From contig OZ025263.1 of NCBI GenBank assembly GCA_964019135.1, positions 33,768,133 to 33,832,132 on the forward strand: DNA of 64,000 bases, given 5' to 3'. The stretch comes from Arenicola marina. Its lineage: Eukaryota > Annelida > Polychaeta > Arenicolidae. Below the pieces are notes generated by a model. It did not search any database. It was given only the letters and a program-made list of their open reading frames with translations, and was not told where the DNA came from. The translations under genes and the position numbers were made by a program. Below, in pieces: positions 1-64,000 of the stretch (positions are counted from its first letter, which is position 1; each line of letters opens with the position of its first letter).

Positions 1-343
1 ATGTACTAAAATAAGCTCTTTATGCATATCAGAAAGGAGGGAGGGCGGCATTTAATCGGCCTAGCCTAAAAGGCACGCAGCGCAGTAATCTCATCAAATG
101 TATATATCACGTACTTTTTATAGTAATACTTGTGGAAACCCGAAAGTTAAAGTGTCCGGTTGGGACAAATAACTAAGTAGCTTTCACCAATTTGTCTGCT
201 GGTCGCCCAATTAATATTTTATTTGATTACAAGACATATTTGCAGGTTTTTGATCTAGATCTCATCATATAATAAGCATCACTTTTTATGAATGAGGCGT
301 TCGCACTACTGTTTTGCGAAAGACGTTTTGAGGTTTTCAACTT
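1..343. other. No gene seen; possible intron at left edge
   Basis: No coding pattern or repeat was recognised. If the minus-strand exon at 348-535 is real, this is the start of its first intron, which runs off the left edge. Confidence 0.3.
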
Positions 344-347
344 TTAC

Positions 348-535
348 AGTTCCTTAGCAATCTCCAGTCGAGATGGCTCGATGCGATACGTACGGCGGCA
401 GAACACATGCTCCGGTTGTCCGAATACCTCCACTTGTTCTTCTTCACCCTCACTATGATTAATTCCAAATAATCGTGCTGACATAGCTGCATCCCGATCG
501 ATGCGGAAGGACGGTGGCCCTCCTAAAGACGCCAT
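348..535 (-). CDS. Candidate first coding exon of an unidentified minus-strand gene
   Basis: On the minus strand an ATG at 535 follows an in-frame TAA and opens about 62 codons of balanced composition, with an acidic stretch (SEGEEEQVEV) and a C-terminal part reading VFCRRTYRIEPSRLEIAKEL. The frame meets a stop at once, but an acceptable splice donor (ACT|GTAAAA) lies just before it, so the exon would end at 348 in phase 2 and continue off the left edge. A perfect CRE palindrome about 50 bp upstream fits a promoter. I do not recognise the protein. It could also be a chance open frame, since 60-codon frames are common here; composition, upstream stop, donor and CRE together make it the best small frame in the left 20 kb. 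Confidence 0.33.
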
Positions 536-585
536 GCTTAAAAGTCGCGTTTACCGTATTGCGCAACGAAACCGGTTCATCTTGT

Positions 586-593
586 GACGTCAC
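586..593. promoter_or_regulatory. CRE palindrome TGACGTCA upstream of the left-edge exon
   Basis: A perfect TGACGTCA lies about 50 bp upstream of the minus-strand ATG at 535. This is the consensus site for CREB/ATF factors and is often found close to start sites. The motif occurs several other times in the window, so it is suggestive only. Confidence 0.3.
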
Positions 594-639
594 GAATCAA
601 TGAAAAACTTGCCCCTGTCTTTCTTCTACTTTTTTGGGT

Positions 640-2950
640 AGGTCTGTGATAAAATGGCTAATATTGTTAATATTGGTGGCGAATAAATTCAGTGCGTATG
701 GAATTTCCTTAATATGGTGCAAATGGATCAAATATATGCAAAGTAACATAGGACATAAGAGATGGACTTTAAGGAGGTTCCGGCATCACTGTGGCGCCAT
801 CTGGTGGACTATGCCGCTGCTATCTGGCGATAAGCTGGTACCGCCGCTCATACTCCTGCTTGTAAGTGAGCGAGCGAGCGAAGTTGGGCCGCGGAACCAC
901 GCTAATCTAGCGCGTCATCGTTCATTTCTTGTAGATGTAACAAAGTCGCGAAACTGATGCGCTGTAAAGGGAAATTGATAGGCAAACGTCCAAGCAAACT
1001 AAAGAACTTATTGGGATGTATAAATATATCTTTGAACGAACTGACAATAGAACGAAGCCGGCAAATTACATAGCGTTGACCACACAGGCACAGTAAATCA
1101 GTGGGAGAGGCGGTGGGGGGGGGGGGTGCGGGTGTAGGGATCCCCCACATCATCGTAGGCCTATATGCTTACACGTTTGGTTGCTTAAATGTTTTCATGT
1201 AAATTTGATAACACCAAGTATCTTATTCAATCTTGTGATTACTTGTCGTGTCTCTAGTTCAGCATGTTTCCCATTCCGACCCTCAGAATTACCGGCACAA
1301 TTTCCATGTTCAGAGTCATTTTACGAAAAAACGAGGTAAAAGACCCACATATTTTTTTCTCTTATTTGAACAAACAAGGAGCAAGCTTGTTACAGACAAT
1401 TTTTTATTAACTCTGTCTGAGCCGTTTTTTTTCTGTTGAATATTTCGTGTCGAAATTACAAAATTCTCCATTGACAGCCATAATAACATTAGATGTGACC
1501 CCCTACCTATTCAACGTCATTTTGACAGAAAAGTAGGTAGAAGACATATCTTTTTTATGTTATTTTATCGTTTTGGATACACATTACTATAAGTTGAAAA
1601 AATTGCAAGAAGTTTGTCTGAAAAAAATGTAATCTATGCATCTACCTTAACCAGACTGGAGCCATTATCTCAGTCGCTAGCAATGTGATGGTACACGTTT
1701 AGAATGAACGGCGGGCCATCCCCTCAGTCGGTGACACCGTAAGCTGTGTTTAAATAGCCTAACGCGGTACTTAACGATAGTCAAGTGCAGCCATTTTGAA
1801 GCGAGATATTAACATCGGAGTGATTATTAGGAGAAACATCCCCCCGTGGATGTCCGTGAGTAAGTGGGATATGGTTTCAACATCTTGAGGATCAGTCGGT
1901 AGCCGTTGGCTGTGGTTGAAGAGCGTCTTCTCAGTGCTCCGTGACACTCCGAGGCCGAGAACCATTAGCGCGACCCCGTTGCGACGGACATTCGCTAGGG
2001 GGCGCTGTGGTGAACGGAGGGGCATAATACGTCTTGTGTTGTGCGACATTTTTACCGGGCAAGGGGTGTGTGTGGGGGCGGGGGAGCGGGGGCCGTGGGG
2101 AGGGAGAGGGGGGAGGAACATAGCAAACAGTCAAATATGAAAGTTGTAAAACTGTTTTCTGCAAATTTGTCATATTTTTCGTGAACATTTCCCTGGCTGT
2201 ACCGGGCGTTTATACTCCTTCCAACACCAACAGACAAAACTCCCAAGTTTCGACACCCATGATCGAGTATAGGTCTTATATATACATTTCGTGTTTATTC
2301 CTCATTCACATAGACGTTTCATTAACTATCTTGATCTTGTAGTTACATTACCAATAACTATAAGTACGCAGTAAAGAATTCAATGCTTCATTCATTCTGT
2401 CAAAACAGTTATTTTGCAACACGAACCGGGTGCATGTTCACTGGGGCCTTTTTTACATCCTTTTATCTTAATGTATCAAAGCTTGCATCGTACGGTTTGC
2501 CCTATGTGTGCACAAAGCTGGCCGAAAACACCAATCTCCCACCTTATCAACTCATCCCAATTGCTCTAACCCCTCCCTCTCCCCTCCCCCCCCCCGCCCC
2601 CGCCTCGTACCTCACCTCATCGAAGGTTAAACATAGCAGCCGCCACCCTCCACTTGTCACCTGATAACCCCGCATGACCTTCGACCCTGGAAGGTCAAAC
2701 AGTCGGGAGCCGCACTCGACCGCTATCTCCCCATGACCAACGACTTCCTCTCGATGGACACTTGTCACGTGGTCGTATTATGGTGGGGGAGAGACGCAGA
2801 TGGGGGGTGGGGGGATTGAGGGGGATGTTACTGGAGTACGGCGATGACCGGTGTGTGTGTGTGTGGGGGGGGGGCGTTTTTTTCATACAATTCTTGCACA
2901 TACTTACCCTATGTGCTACTGGCGTTGATCGGTTGAATAAATAGATGGGT
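640..2950. other. Noncoding stretch with G/C homopolymers and a diverged duplication
   Basis: No supported gene. Positions about 1310-1435 and 1510-1635 look like two diverged copies of one A/T-rich segment, each with GTCATTTT followed by an AAAAGAC-like core. Homopolymer G or C runs occur near 1115, 2060-2115, 2575-2600 and 2865. TATGTGTGCACAAAGCTGGC (2499-2518) recurs in diverged form near 22788 and 32450, so it probably belongs to a dispersed repeat. Confidence 0.35.
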
Positions 2951-3004
2951 GCAGCTTGTTTTTGGCCATACTTCGGCCGTGATCGGAACCAGGATCTTCG
3001 GGTT

Positions 3005-3062
3005 AATAATAATAATAAGAAGGAGAAGAAGAAGAAGAAGAAGAACAGTATATATATATAAT
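3005..3062. repeat. Simple repeats (AAT)n, (AAG)n and (TA)n
   Basis: Short consecutive microsatellites: AAT units, then AGA/AAG units, then a TA run. They directly abut the 3' end of the minus-strand SINE copy that follows, where such tails are common. Confidence 0.8.
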
Positions 3063-3104
3063 AATATGAAATCGAGAGCGAGTTGACGTATAGCCATTCA
3101 AGTG

Positions 3105-3280
3105 AAGTTCATATTTCAGTTTTACTAGGACGCTTTAACCGAGATGTAGGTCATATCGCGACAATGGGAAAACATGTCAAGGTAGAGAGGAGCCATGTCT
3201 CCGGGAATAACATACTACTCTTTGCGAGGATTTTTATCCTGCACAAACATATTCCTGGGTAGAATTCGCAGCGCGGAACG
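3105..3280 (-). mobile_element. Diverged 3' part of the tRNA-derived SINE, minus strand
   Basis: Read on the minus strand this contains, in order, the landmarks of the SINE copies in semaphorin introns 3 and 6: a GCAGGATAAA block, a GACATGGCTCC block, a CATTG..CGATAT block and the terminal GGTTAAAGCGTCCT motif. The tRNA-like head is not recognisable. Sequence identity is partial, so the copy is old. Confidence 0.55.
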
Positions 3281-3439
3281 GCCACTTGGGCTGGCCTTAG
3301 TAGAGCACACTCGGCATTGGTCTAACGCGGTACCTGCTAAACGAGGTGACCCGCAAATCAAATGAAATACTTGCCTATAACCCCATGTCCCGTGGCATTC
3401 TATGTGCCTTGCAAAAGAGTACCGTCTCTGCACCACAAT

Positions 3440-5229
3440 GAATTTTGAACGCTCATGCTCACATATCTACACATGGTTTTGGTGAAATTGACGCACCTGC
3501 ACGTCTGCCAGGGGTGGAAGTCATTGAAAGTTCACGGTCTCCCCACTTGTTAACCCTGCACCCAATTCGACAGGTATTCCTTTATGTGGTTGCCAGAAAT
3601 CCCGGGTTCATTTCCATAGCGCCACTCACATCTATCAAAACCCTTTAACCCGTTGATGACTAGGTCAATCTCTGACGCGTCGGCAAGTGTGTATATAGTT
3701 CCCCCGTTAAGTAAAGACGGACGCCGTCGTCTGACCGCGCCGCCCGTCCCCTGGTGAGGAAGAACACGGTTCAGGAGGCTTCCGAGACCAGTCTGGGATA
3801 ATATAATAAGGCCACTGGCGGGAGGCTCAGATAGACCACAGGGTCGAGCAGTGCACAGTTCAAGGCTTCAAAGAAATTCTTGATAAAAGTACGTGACTCA
3901 CGGTATACTACCGCGAGGTGATGGGTGTATAGGAATGATGGCAGGGGGGGGGGGGGGGGGGGCAAGCGACGAGGAGTTTGGCGTTTGAGTTGGCATGCTT
4001 TAAGAGGGTTAAAGCCGATAATAATATCCGTTTATTCAATACAATTTAATTAATTAATTAATTTAATCAATAATTAATTAATAAACAGAAATGTCAGGAC
4101 ACACACGTATTTTTATTCACTTGCCTGGGAAACTAGTTAGGACCGGTTGGTCGCTGGAACTAACGCAACCCAAAGAGAGGCAATGTTTGACCTACTTACG
4201 CCACCAGCACCACCCAAAAATAAGCCATTTTGGTCCACTTTGCCACATGGTCGATATGACAAAAGGACCAATGTTCAAGTATATCTTTACAAAATCTTCC
4301 AGCGGAGGTCGGCCCTGTGTTCTAGTCAGCCCTGGTGTTGTCAGAGGATGAAGTGTTGGGATGAGTTGCTTAGTAGTAGGTATTACAACTGTCGTCCGTC
4401 CCTATCGTCCGGGCTTTTTGTTCAGGGGAAGAAACGCCATTTTTTCCTCGGAAATGAAACGAATTACACACTCTCCGTGCCGTCTCAGGGCGTGGTTAGT
4501 CCCCTATACCCCAATTGAGAAAGTCTTTACAATCCTGGTAAAACTGATTGTATGCTTTGGTATAATACACCACTACATGCCAAGTATATAGACCGTGGAA
4601 GATAGGTTCAGCGAATCTTAACGGACAAAATGGAAGGTTGCTACGGACAAATGAGCCCCTTGTACCTCTCACCGACTGACTTTTGTTAGAGAAATACAAA
4701 ACCTAAATTGTTTTGTGGATCGTCCTATTCAAGTGCAAACAATGTACCGCAACAAGCACTTCTTTATGACGTCACGGCGTCTCTGCGGGCAACCAGTACG
4801 GCGCACGTGACCGCTCCAGCCAACACCAGTGAAAACACAAAAACATACCTTGCATGTCGGCCAACTTTGGAACATCTACCTACGTGTATGTTGCGGTTTT
4901 TCTGCTGGTAAAGTGTCGGCTGTGGAGGTACCTTGACAAAGCTTGTCTTTGTATTGAGACTTTACCCGCCACTCGCCACGTGGCAACGATCCCGCCGCCT
5001 GCAACGCACGACGCGTTGGGGTATTGTGAGCGTACAATGGAATACAATAGAATGGACGTGAGCGAATGACAGCCCTAGGGATCGGGTTACATAAGGACCT
5101 GGCCCATTCATCTTCTCGCCATGGCCTTACACTTGTCGTCTCGGTGTGACATCCGTAACCACCATGTATGTTGGCGACGACACCAACGACATTTGTTTTT
5201 TTGCAATTGTAATTCTTATTTTTATGAAT
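3440..5229. other. Noncoding stretch without recognised genes
   Basis: No coding pattern beyond short chance frames. It holds a run of G near 3945-3961 and an A/T-rich patch of TTAA/TAAT repeats at about 4043-4085. Confidence 0.4.
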
Positions 5230-5231
5230 TA

Positions 5232-6283
5232 AGGCAAAGTGGGCTAATCTCGACCCCTTAAGACAAAAAAACGTCTATTTTCTTTAATAATGTGAAATTA
5301 ACTTATTTTTTGTTCAAACAATAAACCATGGTATTCAAATAATATGATTTTATAGAAAAAACGAAAACCTAGGTAGATTGTGGGGAGTGCTCATTTGCTG
5401 AAAGGCAGTGGGGGCCATGGTCGAACCTCGACCCCCGTGGTCTAACCTCGGCCCCCTGGGATAGGTGGGTGATTTAATCTGCATATCGTGATTCTTAGTG
5501 TGCGAAAGCAACAATATTAATTCACATACACTGTGCCTCTTATGCCCAACGATAGATTAAGCAATCCCTTGAAACTATATTTATTAGTCTTATTACACGG
5601 GTAGTCATAACGCAAAGTTAGAATACTTCATGGGCCATCACGCCAGGGGAATGCCATTTGAACAGCTGCGTTACGAAGCCAAAATAACTAATTTATGTTA
5701 CAACCCATTTAAATATTATTCAACGTCAGAATATGCGGAAGCAGGGCCGGACAGTTATTGTTGCATGTTATTGTGACCATCCACTGCTAAAACATGGTAT
5801 ATTTTTATAGCATATTGTTAGAAAATGACGTTAAATTAAAGAGGGGATCGAGGTTAGACCACGGTCGTGAAAAAGCTGGGGTAACCTCGATCTCTCACAA
5901 GGTCAAGGTCGATCTGGGGAAGAACTGTCATGATGTCACACATGTTGTAAACATCGTCTGCTGTCACTCTTTTTTATTTAATAAATTATCATCCTCAGTG
6001 TTAATCAGGCATACTGCTTGCTTTTGTAACTCATGTATCTCAACGTTTGAGATAAGCTGCAAAAGCATGTGTTAATGTAGGGTTGCATGACTTATTTAAT
6101 TCAAATTGGATACAAAATTACATATCTATAATCCAGCTTCTCTGTGTCTAGTTACCAGGGGCATCTCTAAGATTGTTATCGAAAAATCAAATCGGCGAAA
6201 AAATATGGATTGGTGACATCATCAATAAAAATAGCACATGGGGGTCGAGGTTACCCAAGGATCAAGATTAGCCCACTTTGCCT
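5232..6283. mobile_element. 1.05-kb nonautonomous inverted-repeat DNA element with TA target duplication
   Basis: The left end AGGCAAAGTGGGCTAATCT is repeated in inverted form at the right end with all 19 bases matching, and both ends are flanked by TA (5230-5231 and 6284-6285). Inside, a CTAACCTCGACCCC-like motif occurs twice near 5417-5460 and in inverted orientation near 5845-5910 and 6241-6256, giving subterminal repeats. No transposase frame is present; the longest internal frame is about 93 codons and shows no DDE-type pattern. TIRs plus a TA duplication are typical of Tc1/mariner-type MITEs, but the family is not proven. Confidence 0.8.
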
Positions 6284-6289
6284 TATCAG

Positions 6290-6683
6290 CAAAAAAAAAT
6301 TGAAAAAGGTGTGCAACAGTTGTTCTGTGCCGACGACACATCTATCAAGGGCTGTATAGTTCTAGTAATTTATAGTTCTTGAGAAAGTGAATGTGGCTAG
6401 GAGGGGTTGTAATGTCACCAGAACGCCTTCCCGTGCCTCAGTACAAGGAGCAGTAGCACTGTTTGACGCTCAATTCTTGCCCCTGCCGTGATGACTGAAT
6501 GATAAATGAATTCGGCCACATTCTTGCACCTAAAACTTTGTTCATTGTGACTGATACTGGGACATGCTTAATTCATATCGTCAATTAATTTTATTATTAT
6601 TAATTTTGATTTTATTTCCTTATTATCTTGAGCTTCCCATTTTAAATAGTCTTTAATTTATTTCCAATGAACGTCGTTATTTT
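6290..6683. other. Noncoding, nothing recognised
   Basis: A/T-rich unique-looking sequence between the TIR element and a SINE fragment. No gene signals seen. Confidence 0.4.
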
Positions 6684-6766
6684 GATTGTGAGTTCCTTCC
6701 CTCCCTGCTGACATTGACGAGATATGACCAAAATGGTTAAAGCGTCCTCAATATACGACCAACCAT
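6684..6766 (+). mobile_element. 3' fragment of the tRNA-derived SINE
   Basis: This matches the last about 80 bases of the SINE copy in semaphorin intron 3: pyrimidine block TTCCTTCCCTCCCT, then CATTGACG.GATAT, then GGTTAAAGCGTCCT.AATATAC and a CAACC end. The tRNA-like 5' half is absent. Confidence 0.6.
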
Positions 6767-6782
6767 CGATTCATTCAGTGTA

Positions 6783-6900
6783 CGAACCGCAGCGCCACCG
6801 GGCGAGCAAAATTGCGGATGTAGCGTAATACAAACGAACCACATCGCCACCTGGCGAGCATAATTGCGGATGTAGCGTAATACAAGACAAACGAACCACC
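6783..6900. repeat. Short tandem duplication, about 52-57 bp unit
   Basis: A unit containing CGAACC, CGCCACC and GCGGATGTAGCGTAATACAA occurs twice in a row (starts at about 6783 and 6835), followed by the beginning of a third copy at about 6892. Confidence 0.75.
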
Positions 6901-9700
6901 GCGACCTCTCGGCTGGCTTTGCCGAGGGCTGCGCTGTCAAGGTCACCATGTGATAATCAAGGTTAAGGGACGCAGTGAAAAGCGAACTCGATCCGTTCTT
7001 TGGGAATAGCCCCATGGCAACACGTCCTGAGACCGGAAATGGGAGCTTAGCGTCTAACCATATTAGTCGTGGGATTTTATTTTATGCGACATCGGCCCAC
7101 ATAAACACAGCCGCAAGCACATGGACGTCTCCCCTCTATCTAGCTGCGATATATGTACAAACTTGTCATGGACATTATCATAGTTGGAACTGTAATCGTC
7201 GACATCAACATGTTTTCTAAAGAGAGTCTGTATCTCACTTGGCAGCACACTCAGTTTCCCAGGACCCGAGATAAATTCGAATTTAGCTCTACGGAAGTCA
7301 ACGCTTGGCACAATTATCGTACGAAACCCATTATTGACCGATATCAGAATAGTAAAATCCTAACACCTTCGCCACAGCAGTTCCCGGAAGCTGTTTCCAC
7401 AAATCGTGTCTTCTTTTACGGTGCCTTAGTGGCTGCAACCGAAACAAAACTATCCCCCCCCCCCCGAGTTAATTAATAATTCTGCGCCGCGGTTTATTAG
7501 CTGTTGTCAGGAGAGAATTGTTCGGTAAATGCCGTTGGCAAATAACCAACAGATTGCGGGCGTCCTCTTTGGAAGTTTACCGCCGTAACAATTAACGGTC
7601 TACTGTGCGCTGCCTTTTTGCTCTCGGAGTCTGATCTCGTTCCCACGTGACTAAAAAACTGCGTGACGAGACCTCAAGTGTTGGCCGCTCGATAAATTTT
7701 GTTAGTTCTCTCGGTGAAGCGTTTGACGGGAGTGGTAGGAATCTAAGAGGGCTCCAGCGATGTAAGGCGCGTGGGTAGGGGGCTGCGAGGTGAGGAGGGG
7801 GGGGGGGCAGGGGGGAAGGGGGAGGGGTGACGATGGGAGTATACGGGTGCCAGGGTGCCAGGGTGACGGGGTTGGCGGTGTGGGGGGGGGGGAGGGGCGT
7901 GAAGGGCCATCCGCAGTGCTCACATAATAATCCGTGGGCGTGGCGGATGAGGCTGAGGGTTGGGGAGGCAGGGGGCGGGGGCGGGGAGGGGGGGGGGGGC
8001 GCTGTTGGATGCTTAGAAAGGGGTACTGGACGGCGGATTGGAGGGAAGATGGAGTAGCATGACGGCGTTGGGCAGCCGGGCATCTGGAGGCTGCAGAATT
8101 GGGATGAGGATGGGGGGAGGGGGTGGAGAGATGAAGATGGGGACGCTGGCGGTTCTCAGGTAGGGAGAGGGGCAGTGTGTGCTGGTGAAGCAAGGAGGAG
8201 GGGGGGGGGGGTACAAGACCCAGACAATATCCTGTACCGGTTTCTATCCACACTGTACGGGTAAGGACTAAAATGCGAGGGGATCATATGGATGCATGGC
8301 GTTTTAAACCACCCCTGTGTTCACATATGATGGGTAAACGGGGCCTAGGAACCCCCTCCCTCCCCCCACGCTCCCCCACGAGGGGAAGCTGAGATGAGCG
8401 ATACGTGAGACATTCCCCAGATCCAGATGCCGCCCATGAGCGATGATCGAATTCGATGCCGGCGCCCAGAGCGTCACGCCGCCTGTTGCCAAGCTACGGA
8501 ACCATTTTAGTAAGGCGATGAGAGACAGTTGGCCAGTTGATGGTGAACTGGAGAGCTCCTCTGGAAGACAGGGCATTGGGCAAGGAGGTACAAGGAGCGG
8601 GGAGAGCCGGGACGGAGGGAGGTGCAGGAGTAACTGCCGGGATGGAGAGAGACAGAGGGGTGAGAGGTGAAAGGACGAGGGGGGATGGGTGAGGGGTGAA
8701 AGGAGTTGGCGGGAGGGGTGAGGGGTGAAAGGATGGGGAGGGAGGGGGAAGAGGGGGGTACCTAATTAGGTTTGCCACCGTCTTGTTTTAGACCAATTGT
8801 CCGGCGATTGTGAATTTGCTTTCGCAGAGTGACCGCAGGTCGGTTGGCTGGCGTGCGTGAAGTGTCTGCTAATGAGCTGTCTGTCACCCAAGCGGTGAGT
8901 GACAGCCGAGGTGTCCCGTGCCGGCGACCCTTGCATCCCCCCCCCCCTCCTCTCCACCTCTCCCTCCCCCCACCATCACCACCCACTGTTTCAGCCCTCA
9001 CCATACCCACTCCAGCCCTCACCCCGTCATCCAGCCCCTTGTATTGGCGTTGCTGGCAGGGCCTATAACACTCCAGATAGGACCCCCTCCCCAAGTGTGA
9101 TCGGCTGGCTGTTGCGAGGCACTACTACTACCCCAGCGCGGCTGAGCAGAAGACGACAAATGGCGTGGGGGGTGGATGCGGCGGAGGGGGAAGGGGTGGG
9201 GGTAAAGATGGCAGGGCGGCGTTGCGTGGGATGTGAATGGGGAGGGGGTAAACAGGGCGGGGAGGCGGTGGGTGGGACGGGGATGGGCAGGGGGTATTCT
9301 CAGACCACAGGGGGGTGGTAGTTGTCAATGGTAACCACGTGCGAGATCTTGAAACGGGCGACGCTGGAGGAATACCTGATGTCCTCCAATTGGCCCTTAA
9401 TCATGGGCCACTTAGCAACGAGTCCCTCTCCTGTTTGTTCTATGCGTCTGTTTGCGGGATACAAATGTTTTCTCGTCTGCTCTCTCTCTCTCTCCCTGTC
9501 TGTCACCCTTGGTAGTCACCCCGGAACCCCCTCGCCCTGGCGGCTAGCGGCGGTAGAGCTCGGCGGGGGGTCCGTAAGTCACGGATTCCAATTTCTCTCC
9601 GGTACCTGGGAGTGAAGTCTGCTTCGCACCTAATCAATCTCATTGTTCTTGTTGCGTTGCGTTTATAAATTAGCCGAACAGTCTCCGTCTGTATTTGCCG
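6901..9700. other. Noncoding block with long G- or C-rich low-complexity tracts
   Basis: No supported gene. Strand-biased G-rich tracts lie at about 7755-8220, 8560-8760 and 9160-9320, and C-rich tracts at about 8935-9055. Proline-rich open frames on the opposite strand are composition artefacts. A CT microsatellite sits at about 9478-9500. Confidence 0.5.
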
Positions 9701-9955
9701 ATATACTATTCTCTGCATTTAACCCTGCATATCGCTCTGTATTCCTTTGTATCATCCCTGTATCCTCCAAAATTACCCTGTATTTCTCTGTATTTTCCCC
9801 TTCATTTCCCCATATTTCTCTGTATTTCCCACTATAAATTTCCCTATATTTATCTATGTGTTTCTCTTTGTATTTATATCTGTATTTCCCCCTGTATTTC
9901 CCTACATGTCTCTGTATTTCTCTCTGTGTTTCTCTCTGCATTTCCCCCAATATAC
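9700..9955. repeat. Degenerate pyrimidine-rich minisatellite around CTGTATTTCCC
   Basis: Repeated blocks such as CTGTATTTCTCTGTATTT and CCCTGTATTTC recur at irregular spacing. Open frames on both strands (YKEKY/YFSLYF-like) are products of the repeat. Confidence 0.7.
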
Positions 9956-10860
9956 TGCCGCTGCACCCTCCCTACAACCCCCCCCCCCCCCTGTATTCCT
10001 ACCACTCTCGCCCCTGTTCTTTGTGATGAAGTCGCGTTCACCTCAATGTCCTGACTAGTGACATATAATACCTGTATATATACAATTATATGCAATTTTA
10101 AAGAGTCTGTGCAGCTGTTGTTTTCAATGTATAAATCTGCGAGATGCTAAAACCACAAATCATGCCAGGTTTGACACCTATGGCTTAAACACGTCTTGTT
10201 GGCAACCAATCCGAATGTATTTGAAACGGGTACTTTACCTTTCTTTTGGTGGCAGAGGCCGTGTAAATGTTTCTCCGCTGTTCGGTTTTTTCTGCCAAGG
10301 CACAATAGGTGTATGATTTAGGGTGACACAACACGTGCTAGGCGTGGTATCGTCAATCATTATGATGTACTACTGCGTGTAATTAAAGGGGTTCAAGTTG
10401 GCAGCGTCGAGATGCTGCACGGGTCTATGAGCAGGATTCACAGCGCCGTCTACAACAAAGACTGAACGCCTGTTAAAAAAGTCCGCCGCACGAGGGCGCT
10501 TCGCTAGCTACGCTAACACCACTGCCTGCCGGAGTCTGAAACAAAAATGTCAAGAGTGTTAAGTAAAATATGGCAAGCCATTGGTATAATAATTCATGAA
10601 AACGTTTTTTTGTTGCCAGGCCCTTCTAGTATATTTCTGGGTGCGAAAGTAGGTTAATCGATCTACTGTCTCTCGCGTTTCTCTGTTTCTTGGCGCTCCA
10701 GCTATATTCATTGACGAACCTAGGTTTCAGAGATTTATTGTAGAACGGTTTGCAATACTTATCTCCTGGCGTACGACTAGCGTAGCAAAACAAGTAGAGA
10801 ATGGAAGGCGTCTTCGTCTGGTTGTGCGCCGTGTATCGGGGGTCGCAGGAAGTGAAAAGG
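9956..10860. other. Noncoding, nothing recognised
   Basis: Unique-looking sequence with one C-run near 9979-9990 and no coding or repeat pattern recognised. Confidence 0.4.
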
Positions 10861-11336
10861 ATGTTTCGTACTGCGACGTTTCGTGCTGAGACCTTTCGTA
10901 CCCGCGACGTTTCGTACTGAGACATTTCGTCCTGGCACGTTTCGTAATGAGGCGTTTCGTAATAAGACGTTTCGTACTAGGACGTTTCGTACTGGGACGT
11001 TTTGTACTGCGACGTTTCGTACTGCGACGTTTCGTGCTGAGACGCTTCGTACCCGCGACGTTTCGTACGGAGACATTTCGTCCTGGCACGTTTCGTAATG
11101 AGACGTTTCGTAATGAGACGTTTCGTACTGGGACGTTTCGTACTGGGACGTTTCGTACTGGGACGTTTCGTAATGAGACGTTTCGTAATGAGACGTTTCG
11201 TGCTGAGACGCTTCGTACCCGCGACGTTTCGTACGGAGACATTTCGTCCTGGCACGTTTCGTAATGAGACGTTTCGTACTGGGACGTTTCGTACTGGGAC
11301 GTTTCGACCCGTGACGGTTCAGTGAGGTACGATTCG
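10861..11336. repeat. 15-bp minisatellite (GACGTTTCGTACTGG-like) with higher-order structure
   Basis: About 31 units of 15 bp related to GACGTTTCGTACTGG. Variants with CCCGC, GGAGACATTTC and CCTGGCAC follow each other in the same order near 10900, 11050 and 11215, so a composite block of about ten units is itself repeated. Because 15 is divisible by three, long frames of RNVSVRN or FRTGTFRT type appear on both strands; they are not genes. Confidence 0.92.
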
Positions 11337-11527
11337 GCCTGATACAGGTCTGCCATGGAATCATGTTGCTATAACTGTGGTGTTCATTCCGTTACGGCCC
11401 TTGATTGGCGAGTGTCGCCCCTCTCCTCCCCAGTCCAAAACTCCTGCGCTGGTATCCTTCTTGGCAAAGAGTTCCCTTCTTCCTCCAAATGACGCGATGT
11501 GACCGGAACTGGTTAAGCCTGAATATC

Positions 11528-11914
11528 TAACCAACCTGCCCTGTTAGCCCAGACTGGATCATGCCGCCAGTAACCAACCTGCCCTGTTAGCCCAGACTGG
11601 ATCATGCCGCCAGTAACCAACCTGCCCTGTTAGCCCAGACTGGATCATGCCACCAGTAACCAACCTGCCCTGTTAGCCCAGACTGGATCATGCCGCCAGT
11701 AACCAACCTGCCCTGTTAGCCCAGACTGGATCATGCCGCCAGTAACCAACCTGCCCTGTTAGCCCAGACTGGATCATGCCGCCAGTAACCAACCTGCCCT
11801 GTTAGCCCAGACTGGATCATGCCGCCAGTAACCAACCTGCCCTGTTAGCCCAGACTGGATCATGCCGCCAGTAACCAACCTGCCCTGTTAGCCCAGACTG
11901 GATCATCCCGCCAG
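11528..11914. repeat. Nine near-identical 43-bp tandem repeats
   Basis: Nine copies of a 43-bp unit starting TAACCAACCTGCCCTGTTAG and ending ATGCCGCCAG. Only isolated base changes separate the copies, such as CCACCAG in copy 3 and ATCCCGCCAG in copy 9, so the expansion is recent. There are no spacers. Confidence 0.95.
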
Positions 11915-14600
11915 TTCAGTCAAAAAGCAAGCGGGCGTTTGGGGTGGGTGGGGTGGTGGTGAGGGGGGCACTATTACTAAAATGGGAAGATGATCAGGGG
12001 CACATTAAAGTAGCAGTTTGCGGGTTTATGGCCCCGCGTATGTCCCTTGTCGGGGGTAACCCTACTCTGGATGGTTCAGCATTGGTATCAGTCACTTAAT
12101 CCCCACCAACATCTTTTACAATCTTCCCACTAAATATCCGGTCACATTTACCCCCCCCCCCCCCCCCCACATCAAACCCTCACCCCACTTGGCTACAGCT
12201 GAGCATTCATGCCGCCTTACTGCTGTGGGAAACGCACCGGCAAGGTCCTACAAATATCGCCCATTGATGTCGAGCGCAGAGACTGATTTTTTGGCATAAA
12301 TAAAACTGTTCACGCCTGACGTGCTTCAGGAGCTGATCAGTAGATAAGCTGCCGTGGTATCTTGGACTTTGTTTTGCTCATCACGCCACTGGTCCGATGG
12401 GTTTATTATAGCAACCCCGGCAGCCTTCATCCTCAGCAGCAGCTGTTCATCCGGGCAACAGCATTCATGGCGCACGCCACCGAGCCATAAAGACCGGGGA
12501 TACGATGGATGCGAAAGTGGATGAGGATGAGGATGAGGATGCGGGGTGGAGAGCAGGAAAAAGGAAAGGAGAAAAGAGAGGAAAGGTGCTGAGTGTCGAA
12601 GGAGGGAATTAGGGGAATCGGGAATGTTGGGTATGTTTCGTAATTTTGCTGGTGCTTGTCGGGAAGGCTCCCCTCCTGTGAGTGTACCACGTGATACCTG
12701 CCGGTAGCTGTCTGGTTCAACGTTTACTAGAAGGCGACGTAACAGCTTGATGTTTGATTTCTGACAGTTGGCCGTGTCCCTCTTCGCATCCCTCCTCCTC
12801 CCCCTCCCCCTCCCACCTCTTTCTGGCCCTCCCCGTTCCCAGCTCCCCAGCTATCTCCCATCGCCTCCCTCTCTATCAAACCCGACTCAATCCCATCAGC
12901 CTCACCAGATATACTTACAACTTGAATCTTCACCACGGTAAGTATTCTGTGTACGACCCAGCCGTGGCATACCAATAAATACGGGTTGATCACTGCCCGG
13001 GGATATCCACGGGGAGTCCCCGTAACTAAGTTGGTAGGGAACTGAGTGTGGCGTATAGCAAATACTATGCAGATTAATAATGAATGGTCCCTATTTTACA
13101 TGCAGTCAGCCAATAAGCTCTCCCCCGCAGTAACCAGGACGACCCCACTGTGAATAAATATATGCACTGTGTTACCTGCTGTTGTACCATGATGGTTGAA
13201 TGTATCAATTAAAGTAACATAAACAGGTGGAAACCTTTATTAATCACAAAAAAATCGGGATTAGCATTACATAACACAGACCTTTAGTCAGAACAGCGTT
13301 GGATTCTCGCACATCGGTAGTAACTCATGTGTACACAAAGGAGACATTAAACACCAATCTATCTATACATCCGAATCTGAAATCGAATATCAATCTTCTT
13401 TCCATCCAAAGAGGTTTCTTGGCGCGGCTCGTTAGGGTTTTATCCTGTGTAAAGCCGCCATCAATGTTCAATTCTTCTTTTCGAAAGAGTCAGAATACGG
13501 AAGGCGATGGCGTGATGTATGTCTTGTTTATTCACACACGCTGTTTCCGTATTTAATTCTCCGGTGATCGTACGAAGACGCCGACTACTACTTTACCTGG
13601 ACCGGGTCAATTACCAGTCCGCTGCGAAATGGACATTCAGTCCCTTGGGGAGAGGTGATGTTGTCACGTGACTCCCGCACGAGAGCCAAACGGTGTCCGC
13701 CATCATGGAGTTTTACTTCCGGCCATAACCTGTCGATTTAGTGTGCCTCCAACGTGTTAAATCTATTACAGTCCTTAATACCACACCGGGATACGGTACC
13801 CCCTCGCCGCCCACCCCCATCAGGCTCCCCCAGCGTCAATCGCATCATTAACGGGTGAATACATCCAATCAAAGTAATTTAGCTGTCACGTTGGAAAACT
13901 CATTTACTGTAAACTCTCGAAGAGGCCAAAAAAAAAAAAGGGAGAATTTTATGACTGAGTCTAGGAGTTTTACTTTAATCACGTTGTTTAATCTCGTTCT
14001 AAGCAACCCAATAGCGCTGAAATCTGTTTCCAGCCAAGAGGCCATGCGCTCGGTGTCGCCAAGTAGTCATCGGCAACCAGAGCGGCAAAATAATCATGTA
14101 AAAAAGACAGCCACGCGAAGAAAAAAATGACTAGTCGTTCCAGCCTTCGCGTGAAATAAATAAGCCTGGTTCATGTTCAAATTAGGCACTCTAGCCGCCG
14201 GTGGAACCAGCCAGGTCACCGTGGAGACACGTGTTAAAGACGCCATTTACGGGGGATCACCACAGGACGCTCGCTCATGCCGTAAGAATGCGAATTGACG
14301 CTCGCTGCGCCGTCCGCGCGCGCCGCCCTGCCGCACACAGCGCGCCAAGTGTATCGTAAAAATCGTAAATACCCATTTACGAGAGTGCAACCGGCCCCGA
14401 AGCCATATTTCACCTTTTAGCAATAATTTAACTGGTTTAAGGTGACGGGGAAGGCGCCGGCCATGCACACAGCTCGGGCCAATGTCGCCGTCTGCTGTCT
14501 ACTGTGACGCCGACAGCGACGGCAGAACATGTGGCTTGTGTCTACCTCGTGGAGAGACGCTCGAGAGAGAGAGAGAGAGAAAGAACAAAAAAGACTTAAC
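11915..14600. other. Noncoding stretch without recognised genes
   Basis: No supported exon. Contains C-runs near 12151-12168, a short GATGAG repeat near 12520-12540 and an A-run near 13930. Small open frames in all directions look random. Confidence 0.4.
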
Positions 14601-14604
14601 CAAG

Positions 14605-14686
14605 ATGCCTGGAAGTCATACCGTACATTTCGTGACCCTCATCTACTGTGTTTCTGGATGCCTCTTCTCCCTTTGCTGCCCTGCTG
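14605..14686 (+). CDS. Speculative signal-peptide exon, possibly of the semaphorin gene
   Basis: An ATG opens 27 codons with a hydrophobic core (HFVTLIYCVSGCLFSLCCPA) typical of a secretory signal peptide. The frame can end at a weak GT donor (G|GTTAAA) in phase 1, which is exactly the phase needed to join semaphorin exon 1 at 30757. The implied intron would be 16 kb. No other evidence ties them together, and a phase match alone has a one-in-three chance. The true first exon may lie elsewhere or outside the window. Confidence 0.15.
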
Positions 14687-14699
14687 GTTAAAAATATTA

Positions 14700-17220
14700 T
14701 TTTTCGTCAAGAATTTACGTAGTTTTTGTCATTCAATCTTGGCGATGACGTAGAAATGACGTCATGGCTTCGCTCACCTACAGATCGAGTACGATAGCTG
14801 AATAACAATTTGCCACCAATGTGATGACTTTTTCTTAAAGGTGTTAAAAAATGTTTGCCTTATTATCCGTACCTTCATTATAAGAAGTAAAGTAATACCG
14901 GTATGGCCGCACTTTGATAACGTAATGTGCGTTTTCCACACGAGATGGCCCACGCCTGACCCACAAGTCTCTTGCTGGATGAGCGTTTAAATCTCGCGTC
15001 ATCCTGTGAGTAATACAATGATTGCACCACTACATACGGGCTTTACTTTGGGGGCGCACCACATGCTTCTCACGATTTGTTGTCCAGCCCAGCCACCACC
15101 GCCCCCCCCCCCCCTTCCCCTTTCTTGGTCTTTTTTCACTCTCTATGACTCTTTCTCCCTCTCCGTCTCCCAGTATCTCCCACCCTCTCTCTCCCCTCTC
15201 CCCCCCCCCTGTCCCCCCTCTCTCTCTCTCTCTCTCACCCCTCTCTCTCGCCCTGCCTCACCCCTCTTCATCTCCCTCAGTCTTACCCCCCTCTCTCTCT
15301 ATCTCCGTCTGTCTCCCCTCCTCTCAATATCGCTCTCACTTTCTCGATCTCTTGCTCGCTAACTCGTTCTTGGAGAAATCGTTTGCACACCCACCACGTG
15401 CTATGCAGTCTGTGCTAGCCCCCTTCTCCCCCCCCCCTCCCTCCCCCTCCTCCTCCTCCCCATCCCCCTCCCCCTCCCCAACCCTCCCCCGCCACTTCCT
15501 CTCCCCCCAGCCGCCTTGTCCATTCATATGTTTAGATTCCAAACACCACGGACATGTGTCCAGGTGACCTGTCTGGCATAACACTGCCTCGTTGCCGCCT
15601 GATGAGGCTCCGGTCTTACGCCGGATGAGGTACACCTGGCGATGTGAGGTGAGCCAACACTCGCCCTCCTCTCTCGGTCTCTCGTGGTTCCTATAATAAA
15701 CCGCTCCATTCTTTACCTGCTGTCTGTATGTTACCCGCCTTGTCTCGCCCCTCACGTGGCTGGAGTCATCTCCGTTACCATGGACGTATTCACTGCCTGG
15801 TGGGTGTCGGAGCCCGGGGGAAGGGGGGGGGGGAGGCCACAAATCCATGGAAATCTTCTCGCTTGGCTGGTAGCCAGAGGATCTCTCATCTTTAACGATC
15901 TCGTAATACCTACTCCCCCCCCCCCCTCCCTCCTACCCACCCACCCTGCTTCTCAACCTTGGTGAGAGACAATAGAACTTTGGCCTCGTTTATCTTTTGC
16001 GCTAAACGTCCAGCGCGGAACTGTTTCCCACTTTGCCAGAAACAACTTAAAGCTGATCATCATACAGCATTTGTTCACTAACATTATGATTTTCGACCTA
16101 TTTTGGTAAAACATTCTCGACGCATTTTCTGACTGTGTAAATGTTAACGCGATGGACAATAGATGTGTCATCACATATTGAAAGGTACCAAATTGCCGTA
16201 ATGTGCCAATTTTGATGACGTAGTACACAAGGAATCCACACCGTTTTCCCAAATGAGATGCACTTTTTGGACCACAAAAGGGCATAACAATAGTTATTGA
16301 ATACAGTTTAACTTATGTGTACTTATAGGGTAAGAATATAACTACATCATCTCCAGTAAAACCAATTTTTTTAGTTTATCAATAAAAATACTGTTGTATG
16401 AGTAACTGTAACTCGCCTGTTCACAACACACATGTGTTCAGCAATGGGCGGGCATAAACAATGTATATTATGTCTAAATACAAACATATTATGCTCGATA
16501 TGCCTTCTGTTATATATCCCCTGACGCCTAGTATGTGTTTTCGTTCAAATGTCGAAGTTCAAATCCAAGCCTTGCAAATTCCATTGTCAATATATCTGCA
16601 TTAGCCACAGGTTAAAACATGTTAGGCCATAAACATACGGGTTCTGTTCAATGTAGAACTCGTTCTTTCTCACTGGCGTAGCGTCGCATTGCGCACCACT
16701 CAGTCCGTTGTCAACACAAATAATAATTGTACCTCGTCGACGAGAAATTCCAGATGAAAGCCATAACCCTCACTCATCCCGGGCGCCCGTAAACAGATTA
16801 GAGAAGTCGATTTGAAGCTTGAGGCACTCTATACCAGACACGGTGGGCTGCGGACAAGAAGGGCGAGCTAGCTTCTCCCACGGGTAAACAAAATGAAGAC
16901 GAGTGAAGAAAGGAGGAGGGGAGAAAGGTACTGAAGCTCAGGGCTAAAAAATTATCGTGAGAACCAGACTGTGGCATTGTGGAATACAAAATACGCTGTT
17001 ATAAAGGATCGTTAATATGTCGAAAAGGGGAAAAGGCCACTGGGGAATGAACAGTGACACAAAGAGTCCTCATTGATTCCGCCAAATTGGATTCCCGACG
17101 ATCAGACCTTCCGCTTTGTGTCTTGCTTCAAACAACAAATAGGTCCTTTTTATTACTCATCTGACACCTTACCCCCAGCACCCCCTCCCAGTCTTCCTCC
17201 ATCATTATCCCCCTGCATCG

Positions 17221-17225
<5 letters not shown>
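14700..17225. other. Noncoding; long pyrimidine-rich tract at 15083-15530
   Basis: No supported gene. The plus strand at about 15083-15360 and 15415-15515 is almost pure pyrimidine (CT, CCT and C runs), and C-runs recur near 15916-15930. Serine/proline-rich frames over these tracts are artefacts. The perfect CRE palindrome TGACGTCA occurs at about 14757-14764. Confidence 0.5.

Positions 17226-17258
<33 letters not shown>
17226..17258. repeat. (CT)n microsatellite
   Basis: About 16 uninterrupted CT dinucleotides. Confidence 0.9.
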
Positions 17259-17259
<1 letters not shown>

Positions 17260-18890
17260 TTCCCCCTTCCGCCGCCATTGCTGACAGAAGCCATGAGGTC
17301 GCTGGTCTCGCCTGTTAATATCCACTGTTGACTGTTGTGTCTGAACCGCATCCTGCCTAAACACAGAACATAGGCATTCCGATTGTCTTTGTCCCCGCGA
17401 GCTTGGGCAATTATAGAAGTATGTCGCCTCCACTAAAACCAGGAGGATTCTGTAATATTTCGATATCTAAGGCAGGCAATAAATCGAAATACCAAATACT
17501 TTACGTTACGGAGAAGCTGCCAGGTTGGCTATATAAATTTTTTTCGGGTATGGTTTATATGTACACATATGTGGACAGGTACACAGCGCATACGCATGTA
17601 AAGTAAGTCACGTGATGAGCGCTGGAATAAATAACCTCGTGTACACCACTGATTACCGAAATACCGCGATGTTGTCGAAGATGTTACACAGCATTGTCGG
17701 TTAAGTTGATATGTGAGACATACTCCCTTGGGATACACTGGCCGTCTAATACCTCCCAGATCACCTCCCCCCACCCTCCGCCACCGCCACCTCCATCGCC
17801 TCTTGGAAAAGCATTGGGCATTCACCGTAGATAGGTGGGCAGAGAAGTGGAGGGGGTTATTGGTTATTGGTTATCGATTTCTAACAGCAATATGGGTCAG
17901 CGTTTTTACTTCAGAGGATGCCAGACCTGAATTGTTGTAACTTAATTACAACGACCGGATCTTTAGCATGCTTTTACTATTATATCTCTCCGTAATACTG
18001 ATACATACTGAAAAAACAGGTAGAGAGCAAGCAAAGATATCATCAGCTTCAAGTCATAACCTTTCTGTCTTCAACAAGTATTTAAAAACTGTCGCTACAC
18101 AAACAACACTCCCTGGGCTTATACCCATCTCTCGTTGCCAGGCGCCCAAGTTAATCAGCTAATTGGCTACTTCGTGTGAAACCTCCCACGATAAGCGAGA
18201 TCTGTTGTTACTCGATCCTTAATTTTACTTCACATTTTTTTCACTTCCTGCTTTCTTAAACACTTTCATTATTACCGGGAGGTTCTCGACCGCCATAGTA
18301 GTAAGGCACCACAACACCCGAAGGCTGGGGACGTTTCTCAAAAAGTGACTGGAGCCGTGAAGAGACCGGCCCGAGGCTATGGCAAACGTATAATTCCTTT
18401 GGTGTAATATAATCGGTATGCGTTTAGATGCATATTTAGCTTTTACTTTCATTTTACATATTTTATTTTTTATTTTTATTTCGTATAATATTGGCTTTTC
18501 TGGTGAGCGCTTTGGTACTTAGATATCGGAGCTCCACGTACACGTTAGCTCAGTAGTAAACATGCAGGATACGTGGTACATTTGTAGCCTTACTATGTAT
18601 GATATGTATGCACAGCATATTAAATATTACAAATACTCGTAATAGTTGTCCGTATGCGTGGTAGTAATTGTCATGGGTCATATATTCATCATAGGTGACT
18701 CCACCGCAGCGAGTCTGGGGGAAAATAAGTCCAATACCGACAAATCATTGTGTTTTTTTTCTTTCTTAATGGCTTCCGCACCGCATCGGTCTCTGTCAAC
18801 ATTGGATCCAAAGAGGTGCCTGCGACTCCTCGATATCAATGATGAATGGCGTGTGATTATCTATTGCCCCTCGTGCCCATCCTCGCCCCC
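17260..18890. other. Noncoding, nothing recognised
   Basis: A/T-rich unique-looking sequence with only short chance frames. Confidence 0.4.
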
Positions 18891-18894
18891 ATCC

Positions 18895-19066
18895 TTACCT
18901 CGAACCCTTGGCCGCCGTCCTCACCCCTGGCCACCACCCCACCCCAACCCTGGCCACCGCCCTCACCCCTGGCCACCACCCCCACCCCTGGCCATCACAC
19001 CACCCCTGAGCATCTCCCTACCCCTGGCCACCACCCCCACCCCTGGCCACCGCCCCCTCCACTGAT
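18895..19066. repeat. C-rich degenerate minisatellite (CCCCTGGCCACCACC-like)
   Basis: Irregular repeats of CCCCTGGCCACC with CACCCC spacers. Proline/histidine-rich frames over it are artefacts. Confidence 0.75.
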
Positions 19067-19228
19067 CACCACTGATTACCCCCGCCCACTGCACCCCGTC
19101 TACCCCCCTAACCTCCCTGTGACCTGTTTGGTGGACTCCAGTCTCTGGCTATATCCAGCCACGGAGCTATAGAACTGCGGTAGAGGGTTCATTTTTTCTC
19201 TTGTATTCTTTATCTATAATTGCTCTTC

Positions 19229-19990
19229 TTGCTGTCTCTCTCGTTCTTTTCTCCCCCCCTATCTCTTTTCTTCTTGTCTCTCTCGTTTTTCTCTCCCCTC
19301 CCTATCTCTTTTCTTCTTGTCTCTCTCGTTCTTTTCTCCCCTCCCTATCTCTTTTCTTCTTGTCTCTCTCGTTCTTTTCTCCCCTCCCTATCTCTTTTCT
19401 TCTTGTCTCTCTCCTTCTTCTCTCCCCTCCCTATCTCTTTTCTTCTTGTCTCTCTCGTTCTTTTCTCCCCTCCCTATCTCTTTTCTTTTTGTCTCTCTCG
19501 TTCTTTTCTCCCCTCCCTATCTCTTTTCTTCTTGTCTCTCGTTCTTCTCTCCCCTCCCTATCTCTTTTCTTTTTGTCTCTCTCGTTCTTTTCTCCCCTCC
19601 CTATCTCTTTTCTTCTTGTCTCTCTCGTTCTTCTCCCCCCTCCCTATCTCTTTTCTTCTTGTCTCTCGTTCTTCTCTCCCCTCCCTATCTCTTTTCTTCT
19701 TGTCTCTCTCGTTCTTTTCTCCCCTCCCTATGTCTTTTCTTCTTGTCTCTCTCGTTCTTTTCTCCCCTCCCTATCTCTTTTCTTCTTGTCTCTCTCGTTC
19801 TTTTCTCCCCTCCCTATCTCTTTTCTTCTTGTCTCTCTCGTTCTTCTCTCCCCTCCCTATCTCTTTTCTTCTTGTCTCTCTCGTTCTTTTCTCCCTCTCC
19901 CTATCTCTTTTCTTCTTGTCTCTCTTGTTCTTCTCCCCCCTCCCTATCTCTTTTCTTCTTGTCTCTCGTTCTTCTCTCCCCTCCCTATCT
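19229..19990. repeat. 43-bp all-pyrimidine-rich minisatellite, about 18 copies
   Basis: A 43-bp unit reading CTCTCGTTCTTTTCTCCCCT then CCCTATCTCTTTTCTTCTTG is repeated about 18 times with small deletions. Apart from one G in TCGTT, one in CTTG and one A per unit the plus strand is pyrimidine, so it can form mirror-symmetric triplex-prone tracts. Three overlapping plus-strand frames of over 300 codons (SFLPSLSLFFL-type) exist only because the repeat lacks stops. Confidence 0.93.
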
Positions 19991-19999
19991 TTTCTATAT

Positions 20000-20488
20000 G
20001 TATCTTTCTCTCTGTGCATCTCGCTTTGTTTCGCACTGCATTCTGTGCGTCTCTCTCAAAGTCTGTCGCTATCTCTCTCCCCCTATATTTTTGTCTCTCT
20101 TCCACTCTCTCTCTCTTCCCATCCCGCTCGTTCACTGCTGTCCTTTGGGGTGGATGGGTAAATGTGGAAGATACCCGATAAGTAAGGGAATTTTTCGTCG
20201 AACGGGCGACCGGGGAGAAATTTAAAGTGGAAGGACTTACCCGTAAAAGACCGTTAATGGAAAAGCCTCAGCAGATCTTAATGGTTTGCGGATGGACGGC
20301 CAGTTGATCGGTTTCATCTAAATTGGAGCTTTCGGTATTTAGACGTGACCCATTTTTTTACATGTGTGAAATACCGCCCTAGCCGTTTTGAATGGAACGA
20401 CCTGTATGGCTGATGTTTAGTTGTCCATGACCCTCAATCCGAGGACTACTGAAGTACCTTAATATTATACGCGTTACGGTGCAGACAA
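20000..20488. other. Noncoding, nothing recognised
   Basis: Pyrimidine-rich shoulder of the minisatellite to about 20130, then unique-looking sequence without gene signals. Confidence 0.4.
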
Positions 20489-20749
20489 TCACGAGTCGTC
20501 GTGGAATTTTGCTCGTTTGGCACACTGCACTGAAATGAACGGACTAACAGCTCGATGAACGACCCTGCGACCATTAGCATATGAGAAATGACGTTTCATT
20601 TGTGAAACTTGTCCAGTTGTTCCTTGTCCCAATTCAGCACACGTGTGCACATCATTGATATTTTTTTGTGAAAACCCCAAATTATCAATGCCCATGTTCA
20701 ACTCAATTTGGGGGATGTGCTCCGACACCTGCCGGAAGGGATCAGGCTG
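20489..20749 (-). pseudogene. Fragment resembling the ATP-loop exon of MAP kinase kinase 7
   Basis: A minus-strand frame starts after a consensus-like acceptor (TTTCCCAG at 20750-20757) and ends in a stop at 20489. Its middle reads INDVHTCAELGQGTTGQVSQ followed by MKR. From memory of the family, human MKK7 has a start of kinase domain of the form IND-x6-E-M-G-S-G-T-C-G-Q-V-W-K-M, so the glycine-rich loop GxGTxGQV and the preceding IND match in register. After the loop the similarity fades: no VAVK lysine is evident and the frame stops. No other kinase exon was seen nearby on this strand. It may be an exon-sized pseudogene fragment, a diverged real exon with an unrecognised donor, or a chance match helped by a short motif. 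Confidence 0.38.
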
Positions 20750-20755
20750 CTGGGA

Positions 20756-21236
20756 AATCCTGTGTTTACTTCATTGACATGAACACGCAAGAATTTGTGT
20801 AGATGACCCCGCCAACCTTCCGTTCACCCCCCCCTCCCTCCCCCCTCTCCTCCCCCGCTCCGCTCCCCTCTCCTGCCATCCTCGACATCCAGTGACGTCA
20901 GTGGGTAGATAGAGATTAGAATGCACTACTACGATTACTTCCAAATCTCGAAAATCAACATTCTCCAAATTGAAAAAAAAGTGAAGGCGTTACTGGAGAA
21001 TTTAGCGGTGCCACCTGGCGGTGGAGCGTGGAACGGGCCAGCAGACGGCCACGATGACCTCTCGGAGGGAATATGTGACCTTGATTGCGGGTAATGGCTA
21101 TGAAATGAATGCTTGGGTTGACTGACCCACAACCGTCCCCGCTCCCTCCCTCCCTCCCTCCCTTCAGAACAATGATAGCATTGACTGACACGCAGCAGCC
21201 GGAGGGGAAGTCGATGGTCCTGCTATCCACCACGCA
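20756..21236. other. Noncoding with C-rich and CTCCC tracts
   Basis: C/T-rich patches at about 20825-20880 and 21138-21162. No gene seen. Confidence 0.4.
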
Positions 21237-21520
21237 CGTTTCCATCGCGAACGTTTTCGCCAGGAACGTTTTCGCCAGGAACGTTTACGCCAGGAGCGTT
21301 TATGCCGCAAACTGTTGTGCCCCGAACTTTTGCGCCGCGAAGGTTTCGCCACAAACGTTTTCGCCACAAACGTTTCCATGGCGAGCGTTTACGGCGACCG
21401 TTTTTTGCTAAGAGCGTCTTCCATGGCGAGCGTTTGCGGCGAACTTTTTCGCTAAAAGCGTTTCTATGGCGAGCGTTTATGGCGAACGGTTTCGCCACGA
21501 CCGTTTCCATGGCGAACGTT
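21237..21520. repeat. Degenerate tandem array of about 18-bp GCGAACGTTT units
   Basis: Units such as TTCGCCAGGAACGTTTACGC and ATGGCGAGCGTTT follow each other at about 18-bp spacing with many substitutions. Lysine/arginine-rich frames on the minus strand (RKRSWRKRSW) are products of the repeat. The array ends exactly where the foldback begins. Confidence 0.8.
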
Positions 21521-21619
21521 TTCTGACCTAATGATTCTAACAGTTGCAGTGCCGCAATTTTGCGCTAATCGTCGCAAAAAAAATGCGGCACTGCAACTGT
21601 TAAAATCATTAGGTCAGAA
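21521..21619. repeat. Near-perfect foldback (inverted repeat) of about 44-bp arms
   Basis: The left arm (21521-21564, starting TTCTGACCTAATGATT) is followed after an 8-base loop by its reverse complement (21573-21619, ending AATCATTAGGTCAGAA). The arms differ by one substitution and the length of one A/T run. This would form a very stable cruciform or RNA hairpin. It resembles a tiny foldback transposable element; no clear target duplication was identified. Confidence 0.92.
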
Positions 21620-23550
21620 GTAGTACAGGAGAAACACGAAGCATTGGACAGGAGGAATCTCTGGCCCCTTGCCCAAATAGCCAAACTGCATCAGGGCATG
21701 GCTTGGCCTGTGCCCTATAGATCTCCTGCAGATCGTTACCCCTGTATCAGCCATTTGTGTGGCAGCCCCTGTAATCAACACAGAGCCACGCCCTGCTCAC
21801 CGCACACCCTCTCCCCCACATACTACCCCAAATGAGTCGATTCCAGTGTCCAGTTTGTTTCCAGTCTAATGCGATAGTAACCCACCTGCGCGACCCGCGC
21901 TCCCATCTCCCGCCCCCACCCGCTCCTCCCCGCCCCCGGCCACCTATCTTCTCTCCCGCCACCTCACCCCTCTGACAACCCCGCTCAACTCACCCTCAAC
22001 TCGTCTGTCTCCACCCCCTCTCTCCTCCCATCTTTCCGTCCTTCAACGCCCCCCGCACCTCACCCTCTCATCCGCATACATTCACCCTTTCACACACCAT
22101 CACATCACCATCAACCCCCCCCCCCTCTCCCATGCCTGGTCTCACGCCCTGAAGCCATTCCCCGTGTCCCCCCCCTCCACCCCCCCCCCCACACTAAGCC
22201 TGCCAGCTCAGCCCCACCTCGTCAGGAGGCCCCCTCCCATGTTCCATTCCTTTCCCATGCCCCCCCCCCACCCCTAAGCCTGCCTGCTCAGCCCCACCTC
22301 GTCAGAGGGTCGGGCGGTCGTAGGGGGAATCCCCCTGGACTACACCAACACGGGAGCCGAATTAGCCTGTCACATTTATTTTCCTGCACAACTTCCGGTA
22401 GCGAAGGTGAACGTACCGGTCCCACCAAAGCCCCTACGTTTCCCCCATGATGAAGGCAGGCTTAGTAGTACGGTTGGTCTTGACATTAACTGACGCCTCC
22501 CTTACCCCTTCACCCCTGTCCCCCTGCCCCCCCCCCCTCCCCCCAACCTCCTCCCACCTCCTACCTCCTCACCCGCTTCCACCCCTGATCAGTACCTGAT
22601 CACCCTCTCGCACCCCCTACCTCCTCACCGTATGTGACATCCTCGGGATCAAGGAGAATCCAGGATCACCTGCCTGGCGCCCTGGCCTCCCTATGTCATC
22701 AGTGTATATGTTAGCCAAATATCTCTCAAACGCTGTGGGCAACGACCGCTCCCCATGCCCACTGGCTCGGTCTAGCAGCCAGCATGTGCGCACAAAGCTG
22801 GCTTAAAACGCCAATCCACAAATCCATCCGCGTTCGTTATTTTCCCCAGTATAATCCCCCTCTCCCTCTCCCTCTCCCCTCCCGCACGCTCTTGCCATTA
22901 CCTCCCACCAATCATTCGACACCCGAGTCCCCAAACCTATTAACGTGATTGCTCCCAACGTGTGTCATTTCATTCTCATTTATTCATTCATTCAACTGTT
23001 TTAAATGTGCCGTTCGCTGGATGGCTCTAGTGTGCATCCCCAGATAGACCGAAATGTCATATATATAGTCATGAATTAAACAAGAGTATCACCACAATAC
23101 TAAGTCCGGTTGGGCTACATCAGCCATCTTTAACGGCACTGGCATTCTATTCGTCTCTCACGCCATAAGTTCCTCTTTTTTCTATTGATGTATTGTCCAT
23201 TCACCGCCCGGGTTTATGGAAGAGTACGCTTGATCTAACCCCATGGGAACAGCGGGGCTCTTAATGTTTTACCCCTGTTTTTATTTTGTATGTTTGAAGT
23301 TACTGGTTTTGTTTGACTTGAAAGCCTGGAGATGCAGTATGTTGAACGTGGCTCCCACAGACGTTTGTGGCCTTGCTTTATTTATACGTACTATTTTTTT
23401 TCGTTCCGAACTTTAGTGAATAACCCAATTAAACCGAGAGCAAACCAATTTTTTCCCCGAGCCATTTCTGGTCCTCACTGATAATGACTTGGCTCTTTAA
23501 AGAATCCACCCCACACCCACCCGTTGCCCATCGGAGAGGGCTAGGTCTAG
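21620..23550. other. Noncoding, C-rich low complexity with one local duplication
   Basis: C-rich tracts at about 21895-22300 and 22510-22570. A block containing CTCAGCCCCACCTCGTCAG is duplicated (about 22195-22230 and 22280-22312). ATGTGCGCACAAAGCTGGCT at 22786-22805 is shared with 2499 and 32450. No gene seen. Confidence 0.5.
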
Positions 23551-23554
23551 AGGA

Positions 23555-24215
23555 AGTTCCGGATGCTGGTTGTAGAAGGTTTGAGGGCTGGTTGTAGAAG
23601 ATGGTCGGGGGGCTGGTTGTAGTGTAGAAGAAGGTCGGATGGCTGTTTGTAGAAGAAGGTCAGAGAGTTGGTTATAGAAGAAGGTCAGAGGGCTGGTTGT
23701 AGAAGATGGTCGGGGGGCTGGTTGTAGTGTAGAAGATGGTCGGAGGGTTGTTTGTAGAAGCAGGTCAGAGGGCTGGTTGTAGAAGAAGGTCAGAGGGCTG
23801 GTTGTAGTGTAGAAAAAGGTCGGGGGCTGGTTGTACAAGAAGGTCGGAGGTTTGGTTGTAGTGTAGAAGAAGGTCGGGGGCTGGTTGTGCAAGAAGGTCT
23901 GAGGGTTGGTTGTAGTGTAGAAGAAGGTCGGGGGCTGGTGGTACAAGAAGGTAGGAGGGCTGGGTGTGCAAGAAGGTCGTGGGGCTGGGTGTACAAGAAG
24001 GTCGGAGGGCTGTGTGTAGTGTAGAAGAAGGTCGGGGGCTGGTGGTACAAGAAGGTAGGAGGGCTGGGTGTGCAAGAAGGTCGTAGGGCTGGGTGTACAA
24101 GAAGGTCGGAGGGCTGTGTGTAGTGCAGAAGAAGGTCTGATGACTGGTTGTAGAAGATGGTCACAGGGCTGGGTGTAGAAGAAGGTCGGACGATTGGCTG
24201 TAGAAGACGGTCGGC
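23555..24215. repeat. Minisatellite with 25/30-bp units (GAAGGTCGGAGGGCTGGTTGTA)
   Basis: Units of about 25 bp (GGTTGTAGAAGAAGGTCAGAGGGCT type) alternate with 30-bp units carrying an extra GTGTA. The pattern of longer and shorter units repeats at about 23940-24030 and 24040-24125. The 263-codon minus-strand frame (TFFYTQP-type) is an artefact. Confidence 0.92.
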
Positions 24216-26155
24216 ACGATTGTAGGGAGCGGAGCGGTCCGGGCGCTGTTCCCTTTATGCCTTGGTATTCACGACGAATCCTAGACATCTAGGTTCATCA
24301 GGATACTAAGCCCCAAGCCCCATGCCGACTGGCCGCCCTTCCTTTGCTTTCTTTTCACCACCGACCCAGGGAGGCAAGTTTCAAAGGCCTCGCTCCTGAC
24401 GGGAAAGGGGATTTGGCTCGCCTCTTGGCAGTCGAAATAGACCGGAAATTTGATTTGACCATTTGATTTTGTCATCGCCTCCGGACTGCATCGCATCGCC
24501 GGTCGAAACTGCTGTTTCTCTGCGTAGATGGCGCTGGGTTGCGTGTAGCGTATGGCGATTTTCAGTTTTTACGGTGTTCAGCAAGTCACGTGTTCTCGGG
24601 TGGCCTGGATAGACAGTTTTTCGTTTTTCGGCTCTAGTACTAATTATTGGCCGCTCTGGATGGGTGTGGGTGTGGATCGGGTCGTGAAATGGAGCTATAA
24701 AACCCTAGAGGGGAACACATATTATTTTTTTGTTGTTAAATTGGCTTGGAAAGAGCTGGACAAAAAACGCGTCCATATGCTGTCCAACACAATGTTTTCC
24801 GCCTCCTCATGTGAGTGCAGATTATACAGGCGTGATGACATTTTCTTGCCTCGTTGGCGACTTGTTAACTCTCAAATCCACATCTCGGCAGGCTCTTACA
24901 GCGCGGCTGTAAATTCATTTGACCGTGAAGAGGGGAAGTGAAAAAAACCTAAGCCCGTCCGCTGGACGTTTTTTGTCCCCCTGGCGAGGCCTTAGTTCGT
25001 GGGAGGAGGGGGGGGGGGGAGGGATTACCCAAGTTACAAATAGCATGCCTTTTTCTGCGTCTGTTCCGGGTAGGACATTACATAAGAGACTTAAACCCGT
25101 TACTACAGGATCCTCCGACTCGTCAAGTATAATTTGGTCCATTATGCATCATGTCGATGCCGTCGGAGATATGTGAGTGTGGCTGAAGTTCCAGATCCAC
25201 AGATATGGTCTCTGAGATAATGGCCCAGAATTCTATTCTTATGTAACAACGACAACTTTTACACTTACGGATTGCGCACACTCTCTCAAATCGCTGAAAA
25301 TATCATCTAACCCTAAGAAGCACAACTACCCATTAACCCTAATGGACACAACAACCCTTCAAACATGAAGCGCAAGTACATGTCATGCCCCGTGACACTG
25401 AATGGAAACCCACACCTTGCTTTGACCTGAAAGGGATAACAACCCTTTACCCCAGACCGAGTGTGGCTCAACCCTCCTTCTACTCGGCCGACAAGGAAGG
25501 AACTGCCACCCTATAACGACCCCCCCCCCCATTTCCCCTTTTTCGCCCCACGCTTCCACCCCCCCCCCCCCCCCAGTCCCCACGTCGACCCCTCCCCCTG
25601 GGACAAACACACAGCCACACTTCCTACTACATCACACCTAAACACGCCTTACCCATTCCCGGGTTTGACGTAGGTCCTCTCGCCTCACGCCTTTTTCTCC
25701 GGTCCCCTCCTGTAATTGGCTTGCGGATTCGCCATCTTTTCGCGGCTTTGTTGCCCGGATTAAAGGCGCAGTCCACTCGCCGCGTGCGGCGTGCGCAACA
25801 CTCTCTTCCCATCATGCACGGCGTGGCTTTCCTGTCGTCTGGGCCGGCCGTGTGGTGGCGCTTTTTACCGGAGAAATGATGGAGGGGATGGGGGAAGGGA
25901 AGGGAAGGGAATGGGTGGTGGCGGTGCTGGTGGGGTTGGTTGTGGCGGTGGGTGGTGGGATTGGGAGTGGGTTGTAGTGGATGTGGGAGAGGATTACCAG
26001 ATGACTGGTCGAGTCTTTCATCAGCGAGGATTACTGTCGCCTCGACCGCGGACTTCATACGTCATATCCGTCGGGTTTGTTTCGCGCGACTCGTTATCTA
26101 CGCGGCAACGCTCTGGTCACGTGATTGATAGCTAGTTGGCGCCGAGAGTACACTG
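24216..26155. other. Noncoding stretch with C-runs
   Basis: C-runs near 25521-25530 and 25560-25574 and a GGTGGCGGTG-type patch near 25915-25965. A 129-codon plus-strand frame (24552-24941) shows no recognisable domain and no supporting splice or promoter signal, so it is not called. Confidence 0.4.
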
Positions 26156-26157
26156 TG

Positions 26158-26612
26158 CTGTTCACTATACCGTTCATTGTGCCGTTTAGTGTACCGTTCT
26201 GTGTACCGTTCAGTGTACCGTTCACTTTACCATTCGCTGTGCCATTCTCTGTTGTTCACTGTGCCGTTCACTGCACTGTTTACTATACTGTTTAATATGC
26301 TGTTTAGTGTACCGTTCTGTGTACCGTTCAGTGTGCCGTTCACTTTACCATTCGCTGTGCCATTCTCTGTTGTTCACTGCCGTTCACTGTGTCGTTCACT
26401 GTACCGTTTACTGTGCCGTTCACTGTGCCGTTCACTGCGCCGTTCACCTTACCATTCGCTGTCCCATTTCCTGTTGTTCACTGCCGTTTACTGTGCCGTT
26501 CACTGTGCCTTTCACTGTGCCGTTCACTGTGCCGTTCACTGTGCCGTTCACTGCGCCGATCACTATATCGTTCACTGTGCCGTTCACTGTGCCGTTCACT
26601 CTGTATACTTTC
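26158..26612. repeat. 12-bp minisatellite CCGTTCACTGTG
   Basis: About 38 units of CCGTTCACTGTG and variants (CATTCGCTGTGC, GTTTACTGTGC). A larger block containing CATTCGCTGTGCCATTCTCT is repeated near 26229 and 26350. The unit is a multiple of three, so CRSLCRSL and VHCAVHCA-type frames result; these are not proteins. Confidence 0.92.
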
Positions 26613-27295
26613 TGTGGCGGATGTTACTTCACAGGGATGGTCAAGGGATTGTTACCCTGTTCACACCGCGAGAAGTCTCCTTACTCAGCGTAGATGGTTA
26701 TTGTTGGACGCGGCTGCACGACTCCCACCTCCACTTTCCCAGTTTTTCGTCTAGGCCCCCCTCCCCCCCCCCCCCCCCACGCCCCGCACCCACCCCATGC
26801 TTTGTACCACAGGCCATTAGTCCACTGTGAGAGATGCAGTAGGCGCATCAAAGTAGTTTTCGGATATACAGCATCACAAAAGCCGCAAGGGGGGAGGGGG
26901 GGGGGTGCGGAGGGACGGGTAGGTGCGGATACGGGCCTTCATTAAAGGTCGCAGGGAGACCTATTTTGCGTCACTCGATTTCCAAGCAAAAAATATTACT
27001 GCTTGACCTTATCCCTGATCCCTCACCCCTACGATGATGAGAGGGAGAGCGGGAGGGAGGGGGTGAAGTGGGACTAGAGGGAAGGAGCGAAGGAGGGAGG
27101 GGAAGATGTGATGAACTAAACAAGTGCGATCCTATATTTTTATGTGAACCCGATGGCCTAAAGATCATCCTTGTGCGCGGCATGGGGGGCGTGGATCGGA
27201 TCGCCATGGAAGATCAAGTAACAGAGTTGGTTCGTGCTTCCTGATTCCTGGTGGCGATGGCGGAAGAGGCCCGTCAGCGTCATACCCCATGTAGT
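26613..27295. other. Noncoding, nothing recognised
   Basis: Contains a C-run at about 26765-26779 and a G-rich patch at about 26889-26910. No gene seen. Confidence 0.4.
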
Positions 27296-27298
27296 CTC

Positions 27299-30035
27299 AC
27301 CCTTCTACACGCCTCTCCCGCACGTCCTCACCCTTCTACACGCCTCTCCCCCACGTCCTCACCCTTCTACACGCCTCTCCCCCACGTCCTCACCCTTCTA
27401 CACGCCTCTGCCCCACGTCCTCACCCTTCTACACGCCTCTCCCCCACGTCCTCACCCTTCTACACGCCTCTCCCCCACGTCCTCACCCTTCTACACGCCT
27501 CTCCCCCACGTCCTCACCCTTCTACACGCCTCTCCCCCACGTCCTCACCCTTCTACACGCCTCTCCCCCACATCCTCACCCTTCTACACGCCTCTCCCCC
27601 ACGTCCTCACCCTTCTACAGGCCTCTCTCCCACGTCCTCACCCTTCTACACGCCTCTCTCCCACGTCCTCACCCTTCTACACGCCTCTCCCCCACGTCCT
27701 GACCCTTCTACACGCCTCTCCCCCACGTCCTCACCCTTCTACACGCCTCTCCCCCACATCCTCACCCTTCTACACGCCTCTCCCCCACGTCCTCACCCTT
27801 CTACACGCCTCTCCCCCACGTCCTCACCCTTCTACACGCCTCTCCCCCACGTACTCACCCTTCTACACGCCTCTCCCCTACGTCCTCACCCTTCTACACG
27901 CCTCTCCTCCACGTCATCACTCTTCTACACGTCTCTCCCCCACGTCCTCACCCTTCTACACGCCTCTCCCGCACGTCCTCACCCTTCTACGCGCCTCTCT
28001 CCCACGTCCTCACCCTTCTACGCGCCTCTCCCCCACGTCCTCACCCTTCTACACGCCTCTTCCCCACGTCCTCACCCTTCTACACGCCTCTCCCCCACAT
28101 CCTCACCCTTCTACACACCTCTCCTCTACGTCATCACCCTTCTACACGCCTCTCCCCCACGTCATCACCCTTCTACACGCCTCTCCCCCACGTCCTCACC
28201 CTTCTACACGCCTCTCCCCCACGTCCTCACCCTTCCACGCGCCTCTCTCCCACGTCCTCACCCTTCTACACGCCTCTCCCCCACGTCCTCACCCTTCTAC
28301 ACGCCTCTCCCCCACGTCCTCACCCTTCTACACGCCTCTCCCCCACGTCCTCACCCTTTTAACGCCTCTCCCCCACGTCCTCACCCTTCTACACGCCTCT
28401 CCCTCACATCCTCACCCTTCTACACGCCTCTCCCCCACGTCCTCACCCTTCTACACGCCTCTCTCCCACATCCTCACCTTTCTACACGCCTCTCCCCCAC
28501 GTCCTCACCCTTCTACACGCCTCTCCCCACGTCCTCACCCTTCTACACGCCTCTCCCCCACGTCATAACCCTTCTACACGCCTCTCCCCCACGTTCTCAC
28601 CCTTCTACACGCCTCTCCTCCACGTCATCACCCTTCTACACGCCTCTCCCCTACGTCCTCACCATTCTACACGCCCCTCCTCCACGTCATCACCCTTCTA
28701 CACGCCTCTCCCCCACGTCCTCACCCTTCTACACGCCTCTTCCCCACGTCCTCACCCTTCTACACGCCTCTCCTCTACGTCATCACCCTTCTACACGCCT
28801 CTCCCCCACGTCCTCACCCTTCTACACGCCTCTTCCCCACGTCCTCACCCTTCCACGCGCCTCTCTCCCACGTCCTCACCCTTCTACACGCCTCTCCCCC
28901 ATATCCTCACCCTTCTACACGCCTCTCCGCCACGTCCTCACCCTTCTACACGCCTCCCCCCCACATCCTCACCCTTCTACACGCCTTTCCCCTACGTCCT
29001 CACCCTTCCACAGGCCTCTCTCCCACGTCCTCACCCTTCTACAGGCCTCTCTCCCACGTCCTCACCCTTCTACGCGCCTCTCCCCCACGTCCTCACCCTT
29101 CTACACGCCTCTCCCCCACGTCCTCACCCTTTTAACGCCTCTCCCCCACGTCCTCACCCTTCTACACGCCTCTCCCTCACATCCTCACCCTTCTACACGC
29201 CTCTCCCCCACATGCTCACCCTTCTACACGCCTCTCACCCACGTCCTCACCCTTCTACACGCCTCTCTCCCACGTCCTCATCCTTCTACGCGCCTCTCCC
29301 CCACGTCCTCACCCTTCTACACGCCTCTCCCCCACGTCCTCACCCTTCTACACGCCTCTCCCCCACGTCCTCACCCTTCTACACGCATCTCTCCCACGTC
29401 CTCACCCTTCTACGCGCCTCTCCCCCACGCCCTCACCTTTCTACACGCCTCTCCCCCACGTCCTCACCCTTCTACACGCCTCTCTCCCACGTCCTCACCC
29501 TTCTACGCGCCTCTCCCCCACATCCTCAACCTTCTACACGCCTCTCCCCCACGTCCTCACCCTTCTACACGCCTCTCCCCCACGTCCTCACCCTTCTACA
29601 CGCCTCTCCTGCACATCCTCACCCTTCTACACGCCTCTCTCCCACGTCCTCACCCTTCTACACGCCTCTCCCCCGCGTCCTCACCCTTCTACACGCCTCT
29701 CCCCCACGTCCTCACCCTTCTACACGCCTCTCCCCCACGTCCTCACCCTTCTACACGCCTCTCCCCCACGTCCTCACCCTTCTACACGCCTCTCTCCCAC
29801 ATCCTCACCCTTCTACACGCCTCACCCCCACGTCCTCACCCTTCTACACGCCTCCCCCCCCACATCCTCACCCTTCTACACGCCTCTGCCCCATGTCCTC
29901 ACCCTTCTACACGCCTCTCCCCCACGTCCTCACCCTTCTACACGCCTCTCCCCCACGTCCTCACCCTTCTACACGCCTCTCCCCCACGTCCTCACCCTTC
30001 TACACGCCTCTCCCCCACGTCCTCACCCTTCTGCC
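27299..30035. repeat. Large 31-bp minisatellite, about 88 copies
   Basis: A 31-bp unit, CACGTCCTCACCCTTCTACA followed by CGCCTCTCCCC, is repeated for 2.7 kb; a degenerate tail continues to about 30130. It lacks stops in all three plus-strand frames, and since 31 is not a multiple of three each frame cycles through a 31-residue repeat, producing false frames of up to 966 codons. Rare variants mark higher-order copying: the 2-bp-shorter unit CCCTTTTAACGCC at 28355-28364 recurs at 29128-29137, 773 bp later, which equals 25 units including one short one, and neighbouring variants match too. Confidence 0.97.
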
Positions 30036-30149
30036 CTTCGACACCCCCATACCCCGCGTCTTCCCTTCTGCCCCTCACCCTCATCCCCTCCTCCTCCCCC
30101 ACGTCCTCACCCTTCGACACCCTCTCCCCCCTCACCCCTCCCTCTGTAT

Positions 30150-30756
30150 AATGCCGCCCGCAGAGGTATAACACACTCAAGCTCCTCCCGTGAAATTCTC
30201 CGTTGAAAGCCCGCGGGGACCGAAATCAAGGTTATTGGGCAAATGGGACCGGTATATCTGCTTTGCGTGCGAAATTTGCTGGAATCAAGGCAGATTTATT
30301 CAGCAAAGTGCGGTAATCCTTTCATCCGTAATGGGAGAATTAGCCCCGTCGTTTCTAGTCACGTCTTCGGCCTAAATCGGATTTGGCGAGAGGGGCGAGA
30401 CGACTGGAGCCTTGCACGGGGCACTCATGATGATTTGTTGATTGCATTCCGGCTGGCGACACTACGTCGTCTGCATGACAATCAATGAAGGCGGGAGAAG
30501 CTGATGAAAGCGCGGGAAAACAAGAGACCTGACCGTATGAGGCGTGGACGCAGTACATCTCCTTCTGTTTCTCCAGCTACTTTCCCTCTCCACGTGAAGA
30601 TATCAGCCTGGGATTATATAGAAACGTCGCATCTTCTGTTTATGTCGCCGCCGATAGAGAGCTTCCTTTTATCCCTTCATAAAAAAGCGAGTTACGAACC
30701 TCGCATGGTAGTTTTTTCGATGGATTTCTAAACGTTGTATTTTTCTTTCTTTGCAG
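30150..30756. other. Flank upstream of semaphorin exon 1, no exon recognised
   Basis: No signal-peptide frame with a phase-1 donor was found here. Probably intron. A pyrimidine-rich acceptor tract ends at 30756. Confidence 0.4.
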
Positions 30757-30862
30757 ATTTGCTTCTAGATATTTCTATACGTGTTTATCATCACAACACC
30801 TCGCGAGATTACTCGAGATTAGTCGTAGACATTCCACGAAATCAGCTTATATTAGGGGCCAA
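30757..30862 (+). CDS. Semaphorin exon 1 seen: start of sema domain
   Basis: Acceptor TTTCTTTGCAG, donor GTAAGT. Begins inside a codon (two bases), so a coding exon ending in phase 1 lies upstream. Contains YSRLVVDIPRNQLILGAK, the first strand region of the sema propeller. Confidence 0.9.
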
Positions 30863-33800
30863 GTAAGTATTATTCGTATTCTCGGCCGTTTCTCGTCAAT
30901 AATCGCCATTGTGTTGGCCTAACAGTATGGCGATTTATTGGTCGAACACTATTCTTTACTCATAATATTATAAATATCCATCATTACTGTGGCATTTCTC
31001 GATGAAACATCGCATATGGAAAGCGCCCTCACCTCTACTACCCTATTTTAAAGATCGATGTATTATCGCCACGTAAAGAGGCTGAGCGAGCATATTATCA
31101 TTGTACATTATATAATAATCCACGACCGTTTTAATCTTCAGAAATCAATTACTTCGACTGGACGCGAAAAGTTTACGTTCGCTACAAACGGTTGAATGGA
31201 CGCCGAAGGAGATGGAGATGAAAGTATGTCAGGCCAAAGGTCAATCGTTGCAAGACTGTCAAAACTACATCCGGGTGTTGATACTGCAAGAGGACCAGAT
31301 CTTTGTGTGCGGCACGAGCGCCTTCTCCCCGCAGTGCTCATGGAGGCCCGTGAGTACTGAGCAATTATTATAAATATACGTATATACACTGCCATTTTTT
31401 ATACGTCCTTTAGTGAATTTCTGTTATCAAATATATCCTAATTATCGTTCATCGCTGTCGTTATGAGATGTTTGTTTTCATTTCCATTCAAGACAAGCTC
31501 ACACTTCCCACGGATTCAACTGTGTTATTTGTTACCTTAACTCAATCTGATACAAAAATATTTCTACAATTTTAGTCGTTAAGGAGTAGTCACTATTAAA
31601 GTTTGGTATAGAAGACGTACTGGTGAGTAAATTCGTCAGATTGCGTCAGTTGCAGCTACCTATTCATGCGCTTAGAACCTGACCGTCTGTATTATATTAT
31701 GGATAACACGTTAGAGCAACATTAACCTGATTATAATCTTATTAATATAACAGTTTTTACATATTGAAATTAAGACGTGTTTTTCTGCTTGTATCTGGTG
31801 CATAGGCCAATGACTTGGCGGTTGTGGACGCATGGATTCCCGGCGTCGCCAAGTGCCCGTATGACCCTCAGCATAACAACACAGCGGTGATGACGTCAGA
31901 GGGCAGTCTGTATAGCGCCACGGTCACGGACTTTACATCCAGGGACCCAGCGATCTACCGGATGCTGGGGCCGTCCAAGCCACTGCGCACTGTGCAGTAC
32001 AACTCCCGGTGGCTCAACGGTGAGGCAAATCAAGCCTTATATTGAAATAGGGCCGTCCCGATAGCTCAGTGGGTTGGAGGGCTCGCCCTGAGTGCTCTGG
32101 CCAACCGAGAGCCTAACGGCACGTGGATCGGTGGTTCGCGCCCCGCTGTGGTGATGCATGTCTGTATAATCGCAGGATAAAGTTCCCATGTCCTCCTTCG
32201 GAAAGAGTAGGCGGTTACCCCCCGGGGACATGGCTCCGCTCTTCCCTTCCTTGTCTCATTGACGCGATATATGCCCAGTGTAGGTTCAAGCGTCCTGAAT
32301 ATACAATCAACCTACAAATCGTATTCAAATCAATGAGGCACAGTTAGCAAGCAGGCAGAGCTGCAGGTCGCGGGTTCGATCCCAGGCACCTGCCTCTGGG
32401 GCAAGTTTCACCCCACCCCACCCATGGTCTGCCATGGTCAGCCTTCATGCGCACAAAAGCGGCATATCGTAAACGCAATTGCAATTAATATAATGAAGGC
32501 AATATTAATTAGTTGTCGTTGTCCTCTGTGCTGGTTGGTTCAATAGCTTAGCCTTAGCAGGGCGGATCTAGGAATTTGCATACGGGGGGGGGGGGGGGGT
32601 ACTCTCTGGCAACTTGCCACCGGGGGGAGGTGCTGTCTGAAAACTTGCGACGGCGCGGGGGGCTCGAAAAACCCTGCTTTTACGGTGTATGTTCAAGTTC
32701 CCAAGGGGGTGGGGGGGTGCAACCCCCTACCCACCCCCTAGATCCTGCGTAGTGCATAAGATAATGTAAGCAGCTTGACAATCGCATAACCTGACACTAT
32801 TAATGCAATCAGTATGTCCGTCTCTCATACATGTTTGCTTTCGATAATGTTAGTTACATATTAACTATTGCAGAACCCGAGTTTATATCTTCCTATGAGA
32901 TTGGGGACTTTATCTACTTCTTCTTCCGGGAATCTGCTGTGGAGTACATCAATTGCGGAAAGGTGAGGGCCATACAACCGAGTCTGTTACTATCGATACT
33001 TTGCTAATGTGGCAAAGAACCGATTTATGTATTCCTTAATTAAGCTCCGAACCTTTAGCCACCGCCTCCTTGTTGACCACTGCCTGTGGCAGTGTAGCGA
33101 GTGCGGCTTGTTAGATAACGAAGTCCACTTTGTGCTTGAATGTCGCTTGCACAATAATCTCAGGGAGAGCTTAATCCCACAGTATGTTTGGGGACTACCG
33201 GATAAACAAATTTTTTACCACTAGTCATGTCACAGAACCGGAAATTAAAGACCAGATTGTCTAAATTGGTTTATCTGGCCAGCAAGATGACAGAAGCTGA
33301 ATAGTGTATTAGTGTATTAATGTATGAACCCGCCACATGTCAGTGTGTTGCATTTTTTCAACACGAGGGCCTCGGGCTCTTTGGTGATTTGAAATACACT
33401 TCTTCATAACGGTTTAATAGTATAGACTTCATTGGTCGCTTTATTGGAGGACTTGCGAGGGTCCTCCTCTATCCCTTGTGACGTTACATTGATCTTGAGT
33501 GACCGCATTAATAATTGGGAACTCATTGTATTATTGAAGAGTTCATTTTATAAATATGCTACAAATGGCATCAATTAAGATACATGTATTTTCTGTTCTT
33601 TTTCCTACAGAATATTTACTCCCGGGTGGCTAGGATCTGTAAAGTAAGTACACATACAAATTGTCAAAGTAGTTCATCCACTTATTTTTCTTTGCGTTTT
33701 TGCGATGGGACGAAATGTTACATTGACGAAAGGCTAAACATTTAGTTCAATTTTGACAATTTGGGCAATTTGCGATAAAGAAAGAAGGCTTTCTTTATTG

Positions 33801-36800
33801 AAAACTGTATAATGAGTGATCATATATATATATAAGAGCTTGTCATTATCTTTGATTTTCAAGTGGAGACAATAGGCTGCAGTAAAAATAGCTCCTAGCT
33901 TTTGATACAGATAATAACTTATGGGTGTACAATTTCAGAGAGACACCGGCGGTAACTAATGGGTGTACAATTTCAGAGAGACACCGGCGGTAACTAATGG
34001 GTGTACAATTTCAGAGAGACACCGGCGGTAACTAATGGCTGTACAATTTCAGAGAGACACCGGCGGTAACTAATGGCTGTACAATTTCAGAGAGACACCG
34101 GCGGTAACTAATGGCTGTACAATTTCAGAGAGACACCGGCGGTAACTAATGGGTGTACAATTTCAGAGAGACACCGGCGGTAACTAATGGCTGTACAATT
34201 TCAGAGAGACACCGGCGGTAACTAATGGCTGTACAATTTCAGAGAGACACCGGCGGTAACTAATGGCTGTACAATTTCAGAGAGACACCGGCGGTAACTA
34301 ATGGCTGTACAATTTCAGAGAGACACCGGCGGTAACTAATGGCTGTACAATTTCAGAGAGACACCGGCGGTAACTAATGGCTGTACAATTTCAGAGAGAC
34401 ACCGGCGGTAACTAATGGCTGTACAATTTCAGAGAGACACCGGCGGTAACTAATGGCTGTACAATTTCAGAGAGACACCGGCGGTAACTTATGGGTGTAC
34501 AATTTCAGAGAGACACCGGCGGTAATTTATGGGTGTACAATTTCAGAGAGACACCGGCGGTAACTTTCTGTTGGAGGACAACTGGACGACGTTTGTCAAG
34601 GCGCGTCTAAACTGCTCGTTGCCAGGGAAATATCCGTTCTATTTCAATGAGATCCAGGCATCCTACTACCTAGAGGAGGAACACATGATCTACGCGGTGT
34701 TCACCACATCCCCGTGAGTTTGCGGTCTTTAAGCAAGTTTAGTGTTTAGCTTATCCTTGAATATAAGCATTAAAAACTGCCGTTGAAATACCCGATCGAC
34801 TGCCTCGATCCAAACCTGTGACGTCATTACATGTTGCGGTTCCAGACGGGGTGGAATTTCACTGAACCGGATCATTCCATTAGAAGGATGTGGCATGGAG
34901 AAGTTGGGCAGGATGGGTGGGGGGGAGGGGCGTGGGGAAGTGGAAGAGGGTGACGGGGAGAGGTCGTGGGAAAGTGGGGGAAGGTGGTGGGGGAGGGGGG
35001 GGGGGCGTGGGGGACGGTGGCGGGGGGAGGGGCGTGGGGAACGGTGGCGGGGGGAGGAGCGTGGAGAAGTGGGGGGTGGGTGGTAGGGCGAGAGGGAATC
35101 GCGAATGCCAAAAAAACAGCAAAACAAGTTCGAACATTTTAAACCGCGATTCAAGTTTGTATACATTTTATCGACAATATTCGCTTACAGGTAACAGATG
35201 TCGGGCAGGATGGTCATGAAGATTGTATATCTTGGGTCAACCCAACTTTGTGTAATGTTTGTTCTGCGTCTCCCTATGGCCCACCCATAGCGTTTCATCT
35301 GGATGTCAGGGGGCCGCCCAGGTAGCTCAGTGGGTTAGAGCGCTCGCCTTGAGTGTTCTGGCCACCTGAGAGCCTAACGGAACGAGGATCGGTGGTTCGA
35401 GCCCCGCTGTGGCCATGTCTTTGTGGTCGCAGGATAAAGATCCTATGTCCTTCTTCGCAATAAGTAGGGGGTTAACCCGGGGACATGGCTCCACTCCAGT
35501 GGTTAAAGCGTCCTGAATATACAACCAATCATCCGGATGTCATTGTCGATTAATAGCGCCCCGCAAGTGTTAATGTTACCCTTTAAGCCATTTGTACCGA
35601 CGGTAATACAATTTGAACTTATCTTACCCTGTATTATTTTTCAGAACCAGTATTTACGGCACAGCGATCTGTACCTTCAACATGAGCGCCTTCGACGAGT
35701 CGTTCAATGGTCCCTTCAAGTACCAAGAGGGGTCCCAGATGGCCTGGAGCCGAGTTCCCAACACCTCGCCCTTCCAGGTCAGAACTCGATCCAGATTGGT
35801 AACCAGGGGCCGGAACACTCTTGGTTAAGAGGGCGGGGGGATTTCCGATCTCTGCGATTGGCATCCAGATATTCTTGGAGGTTCGCGATTAGTTGTTGGC
35901 AAATCAAATTTTGGCGATCGTTATCCGTACAATTCCTGGTTCAACGCGGAAACCCTTTCCCTATGTACCGCCATCCGTTATAGCAGTCTGCGAGATTCGC
36001 GATTCAGAGGGGGTACCCCCCCCCCCACGCCGGATAAGGGGCATGCGTTTATAATGCGCCGTAAAGTCCGATGAAATCATCATCCGTTATGTACCCCTAG
36101 ATTTGTCGTTTTTATTTATTTACGTAACTACCCCAAGCACTCCATGCATCCCACAATCCTTGGAGGCAACCTAAGTACTTAACTAATCAAGGTACTACTG
36201 AGCGCAGGAATAAACATAACCCTTTCAAGCACGCAAACAATCTCCTCTCCCGTGTAAACCGATTGAAATTTTGGTCACAGATTTTACCATGATATTCATG
36301 CCTATTTGCCTCTTTCCGGTGACGACAGTGTGGTGGCCAGTCCGATGGTAAGCGTCCCCTTGAGAAGAGTTTCCCAAACACCACGCCCCGCCAGAGACTC
36401 CTTCTGGACGCACAGAAGTATCAAATCATGGACCAAGCGGTGGAACCCATTAACCAGCGCCCTCTACTGGTGGCGGAGAATGAACGGTACGAAACCAAAT
36501 TTGAAACGGCAAGCCCGAAAACGCAACTGAAAGCGGTTGTGTCGTAGGCCAACGTCTTATCCTAACACCTGTGCATTATGACTCTGGGAATGAGCGGTAC
36601 AGGACAGTGTCATTTAGAAAACAACCGTCCTTTGTTTCACTGATTGAATTAGTTTCTTTAGCCTCCAACATGTTTCGTAGAACTACAAGGTGTCTAAACG
36701 GGGGGTGGGGGGGGGGTCCAGTGTCCAGTGTCCGATTTTTCGCAATTCTCATTGTCGAATGTCGATTTTTCACGACGTCCCGTGCCGATTTTTGGCTAAG

Positions 36801-39800
36801 TTCAGTGTCGTTTAAAAAACAAATCTGTGTCGATGTCGCTTTTTTAGATACTACGTGTCGGAATTTGGGGGTCAATGTCGAATGTCGATTTTTCCAATAT
36901 GCCTGTGTCGCGTGTCGCCATTTACCCTTCCAGACCCCTACTACAACAGATATGATCATGATTATTTACTCTGGTACGAAGTTTGAAAATGTCGTTTAGG
37001 TATTTCTCAGGGTCATTTTAACCCAAGCGTTGATTGTTGATAAAAGAGTACCATCTTTTTTAATAATGTCCCATACGTTATGATGGCCGAAACGACAATG
37101 AGAAAGAAATCTTCATGAAAGTTTCACTGCTCTCCCTATATTTCAAAATCTACTATCGCATGAATTTGCTACATAATGCCAATTGAAAGCGTTGGTTTCT
37201 TACAGTCGATCACAACATTATATATATTATATAACATTTACACTACTCTATCGCCTCCGCTATAGGTACACTCACATCGCCGTGGACACCGTCATCACGA
37301 AGCACCATCAAAAGTTCACTGTCCTCTTCGTTGCTACGCTGGAAGGCGTCGTCAAGAAGCTGGTGCAGTTGCCAGGGCAACGCCAGATGTGCGTGGTGGA
37401 GCAGATTCACATTTTGCCGGAGCAGAAAGTAGGAGCGGTGCGCTCATTCGAGCTGTCGAAAGAGGAGGTGAGCTATGCTTCTACAAGGGCGGATCCAGGG
37501 GGGGGTGTCCAGGGGGTCCGGACCCCCGCCCCCTCTTTTTAAGGAAGAATGTCGTGACTCCCCCCCCCTCCGCAATTTTGTTCAGAGCCTCTCCCCTCGG
37601 TTGCAAGTTTGGAGAACCCCCCCCCCCCCCTTTTTCAAATTCCTGGATCCGCCCCTGCTCTAATCAGTAAACTATCCATATCTTAACTTGAAAACTGTTT
37701 TCATTGTAACATTCTTTATTTTCTCGTTTTACGGGAATAAAAAAATATATAGATGTTATAGAACAGAGGAGGGGGTGGAGACCACTGTCGGACCACATGA
37801 ATATGTTTACTATCAACTATTTATATCCAGCCGTATTTACATTTTAGGAAGTTTCACAGGAGATGAATGTTTGTTTAATTTTTTTAAAACTTTTCTATCG
37901 TTTGGCTAAAACCGGGTGTTCTGGTATTCTTTCGCCAGGCGGCGCTGTTTGTGGGAACCGAAGATCGCGTCTACAGAGTTCCTATACAGCGATGTGATCG
38001 GTTTACCTCCAAAGTGTAAGTCTTATGATGCTATATGATTTGTCACTTATTAAAGGACGTATCTTATGCAAGCCTGCTTGGCATTCACCTTATTATTATT
38101 GCAAGCTTCTTTGCCGCTTTAGGGGCCGGCCCGGTAGTTCAGTGGGTTAGAGCGCTCGCCTGGAGTGTTTTTGCCACCGAAAACTTCCATATCGCGTTTG
38201 CAATCATCCTTAAATCTCAGGCTTCGGTCGTCTAGTTGGCCTTTTGCCGGTGGCAAGCTCGCCATGGAATATGTCCGTTGGGATAATATTCATCATGCAT
38301 TGGATGAACGTGCCCTAGCCAGCGATCTAAGACACATTTGTTTGATGAGGGCCAGAATCCTTGGCTAAGACCTCAGCATTCTTTAACATTGTGCCTAAAA
38401 TATTACACGAAGATTCACATATAGCCTGTTGCCTTTCTGTTTGCAGCACCTGTCTGAGCGCTCAGGACCCATATTGCGGTTGGAACAGCGATTGGCAGCA
38501 ATGCACCACGGTGCCCAAGACACTGCCAGCCCACAACTGGCATCAGAACATCAGCTCCTGCCCCATACTTCAGTACCCAGGTAAGGAGACAATAGAGGGA
38601 TCAACCACTATAGCGGCACGCTGTTTGAATAATTAGGCCGGTCCCAGCGACTCGTATGAATAATTAGGCCGGTCCCAGCGACTCGTATGAATAATTAGGC
38701 CAGTCCCAGCCACTCGTCTGAATAATTAGGCCAGTCCCAGCCACTCGTCTGAATAATTAGGCCAGTCCCAGCCACTCGTCTGAATAATTAAGGCAGTCCC
38801 AGCCACTCGTCTGAATAATTAGGCCAGTGCCAACCATTCGTTTGAATGATAGGCCGGGCCAGACTATTCGTCAATTATCATAATGCAGACGTGTATGCTA
38901 CGTTGCGGGATACGGTCCAATACGGGTACGTTATGACCAGAAACACCTGGGCGCTAATGCTTTGGAATTTTCTAACAATTGGTCCCAAAAACGTTCTATA
39001 AAACTGATTTGGACCTGAACAAAAAGATATATGGTGATGATTTTTGGTGAAATATGACTGTATTTGAACATATTTTAATGATTGAACTATTTGACTCTCT
39101 GTGATAAATTCACAACGCTAACATCTCATAACTCTCCCCCACCCCCTCCACTCTGCAGTGAACGGTGGGTGGTCGCTGTGGGGTGCATGGGAACCCTGTG
39201 AACAGCTTGGCTACCCTCGTGGCGGCGACCAGTGTATGTGCCGGCGACGCACGTGTTCACAACCGGAACCAGTATTCGGGGGTGAAGACTGCTGGGGCCG
39301 CAGTGTGGAGGTCTCCAACTGTACCGGTAAGTAACAGCGGCGTGTAAACTGCTTCATTCGTGCTCTTAATATTTTACCCCTTTTTCACTTTTTGTTGTGC
39401 AAAAAAAGTTGACTTTTTTTTCGTCGTAATGAGTGTAGGGGCATTTTACTTAAGCTTATTTGTCAGCACAAGCCGAATTCTTGGATTTGCTGACTAAGGT
39501 TTTTTTGTTGTTATACGAAGTGTTATATTTTGTCTTTAAGTTACGTCTTTCATAAGTGTAACACGCATTATTATAATTTCTGATTTATACGTGAAGTTGT
39601 TTCTGAACCAGTAGACAATGGTCTTTTGTTGTATCAGTATTAGGTATTTTTGTAGATTTCAGTTTTTTTTATCTATATAGGCTTCTATGCAGTGTTTAAT
39701 GAGCTTTATTTATGTGTCATTTAATCTTAGTTCTGTAATGCATGACGTATTTAAGCCTAATTTTATTGGTAGCTAGGGATGTTAATTCTTAGCGTAATAT

Positions 39801-42800
39801 TATTGCTGTCTGCCTTAGTCAGTGGTGGATCCATGGCGGTTGCACCCTCCCAGTCGGTTATGTATGATCTTCCTCTAAAAATAAAGGGGCTGCGCCGTAT
39901 GCACCCCTGTTCCGCCCCCCCACCCCCCACCAACGCTGAGTCGCGCGTCGCAATCTCCCCGGATCCACTTCTATTTATGGCTTTATTTGGTTATTCAACC
40001 TGTGTACATTACAACTTCTTATTTCGGTATATTTATTTTACTTAATGACTTCTTATCGTTTGTGTTTTATTTCTGTTACTTTGCTTTCCGTCGATGTTGT
40101 TTGTTGTGTCCACGTGTCGTGCTATGTGTGACCTTCACCTTGCAGTCAACGGCGGGTGGAGTCAGTGGTCCCCGTGGTCTGGTTGCTCGGCAACCTGTAA
40201 CGTGGCCGTCAGGTCGCGCCACCGTACCTGTGGCAACCCCGAGCCCCAGTACGGGGGCCGAGTGTGTGTAGGGTCCGCCCGTGATGAGGAGTATTGCTAT
40301 GACAACCCTGAATGTCCCCCTGGTAAGACAACGGGTCATTTCAAAGGCTGAAAAAAAGTAGAAGCAGCCTCATCATAACGCCATCGTGTAAGACAATTCA
40401 TGGCTATAGTTAATGGCATCCATGATCTACAGTTTACGATGCAGCCTCCATCTTCCAGAGTAAAGGTTGTTGATAATATCCTAACAATGCTATGCTTATC
40501 GATGTCAGATTATGATCAAATTAGTGCCGCATTAATATTATATTTTGCTTGTCAACTTTTGTGTCATTACATTAGGTTTCACGCTTTCATATGTTCTCGT
40601 ATTTGCCTAGGTCTAAAACTTGTTTGCTATAAAAGCCCTCCCACCCCCCCCTCGTAACTATTTATAAGGGAAGTAAGGACCTAGTATCCCCTCATTTTAA
40701 GCTTTCTTTGGATGACTGAAGGCAAATTGCCGCAACCTCCACCGTCACCTCACTTTTGATTAATTGTCAGGCAGTGTTATGCCTAATTACCCTCTCCCCT
40801 TTAGTTATTTCTGTTGCAGAGAACTGCCTAATTACCCCCCCCCCCCGACTTTAATTGTTTCTCCGGCCGATAAATTATCTTGTGACGGATAAATGCCCAG
40901 CCCCTGCCTTTAACTTGATGCGGTAGATAAATACCTGATTCCCTTAGCCTCTGCTTTTAATAATATATGCCTACCCCCTCCCCCTCCCCCCTCTGCCGTT
41001 AACTATTTCTACGGTAGATAAATGCCTAATAATTATCCCCCCACTTTAACTATTAACTATAAATGCAAAGGCCCAATCTCCCTTTTTCTCCGAGAGGTAG
41101 CGCCCCCGTAACCCGTTCTTCGTCGTGGCCTCCTTCAGATCCCCCCATCGAGGTGCCTGTGGACGGCGGGTGGTCGGCGTGGGGACACTGGTCGCCCTGT
41201 GATCGTGCCTGCCAGGGCGGGGTGCAGACCCGGAAGAGGGCGTGCACCAACCCCCCGGTCCTCTGGGGGGGCCATGACTGCGCGGGTAACGACGAGCAAT
41301 GGCGGCGCTGCAACAAACACGCCTGCGAAGGTAATTAACAGTTAAGCAGCCAAGAGCTCGTTTCTCCATGTGTCATTGTAATTCCTGGAAATTGTGCAAC
41401 ATAGCTAACGGGTAAGGTTTAAATAGACGATAAAATGGTTGTTATCGTTTCGTTATCATATGTACATTGATCAACTCTCAACCACTCATGTCATTTTATC
41501 ATTGCCGGTCAATAGCACTTGTGCTAATGTTTATTGTTGACTTGTATACCGACGTTAAATAAAATTTTACCTTATCTTCTGCATATACAGTTATATTCAA
41601 CTGATTATTAATTGTATGCATTGTCTGATCTAGTTAACCTACATATTGGCATTCAAACTATATTGTTTGGAAGTAAATTGACGCAGTGTCTGCCCCTGTT
41701 GCCCCTATATAATAATATTTTTTAATTAACTAGACGCATAGCTCGGCATAGCCAGGCCACGGTGGTGACACACTTTGAAGTATTGAAATCTTAAAGGGTA
41801 CCTGGTGTCAGACCCCACCTAAACAGGGATGTCTCCGCAAGAAATTAGCAAAATGAGGGCATGATATATATGTCCGTCACATATGTTAATTTACCCTGTT
41901 GACAGAGGTCCGTCGATCCAGCGATTGGACGCCGTGGATTAAGGTCAACGTCACGAAGGACGGTCATTTTGAGGAACGCTTCCGCTTCGTCTGCAAGGCC
42001 AACGTAGAGGCCTCCGATGAGCTGCGCATCAGCCAACCGAAGACCGACTTCCGCTTCTGCTCGGCCAGCAACCCGCAGGACTGTCTGAAACCAGGTGAGC
42101 TAAGCGTCGGGGGGCGTCCCGGGGACGATGGTGAGGACACCCCAACGGAAGCCGCTCTCCGCGCGCTGTGTGCGGCTCATAGCGCCGAAGGTACGAAGGG
42201 AGATAGCGTGCATCGACCTCCAGCGGCTAAACATAATGGCGGTGTCGATGGCGGGAAGGGAAACGAGATCATTAAAGGGAGCCGGAAGGGCAGCGGCTCG
42301 GGGAGGCGGAAGAATAAGGGGAATAAGAAGAACAAAGCTAAGTACTCGGGCAAACATAACGACGTCATAATTTCTGACGCCGGAGCGGTGACGCCGGAAG
42401 ACGCCCGCATGGTGCGCTCCCCTATCTGGCAACATAAAAAGACGTACACGGGCTTCTGTGGGTGTCGCGACCTAGGCATGATGCGTATGTGTAGGCGATG
42501 TACAGTTCCCCTGAGCTGATGAATATATTGGATAAAAACTTACAATCAGGTGAGTGAGGTCCAAGTGCGTGAATTACCAGGTACTGCTGCAATAAAAGGT
42601 TTAAACAAGTTAATAACCAGGTAGGAAAAAAATATCTGTGTTATTTGACAATTACTCGAATCAAAGTAATTTAAGCACGTTATTTATTATTACTGGATTA
42701 AAAAAAATCAGCCCTATAAAGAGTGCTAAATACTAATAACTCAAATAGTAGTTGGTTCATTTAGGCAAAATTAAATATTGAATTAAACTTGCTAATCGTC

Positions 42801-45800
42801 TATGCAATAGACCAAGAAAAAAGTGGTCTTAAATATTAAAATCAAATTGTATTATTGCGATACTTAAATGTCGGCGTTAGGTTAGGCGACGTTTACATAG
42901 AAACTAACCTCGACACACTTACAATTAATAAACACTGCACAACTTGAAGTCACATGGTCAATATTTGATTGAAATTCCAACATGATCAACTGCAAACAAA
43001 ATAGGCAAATTATAATATTCGTTGTCGTGCTTTGCAATTCCATCCAAATTACTATCTGCTGATAAACTTTAAACTGCTGATACTGGTGCTTTGACTGTTC
43101 CGCAAGATGGATCTGTCAAAGCGTAATGTGCCGTCTGGTCTTAAGTGTCTCATAGCGAGTCCAAAAACGAAAATGGCGACTTCTCGGCGTATGAAAGTGG
43201 CTAAATGTTGCTTATTCAAAATTTACCGCGGTTATTGTTGTACTCTTTGGCTGAAAGTGTCGTATGGAACTTTTACAGGCCAGCCCTTACATGTGTTCTC
43301 GACGGTCGTTACAGCTCTGGCTTTCTGTGGTAGACGCTAACTGTCGTGTCGTACTCTTTTGGTGGTTTGGCGAAATTTCTCTCCCGATCGTACTGTTGTG
43401 GTGGTTGGTGTTGTAAATGGCTCCTGTATTGCTTAACTGTATGCGCCAGTCTGTGTATCCACGTGAACTCCCGCCCGCTGTATATATATAACATACCAAA
43501 GTTATTCGAAACGATGTCTGTTGAATGTCATTATTATTATCAAAGACTTATGCTTTGCGTTCATAACATGCATTAGAAGCTGACTTAGATTTAATGATAT
43601 CCAGGGGAATATGCTTTGCAATATCAGTCAAATATCGCTGTGAACAGTATTATAATTTGTACAAATGTATATTGAGTCAAGAGGACATGATTTATTTATG
43701 ATCGTAGAGATATTTCCGCAATTTAGATCGATATATTCGCGAAGAGATTCACAACGTAACAAATGTGAGCAAAACGCGAAAAAAGCCAACTGATATTATT
43801 ACATCTATATATTTTGAAGCTGAACAAATATAGGAGATATATTCTCATTGCTTTATTTATGAGGTTTACATGAAATTGGTTCACTTGAATTTAGCATGGT
43901 CGCTAACTTCATAAATGATAAATACATCATTTATTAAAAAAAAATATATATATCAAATGATAATATATATACATGTACGTATGCAAGCTGTCACAGATAC
44001 AAATATTTCAGATAGATCAGCCAAGATTTTGCACTGCATTTTAGGGATATGCCTTATGAAGTTTCAATTATTTTGACAAATACTATTCACGCCTAAAAAT
44101 ACTTGTAATAACTACATACCATACACTATCAATTATTGTGTTCACAAACGCATAGCGCCGTACATAGCAAACTACCTATCAGGACCGCGATTGGAGCTAG
44201 ATTAGGTTAGAAGACCTAATTTGCCTGTGCCAAACTCGTATTACTCATGTTACTACGATACCTAAAAAAAAATAGAATCATATGTTATAGATATGTAAGG
44301 AAACCGATAGAATAGGTCACATCGAGTCACTCTGAAGTTCTTTATGTAGGATGTGGATTAAGCTTAAATATTTTGAATGATACGCAATGCTTTTTCGATT
44401 TCCTAATGATTACACAAACTGCAACATCAGTTGCAGACCTGTACTATATAGTGCAGACCTGTACTATATAGTGCAGACCTGTACTATATAGTGCAGACCT
44501 GTACTATATAGCCTTCTCATTTGTCCTCCTTTGCCTGAGCCTACCTAAAGGATATAAACGCGGGTCCACATAGTCATGCTGGCATAGGTTAACACGATGA
44601 ATGATGTTGATATTCCCATAAAATACCCATCTTAAAACAGTATTATGACAGATGGTGAAGAAAATATACATACAGCTAATGTAGCCAAAGTTAACATGAG
44701 GAGATTATTCTGATCGATAGGATAACTCAAATCTGTACCAACACATGACATAACGTTTATGATTCGTTTATGAAGTTTTGAACAATGTGCAAACCGACTT
44801 AACGTGGAGTTAGAGCCAACACATTTTGTTATATTTTGAACGGTACGTCGACAGACGCTGTACAGTTGATACTTTTCTGCGATCAATATATATAAAGGGA
44901 ATCTCATCTGACACTTGAAATGAGTGAGCTTCTACTTGTAATTTCTGTATCGTTGTTATGAATTATTGGGGCGTCATCCGTGTGTTGAATCGTATTTGTT
45001 CTGTTAAAATTGCTTACTTTTTGTGATGCTCATTGGCCAAAATTTGATGTGTTCACTGTAGGAACACTCACTTGTTATTGTACGTGATTGTCGAAGTCAT
45101 TTACATTTGTAACACAGTTAACCGTTAGGACTAAGAAGCCAGGATGTTATGTTAACCGTTAGGACTAAGAAGCCAGGATGTTATGTTAACCGTTAGGACT
45201 AAGAAGCCAGGATGTTATGCGCCTTGAACCTTGACTAAATAGTGATGTCTAAAATAAATGTAGGACAAACATTGCAACCCATGTCTATCACATTCCCCAT
45301 ATGACGTAAATTGTGTGCGGAAATCTACACGAATCACGTTGAATTATACATCGCAATTACATCCTGGCTTCAGCCCTTTTTCTGTGATGCACTTCTTGGA
45401 TCGAGTAGCCAGCACAGTTGTTAGCTGACACCAGTGGCAGTAGCCTTCACCGTATGTACGCCACTTGAGCTCCGGTCAATAGCAGGCATCGTGGGTGGGG
45501 AATCCCATGGTGGGCTGTTAAAGCAAGGACACCATCTCCTTATGTTGAATAACCCAACCGTTCAGACATAGCGATTGCTTGATTTAACGTTCAATTCTCT
45601 TATCCTTTGCGGATTTCAATTTTTCGAGTTTTTTTATGCAACGTGTTCTGCTTTGGGTGTAATAGAATTAACTTTATTAAAACCGTCTAGTTTATTGCAA
45701 TCAATTGTTCTGAAATATTACCGCCTTACTGCCCCCCCCGCCCCCTCGATGCTTTATATTGACTGGCGCTTTCACGTTAACATCTCACGAATATAGTGAC

Positions 45801-48800
45801 GTCACTGTCGAAGTTCTGTTGTTCCTGTGTCACGTGATACCCTATGCTTTTTGTAGTGTTGTGGTGGAGGGGTGTAACACTGTCTCACCGTCTTTTAATG
45901 AAACTATAGCTATGTTATCCTACGCCATGTTAGCTATTCTAAATGGCAGAGGATTTTCTAGGCTGTCATTCCTTTCTTGCTTACGAAATTAAATCTATTT
46001 TCGAATTAACGTCCAGACTGATGACGTACTTCTGCTCTCAGTTATTTCACTTTTTATTGGCCTCACTTTGTTTACATTCTGAAACCACAGCACAATATAC
46101 AGTATTGTAACTCTTGGAGTGGTACTATGTTGTTGGGCTCTGTAACGCTTACGTCGTACACATCCTCATAGGACGAACCTGTCCATTGTTGTCCCCGCTC
46201 TTTTATCTGTTGTCATACACCCAGTTTGTTGTACTAGTAAGATGGAATATAATAGACAGTATTTTGTGTTTGTCGATTGGTCTAGATCTCTCATGACACA
46301 TAGCGCCTAACTTTAATGTTGTTTATAGTCACTAGATATAAATGCTTAATTAATACAATAATCTATAATTCTTTTCACACGGTGTTACTGCTGATAATAT
46401 TTTGTTTATTTTTATGGACTTTTTACTAGCTATTAAGGATAAACCCATTTTCCTGAAAGCAATACATATTGATATATATATTCCTTCTGTATATATTTTC
46501 CCTCCCCCCTTTTCCTTGTTTTCGTTGAGTAATGAAACCGACCTTGCATTACCTAATTATTTTGGGACAGGTATGATTCATAGCACAATTTAGACGATTT
46601 TTTATGTTTTCTTTAATCTCGTCTGCTTCTCACCACTAATAGTTATTGTTGATTTTGCCAAATTTATCATATATCTGTAACGCAGATCTTGTTTTATCTT
46701 TTCGTGTAAATTGGTACGTAACTGTTGATTTAAGAAAAATAAAGAACTTCTCAACGAATTAAATGCGTCCTCTTTATCTCTGTACTGGGTACGCCAATAT
46801 CATTAATAATTGCTATCGCACGATACTGTTTGCACAGATTGCAATCGGAACCAAAACAAACGTGCAAAAAAGCAAACTTCTGCCCAAGATTTAAAACAAA
46901 ATCCGATTCTGGCTTTAGATTGTGCTATGACCTGTCTGAATGCGATATGATATGCTTTTGCACCTAATCTCTTTCGCTTCAGCGTGTGCTAATTGTGTGT
47001 GGTGTGAATTAACGTGCACCAAACTCCACAAATGAAGACACACACCATCCTGGTTTCACACGCCACAAATTTTACAAAGTGCAAAAGATTCTTGTTTCTC
47101 ACGCCAATAGTTACAAGAGTGCAAAAGAACGACGTGAATATGACGCGTGAGCATAAACTAGACAGCGCTCCGTGTGACTAAAGATACCGACTTCAGGGAA
47201 AAGTTACGATATATGTAGTCCAAAACAGATCCGAGGCGTAATTTGCGCGTATAAAAATCTCCCCCATTTTTTTTGCCAGAGAGTCTGGTTACGTGTCAAC
47301 TGCATTTGATGGGATAACGTGATGCAGTAACTTACGTGCTACTTCGAATTACGTCCTGTCTCACACCTACCGGTCAATCAATGACCCATAAATTCCCTCG
47401 CACGAGTTACTGTCAACATAATAGCTAAACCAACTTGTGCATCACCAGAAAAAAACGAATGTAAAAAAACGCGAATTATATCTAACGTTATATGATCTTA
47501 AAATTGCATATCGAGCTCTTTCCCGCTAAAACTAAAGAAGTCCAAATACAAATAAGAATTAGTCCTTGAATCATCCAAGATTTCTTTTGTCTATATTCCA
47601 CGCATACCAGACTGCCAATGGGGTCTCTTACCCCTGCCCGTGATATCAATTTACCAGAGGTTTTCAACTTAGTGGTATACGTCATCAGTTTGTGTGCTTC
47701 GTGATGCTTGGGTATAAGTAGCAGTGCCGCGACAGAGTTCTGTGGTGTCCCGGGATAGAAACTTTTGCCACATCACAGCCGAAACGGCGATGTTTATTAG
47801 GTTTCTGAACAAGTGAGTTTTCTGAAAATTGTGATATATATCTCTACCGGGCTTAGTTTTGGCGGGAAAGAGCTCGATATGCAACTTTAAATTATTCGCC
47901 ATCGCATGGGGAAAAAAATGAATGCGGGAGTTCGCGTAGTAGACAATTTTGATGAGATACGTGTAACGTTATTGCATATCTAATCTTTTTTGGCAAATTT
48001 ATAAATAGAATGCATAATCGGAACGTGCGTTAAATGGTAGAGATAGGTGCATTTTCGCTTGGTAAATATGTTAGGATATATTCAGTGATAATATAACCTG
48101 CTTGTGATATGTAACACGCGAAGTGTAAATAATTAGTAACTGACGTATCAATAACGTCATAATGAACGCGGAAGCAGCGTATATGGATCACGTGTCCACA
48201 TTGTCGCCATGGCCGCGAAGTGATGACGTCACCCGAGGACTTAAAGCAGTGGCGCTTTAACCAGTGACGACGTCATTTGATGAAGTCCACATGTCAGTGA
48301 TGATGTCAGATAGTGCCGTACGTACATCTATGGCGTTCAGTGTGAATGATGACGTCATCGGATGACTTACCTACACAGCTAAGGCGTTGGGTACGTATGA
48401 GTGATGACGTCATGTGATGACGTACGCTGGTCTTCCAGGGCGTCATTCTGACATGGATGGCAGCTGGTCGCATTGGGGGTCGTGGACTCACTGCGACACC
48501 CTCTGTGGCGGGGGTCAGCAGACCCGGGAGCGGCTCTGTAACAACCCGCCCCCGAATGGACACGGACATGACTGCAACGGTCACGAGAAAGACGTGAAGA
48601 TCTGCAACGCCCACCCCTGTCAGGGTTAGTACTAAACCTAAAACGGGATTGAGTCGCCCTAAGTACCGAAGCTTTGTGTAGTAATTAACAGACGGGGGTT
48701 AAGCCGTCATGTAATCATTTTAATCCTGCGTACGAAGATGGCTTCCATTTGCCCTTTTGTTATGTTGAGTTATATCACACGGAATAAATGTTGATGAAAC

Positions 48801-49031
48801 TTACCAGTGATTCGTAGGGAAACAATAGCAGTCGGATATTTTGATTGGTCTATCAATGTGCGGCGAGCGACTTTGGCTGAACGTTGGTTATAGTTTTATC
48901 GCAAATGCTAAGTATTCCCTAAGACACGCTTGAAGTTATTGGCCTTGATAAGAAGTTAATTATTTTTTATGACAGGTTATTTTGAGATAATTTCCACCTT
49001 AATGACGGCCTCATCACGATTGCCCTTCCAT

Positions 49032-49064
<33 letters not shown>

Positions 49065-50500
49065 CATCCGGGCACTTACTTTCCCTTTACCCCCCACAGG
49101 CCAGTGGTCGTGTTGGTCCGACTACAGCGCCTGCTCCGTGACATGTGGCGCCGGCAAGCGGTGGCGGAAGAGACATTGCCAGGCGGCCACCGCGGGCGCC
49201 CACTACACCATCCCCTGCTACGGCACCGACCGCCAAGAGGACCCCTGCACCGAGACCGCCTGCCCGGGTAAGGCGGTTACCATAGTTTCCTGTGCGTGGT
49301 TTGATTAAAGTTGTGTCGGATGCGAATTTTAAGTTGTAATGACCATTTACTATAATATGATATTATATTAATTCTCTTCTGTTTTATTGTGGCGTTAGAG
49401 TAGAGAGTGGGCCCTAACATGGCCGGTGAACCGACCTTGGCGTCGTTCCGCTGTTGATGCGTGACCATTGTTGGCCTTGCAGATTCTGACGGCTGGGGGC
49501 CGTGGTCGGATTGGTCCGTGTGTGAGCGGGATGGCACACAGCAGCGAACCCGCACCTGCCGTCCCGCCTTCCAACAGGCCAATCAGTGCCACGGACCCGA
49601 GAAGGAAACCAGGCTCTGCACGTACAACCAAATACGTGAGTTCCACCTGCTCCATTTAATTGACAAAACCGTACTGGGATACACTGTATCACTGGAGTTC
49701 AAGAGTTGTTTGTCTTTATCCAATCTGGGCCTGCGCGACCGGGGCCTCAAGACAGAAGGAGCGATTACCAGGCCATGTCTAGTTTACAATATATCCCTAC
49801 TGTGTGCTGTATAGCCTAACACCAAATGATTCGGCAACGAATTATAGCCCTCTAAACTTTTTATTATATAAAAAAAAAAAAAAAAAAAATGTATAACCCC
49901 TGTTTACATTTCGTGTCGTAATTCTCAGTTGCTGACAGTCGGTGTTGTCATTCAGTTGTCGATACTAAAATCATTACACAAAGAAAAACTATTTTCTTTT
50001 CTGTTGTTGTTGCAGAGGTTGACTTACGGACATCAGGGCGGGACGGTACTGGGGGTGAGGGGGGGGACCCCGCCACCCTGGAGGCCACCCACATCTCCTC
50101 CCGCCGCAACACGTGCTACGAGTGCTTCTGCATGTACCACTTGGTCATCGTCGGGATCGTGGGCTTCATCCTGGGGGGAGTCATCTGTGTCGGGATCTTC
50201 CTCTACTGCCAGCGCCACCACATGGAGACTCGCGAACAGGAGCGCTATAACACGCTCCAGAGACTCCACAAGGACACCGAGGTCAAACAGAGCCGCAACG
50301 ACTACATCAGCCCCACGGACCTTGACCTTCTCAGGCCCATCAGCGTCGACGACAGTAACTACTATAGTACCAACTCGCTAAAGCGGAAGGACAGCTACAA
50401 GTCGCTGACGGTGAAGGAAGCCACGCAAAAGAGGGAGTCACTTATGAGGACAAACTCGCTTATGCGGACCAACTTAACGTTGAGTAATGTGGAGTATTGA
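30757..50500 (+). CDS. Class 5 semaphorin (sema, PSI, seven TSRs, membrane helix), 5'-incomplete
   Basis: Transmembrane semaphorin of the Sema5 type. Coding exons: 30757-30862, 31142-31349, 31806-32019, 32874-32962, 33611-33643, 34547-34713, 35645-35777, 36329-36486, 37266-37467, 37939-38015, 38447-38580, 39159-39326, 40146-40322, 41139-41330, 41906-42094, 48439-48624, 49100-49267, 49483-49635, 50016-50500. All have AG/GT borders and compatible phases and join to about 1,079 residues without a stop. Order: sema about 1-450, PSI about 455-507, seven TSRs about 508-918, membrane helix about 960-983, tail about 984-1079. Human SEMA5A is 1,074 residues, so only the signal peptide region is missing. 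Family knowledge: a cell-surface guidance cue whose sema domain binds plexins and whose TSRs bind heparan and chondroitin sulfate proteoglycans. The SEMA5A/B split is vertebrate, so no symbol is given. Odd: the acceptor of exon 6 is repeated 17 times, and exon 15 has a read-through coding tail. Confidence 0.96.
31142..31349 (+). CDS. Semaphorin exon 2: sema domain
   Basis: Acceptor TAATCTTCAG, donor GTGAGT. Holds the conserved disulfide cysteines in CQNYIRVLI and FVCGTSAFSPQC, with EWTP and KG upstream as in other class 5 members. Confidence 0.95.
31806..32019 (+). CDS. Semaphorin exon 3: sema domain
   Basis: Acceptor GTGCATAG, donor GTGAGG. Carries CPYDPQHNNTAV, LYSATVTDF, the near-invariant RDPAIYR and QYNSRWLN. 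A SINE begins only about 30 bases beyond the donor. Confidence 0.96.
32050..32320 (+). mobile_element. tRNA-derived SINE in semaphorin intron 3
   Basis: Head with A-box-like TAGCTCAGTGGGTTGGAG and B-box-like GGTGGTTCGCGCC, a body with GCAGGATAAAG and GGGGACATGGCTCC, and the tail GGTTCAAGCGTCCTGAATAT. Likely target duplication TATTGAAAT/TATTCAAAT flanks it. Same family as the copy at 35309-35534. Family name not known to me. Confidence 0.85.
32336..32500 (+). mobile_element. Second tRNA-like SINE-type repeat
   Basis: GGTCGCGGGTTCGATCCCAG resembles a tRNA T-arm/B-box preceded by a degenerate head, and ATGCGCACAAAAGCGGC matches in diverged form sequence near 2499 and 22788. Probably a different SINE family from the neighbour; boundaries are uncertain. 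Confidence 0.4.
32558..32748. mobile_element. Short inverted-repeat element with GGCGGATCTAGG end (intron 3)
   Basis: Begins CAGGGCGGATCTAGG and ends CCTAGATCCTGCGTAG, an imperfect terminal inverted repeat around a GGATCtAGG core. Interior is G-rich with long G-runs. Same end type as the elements in introns 9 and 12. No coding capacity. Confidence 0.55.
32874..32962 (+). CDS. Semaphorin exon 4: sema domain
   Basis: Acceptor ACTATTGCAG, donor GTGAGG. Encodes the YFFFRESAVEY strand typical of semaphorins, then INCGK. Confidence 0.95.
33002..33301 (+). pseudogene. C-terminal fragment of a LINE reverse transcriptase (intron 4)
   Basis: The translation has a zinc-knuckle-like CSECGLLDNEVHFVLEC followed, after an in-frame stop at 33222-33224, in another frame by VMSQNRKLKTRLSKLVYLA and a final stop. 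The C-x2-C...H-F-x-L-x-C pattern followed by an S-x-N and basic helix is common at the C-terminus of non-LTR element proteins in aquatic animals. It is cut off at the 5' side and carries at least one frame break. Confidence 0.55.
33611..33643 (+). CDS. Semaphorin exon 5: 33-bp mini-exon of sema domain
   Basis: Acceptor TTTTCCTACAG, donor GTAAGT. Encodes NIYSRVARICK, the conserved segment preceding the exon 6 acceptor. Multiple of three, phase 0 at both sides. Confidence 0.93.
33919..34564 (+). repeat. 17-copy 38-bp minisatellite carrying the exon 6 splice acceptor
   Basis: Each 38-bp unit contains 20 intron bases ending in the acceptor GTACAATTTCAG and the first 18 bases of exon 6 (codons RDTGGN), then in non-terminal copies TAA or TTA of the next unit. 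The acceptor AG falls at 33938 in the first copy and 34546 in the last, exactly 16 x 38 bases apart. Only the last copy leads into the rest of exon 6. Interior copies mostly read GGCTGT where outer ones read GGGTGT, suggesting internal spread. Confidence 0.97.
34547..34713 (+). CDS. Semaphorin exon 6: sema domain, start lies in the repeat
   Basis: Begins in the 17th copy of the 38-bp unit; donor GTGAGT. Encodes RDTGGN and then FLLEDNWTTFVKARLNC, the most conserved sema block, ending YAVFTTSP in phase 2. Confidence 0.93.
34890..35085 (+). repeat. G-rich tract in semaphorin intron 6
   Basis: The sense strand is strongly G-rich with repeated GGGGCGTGGGGAA and GGTGGCGGGGGGAGG blocks at about 29-bp spacing. 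It can form G-quadruplexes in pre-mRNA or R-loops. Opposite-strand proline frames are artefacts. Confidence 0.8.
35309..35534 (+). mobile_element. tRNA-derived SINE in semaphorin intron 6, with target duplication
   Basis: Best-preserved copy: head GGTAGCTCAGTGGGTTAGAG, B-box-like GGTGGTTCGAGCCCCGC, body GCAGGATAAAG and GGGGACATGGCTCC, tail GGTTAAAGCGTCCTGAATAT. Flanked by GGATGTCA at 35301-35308 and 35535-35542, an 8-base target duplication that extends to 12 with one mismatch. Length 226 bp. Confidence 0.92.
35645..35777 (+). CDS. Semaphorin exon 7: sema domain
   Basis: Acceptor TATTTTTCAG, donor GTCAGA (weak). Encodes GTAICTFNMSAFDESFNGPF and KYQEGSQMAW, matching the class 5 block with N-x-S and NGPF/KYQE. 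Confidence 0.93.
36329..36486 (+). CDS. Semaphorin exon 8: sema domain
   Basis: Acceptor GACGACAG, donor GTACGA in phase 2. Begins CGG, the conserved cysteine position of class 5 proteins, and includes RLLLDAQKYQIMDQAVEPI. The frame also stays open for 54 bases past the donor, so the donor choice rests on the join to exon 9 (NERYTHIAVD). Confidence 0.88.
36693..36940 (+). repeat. Dispersed repeat copy A (GTGTCGATTTTT type), intron 8
   Basis: Shares with 59701-59886, in the same order and orientation, GGCTAAGTTCA, GGGGTCAATGTCGAA.GTCGA, ATATGCCTGTG, GTCGCGTGTCG.CATTTACCC and CTTCCAG.CCCC. Unknown family. Confidence 0.7.
37266..37467 (+). CDS. Semaphorin exon 9: sema domain
   Basis: Acceptor CCGCTATAG, donor GTGAGC. 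Encodes THIAVDTVI, FVATLEGVVKKL, a CVVEQIHILPE strand and VRSFELSKEE. Confidence 0.94.
37487..37655. mobile_element. Short MITE-like element with GGGCGGATCCAGG ends (intron 9)
   Basis: GGGCGGATCCAGG at 37487-37499 is matched by its exact reverse complement at 37642-37654. The 169-bp element holds G- and C-runs and no gene. It starts only 20 bases after the exon 9 donor. Confidence 0.8.
37939..38015 (+). CDS. Semaphorin exon 10: last sema strand
   Basis: Acceptor TCTTTCGCCAG, donor GTAAGT in phase 2. Encodes ALFVGTEDRVYRVPIQRCD, the propeller closing strand and first PSI cysteine. Confidence 0.94.
38122..38182 (+). mobile_element. Head fragment of the tRNA-derived SINE (intron 10)
   Basis: GGCCGGCCCGGTAGTTCAGT and GGGTTAGAGCGCTCGCC match the tRNA-like head of the SINE at 35309; the similarity stops after GGAGTGTTTTTGCCACC. 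The rest of the SINE is missing. Confidence 0.65.
38447..38580 (+). CDS. Semaphorin exon 11: PSI domain
   Basis: Acceptor CTGTTTGCAG, donor GTAAGG in phase 1. Encodes TCLSAQDPYCGWNSDWQQC, a typical plexin-semaphorin-integrin cysteine pattern, then NISSCPIL. Confidence 0.96.
38627..38875 (+). repeat. 31-bp tandem repeat in intron 11, about 8 copies
   Basis: Unit GAATAATTAGGCCAGTCCCA plus GCCACTCGTCT. The first copies have GGTCCCAGCGACTCGTATG and the last are degenerate. It begins 47 bases after the exon 11 donor. Not related to the 31-bp array at 27.3 kb. Confidence 0.93.
39159..39326 (+). CDS. Semaphorin exon 12: TSR 1
   Basis: Acceptor CCACTCTGCAG, donor GTAAGT, phase 1 at both ends. WSLWGAWEPC start (C-mannosylation pattern), CMCRRRTC and GGEDCWGRSVEVSNC, as in the first class 5 TSR. 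Confidence 0.95.
39820..39971. mobile_element. Related short inverted-repeat element (intron 12)
   Basis: Begins AGTGGTGGATCCATGG and ends CCCCGGATCCACTTCT, an imperfect inverted repeat around GGATCC, like the elements in introns 3 and 9. No coding capacity. Confidence 0.5.
40146..40322 (+). CDS. Semaphorin exon 13: TSR 2
   Basis: Acceptor CACCTTGCAG, donor GTAAGA, phase 1 at both ends. WSQWSPWSGCSATC carries both the WxxW pattern and the CxxS/TC O-fucose site. Confidence 0.96.
40770..41062 (+). repeat. Degenerate tandem repeat of about 60-65 bp in intron 13
   Basis: Four or five loose copies of a block with GATAAATGCCTAATTACCCC and CTTTAACTATTTCT, each with a C-run. Confidence 0.6.
41139..41330 (+). 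CDS. Semaphorin exon 14: TSR 3
   Basis: Acceptor CCTCCTTCAG, donor GTAATT, phase 1 at both ends. WSAWGHWSPC start, RKRACTNPP and CNKHAC end. Confidence 0.96.
41366..41578 (+). mobile_element. 5'-truncated LINE 3' end in semaphorin intron 14
   Basis: Collinear with the 3' end of the LINE at 58795-59003: GGAACATAGC.AA.GGGTAAGGTTT, CCACTCATGTCATTTTATCA, GGTCAATAGCAC.TGTGCTAA and CCGACGTTAAATAAAA, then a short TTATC-type tail instead of poly(A). It begins about 35 bases after the exon 14 donor. Confidence 0.9.
41906..42094 (+). CDS. Semaphorin exon 15: TSR-like module 4
   Basis: Acceptor CCCTGTTGACAG. Encodes DWTPWIKVNVTKDGHFEERF and RFVCKANV, the atypical fourth class 5 module lacking the usual opening cysteines. 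The strong donor CCAG|GTGAGC at 42095 is taken as canonical; a weaker phase-1 donor GTACGA at 42191 would also join exon 16. Confidence 0.92.
42095..42519 (+). CDS. Read-through coding tail of exon 15: possible alternative C-terminus
   Basis: If the exon 15 donor is not used, the frame stays open for 141 more codons to a TGA at 42517-42519. The segment is G/C-rich like the exons and turns A/T-rich right after the stop. It encodes an acidic part, a strongly basic patch (GRRKNKGNKKNKAKYSGKH) and a cysteine-bearing end (FCGCRDLGMMRMCRRC). AATAAA follows at 42591. Such a transcript would make a secreted protein with sema, PSI and four TSRs but no membrane anchor; basic patches of this kind often bind heparan sulfate. 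It could instead be an intron that is open by chance. Confidence 0.5.
42591..42596 (+). terminator. Candidate polyadenylation signal AATAAA for the short form
   Basis: Canonical AATAAA 72 bases after the alternative stop. Another AATAAA lies at 46738 in the same intron, so a longer 3' UTR is also possible. Confidence 0.35.
44433..44511 (+). repeat. Four 20-bp tandem repeats
   Basis: GCAGACCTGTACTATATAGT repeated four times with no changes apart from the final base. Confidence 0.95.
45117..45218 (+). repeat. Three identical 34-bp tandem repeats
   Basis: Unit GTTAACCGTTAGGACTAAGA plus AGCCAGGATGTTAT, three exact copies. Confidence 0.95.
48220..48428. promoter_or_regulatory. Cluster of CRE palindromes just before exon 16
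   Basis: Perfect TGACGTCA at 48224, 48350 and 48405, with near matches (GACGTCAT at 48269, TGATGTCA at 48301, TGACGTAC at 48418), many inside GTGATGACGTCA-like phrases. It may be a degenerate tandem repeat that carries CREB/ATF sites, or an intronic regulatory element. Confidence 0.4.
48439..48624 (+). CDS. Semaphorin exon 16: TSR 5
   Basis: Acceptor GGTCTTCCAG, donor GTTAGT, phase 1 at both ends. WSHWGSWTHC start, RERLCNNPPPN, CNAHPC end. Confidence 0.95.
49100..49267 (+). CDS. Semaphorin exon 17: TSR 6
   Basis: Acceptor TACCCCCCACAG, donor GTAAGG, phase 1 at both ends. WSCWSDYSACSVTC has the WSCW start shared with vertebrate class 5 TSR 6 and a CSVTC O-fucose site. A (TTA)n tract precedes it at 49037-49061. 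Confidence 0.96.
49483..49635 (+). CDS. Semaphorin exon 18: TSR 7
   Basis: Acceptor TTGGCCTTGCAG, donor GTGAGT, phase 1 at both ends. WGPWSDWSVC and RTRTCRP, ending CTYNQI, as in the last class 5 TSR. Confidence 0.95.
50016..50500 (+). CDS. Semaphorin exon 19: membrane helix and cytoplasmic tail, stop
   Basis: Acceptor TTGTTGTTGCAG. A Gly-rich linker and a cysteine cluster (CYECFC) precede a helix containing LVIVGIVGFILGGVICVGIF, then a tail of about 96 residues rich in Ser and Tyr with a duplicated SLMRTN near the end (SLMRTNSLMRTN). Stop TGA at 50498-50500. Confidence 0.95.
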
Positions 50501-53500
50501 GTCAACTTGTGATTTTGGTTTTTACGTTGGTAGTTACTTGATATTAAATGAACAGGACAGTAGTAGTGACTGTGGACGCCTCTCTCAAAGACCATGGACG
50601 CCCACCCACCCTCGCACCTCGTGAGGTCTTGTATAGGATGTATGGAGTCTGTCGCAATGCTTATAAAGTCGTCTGTTGTCGTCGTTCTTTCAAGTCCGCA
50701 AGTTGGTGCTACATATTGTAACGAGTAAACTGGACCGCAACGGTATAGCTTCGTATGTTGTGAATACTGCGAACAAAAACACGTGCTAGACCAGTATTAG
50801 TTCGCCTGGCGGCCACGAGTGTCGCTTCTACGGAATCGCTGTAGTGAGACAGACGCCACGAAAGTGCCCCCCTCCCTCCCCGCCACCTCTTCTAACTGCC
50901 CTTCGCGAGCGTTGTTTGCCGGACATACACATGGATGACGTATAGCTGTATCCATGGCAACCGATACACGGTGAATATTGCTTGACACTGTCATGGCGAC
51001 GTGCAAGGAACTGTGAAGTCTGTGCCATATCAGGTCGTTATGACCTTCATCGCCCGCGTGTGCTTGACCTTCGTGTGGTATGACCACTGGAGACGAATTG
51101 GGAATATTTTGGGGACAAACAGACAGACATACGTACGGTGGGAATTGGATGGCGAGCACGTGTCAACATCGTCGCATTCGATGGGCCATATCACAGCTTG
51201 CCGTTAAGAAACAATGAGGGGGCGACGGTCAAGGTCAAGCACGGAAACAGTTTGTCTCGGCAGAGGCCGTCTGACTTATTTTCAAGTGTCCCAACCTTAC
51301 GTACCTGTCTGTGACCTGACCCACCTTTTGACCTTGAGCAGACCAAGATGTACCAGGATATGAACGTCTTGGCGGTAGCCACGTTTATCCATGCGCTGGA
51401 GGACTAACTTGAACTGTGGTCAGGGAACCAAGTCAAGGTCGAACTGAAGGTCAAGGTCATTGTGGTTACGATCAATGCCGAGGTCAATTTTTATGTCGCT
51501 ATTATTGTAAAGGTAAACATCACCTGCTGCAGTATAAATATTACATGCATTTTTACATGAAACTTAGTTGAAGAGGCATTATCGACAAGAGTTTCTGTGT
51601 CTACTGTTAGATTTCACGACATCATCTCCATCGTCATGAGATGAAAGAGAGGCGACACGATGTGGATGTGATGTGACTAGTTCTAACGAAGCCGGAATGG
51701 CTTTGTTTTTAGTTTACGTGCACCAACAGAAGTCGCTTCGATGTCAGCGACAACCTTGTAGGTGGATGTGAAATACCACGTAGGTAATGTCAAGTTTTAT
51801 CTTGGTTCTTAGAATAACCCTTAATCTGTGTCCTGTCAGTTATTACGTTATGGCTCAGACCGCATGAAACATCTAGTGAACCATTCTGCCCCCAAAGCAA
51901 GTCTGATTTCATCTTAATTAGCAGGAGGAACAATTAAACGCGTGAATATGACCTTAACGTGACCGTAATATGAGATTATTTCAAAATTAGGTTGCACTTT
52001 ATGCATTGATTATTGCGCTTAACTTTAACAACAAAAGCTTTTTAATCCACTGCTGTAACTCTTTTCTTACGCTTCGACCAACCAGCTTATAAAGCTGTGC
52101 GTTGTTTTATGTTTTGTTTGCTGTCCTCTCCTCTATTATTTCTAGAAATGACAAGGGTTTGCAATTTATGGTAGACTCCGATAAAAAATTAAACTAACTA
52201 GAATATGTTAACAACGTGAACGATTGACGATTGCGGCAACATCTGATACGAAACTGCCAACTTGTTGCCATGAACCCTGTCATGCTCATTGTGCTGTGTT
52301 ATATAATTCATGACCTTGTAATAACCTTGACGACCAGCCGTGAAGACTTCGTTTGTACATGATAAGCGGAAGCTACGTAATGGTTGACAAGCATCGAGGC
52401 CGTCGCTGTTGGCGATTTCGGTAGTTAGACAGCAATGAATCTAATATAGAGACGAATGGACGCAATGCCCCCTGGACGCGGTACGCGCCAGTGGGCGTTG
52501 GCCACCGGGTCAGAACCGCGTCGCCTCGGTTATTCTCGCCGTTCGGTTCCGTAGCCGCTGCGCGTACCCCGTCCAATGGGTGTCAGCCCTAGAGAAACCA
52601 AGTGGTGGAATTGATATAAACAACTACACTCTTTGAGTTATATTAATATTTAGTTAGTTTACGTCATTATGACAAACGGTACAACATTGGCCCAGAATGT
52701 ATCAGAGATATGAGTGACTGCGTGCGTTGTCATGACAATCATTGTCTGTAGTTTAAAAACTCTCCTGCAGGTGTCTTCAATTATATTATATTACCTACTC
52801 AGCTTGTGCTGACTGGTCTCCGAAAGTTTTTCTACAATATATTTAACTAAAGTAAATTAATGTTGGAAAGCCGCCTCCTCCTCCATCAATATGTCGTCAG
52901 AAGACAAATCGACCCGAATATGGATTATATGGTCAATATGAGTTACATAAATTTAAAAAATTGGGTTGTTGTATGGTCACCAGCATAGAAAATATTAATA
53001 ATGGTTATCATGAGAGGTTTGTGTTTTAGTTCAATGAAACCCAACCACATGTCACCGAGGCAACAATTATGAAAACTGTCGGTGTGTTTTCTCACACAAG
53101 CGTTTTACCGTCGTCCAGTGACATAAACCGTCACACGATGGCGCCACTGGCTGGGCTTACATCTCGCAGGACAGAAGTGTATAAAGGCGTTGTACAAATA
53201 GTGTATTTATTTGTAGTTAGTCGTAGGTCTTAGTTTGTTACTGTGTGTGGACGTCGCGTTGGTGTGTGGCATGTAACATAGCCCCCCACAGTACGAGGAT
53301 CACCCATCCTCGCTTGTCATGGCTGTACAAATTCATGAGCAATAAAAACTGAGCAGAAAACTTTTTGGAGTTTCATCCGTTTGATATGTTTTAAATGGTG
53401 TTGCTAACACCGCATTGTGACGAGAATTCACATTGTGTATTTAACATGTGTCAATGCAAATGGACAGCGCAGGGATATCACACGGTTGCTCCCTGGAGCT

Positions 53501-53697
53501 CAGCATATTTATCATATGAGCTAGGGAGGCTCCCAAGAGACCGATCCACACTTCGACACTAAACCCGACCGACGCTAGAGTCCTTGTTCCTTAATCGTTA
53601 GTATAAAATTGCAATGCTGATGGTAGGTACAAGTGAGAAGTACTCCTCTCTGAAACTGACAACAAAGAGTCCTGCTGCATTGTCCGACTTAACGCAG
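50501..53697. other. 3' flank of the semaphorin gene, no gene recognised
   Basis: Probably 3' UTR at its left end. ATTAAA lies at 50543-50548 and AATAAA at 53341-53346; which is used cannot be told from sequence. No coding exon recognised in the rest. Confidence 0.4.
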
Positions 53698-53698
53698 G

Positions 53699-55048
53699 GT
53701 GCGTTCGATTGACTCGGTTCTAGAACCAGAATTGCAGGCTGCGCGGTGGGTTCTGGTTCTGGAATAAGCGGCACAAATCGAACGACACTAAAACTGGTAT
53801 GAGGGTCAAGGTCGACATGTATGTTGTATGTATGTTGTACTTAATACATTGCTGGGTTTGGGGTGGGGGTTCCGCAGTAACGCCCCCTCCCCCTCCCCTT
53901 CTCATCACCCAAATCCTCCATTTAATTCATCTTGACCTGGGAATAAAATAATTTATTCTTCGTTCTTTGGGAACCCCTCCCCTCCTCCGCTTCCAAGCTC
54001 CGACATCAAAGGCAACCACTTTGTTCGTGGATTTGATGTCGGAACTATAACTGTGCAAGCGACTCCGCCAGTTTGTTTGTTTACATTTTGTTTAAACGTT
54101 GTTTTAGGTAGCGAATAATACACTTCACAATTACATTTGACCTGCTTTACTAACAACATGGGACTTTAAAATTGTCAAGCGTACAAGGGCCTGGTTCGCA
54201 AGCGAAAGTTAGTCGACTATTTCTTGACCTAGATTTCGCGATTGCGCCTGCGCATTACAGCCTAATGCCGAACGCGGGATAGTCGAAAAGGGCTGACAAT
54301 CTGTCTCATGGCGGACATAACAACAATAACAAGCGCCTTTAACCGCCGCGTGTGTCCTGACCCTCTTGTGCAAAATCCTGGATCGTCACTGCATTGTATT
54401 ACAGAGCACATTTTACCCTGTGTTCTTTGACATAGAGCCTCACTGTATCGGCTTGGTGACCGGAGGAGTACTGAAGACCCCCCCCCCTCCCCAAAAAACA
54501 AAATCTGAACAGTAGAGATAAGGGTACTGTAAACGAGCGTAGGCCTACAGTTAGTTCGATCACGTGAACATTTAGCACGAAAACATGATAAATTGGCAAA
54601 ATAAGCCATTACGTACGTATGAACCATGCTATATTTTAATTCGTTTAAATGTAAATAAACTGGCAAACGAAGTTACAGATCAAGTATACGCCACAAAGAT
54701 GACGCGAACACCGCTTACTGCTCATTTCCCTCCGCCATCTTGGACGACAATCGACCAGAGGAACCGTGGGTGGCGGCATGGTTCGCTCCGGTCGACTAGA
54801 TGGTCGGACTAGTCACCGTTCGGCAGCCAAATCGTCAACCGTTAGTCGACTAGCGGTCGCTTGCGAACCTAACTGTCTGCCATCTTGATTTTGTCGCGCA
54901 CAGTCTTCGCGCATGCGCTTTGCGACCCATATCTGGCGAAAAATGAGAACCGGTTCCGAAGTTTTGGAACTGGTGCAGGTGTCAAATCGAACGCGCAGAA
55001 CTGACGGCTCTAGTTCTAGAACAAGATATGGCGCTCAATCGAATGCAC
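53699..55048. mobile_element. Outer nonautonomous inverted-repeat element, about 1.35 kb
   Basis: Starts GTGCGTTCGATTGA and ends with its inverted match TCAATCGAATGCAC (13 of 14 bases). Both ends continue with related TTCTAGAAC blocks and a GTTCGATTTG or CAAATCGAAC block further in. No clear target duplication and no transposase frame. A second inverted-repeat element lies inside. Confidence 0.7.
54193..54869. mobile_element. Inner inverted-repeat element nested in the outer one
   Basis: GGTTCGCAAGCGA at 54193-54205 is matched by its exact reverse complement at 54857-54869, and TAGTCGACTA lies just inside both ends. No protein domain recognised in the short internal frames. Confidence 0.7.
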
Positions 55049-55059
55049 GCGCACGTGGA

Positions 55060-55282
55060 AGACACTTTTTCACCACATGATTGGATAAAAGCAACAGTGA
55101 CGTCAGTGAATGATCGACAGCCTGGATCGGTCTATTCATATTGCGAAACCGTGCGGGGCACTGAGGCTCGGTATTTAAAGAGCCGAAAGCGGTGAATGGC
55201 TCGATCTCAGGGCGTGTTTAAACTGGATTTGAGATATTTGTTTATGTAATATATACAAGTTGTTATTCTTCCTAAATTCGGT
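55060..55282. other. Noncoding, nothing recognised
   Basis: Contains another TGACGTCA at about 55098. No gene signals. Confidence 0.3.
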
Positions 55283-55415
55283 GTAGAACGCTTTCATCCG
55301 GGTTGTTCACATGATATCGAAACAATGGGAATACTCAACGTAGATAGGAGTCATATCTCCAGGGGATAAACCCATCTTTGAGAAGGACATGGGATTTTGT
55401 TATCTTGCACAAACG
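55283..55415 (-). mobile_element. Old minus-strand copy of the tRNA-derived SINE
   Basis: On the minus strand, in order: TTGTGCAAGATAAC, AATCCCATGTCCTTCTC, GGAGATATGACTCCTAT, CATTGTTTCGATAT and a GAAAGCGTTCT end, matching the body and tail of the SINE with many changes. Close in sequence to the copy at 3105-3280. Confidence 0.5.
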
Positions 55416-55494
55416 TAGATATTTGTGAAGTATAGTGGTCTGGTTGTCGCCAGTGTTGGCGTCAGCGTGCCCTCCGTAAACCGGTCGTGACGGA

Positions 55495-58400
55495 GAATCC
55501 ACTGTTTACCTTTTATGAATGAAGAGAGCTGTCAATGTGATTTTACTGGGCAACTAGGCAGTAAAGCCCTAATTTTATGCGGTCTAACCGACACAGATGT
55601 TGTACATTGTAATGATGAGCTCTGTTTTATGGAAGATGACATGTCACGTGATGTTTTAACGATACCATGCAAGGTAAAAAGAGTCAAAAGATATTATAAG
55701 CCGTGCTGCAGATAGTGTAGGATACCGGCCTGATCGGCCTTTTATGATGAATGAAGATCATAAAATGTGCCCCTACCGACACAATAGCTACACCCAAGAA
55801 TAATGAGGTAAGGTACGATCCCACATCTGCCCAGGACTGCGGCAATCATGAAAAGGTAAGCGAACGACAGGAGAAGTTAGTGGCAGCGATCGAAGCCAAT
55901 GAGGATGAAGAGTTATTTGGGCTCGCGCATTTCATCAGAGAAATGTAAAATATCTCAAGATAGCCCACATTAATATAAACAGCGTACGACATAAGTTTGG
56001 ACCGCTTAGCCAAGCACTGGGCAAAGGCGCATTAGATGTCTTGTTCATTCAAGAGACTAAGTTAGACGATAACTTTCCGGCAGGCCAATTTACTTTAAAT
56101 GGTTACAAGGTCCACCGAAATGATAATACAGACAGCTCTGGACCACTGGAGGCATAGTTGTGCAGGTAAGAGACGATATACCACACCGGCGGCGCAAGGA
56201 TATAGAAATTAATGAAGACGAGAATGGGCGTATCGAATCCCTGGCAATAGAAGTGACGCTGAATGCTGAAAAGTGGCTCTTTCTCAGTGTATACAAGCAG
56301 TCGAAGGTAAGAAACGCATTTCTTGTGACAAAGATCGATCGCCTTCTGAATGCAATCGCTTCTGAACAGGTTAACCTTGTACTGTTGGGAGATTTAAATG
56401 TAAACATGTTAAACCTTAACAATTGTCTGAACGACGTATTAGAGGTCTATGGTGCTAAAAATATCGTTAAATCACCAACTTATTTCAAAGGTAAAATACC
56501 GACCTTAATTGATGTTGTGATTACAAATGTGTCGAAGCGCTTACGCGATGTATCATGTATAGATACGGGGCCTCAGCGATTTTCACCATATGGTATGCGT
56601 AGCAACGAAAATAGAAGTTCCCATTAAGCAGCAGAAACGTGTCTATTATCGAAGCTTTAAACATTTAGATGAGATTAAATACAAAGACGATCTAGCCTCG
56701 GTACCTTTTCATGCAGGTGAAGTCTTTGAAGATGTGGATGATTCATATTGGTTTTGTAGCACATTGATCAAAGAGGTCGTTGATAGACATGCACCAACCA
56801 AGCAACGGGTGGTTAAGAAAAACTGTGTGCCCTATATGAATAGCCATCTTCGCAAAGCCATAAATGTAAAAAATATGTTGAGACGGAAGTACGAGCAATT
56901 GAGTAGCCAAGAGAATTGGGAAAAATAGAGAAAACAAAGGAATCTCATAGGACGTCTACGAAAAATAAGCATGCAAAAGTACATAAAGGGGAAATGTAGC
57001 GAAGCTACGACTAACGGGAAGGAATTCTGGAAAGTTGTAAAACCACTGATATCAAGAAAAAACGGAAGCAGCGGAAACGTATTACTGAAAGAGCGAGATA
57101 ATATCAGTCGAAATAATATCAGATCCATCAAAGGTAAGTAACATATTTAATCAATATTTCATGGACGTTGCCAAAGACATAGGCCAACAAGATGACATAC
57201 CAGATGATAAACCAATAGACGAAACCCTTCATTATCACAAAGACCATAAATCCGTTGTGGCTATAAAGGAAGGTAACCAAGGTATAACGGAAACTTTTAA
57301 CTTTCGGGCAGTAACTAGCCACGAAATATACAATGCACTTAAAGGCATTGACGTGTCGAAGGCTAGTGGCTACGACAAGATACCTCCGAAGCTTATCAAG
57401 CTGGGAGCTGCCATCCTGTGTGAGCCATTAAGGTATGTGTTAAATATGACGATTACTTGTAATACGTTTCCAAAAGAACTAAAATACGCTGGTCACACCA
57501 ATTTTCAAGAAGAAGGACAACTTAAATAAGGAAAACTACAGACCAGTAAGTGTTCTCCCCTGTATCTCCAAGATATATGAATATATATATGTCCTTTATG
57601 GAACCCAGGTTATCACCCAGGTTTAGAAAGAGACACAGTTGTCAAAGCCTACTGATGCGCTTAGTTGAAGACTCCAAAAATGCATTAGATAATAATCAAG
57701 TTATGGGAGCTATACTAATGGATCTCTCAAAAGCATTCGATTGTCTTCCACACAGATTATTGATTACCAAGATGAACGCTTATGGCATAAGTAAACAATC
57801 ATGTACTTTAGTTGCAAGCTATCTTACGAACCGCGAACAGAGGGTAAAACTAAGGCATAATCGGAGCGAGTGGCTTACCCTCAAGAAAGGAGCACCACAG
57901 GGATCTGTTTTTGGTCTACATCTGTATAATGTATTTACGAATGACTTGCTTGTATCCACCGCAAGGGAAGCCGATAAGTGTAAGTATGCTGATGATAATA
58001 CTGTAGCGGCTCAAGGTAAGGAGTTTAACAAGGTTAAAGTAACTCCAGAGAAGGCGTTATCGGACATAACAACGTGGTTTTGTCGACAATTACATGAAAA
58101 CGAACCCAGGTAAGTACCAGCCAATCGTGTTTGAAAAGAGAAACGAATTAGGTCAGCACAGATCGTGTTCGATTTCTGGGACAGAACTGGCAGCACAACA
58201 GGAAGTAACATTACTAGGTATTCAACTGGACGCTAGGTTAACTTTCGGCAACCATATATCAAGTTTATGCAAGAAGGCTGGAAAAAGTCTCAATGTTTTA
58301 GCTAGAGTTTCTAAATCAATGGATGTTGATAGCAAACTGACGTTATTTCATTCTTTTATCCTTTCACATTTTAATTATTGTCCCGTTGTATGGCATTTTT

Positions 58401-59006
58401 GTGATATGAAAAATATGCGTAAGATTGAAAAGATACAAGAGCGGGCATTGAGGTATGTGTTTAATGACTTTAGATCAGAATACGCAGAGTTGAGGAAGAG
58501 AGCGGGTAGACCATTGCTATATGTTGAACGATTGCGCTGCATATCAATAGAAGTTTACAAGAGTATTAACTAGATTGGGCCTAGTTATCTTCATGACATA
58601 TATAACGTGAAGGAAAAACATTTCGTTTTAAAAAATGGGCCAAATATATGTATGCCACGCGTTACGACAACAGCTTATGGCCATAATTCATTGAAGTATC
58701 AAGGTAGCAAGCTATGGAACATGCTCAACAAGAAAACGAAGTTAGCCAAATCTGTCAAGAAATTTAAAACAACGCTGTCAACTTCGGATGTGTTCTTGTG
58801 TCACTGTAATTCGTGCACATTATGGAACATAGCTAATGGGTAAGGTTTTATGAGATGCAAAGGTTGTTATATATTCATTGTCATATCTACATATATCTCA
58901 TCCGCTCATGTCATTTTATCATTGTCGGTCAATAGCACGTGTGCTAATGTTTATTGTTGACTTTTACATACCGACGTTAAATAAAACTTTATCTTATCTT
59001 ATGTTA
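55495..59006 (+). mobile_element. Decayed CR1/L2-like non-LTR retrotransposon (LINE)
   Basis: In order: a cysteine-containing leader frame (55515-55715); an AP-endonuclease beginning KYLKIAHININSVRHKFG (from about 55945) with IQETKLDDNF and GDLNVNML; a linker with EFWKVVKPLISRK; reverse transcriptase from about 57340 with SGYDKIPPKLIKLG, DLSKAFDCLPHRL, GAPQGS and the catalytic KYADDNT (57985-58005); and the C-terminal region RKIEKIQERALRYVFNDF to about 58843. The 3' end TTAAATAAAACTTTATCTTA has a short repeat tail and no poly(A), as in CR1/L2-type elements. Frame changes near 56140, 56590, 57130, 57530 and 58100 and stops near 56926 and 58571 show it is inactive. The 5' boundary is uncertain. 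Confidence 0.88.
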
Positions 59007-59700
59007 TGCGCTTTATCTCAGCTATATGTTCAAAGCAGAAAACAAAGCTTCTTGCATCATGAGTGAATTTATTTATTTCTGAGCAATGTCTGTTTTTTGT
59101 ATTAATAATCAGTACACGGTAACTTTTGCGCGCACTCATAGTCTTAACACCTGATTCTAACATCATCTCCTTCAGGAGCTTACTGAGCAGCCAATTCCGA
59201 CGATTTATCATTGTTATGCGTCAAGTTACACAAATATAAAATATTTTGTTACAACAAATATAATGTTGCACATGGATACTCATGTGAGTGTACTGGTTAC
59301 AGTTTCACGTATCCGGAATCTCAACTACATGTGAATATACAGGTTATAGTTGTACGGATCGAGAGTCTCAACTCCCTCTGCATGTACAGGCTACAGTCCT
59401 ACGGATCCTAAATATGAATTACACATGATTGTTTCTCGAGGTTATAGTGCTTGTTTACACTTACACATTCGTGACAAACACCCCGTATATACATGTACAT
59501 GTATGGACATATGGTAGATGTAATCCGACATTGGCTAAAAAACACCCTGACGAAGGGTTGGACTCGTCTCAAGATACTACTATGTATAGCTTGTGAATCT
59601 GCTCATTTGTTTACGATACACTTTGCAATTTGATAGCTAAAATATAATGGAAAAGAGTCTTTCATTGACATATCTAGGTCAAAGGTCAGGTCACGGGCAC
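59007..59700. other. Noncoding, nothing recognised
   Basis: A/T-rich unique-looking sequence with short ACATGTACATGT patches near 59490. Confidence 0.4.
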
Positions 59701-59886
59701 GGTGATTTTTTAGGAAAACCGTTTTGGGCTAAGTTCAATGTGTTTTTTTTGTTCTAAAATGGCACTGCGTCGATTTTGCTTTTTTTTCAGATCCTCAATA
59801 TCGGAATTTAGGGGTCAATGTCGAACGTCGATTTTTTAAATATGCCTGTGTGTCGCGTGTCGTCATTTACCCCTTCCAGCCCCCTT
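59701..59886 (+). repeat. Dispersed repeat copy B (pairs with 36693-36940)
   Basis: Contains GGGCTAAGTTCAATGTG, GGGGTCAATGTCGAACGTCG, AATATGCCTGTGTGTCGCG and CATTTACCCCTTCCAGCCCC in the same order as copy A in semaphorin intron 8. Confidence 0.7.
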
Positions 59887-61535
59887 AACTAATATCGTTT
59901 GCGTAATCAGCGCGTAATCAAATGCCTAGCATGTTGATCATAAACGAACACGGTACCTGCTTCACATTTCTGCTTCACCTTTCAACAGAGTCAAAAGTAA
60001 TCGAGATTACGTCACCCGTAGGGTGAAAATGACGTACAATTCCAAATCCGGATTATGTCTTCGGTCCACTACAATGGCCTTAACCTTAATAATTGACTTG
60101 ACTGACTTTATTTTTGACGTATTTAGCCCCTCAGATCCAGATTTGACACCTTAGATACAGATTGAACCCTAAGATCTATATTTGGCATATTTGATACCTC
60201 AGATCCATATTGACCCCTCAGGTCCGGCAGCTCTAAAACTGTGGCTATAGTGAGCATCCTGTCAATTGTTGGCCCCATCCCAAAAGTAAAATCATTCTTT
60301 AGTTTCTCCCAGGCTCAACGATCTCACTCGGTGGACAGCTAAAACCAAACTGCCCGTTTATTTAGTTTCGGTCTACATTTCTAGTTTCTACATTCCTACC
60401 ATGCACATTAGTTTCATAGCAACCAACAGAATCATCCCACCACCCCAGCTTGACCCCCCCCCCCACCTCCCCCGCCCCGCCCCCCACACCAGTATGCATA
60501 CACTGGCACCGCGGTCGCTGTCACGGCTCAGGACAGTGAAGAGCCTCGCTGTTGTTATAATAAGAAGATTAGCGAGCAGCGCTGTGTTGACATCTTGGTT
60601 TCATAGCAACCAATTCAATCATCCCACCCACCCAACATGAACCCCCCTTCCCCACACACAACAGTACACTCGCACCACGGTCGGTGTCACCGCTCGCGAC
60701 AGTCAACTCAATTATCCCACCACGCCGTCGTGCTTTGTTGTGAGATGATAAGGCATGTCGTGGTGTGGGGGCCCTGACAGGTCACCAGGCGAAAGAGATG
60801 GACCTGCTATGTTTAATAGTTAATAGCTCTCGTAGGGTCCTATGTTAAAGTTTAGCATTTTTTTGCAGACAAACTAATTAGGCGATTTGCAAAATTCAAA
60901 GACGTGATACAAGTTACTGACGGGCTTAATACGTGAGATAATGTACAGCGTCATTAAATGAACACTGTGAACGTTATAGCGACTTCCCCGATTGTTGGTC
61001 CTATCTACCAATAGTTGAGGCACAAACCCAAAATTTCTGTGACCTTGACCTTTGACTACATACCCCGTTAACGAACTTGACCGAGCCATGTCGAATACCT
61101 ATCGATGGGTAAAGTTACAGAACGAAATGTTGCGTTTTGCGACCTACAGAGCGCGCACACACACACACACACACAAACCAACATAGTGACAGATGCCATA
61201 AAATCGAAGATTTTACGTCATAACAAGCGAACCCGCGGGGCCGCCTCATGTCATGACCACAGCCAGGACAGGCGCCTGAAGCGGAGACGATGTTCTGACT
61301 AAGCCTTAGATCTATACTGTCGATAGCCCAAGGCTTAGAATCCCAAATTATGGTCGGTGGTTCGAGTCTAACTCGGGGCGAATTTTGTTTCTGTTTTTTG
61401 TATTTTTTCATGTTTATATGTAATACAAGACGAAGAACATTTATTAGTGTGCTGGTTAGGCGATGGTTTTATTTGGTTTTATGCGGGAGACAGATAAACG
61501 AAAAGCAAATAATACGTATTTCGAGGACGCAGCGA
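59887..61535. other. Noncoding with degenerate local repeats
   Basis: CCTCAGATCCA-type phrases recur at 60125-60230. A block of about 188 bp starting TTTCATAGCAACCAA is duplicated (about 60411 and 60599). A (CA)n run lies at 61158-61174. GGTGGTTCGAGTCTAACTCG at 61355 resembles a tRNA T-arm but has no matching partner arms. No gene seen. Confidence 0.45.
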
Positions 61536-61539
61536 AGGA

Positions 61540-61965
61540 CGTGCGACCTTGGTCTGCCGGGGACACAGGAGAGACGAATGAAGCCGACTTGACGGAGGAC
61601 GCAGGGCATAAAATACGGCCTTGGTCAGCGGGAGAGACGGGTGACGCCAACGTGTGCAGGGACTGGACGCAGGACGCAGTGCGTGACATACAGCCTTGGT
61701 CACCGGGAGAGACGGGTGACGCCGACGTGTGCAGGGACGTGACGCCGACGCTGTGCCTCATATACGGCCTTGGTCAGCGGGAGAGACGGGTGACGCCGAC
61801 GTGTGAAGGGACGTGACGTAGGACGCAGTGCATAACATACGGCCTTGGTCAGCGGGAGAGACGGGTGACGCCGACGTGGGCAGGGACGTGACGCAGGACG
61901 CACTGCGTAATATACGGCCTCGGTCATCTGGGGATTCTGGAGAGACGACTCGCAGCAAATATATT
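61540..61965. repeat. About six copies of a 75-bp tandem repeat
   Basis: Units contain GCCTTGGTCAGCGGGAGAGA, CGGGTGACGCCGACGTGTGC and GGACGCAGTGCGTAACATA, starting near 61540, 61615, 61690, 61764, 61838 and 61913. Because 75 is a multiple of three, repetitive frames appear on both strands; they are artefacts. Confidence 0.9.
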
Positions 61966-62044
61966 ACCGGCAGTCAATAACTATTTATTACTGAGCTATC
62001 ATTGATTGAATTTTAACAATAATCACAAAATTCTGATATTTATA

Positions 62045-62100
62045 AACCCAAGTGGGATTTGAACCCACAATCGATCCGAAGATCAACCAGCCAAATGCAA
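62045..62100 (-). other. tRNA T-arm-like sequence, not a full tRNA
   Basis: On the minus strand TTGTGGGTTCAAATCCCACT forms a perfect T stem-loop, but the acceptor and D arms do not pair. Possibly a degraded SINE or tRNA remnant. Confidence 0.3.
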
Positions 62101-62143
62101 GGGGCTTAGAAGAGCAGTTTTATTGAAACACACCTCGGCTTAC

Positions 62144-62538
62144 CTTCTTTGTAGTCCAGTTTCAGGATCAACCCGTAGATACACGTTAGATAGGCCATGG
62201 TGTCTTCCAACCGGTTGAAGACGTCTTGGCCGTAGACTACCGTGTAGGTCGGGACGACTACTTGACCGGGGGGCTTGGGGCCAGGGTGGCGTCGCTGCCG
62301 AGGGTGGCGCTGGGCGCCCGGGTGCCACTGGAGGCCCAGACTGGTGCTGGGGTGACGTGGCTGCCGAAGGTGGCGCTGGTAGCGAGCGTCTCGCTGGCTG
62401 ACCTAACAGGCTGATGTGGTGGTAGAAGCTCCTGCCCATGTACTGCTGCACGGCGGCTCGGGACGGGTTCAGGAACAAGGTGTCTACGTCAGGCAGCAGT
62501 CGAGTTTGGTCGAAGTAGTCACGACGCTTGGCTGACAT
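62144..62538 (-). CDS. First exon region of an unidentified minus-strand gene
   Basis: An ATG at 62538 starts a protein-like frame (MSAKRRDYFDQTRLLPDVDT, then LFLNPSRAAVQQYMGRSFYH). The 3' part up to a consensus donor AAAGAAG|GTAAGC (62143) is equally protein-like but in another frame (PTYTVVYGQDVFNRLEDTMA, then YLTCIYGLILKLDYKE). Between them (about 62267-62412) is a G/C-rich, internally repetitive stretch open in several frames. A short intron there (TTAG|GTCAGC to GTCAAG|TAG) would join both parts in phase 1; a frame shift in the repetitive stretch is the alternative. A TATA box lies about 48 bp upstream of the ATG. I do not recognise the protein. Its further exons should lie to the left on the minus strand but were not identified. 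Confidence 0.6.
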
Positions 62539-62585
62539 CACCCGCGGATGTCTCGCCAAGTTTATTCCCCGCCGGTTGCGATGGG

Positions 62586-62593
62586 TTTATATA
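62586..62593 (-). promoter_or_regulatory. TATA box of the minus-strand gene
   Basis: TATATAAA on the minus strand, 48-55 bp upstream of the ATG at 62538, which would place transcription start about 20 bp before the ATG. Confidence 0.5.
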
Positions 62594-62784
62594 TATTACA
62601 CCCAGAGGCGGCCAAGTTCTCGCTGATACGGCGTCAACAATGCAGTCACGTTGGTTTTATTATGAATTTTTTTTTTGTCGTGTATTTCACAAGTGCCTCC
62701 ATCAAAGGACACCAGGATTTTTTCCTTAGTTAAACATGATACATAGTAGCCTCAGTGCTTACCGCATGCGATTGGATAAAATAG

Positions 62785-62818
62785 TGACGTCACAATATTT
62801 TTTTTTAATTGGCCAATG
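62785..62818 (-). promoter_or_regulatory. CRE and CCAAT elements upstream of the minus-strand gene
   Basis: A perfect TGACGTCA (62785-62792) and the palindromic ATTGGCCAAT (62809-62818) lie about 250-280 bp upstream of the ATG, a usual promoter spacing. Confidence 0.35.
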
Positions 62819-62829
62819 GTGAAAGATAC

Positions 62830-63700
62830 GGCTTTTTGGTGTTAGCAGAGGCTCCCACGGGCGTCCTATTCAAGCCATCACTTAATGCTTGCAGCTGTGG
62901 ATAGATAATACTAAGCTGAGTCATAATCTGTCGACATGGTTCCATAGCCATATTACTTTTTCGGTATATAGTCGAAATCGTTTAACATGGAATCCTATGG
63001 GGAAAATAAACTTGAGTGAATATGACCTATTTCCGCTCCAGCTATTTCAGTCTCCTTCACCACACAGTGAGGTAATATCACCTTAAAGCAAGTTATAAGA
63101 AAAACACGGCGATCTCTGTAATACTTTTTGTTTCCATGGCCACGAAGCCACTGGCCTAATGATTAACATACAGATTCTTGCCATTAATAGAAAAATAGTC
63201 AAAAATCAGATAAAAATGCTAAAATTGCAATCATTTCGCCAACTAGTTGCCAATAAGCATTTACAGATCATTTAATTCTTCAATCAGGCGGATGTTGCTC
63301 AGTTATGGCGCTAGAGCGTTTCGAAGTGGGACGACACCTTTGCGGGGCCGCCAATAATGAGTGAATGGAGATTGTGTCCATCTTGAAAACAACGTCAAAA
63401 TTAAGAAAAACATGCCAGAGCTGTGATCTTTACGCCAAATGGTAGGGACCATTGATCTTCAGAGAACTAGTAAAATAAACAAATGAGTTGCTATATCATT
63501 TCGCCTGCAGTGTTCTTTGTTCTTGTCCTAGGTCTCCGTGTCTCCGCAATGATGAACTAATGCAACTTTTGGCCATTTCGTCAAGCCATAGCTGAAGGAC
63601 TATTCTCTCTATCGCCTAGCTCTTTAATCGAATAAGTTGTGGCAGTAAACCTTGGCGTATTGCCACTTGGACGTTGTCGTCCATCACGTAATAACGTCAC
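62830..63700. other. Noncoding, nothing recognised
   Basis: Unique-looking sequence without gene or repeat signals. Confidence 0.4.
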
Positions 63701-63940
63701 TATGATGTCATGACGTCACACATCTTACGTAAGCTATTACTCAGCTATTATAAGGTATGGCGACTTTCGGGTCGTTGACGTTGCAGGCCGTGTTCAGGAA
63801 TGGTTTGTGCCGTGTGTAACTTTTTTGGCACAGGCGATAAGTATGGGTCAAAAATGACGTCATAGCTAACGTGCTCCTACGAAATGTTGGGTTTGCCTTA
63901 TTTTCAGTCAAATGACGTCATGTAACGTCACGATGACGTA
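63690..63940. promoter_or_regulatory. Second cluster of CRE palindromes at the right edge
   Basis: Perfect TGACGTCA at 63711, 63855 and 63913, plus half sites TAACGTCAC, TTACGTAA and GATGACGTA in between. May mark a promoter or enhancer of a gene beyond the window. Confidence 0.35.
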
Positions 63941-64000
63941 TAATTAGATAAAAAGTACAATTCTTAGCGCCATTCATAATGAGTCAAGCAATCGCTCTTG

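Follow-up and report, generated by a model that had tools for sequence, protein, structure and literature searches.

A minisatellite of splice acceptors in front of a semaphorin exon in Arenicola marina, and arrays of the same kind at other genes of the genome

How can an exon be joined correctly to its upstream neighbour when 17 near-identical acceptors stand in front of it, and how could such an arrangement have arisen? The question is raised by an array within the window, the 64,000-nt stretch of DNA from the annelid Arenicola marina that was analysed here (on contig C18 of the assembly), to which all coordinates refer unless another contig is named. The array is a minisatellite (33919-34564) made of 17 copies of a 38-bp unit, 20 bases of intron and 18 of exon, and was recovered by TRF as a repeat of period 38 with 17.1 copies and 98% match (33915-34565). 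The acceptor TTTCAG/AGAGACACCGGCGG (a slash marks each splice point) occurs 17 times at a spacing of exactly 38 bp, with first exon bases running from 33939 to 34547, and the AG is kept in 17 of 17 units. Copy 17 alone runs on into the exon (start 34547), coding RDTGGNFLLEDNWTTFVKARLNCS and onwards, which leaves 16 extra acceptors upstream of the productive one. The initial annotation had described a 38-bp junction unit with six exon codons, repeated 17 times and continued only by its last copy; this was borne out by reading the sequence and by TRF, and its count of at least 15 competing acceptors becomes 16.

33915..34565, + strand: 38-bp minisatellite spanning the intron 5/exon 6 junction (TRF; 17 acceptors 38 bp apart)
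33919..34526, + strand: 16 decoy units, each with TTTCAG plus 18 exon bases, first exon base at 33939 + 38k (k = 0 to 15)
34527..34564, + strand: 17th unit, flush with the exon, carrying the productive acceptor, first exon base 34547 (exon homology)
33949..33957, + strand: donor-like GCG/GTAACT of copy 1 (score 4.8), with a counterpart in every other unit (GTAATT in copy 16) and within the real exon
33915..33920, + strand: left TAACTT, on the intron side, end of the presumed founding slippage
34561..34566, + strand: right TAACTT, in the exon

The exon part is the same in 16 of the 17 copies, copy 16 having AAT instead of AAC, which is silent. The intron part exists in three versions, TTATGGG in copies 1, 16 and 17, TAATGGG in copies 2, 3 and 7, and TAATGGC in the remaining 11. 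A donor-like GCG/GTAACT, previously ascribed to every copy, lies 13 bases past the acceptor in 16 of the 17, while copy 16 reads GTAATT. The array itself is far beyond chance. It is not a protein-coding VNTR, its 38-bp unit not being a multiple of three and stops following RDTGGN; rather, the unit spans the intron/exon boundary, the splice signals are kept and the outermost copy is the real exon, which makes it a 'mirage' minisatellite, a kind already described in amphioxus.

The host gene was named as a semaphorin by the initial annotation, and matches to solved semaphorins, Pfam Sema and tblastn all agree with this.

30757..50497, + strand: located SEMA5-type exons (tblastn, Pfam, junctions by eye)
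From 30757, + strand: Sema part of the SEMA5-type gene
33611..33643, + strand: upstream 33-nt exon (NIYSRVARICK), donor AAA/GTAAGT, which has to be joined to one of the 17 acceptors
34547..34713, + strand: sema-domain exon, the sixth located exon, 167 nt, donor CCCC/GTGAGT (homology)
39159-49640, + strand: TSP exons
About 50090-50497, + strand: transmembrane and cytoplasmic exon

Exon 34547-34713 matched 12 distinct sequences of solved semaphorins at E ≤0.001, the best being Semaphorin-2A (5.7e-16); searched alone, it had no match in Pfam at 0.001. Across the genome, a search with the Pfam Sema family returned seven matches, two of which are exons of the window (35649-35795 and 37240-37452), above the cut-off. 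When eight stretches were scanned against Pfam, TSP_1 was found in four and PF23260 ('SEMA5B-like TSP1', TSP1_2) in one, with none at 0.001 in the other three, which include exon 6 and the exon with a hydrophobic segment (read by eye). The layout is that of the SEMA5 type: a Sema domain, then thrombospondin type 1 repeats, then a transmembrane segment, the last placed by eye. With a SEMA5-like query, tblastn placed the exons in order from 30801 to 50365 on the + strand, their junctions being read by eye, and the 33-nt exon preceding the array was matched weakly (E 0.37). An Rfam search of the window returned nothing at gathering scores. Two neighbouring features were seen in passing: a 31-bp repeat of 88 copies upstream of the semaphorin gene (27296-30032), with long stop-free forward frames, and in the next intron a tRNA-like stretch recognised by eye (35318-35420; AGGTAGCTCAGTGGGTTAGAGCG), perhaps a SINE.

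When the upstream exon was joined to each copy in turn, the frame was open for copy 17 only. Splicing to copies 1-14 gives RDTGGN and a stop, and from copies 15 and 16 the frame runs on for 41 and 44 codons, respectively, of the stretch read before it meets a stop, so that all 16 decoys lead to premature stops, where the initial annotation had expected most choices to be unproductive. These stops lie 103 to 754 nt before the end of exon 6. Premature stops so placed are expected to cause decay of the message and, because the distance is at least 103 nt, decay would be expected for the decoy-spliced messages here. An acceptor weight matrix was built from the 15 other acceptors of the gene, with genuine sites scored leave-one-out. 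The real site scored 3.75 and the other copies 2.5-3.75, within a range of -0.2 to 14 for genuine sites, and 10 of the 15 other acceptors outscored the real one. Splice scoring therefore did not separate decoys from the real site, in keeping with the earlier view of them as equivalent competitors. The donor-like GCG/GTAACT scored 4.8, near the bottom of the range of 4.2 to 10.6 given by 15 genuine donors. Splicing to copy 17 would remove an intron of 903 nt and splicing to copy 1 one of 295 nt, which is also the length that the intron would have with 16 units removed; the following intron measures 931 nt.

The array is not a peculiarity of one gene. The genome searched was an 867-Mb assembly of 762 contigs. 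A DNA search of this genome, simple repeats being skipped, gave two matches, the locus of the array itself and, on C7 (L002), an unrelated GAGAGACAC minisatellite that was rejected as a relative; the Sema5 array locus has one copy in the assembly. A search with mitochondrial-carrier exons, in turn, found a ladder of matches 91 bp apart on C1, at locus L073, a carrier gene which we take to be SCaMC-like. All 19 donors of this locus are intact and 91 bp apart, the first of them belonging to the real end of the exon.

Three samples of exon loci were examined. Sample A comprised 65 loci (30 kinase, 30 carrier and 5 semaphorin), many of which look intronless, repeated or foreign, so that no rate per junction can be drawn from it. 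Sample B was made of 20 carrier exons, mostly short matches, from the carrier hit list, L090 being dropped as part of L073's gene, and sample C of 7 ABC and 3 ion-channel exons from hit lists. Self-comparison revealed junction-spanning copies at L006 and L063 in sample A, a partial, two-copy case was seen at L004, and samples B and C added L077, L088, L095, L099 and L103 (5 of 29). Altogether, 7 of 94 exon loci had junction-spanning copies of acceptors, donors or both, with L004 as a partial case and L073 outside the sample; the sampled loci are not fully independent because some of the genes are paralogs. Junction arrays are thus not rare in this annelid genome.

G000:C1:2034700-2037300: L073, mitochondrial carrier gene, 19 donors GTGAGTGAC, unit of 91 bp (82 exon and 9 intron bases)
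L063: carrier, 16 donor-like copies including the real one
L077: carrier, one exon with 3 acceptors before and 8 donors after
L088: carrier, 2 acceptors
L103: ABC transporter, 5 donors
L099: ABC transporter, a single exon with copies on both sides
L095: ABC transporter, about 3 acceptors
L006: semaphorin, degenerate 43-bp repeat x 35

The cases read by eye were checked by aligning 30 exon and 8 intron bases of each junction to its flank, and to 500 shuffles of two-base blocks. The scores were 26 for L004, 24 for L006, 44 for L088, 31 for L095, 30 and 52 for the acceptor and donor of L099, and 67 for L103, each of which was reached by 0 of 500 shuffles, and 28 other junctions of the Sema5 gene scored 9 to 16. 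Every decoy keeps its signal in Sema5 (16 of 16), L073 (18 of 18) and L077 (donors 7 of 7, acceptors 2 of 2); some signals have been lost in L006, where 31 units have ACGG against 2 with ACAG, and in L063, where GTGGGC is found in 5 of 16 copies. The sole decoy donor of L004 is mutated and BLAST self-comparison of this locus gave no match, hence its standing as a partial case.

Several further candidates were left uncounted. L079 scored 18, which was reached by 13 of 500 shuffles, and shares 9 bp with its array and no exon bases; L017 has one 17-bp repeat. In carrier loci of the L057 type, 38-bp repeats begin after the end of the coding match and no splice site is visible in the unit. At L075 and L082 the arrays lie beside the exon or at the C-terminal end, without an internal splice junction, that of L082 being a 134-bp repeat of 2.1 copies (614-898) over the coding end of a carrier gene and beyond. 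The similar carrier copies adjoining 38-bp repeats (L056, L057, L059-L062, L064, L065 and L069) may be borne by a mobile element, and those of L056, L057, L064 and L069 look intronless.

How a repeat could come to lie across a junction is suggested by its edges. TAACTT is found on the intron side at 33915 and again within the exon at 34561, 646 bp apart, or 17 x 38 bp, and a third TAACTT lies within the array at 34485. In a single-copy ancestor the outer pair would have been 38 bp apart, a classical setting for slippage, and the anatomy suggests that the 38-bp stretch between these two direct repeats was first copied in tandem through slippage during replication or through unequal exchange, after which the array may have expanded and been homogenised internally. 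The spacing of the TAACTT pair would explain both the unit length and the 18 exon bases, in which case the whole number of codons would be a coincidence. The sharing of one intron-part version by copies 1, 16 and 17, with other versions in the inner copies, is the usual minisatellite pattern.

The position of the array on a junction is not beyond chance. When the gene's five arrays (6% of the sequence) were placed at random against its 30 listed junctions in 20000 trials, the mean number of junctions covered was 1.8 of 30, and 82% of trials covered one or more, against one observed; targeting is therefore not needed. Among the 30 gene junctions compared with 30001-51000, only the array junction has copies of itself at >80% identity over at least 20 bp. 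TRF coverage was also followed with distance at 92 of the 94 loci (L019 and L024 were dropped as short), where the ends of coding matches only approximate exon ends. Outside the coding match it was 15-17% at 101-400 bp, 13.0% at 41-100, 11.8% at 21-40 and 8.8% at 1-20; inside, it was 3.3% in the outer 20 bases, 1.3% at 21-40, 0.5% at 41-60 and 0.1% deeper. For the 29 loci of samples B and C alone, coverage was 12.3% immediately outside the match and 5.3% in its outermost 20 bases, falling to 0 past 40. Arrays thus extend as far as the junctions and across them but seldom lie well inside exons, the pattern to be expected if they form anywhere and persist wherever a flush junction leaves the exon complete.

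The explanation we favour, with a probability of roughly 0.72, is that a tandem array formed by chance across the 3' splice site and that use of the copy flush with the exon makes it nearly neutral. The gene can tolerate the array because, whenever the edge of an exon is duplicated in tandem, one complete junction still adjoins the intact exon. The donor of exon 6 would mainly pair across the exon with the nearest acceptor, that of copy 17 (167-nt exon), and the 16 other copies would stay in the intron because of this pairing; messages spliced to a decoy would acquire a premature stop and be removed by nonsense-mediated decay. Whether an array is made of acceptors or of donors, use of the flush copy yields the shortest exon. 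Where the flanking introns are long, the splice sites nearest to each other across the exon are reportedly preferred, as are short exons in the case of 5' sites (PMC9225289). If this preference for exon proximity applies here, it points to copy 17 in Sema5 and to the first donor in L073. Such arrays are probably mostly harmless, with the flush copy alone giving a proper message. In human CBS, the 844ins68 variant is a 68-bp duplication of a junction in which the distal copy is favoured and normal mRNA is made; it differs from Sema5 in being a single extra copy, and the text of the source places it at a donor, while a reference title listed there speaks of a 3' splice site (PMC2630376).

Some points speak against this explanation. 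The inner decoys carry CTAAT, by eye a better match to the branch-point consensus yUnAy than the TTTAT before the real site, whose own score, as noted, is below that of 10 of the 15 other acceptors. Lost decoy signals in L006, L063 and L004 could mean that decoys are sometimes harmful. The 295-nt intron of the first decoy is near the 250-nt border given for intron definition (PMC9225289), and mirage copies could act as cryptic splice sites (PMC3087553).

The main alternative, proposed by the initial annotation and in our view unlikely though deserving of consideration, is that decoys are used appreciably, yielding messages with premature stops, so that array length would set the fraction of functional semaphorin. 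The array may also vary in length between individuals, as the initial annotation supposed. The 16 decoys of about equal local score, all with stops at which decay is expected, are consistent with this, as is the overall preference for the upstream of two alternative 3' sites in human data, a preference that is reported to weaken under exon definition (PMC9225289, section 9). Human precedents can also be cited. The 31-bp VNTR at the exon 13/intron 13 border of CBS resembles the array in unit length and location, and more repeats are associated with lower activity (PMC5188458, PMC1395315), while unlike Sema5 it is described as non-coding and is linked to enzyme activity (PMC5188458). The repeat in intron 6 of TERT has the same unit length of 38 bp and an effect of copy number on splicing, at least nine copies being needed for a non-functional isoform; it differs in lying >1 kb from any junction and acting by RNA:RNA pairing (PMC3948165). 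Against a regulatory role, amphioxus mirages are reported without disturbance of regular splicing (PMC3087553, PMC3902484), and similar arrays occur in carriers, ABC transporters and another semaphorin, which favours a mutational process that acts generally over a device specific to Sema5.

A broader form of the same idea appears to us slightly more doubtful still. It supposes that a considerable fraction of exons carry junction arrays (5 of 29 in the hit-list sample), so that the spliceosome would constantly be choosing among equivalent sites and array length, for example in Sema5, would be a fast-mutating dial on functional protein by way of decay.

It is very improbable that the units are a step towards a new exon or intron. 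Each has an acceptor and a donor-like site scoring at the low end of the genuine range, and an acceptor with the GCG/GTAACT of a later copy would make a pseudo-exon, recruitable as in the model proposed for amphioxus globins (PMC3087553). Such pseudo-exons would measure 13 + 38k nt, and those of at least 51 nt from copies 1-14 meet the stop after RDTGGN. The 13-base micro-exons that had been suggested earlier are not supported, since adjacent ones would need 25-nt introns, which are too short for metazoan splicing; longer pseudo-exons from the array are possible. An assembly or sequencing artefact hiding a single junction is equally improbable, for although a draft genome contained a mis-assembled amphioxus mirage (PMC3087553), the three unit versions occur in an ordered pattern, long reads would easily cover a length of about 650 bp, and several arrays of this type with differing units and lengths exist in the genome.

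The closest known counterparts of the array are the amphioxus mirages described for Adh3, the globins BflGb6 and BflGb9, troponin C and PGBD5 (PMC3087553, PMC3902484), with units of 10-72 bp in Adh3 and 150-160 bp in BflGb6 and regular splicing (PMC3087553). In both animals tandem repeats lie over an intron/exon border, which may be an acceptor or a donor, the AG or GT is kept in many copies, and several genes of the genome are involved (here 7 of 94 loci and L073). Length instability is reported for the amphioxus arrays (PMC3087553, PMC3902484). The differences are the annelid host and the copy number, 17 in Sema5 and 19 in L073 against 6 and 3 in BflGb6 haplotypes (PMC3087553). Among annelids, the earthworm metallothionein gene has duplications of exon 4 and minisatellites in intron 1, which the available part of the source does not describe as junction arrays. 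In the open-access literature, judged by titles and the start of abstracts, no report of mirages in annelids was found; the kind known from amphioxus apparently occurs here in a new phylum. Its occurrence in so distant an animal suggests that mirages are a feature of genomes rich in minisatellites and not of a single lineage.

Junction arrays can be regarded as natural experiments on how the spliceosome chooses among identical sites, as it is chiefly position that distinguishes the decoys. Consistent use of the flush copy would mean that location across the exon counts for more than sequence; otherwise array length would be a fast source of expression variation. They are also a warning to gene annotators of false or missed exons.

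Some further observations were made on the assembly. Kinase matches on C443, C465, C504, C330, C652, C497, C609 and C232 have in-frame TAA or TAG and no TGA, a ciliate-like code, and these contigs are perhaps foreign. On G000:C3, at about 14-57 Mb, there are many open frames with kinase domains, of roughly 250-380 codons. An amphioxus host was considered and rejected: a search for the GFP family gave no match, which is weak evidence because the control genomes gave none either, and the mitochondrial gene order points to an annelid. The mitochondrial contig C762 (15942 bp) has its protein genes on one strand, in the order cox1-cox2-atp8-cox3-nad6-cob-atp6-noncoding-nad5-nad4L-nad4-(rrnS)-trnV-(rrnL)-nad1-nad3-nad2, where the proteins except cox1 were named by eye and the rRNA genes were placed by position only. 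The four differences from the bilaterian pattern given for annelids (PMC2639372) are all present in this contig, which also has the noncoding stretch between atp6 and nad5 stated for Clitellata, Maldanidae and Terebellidae (PMC2639372).
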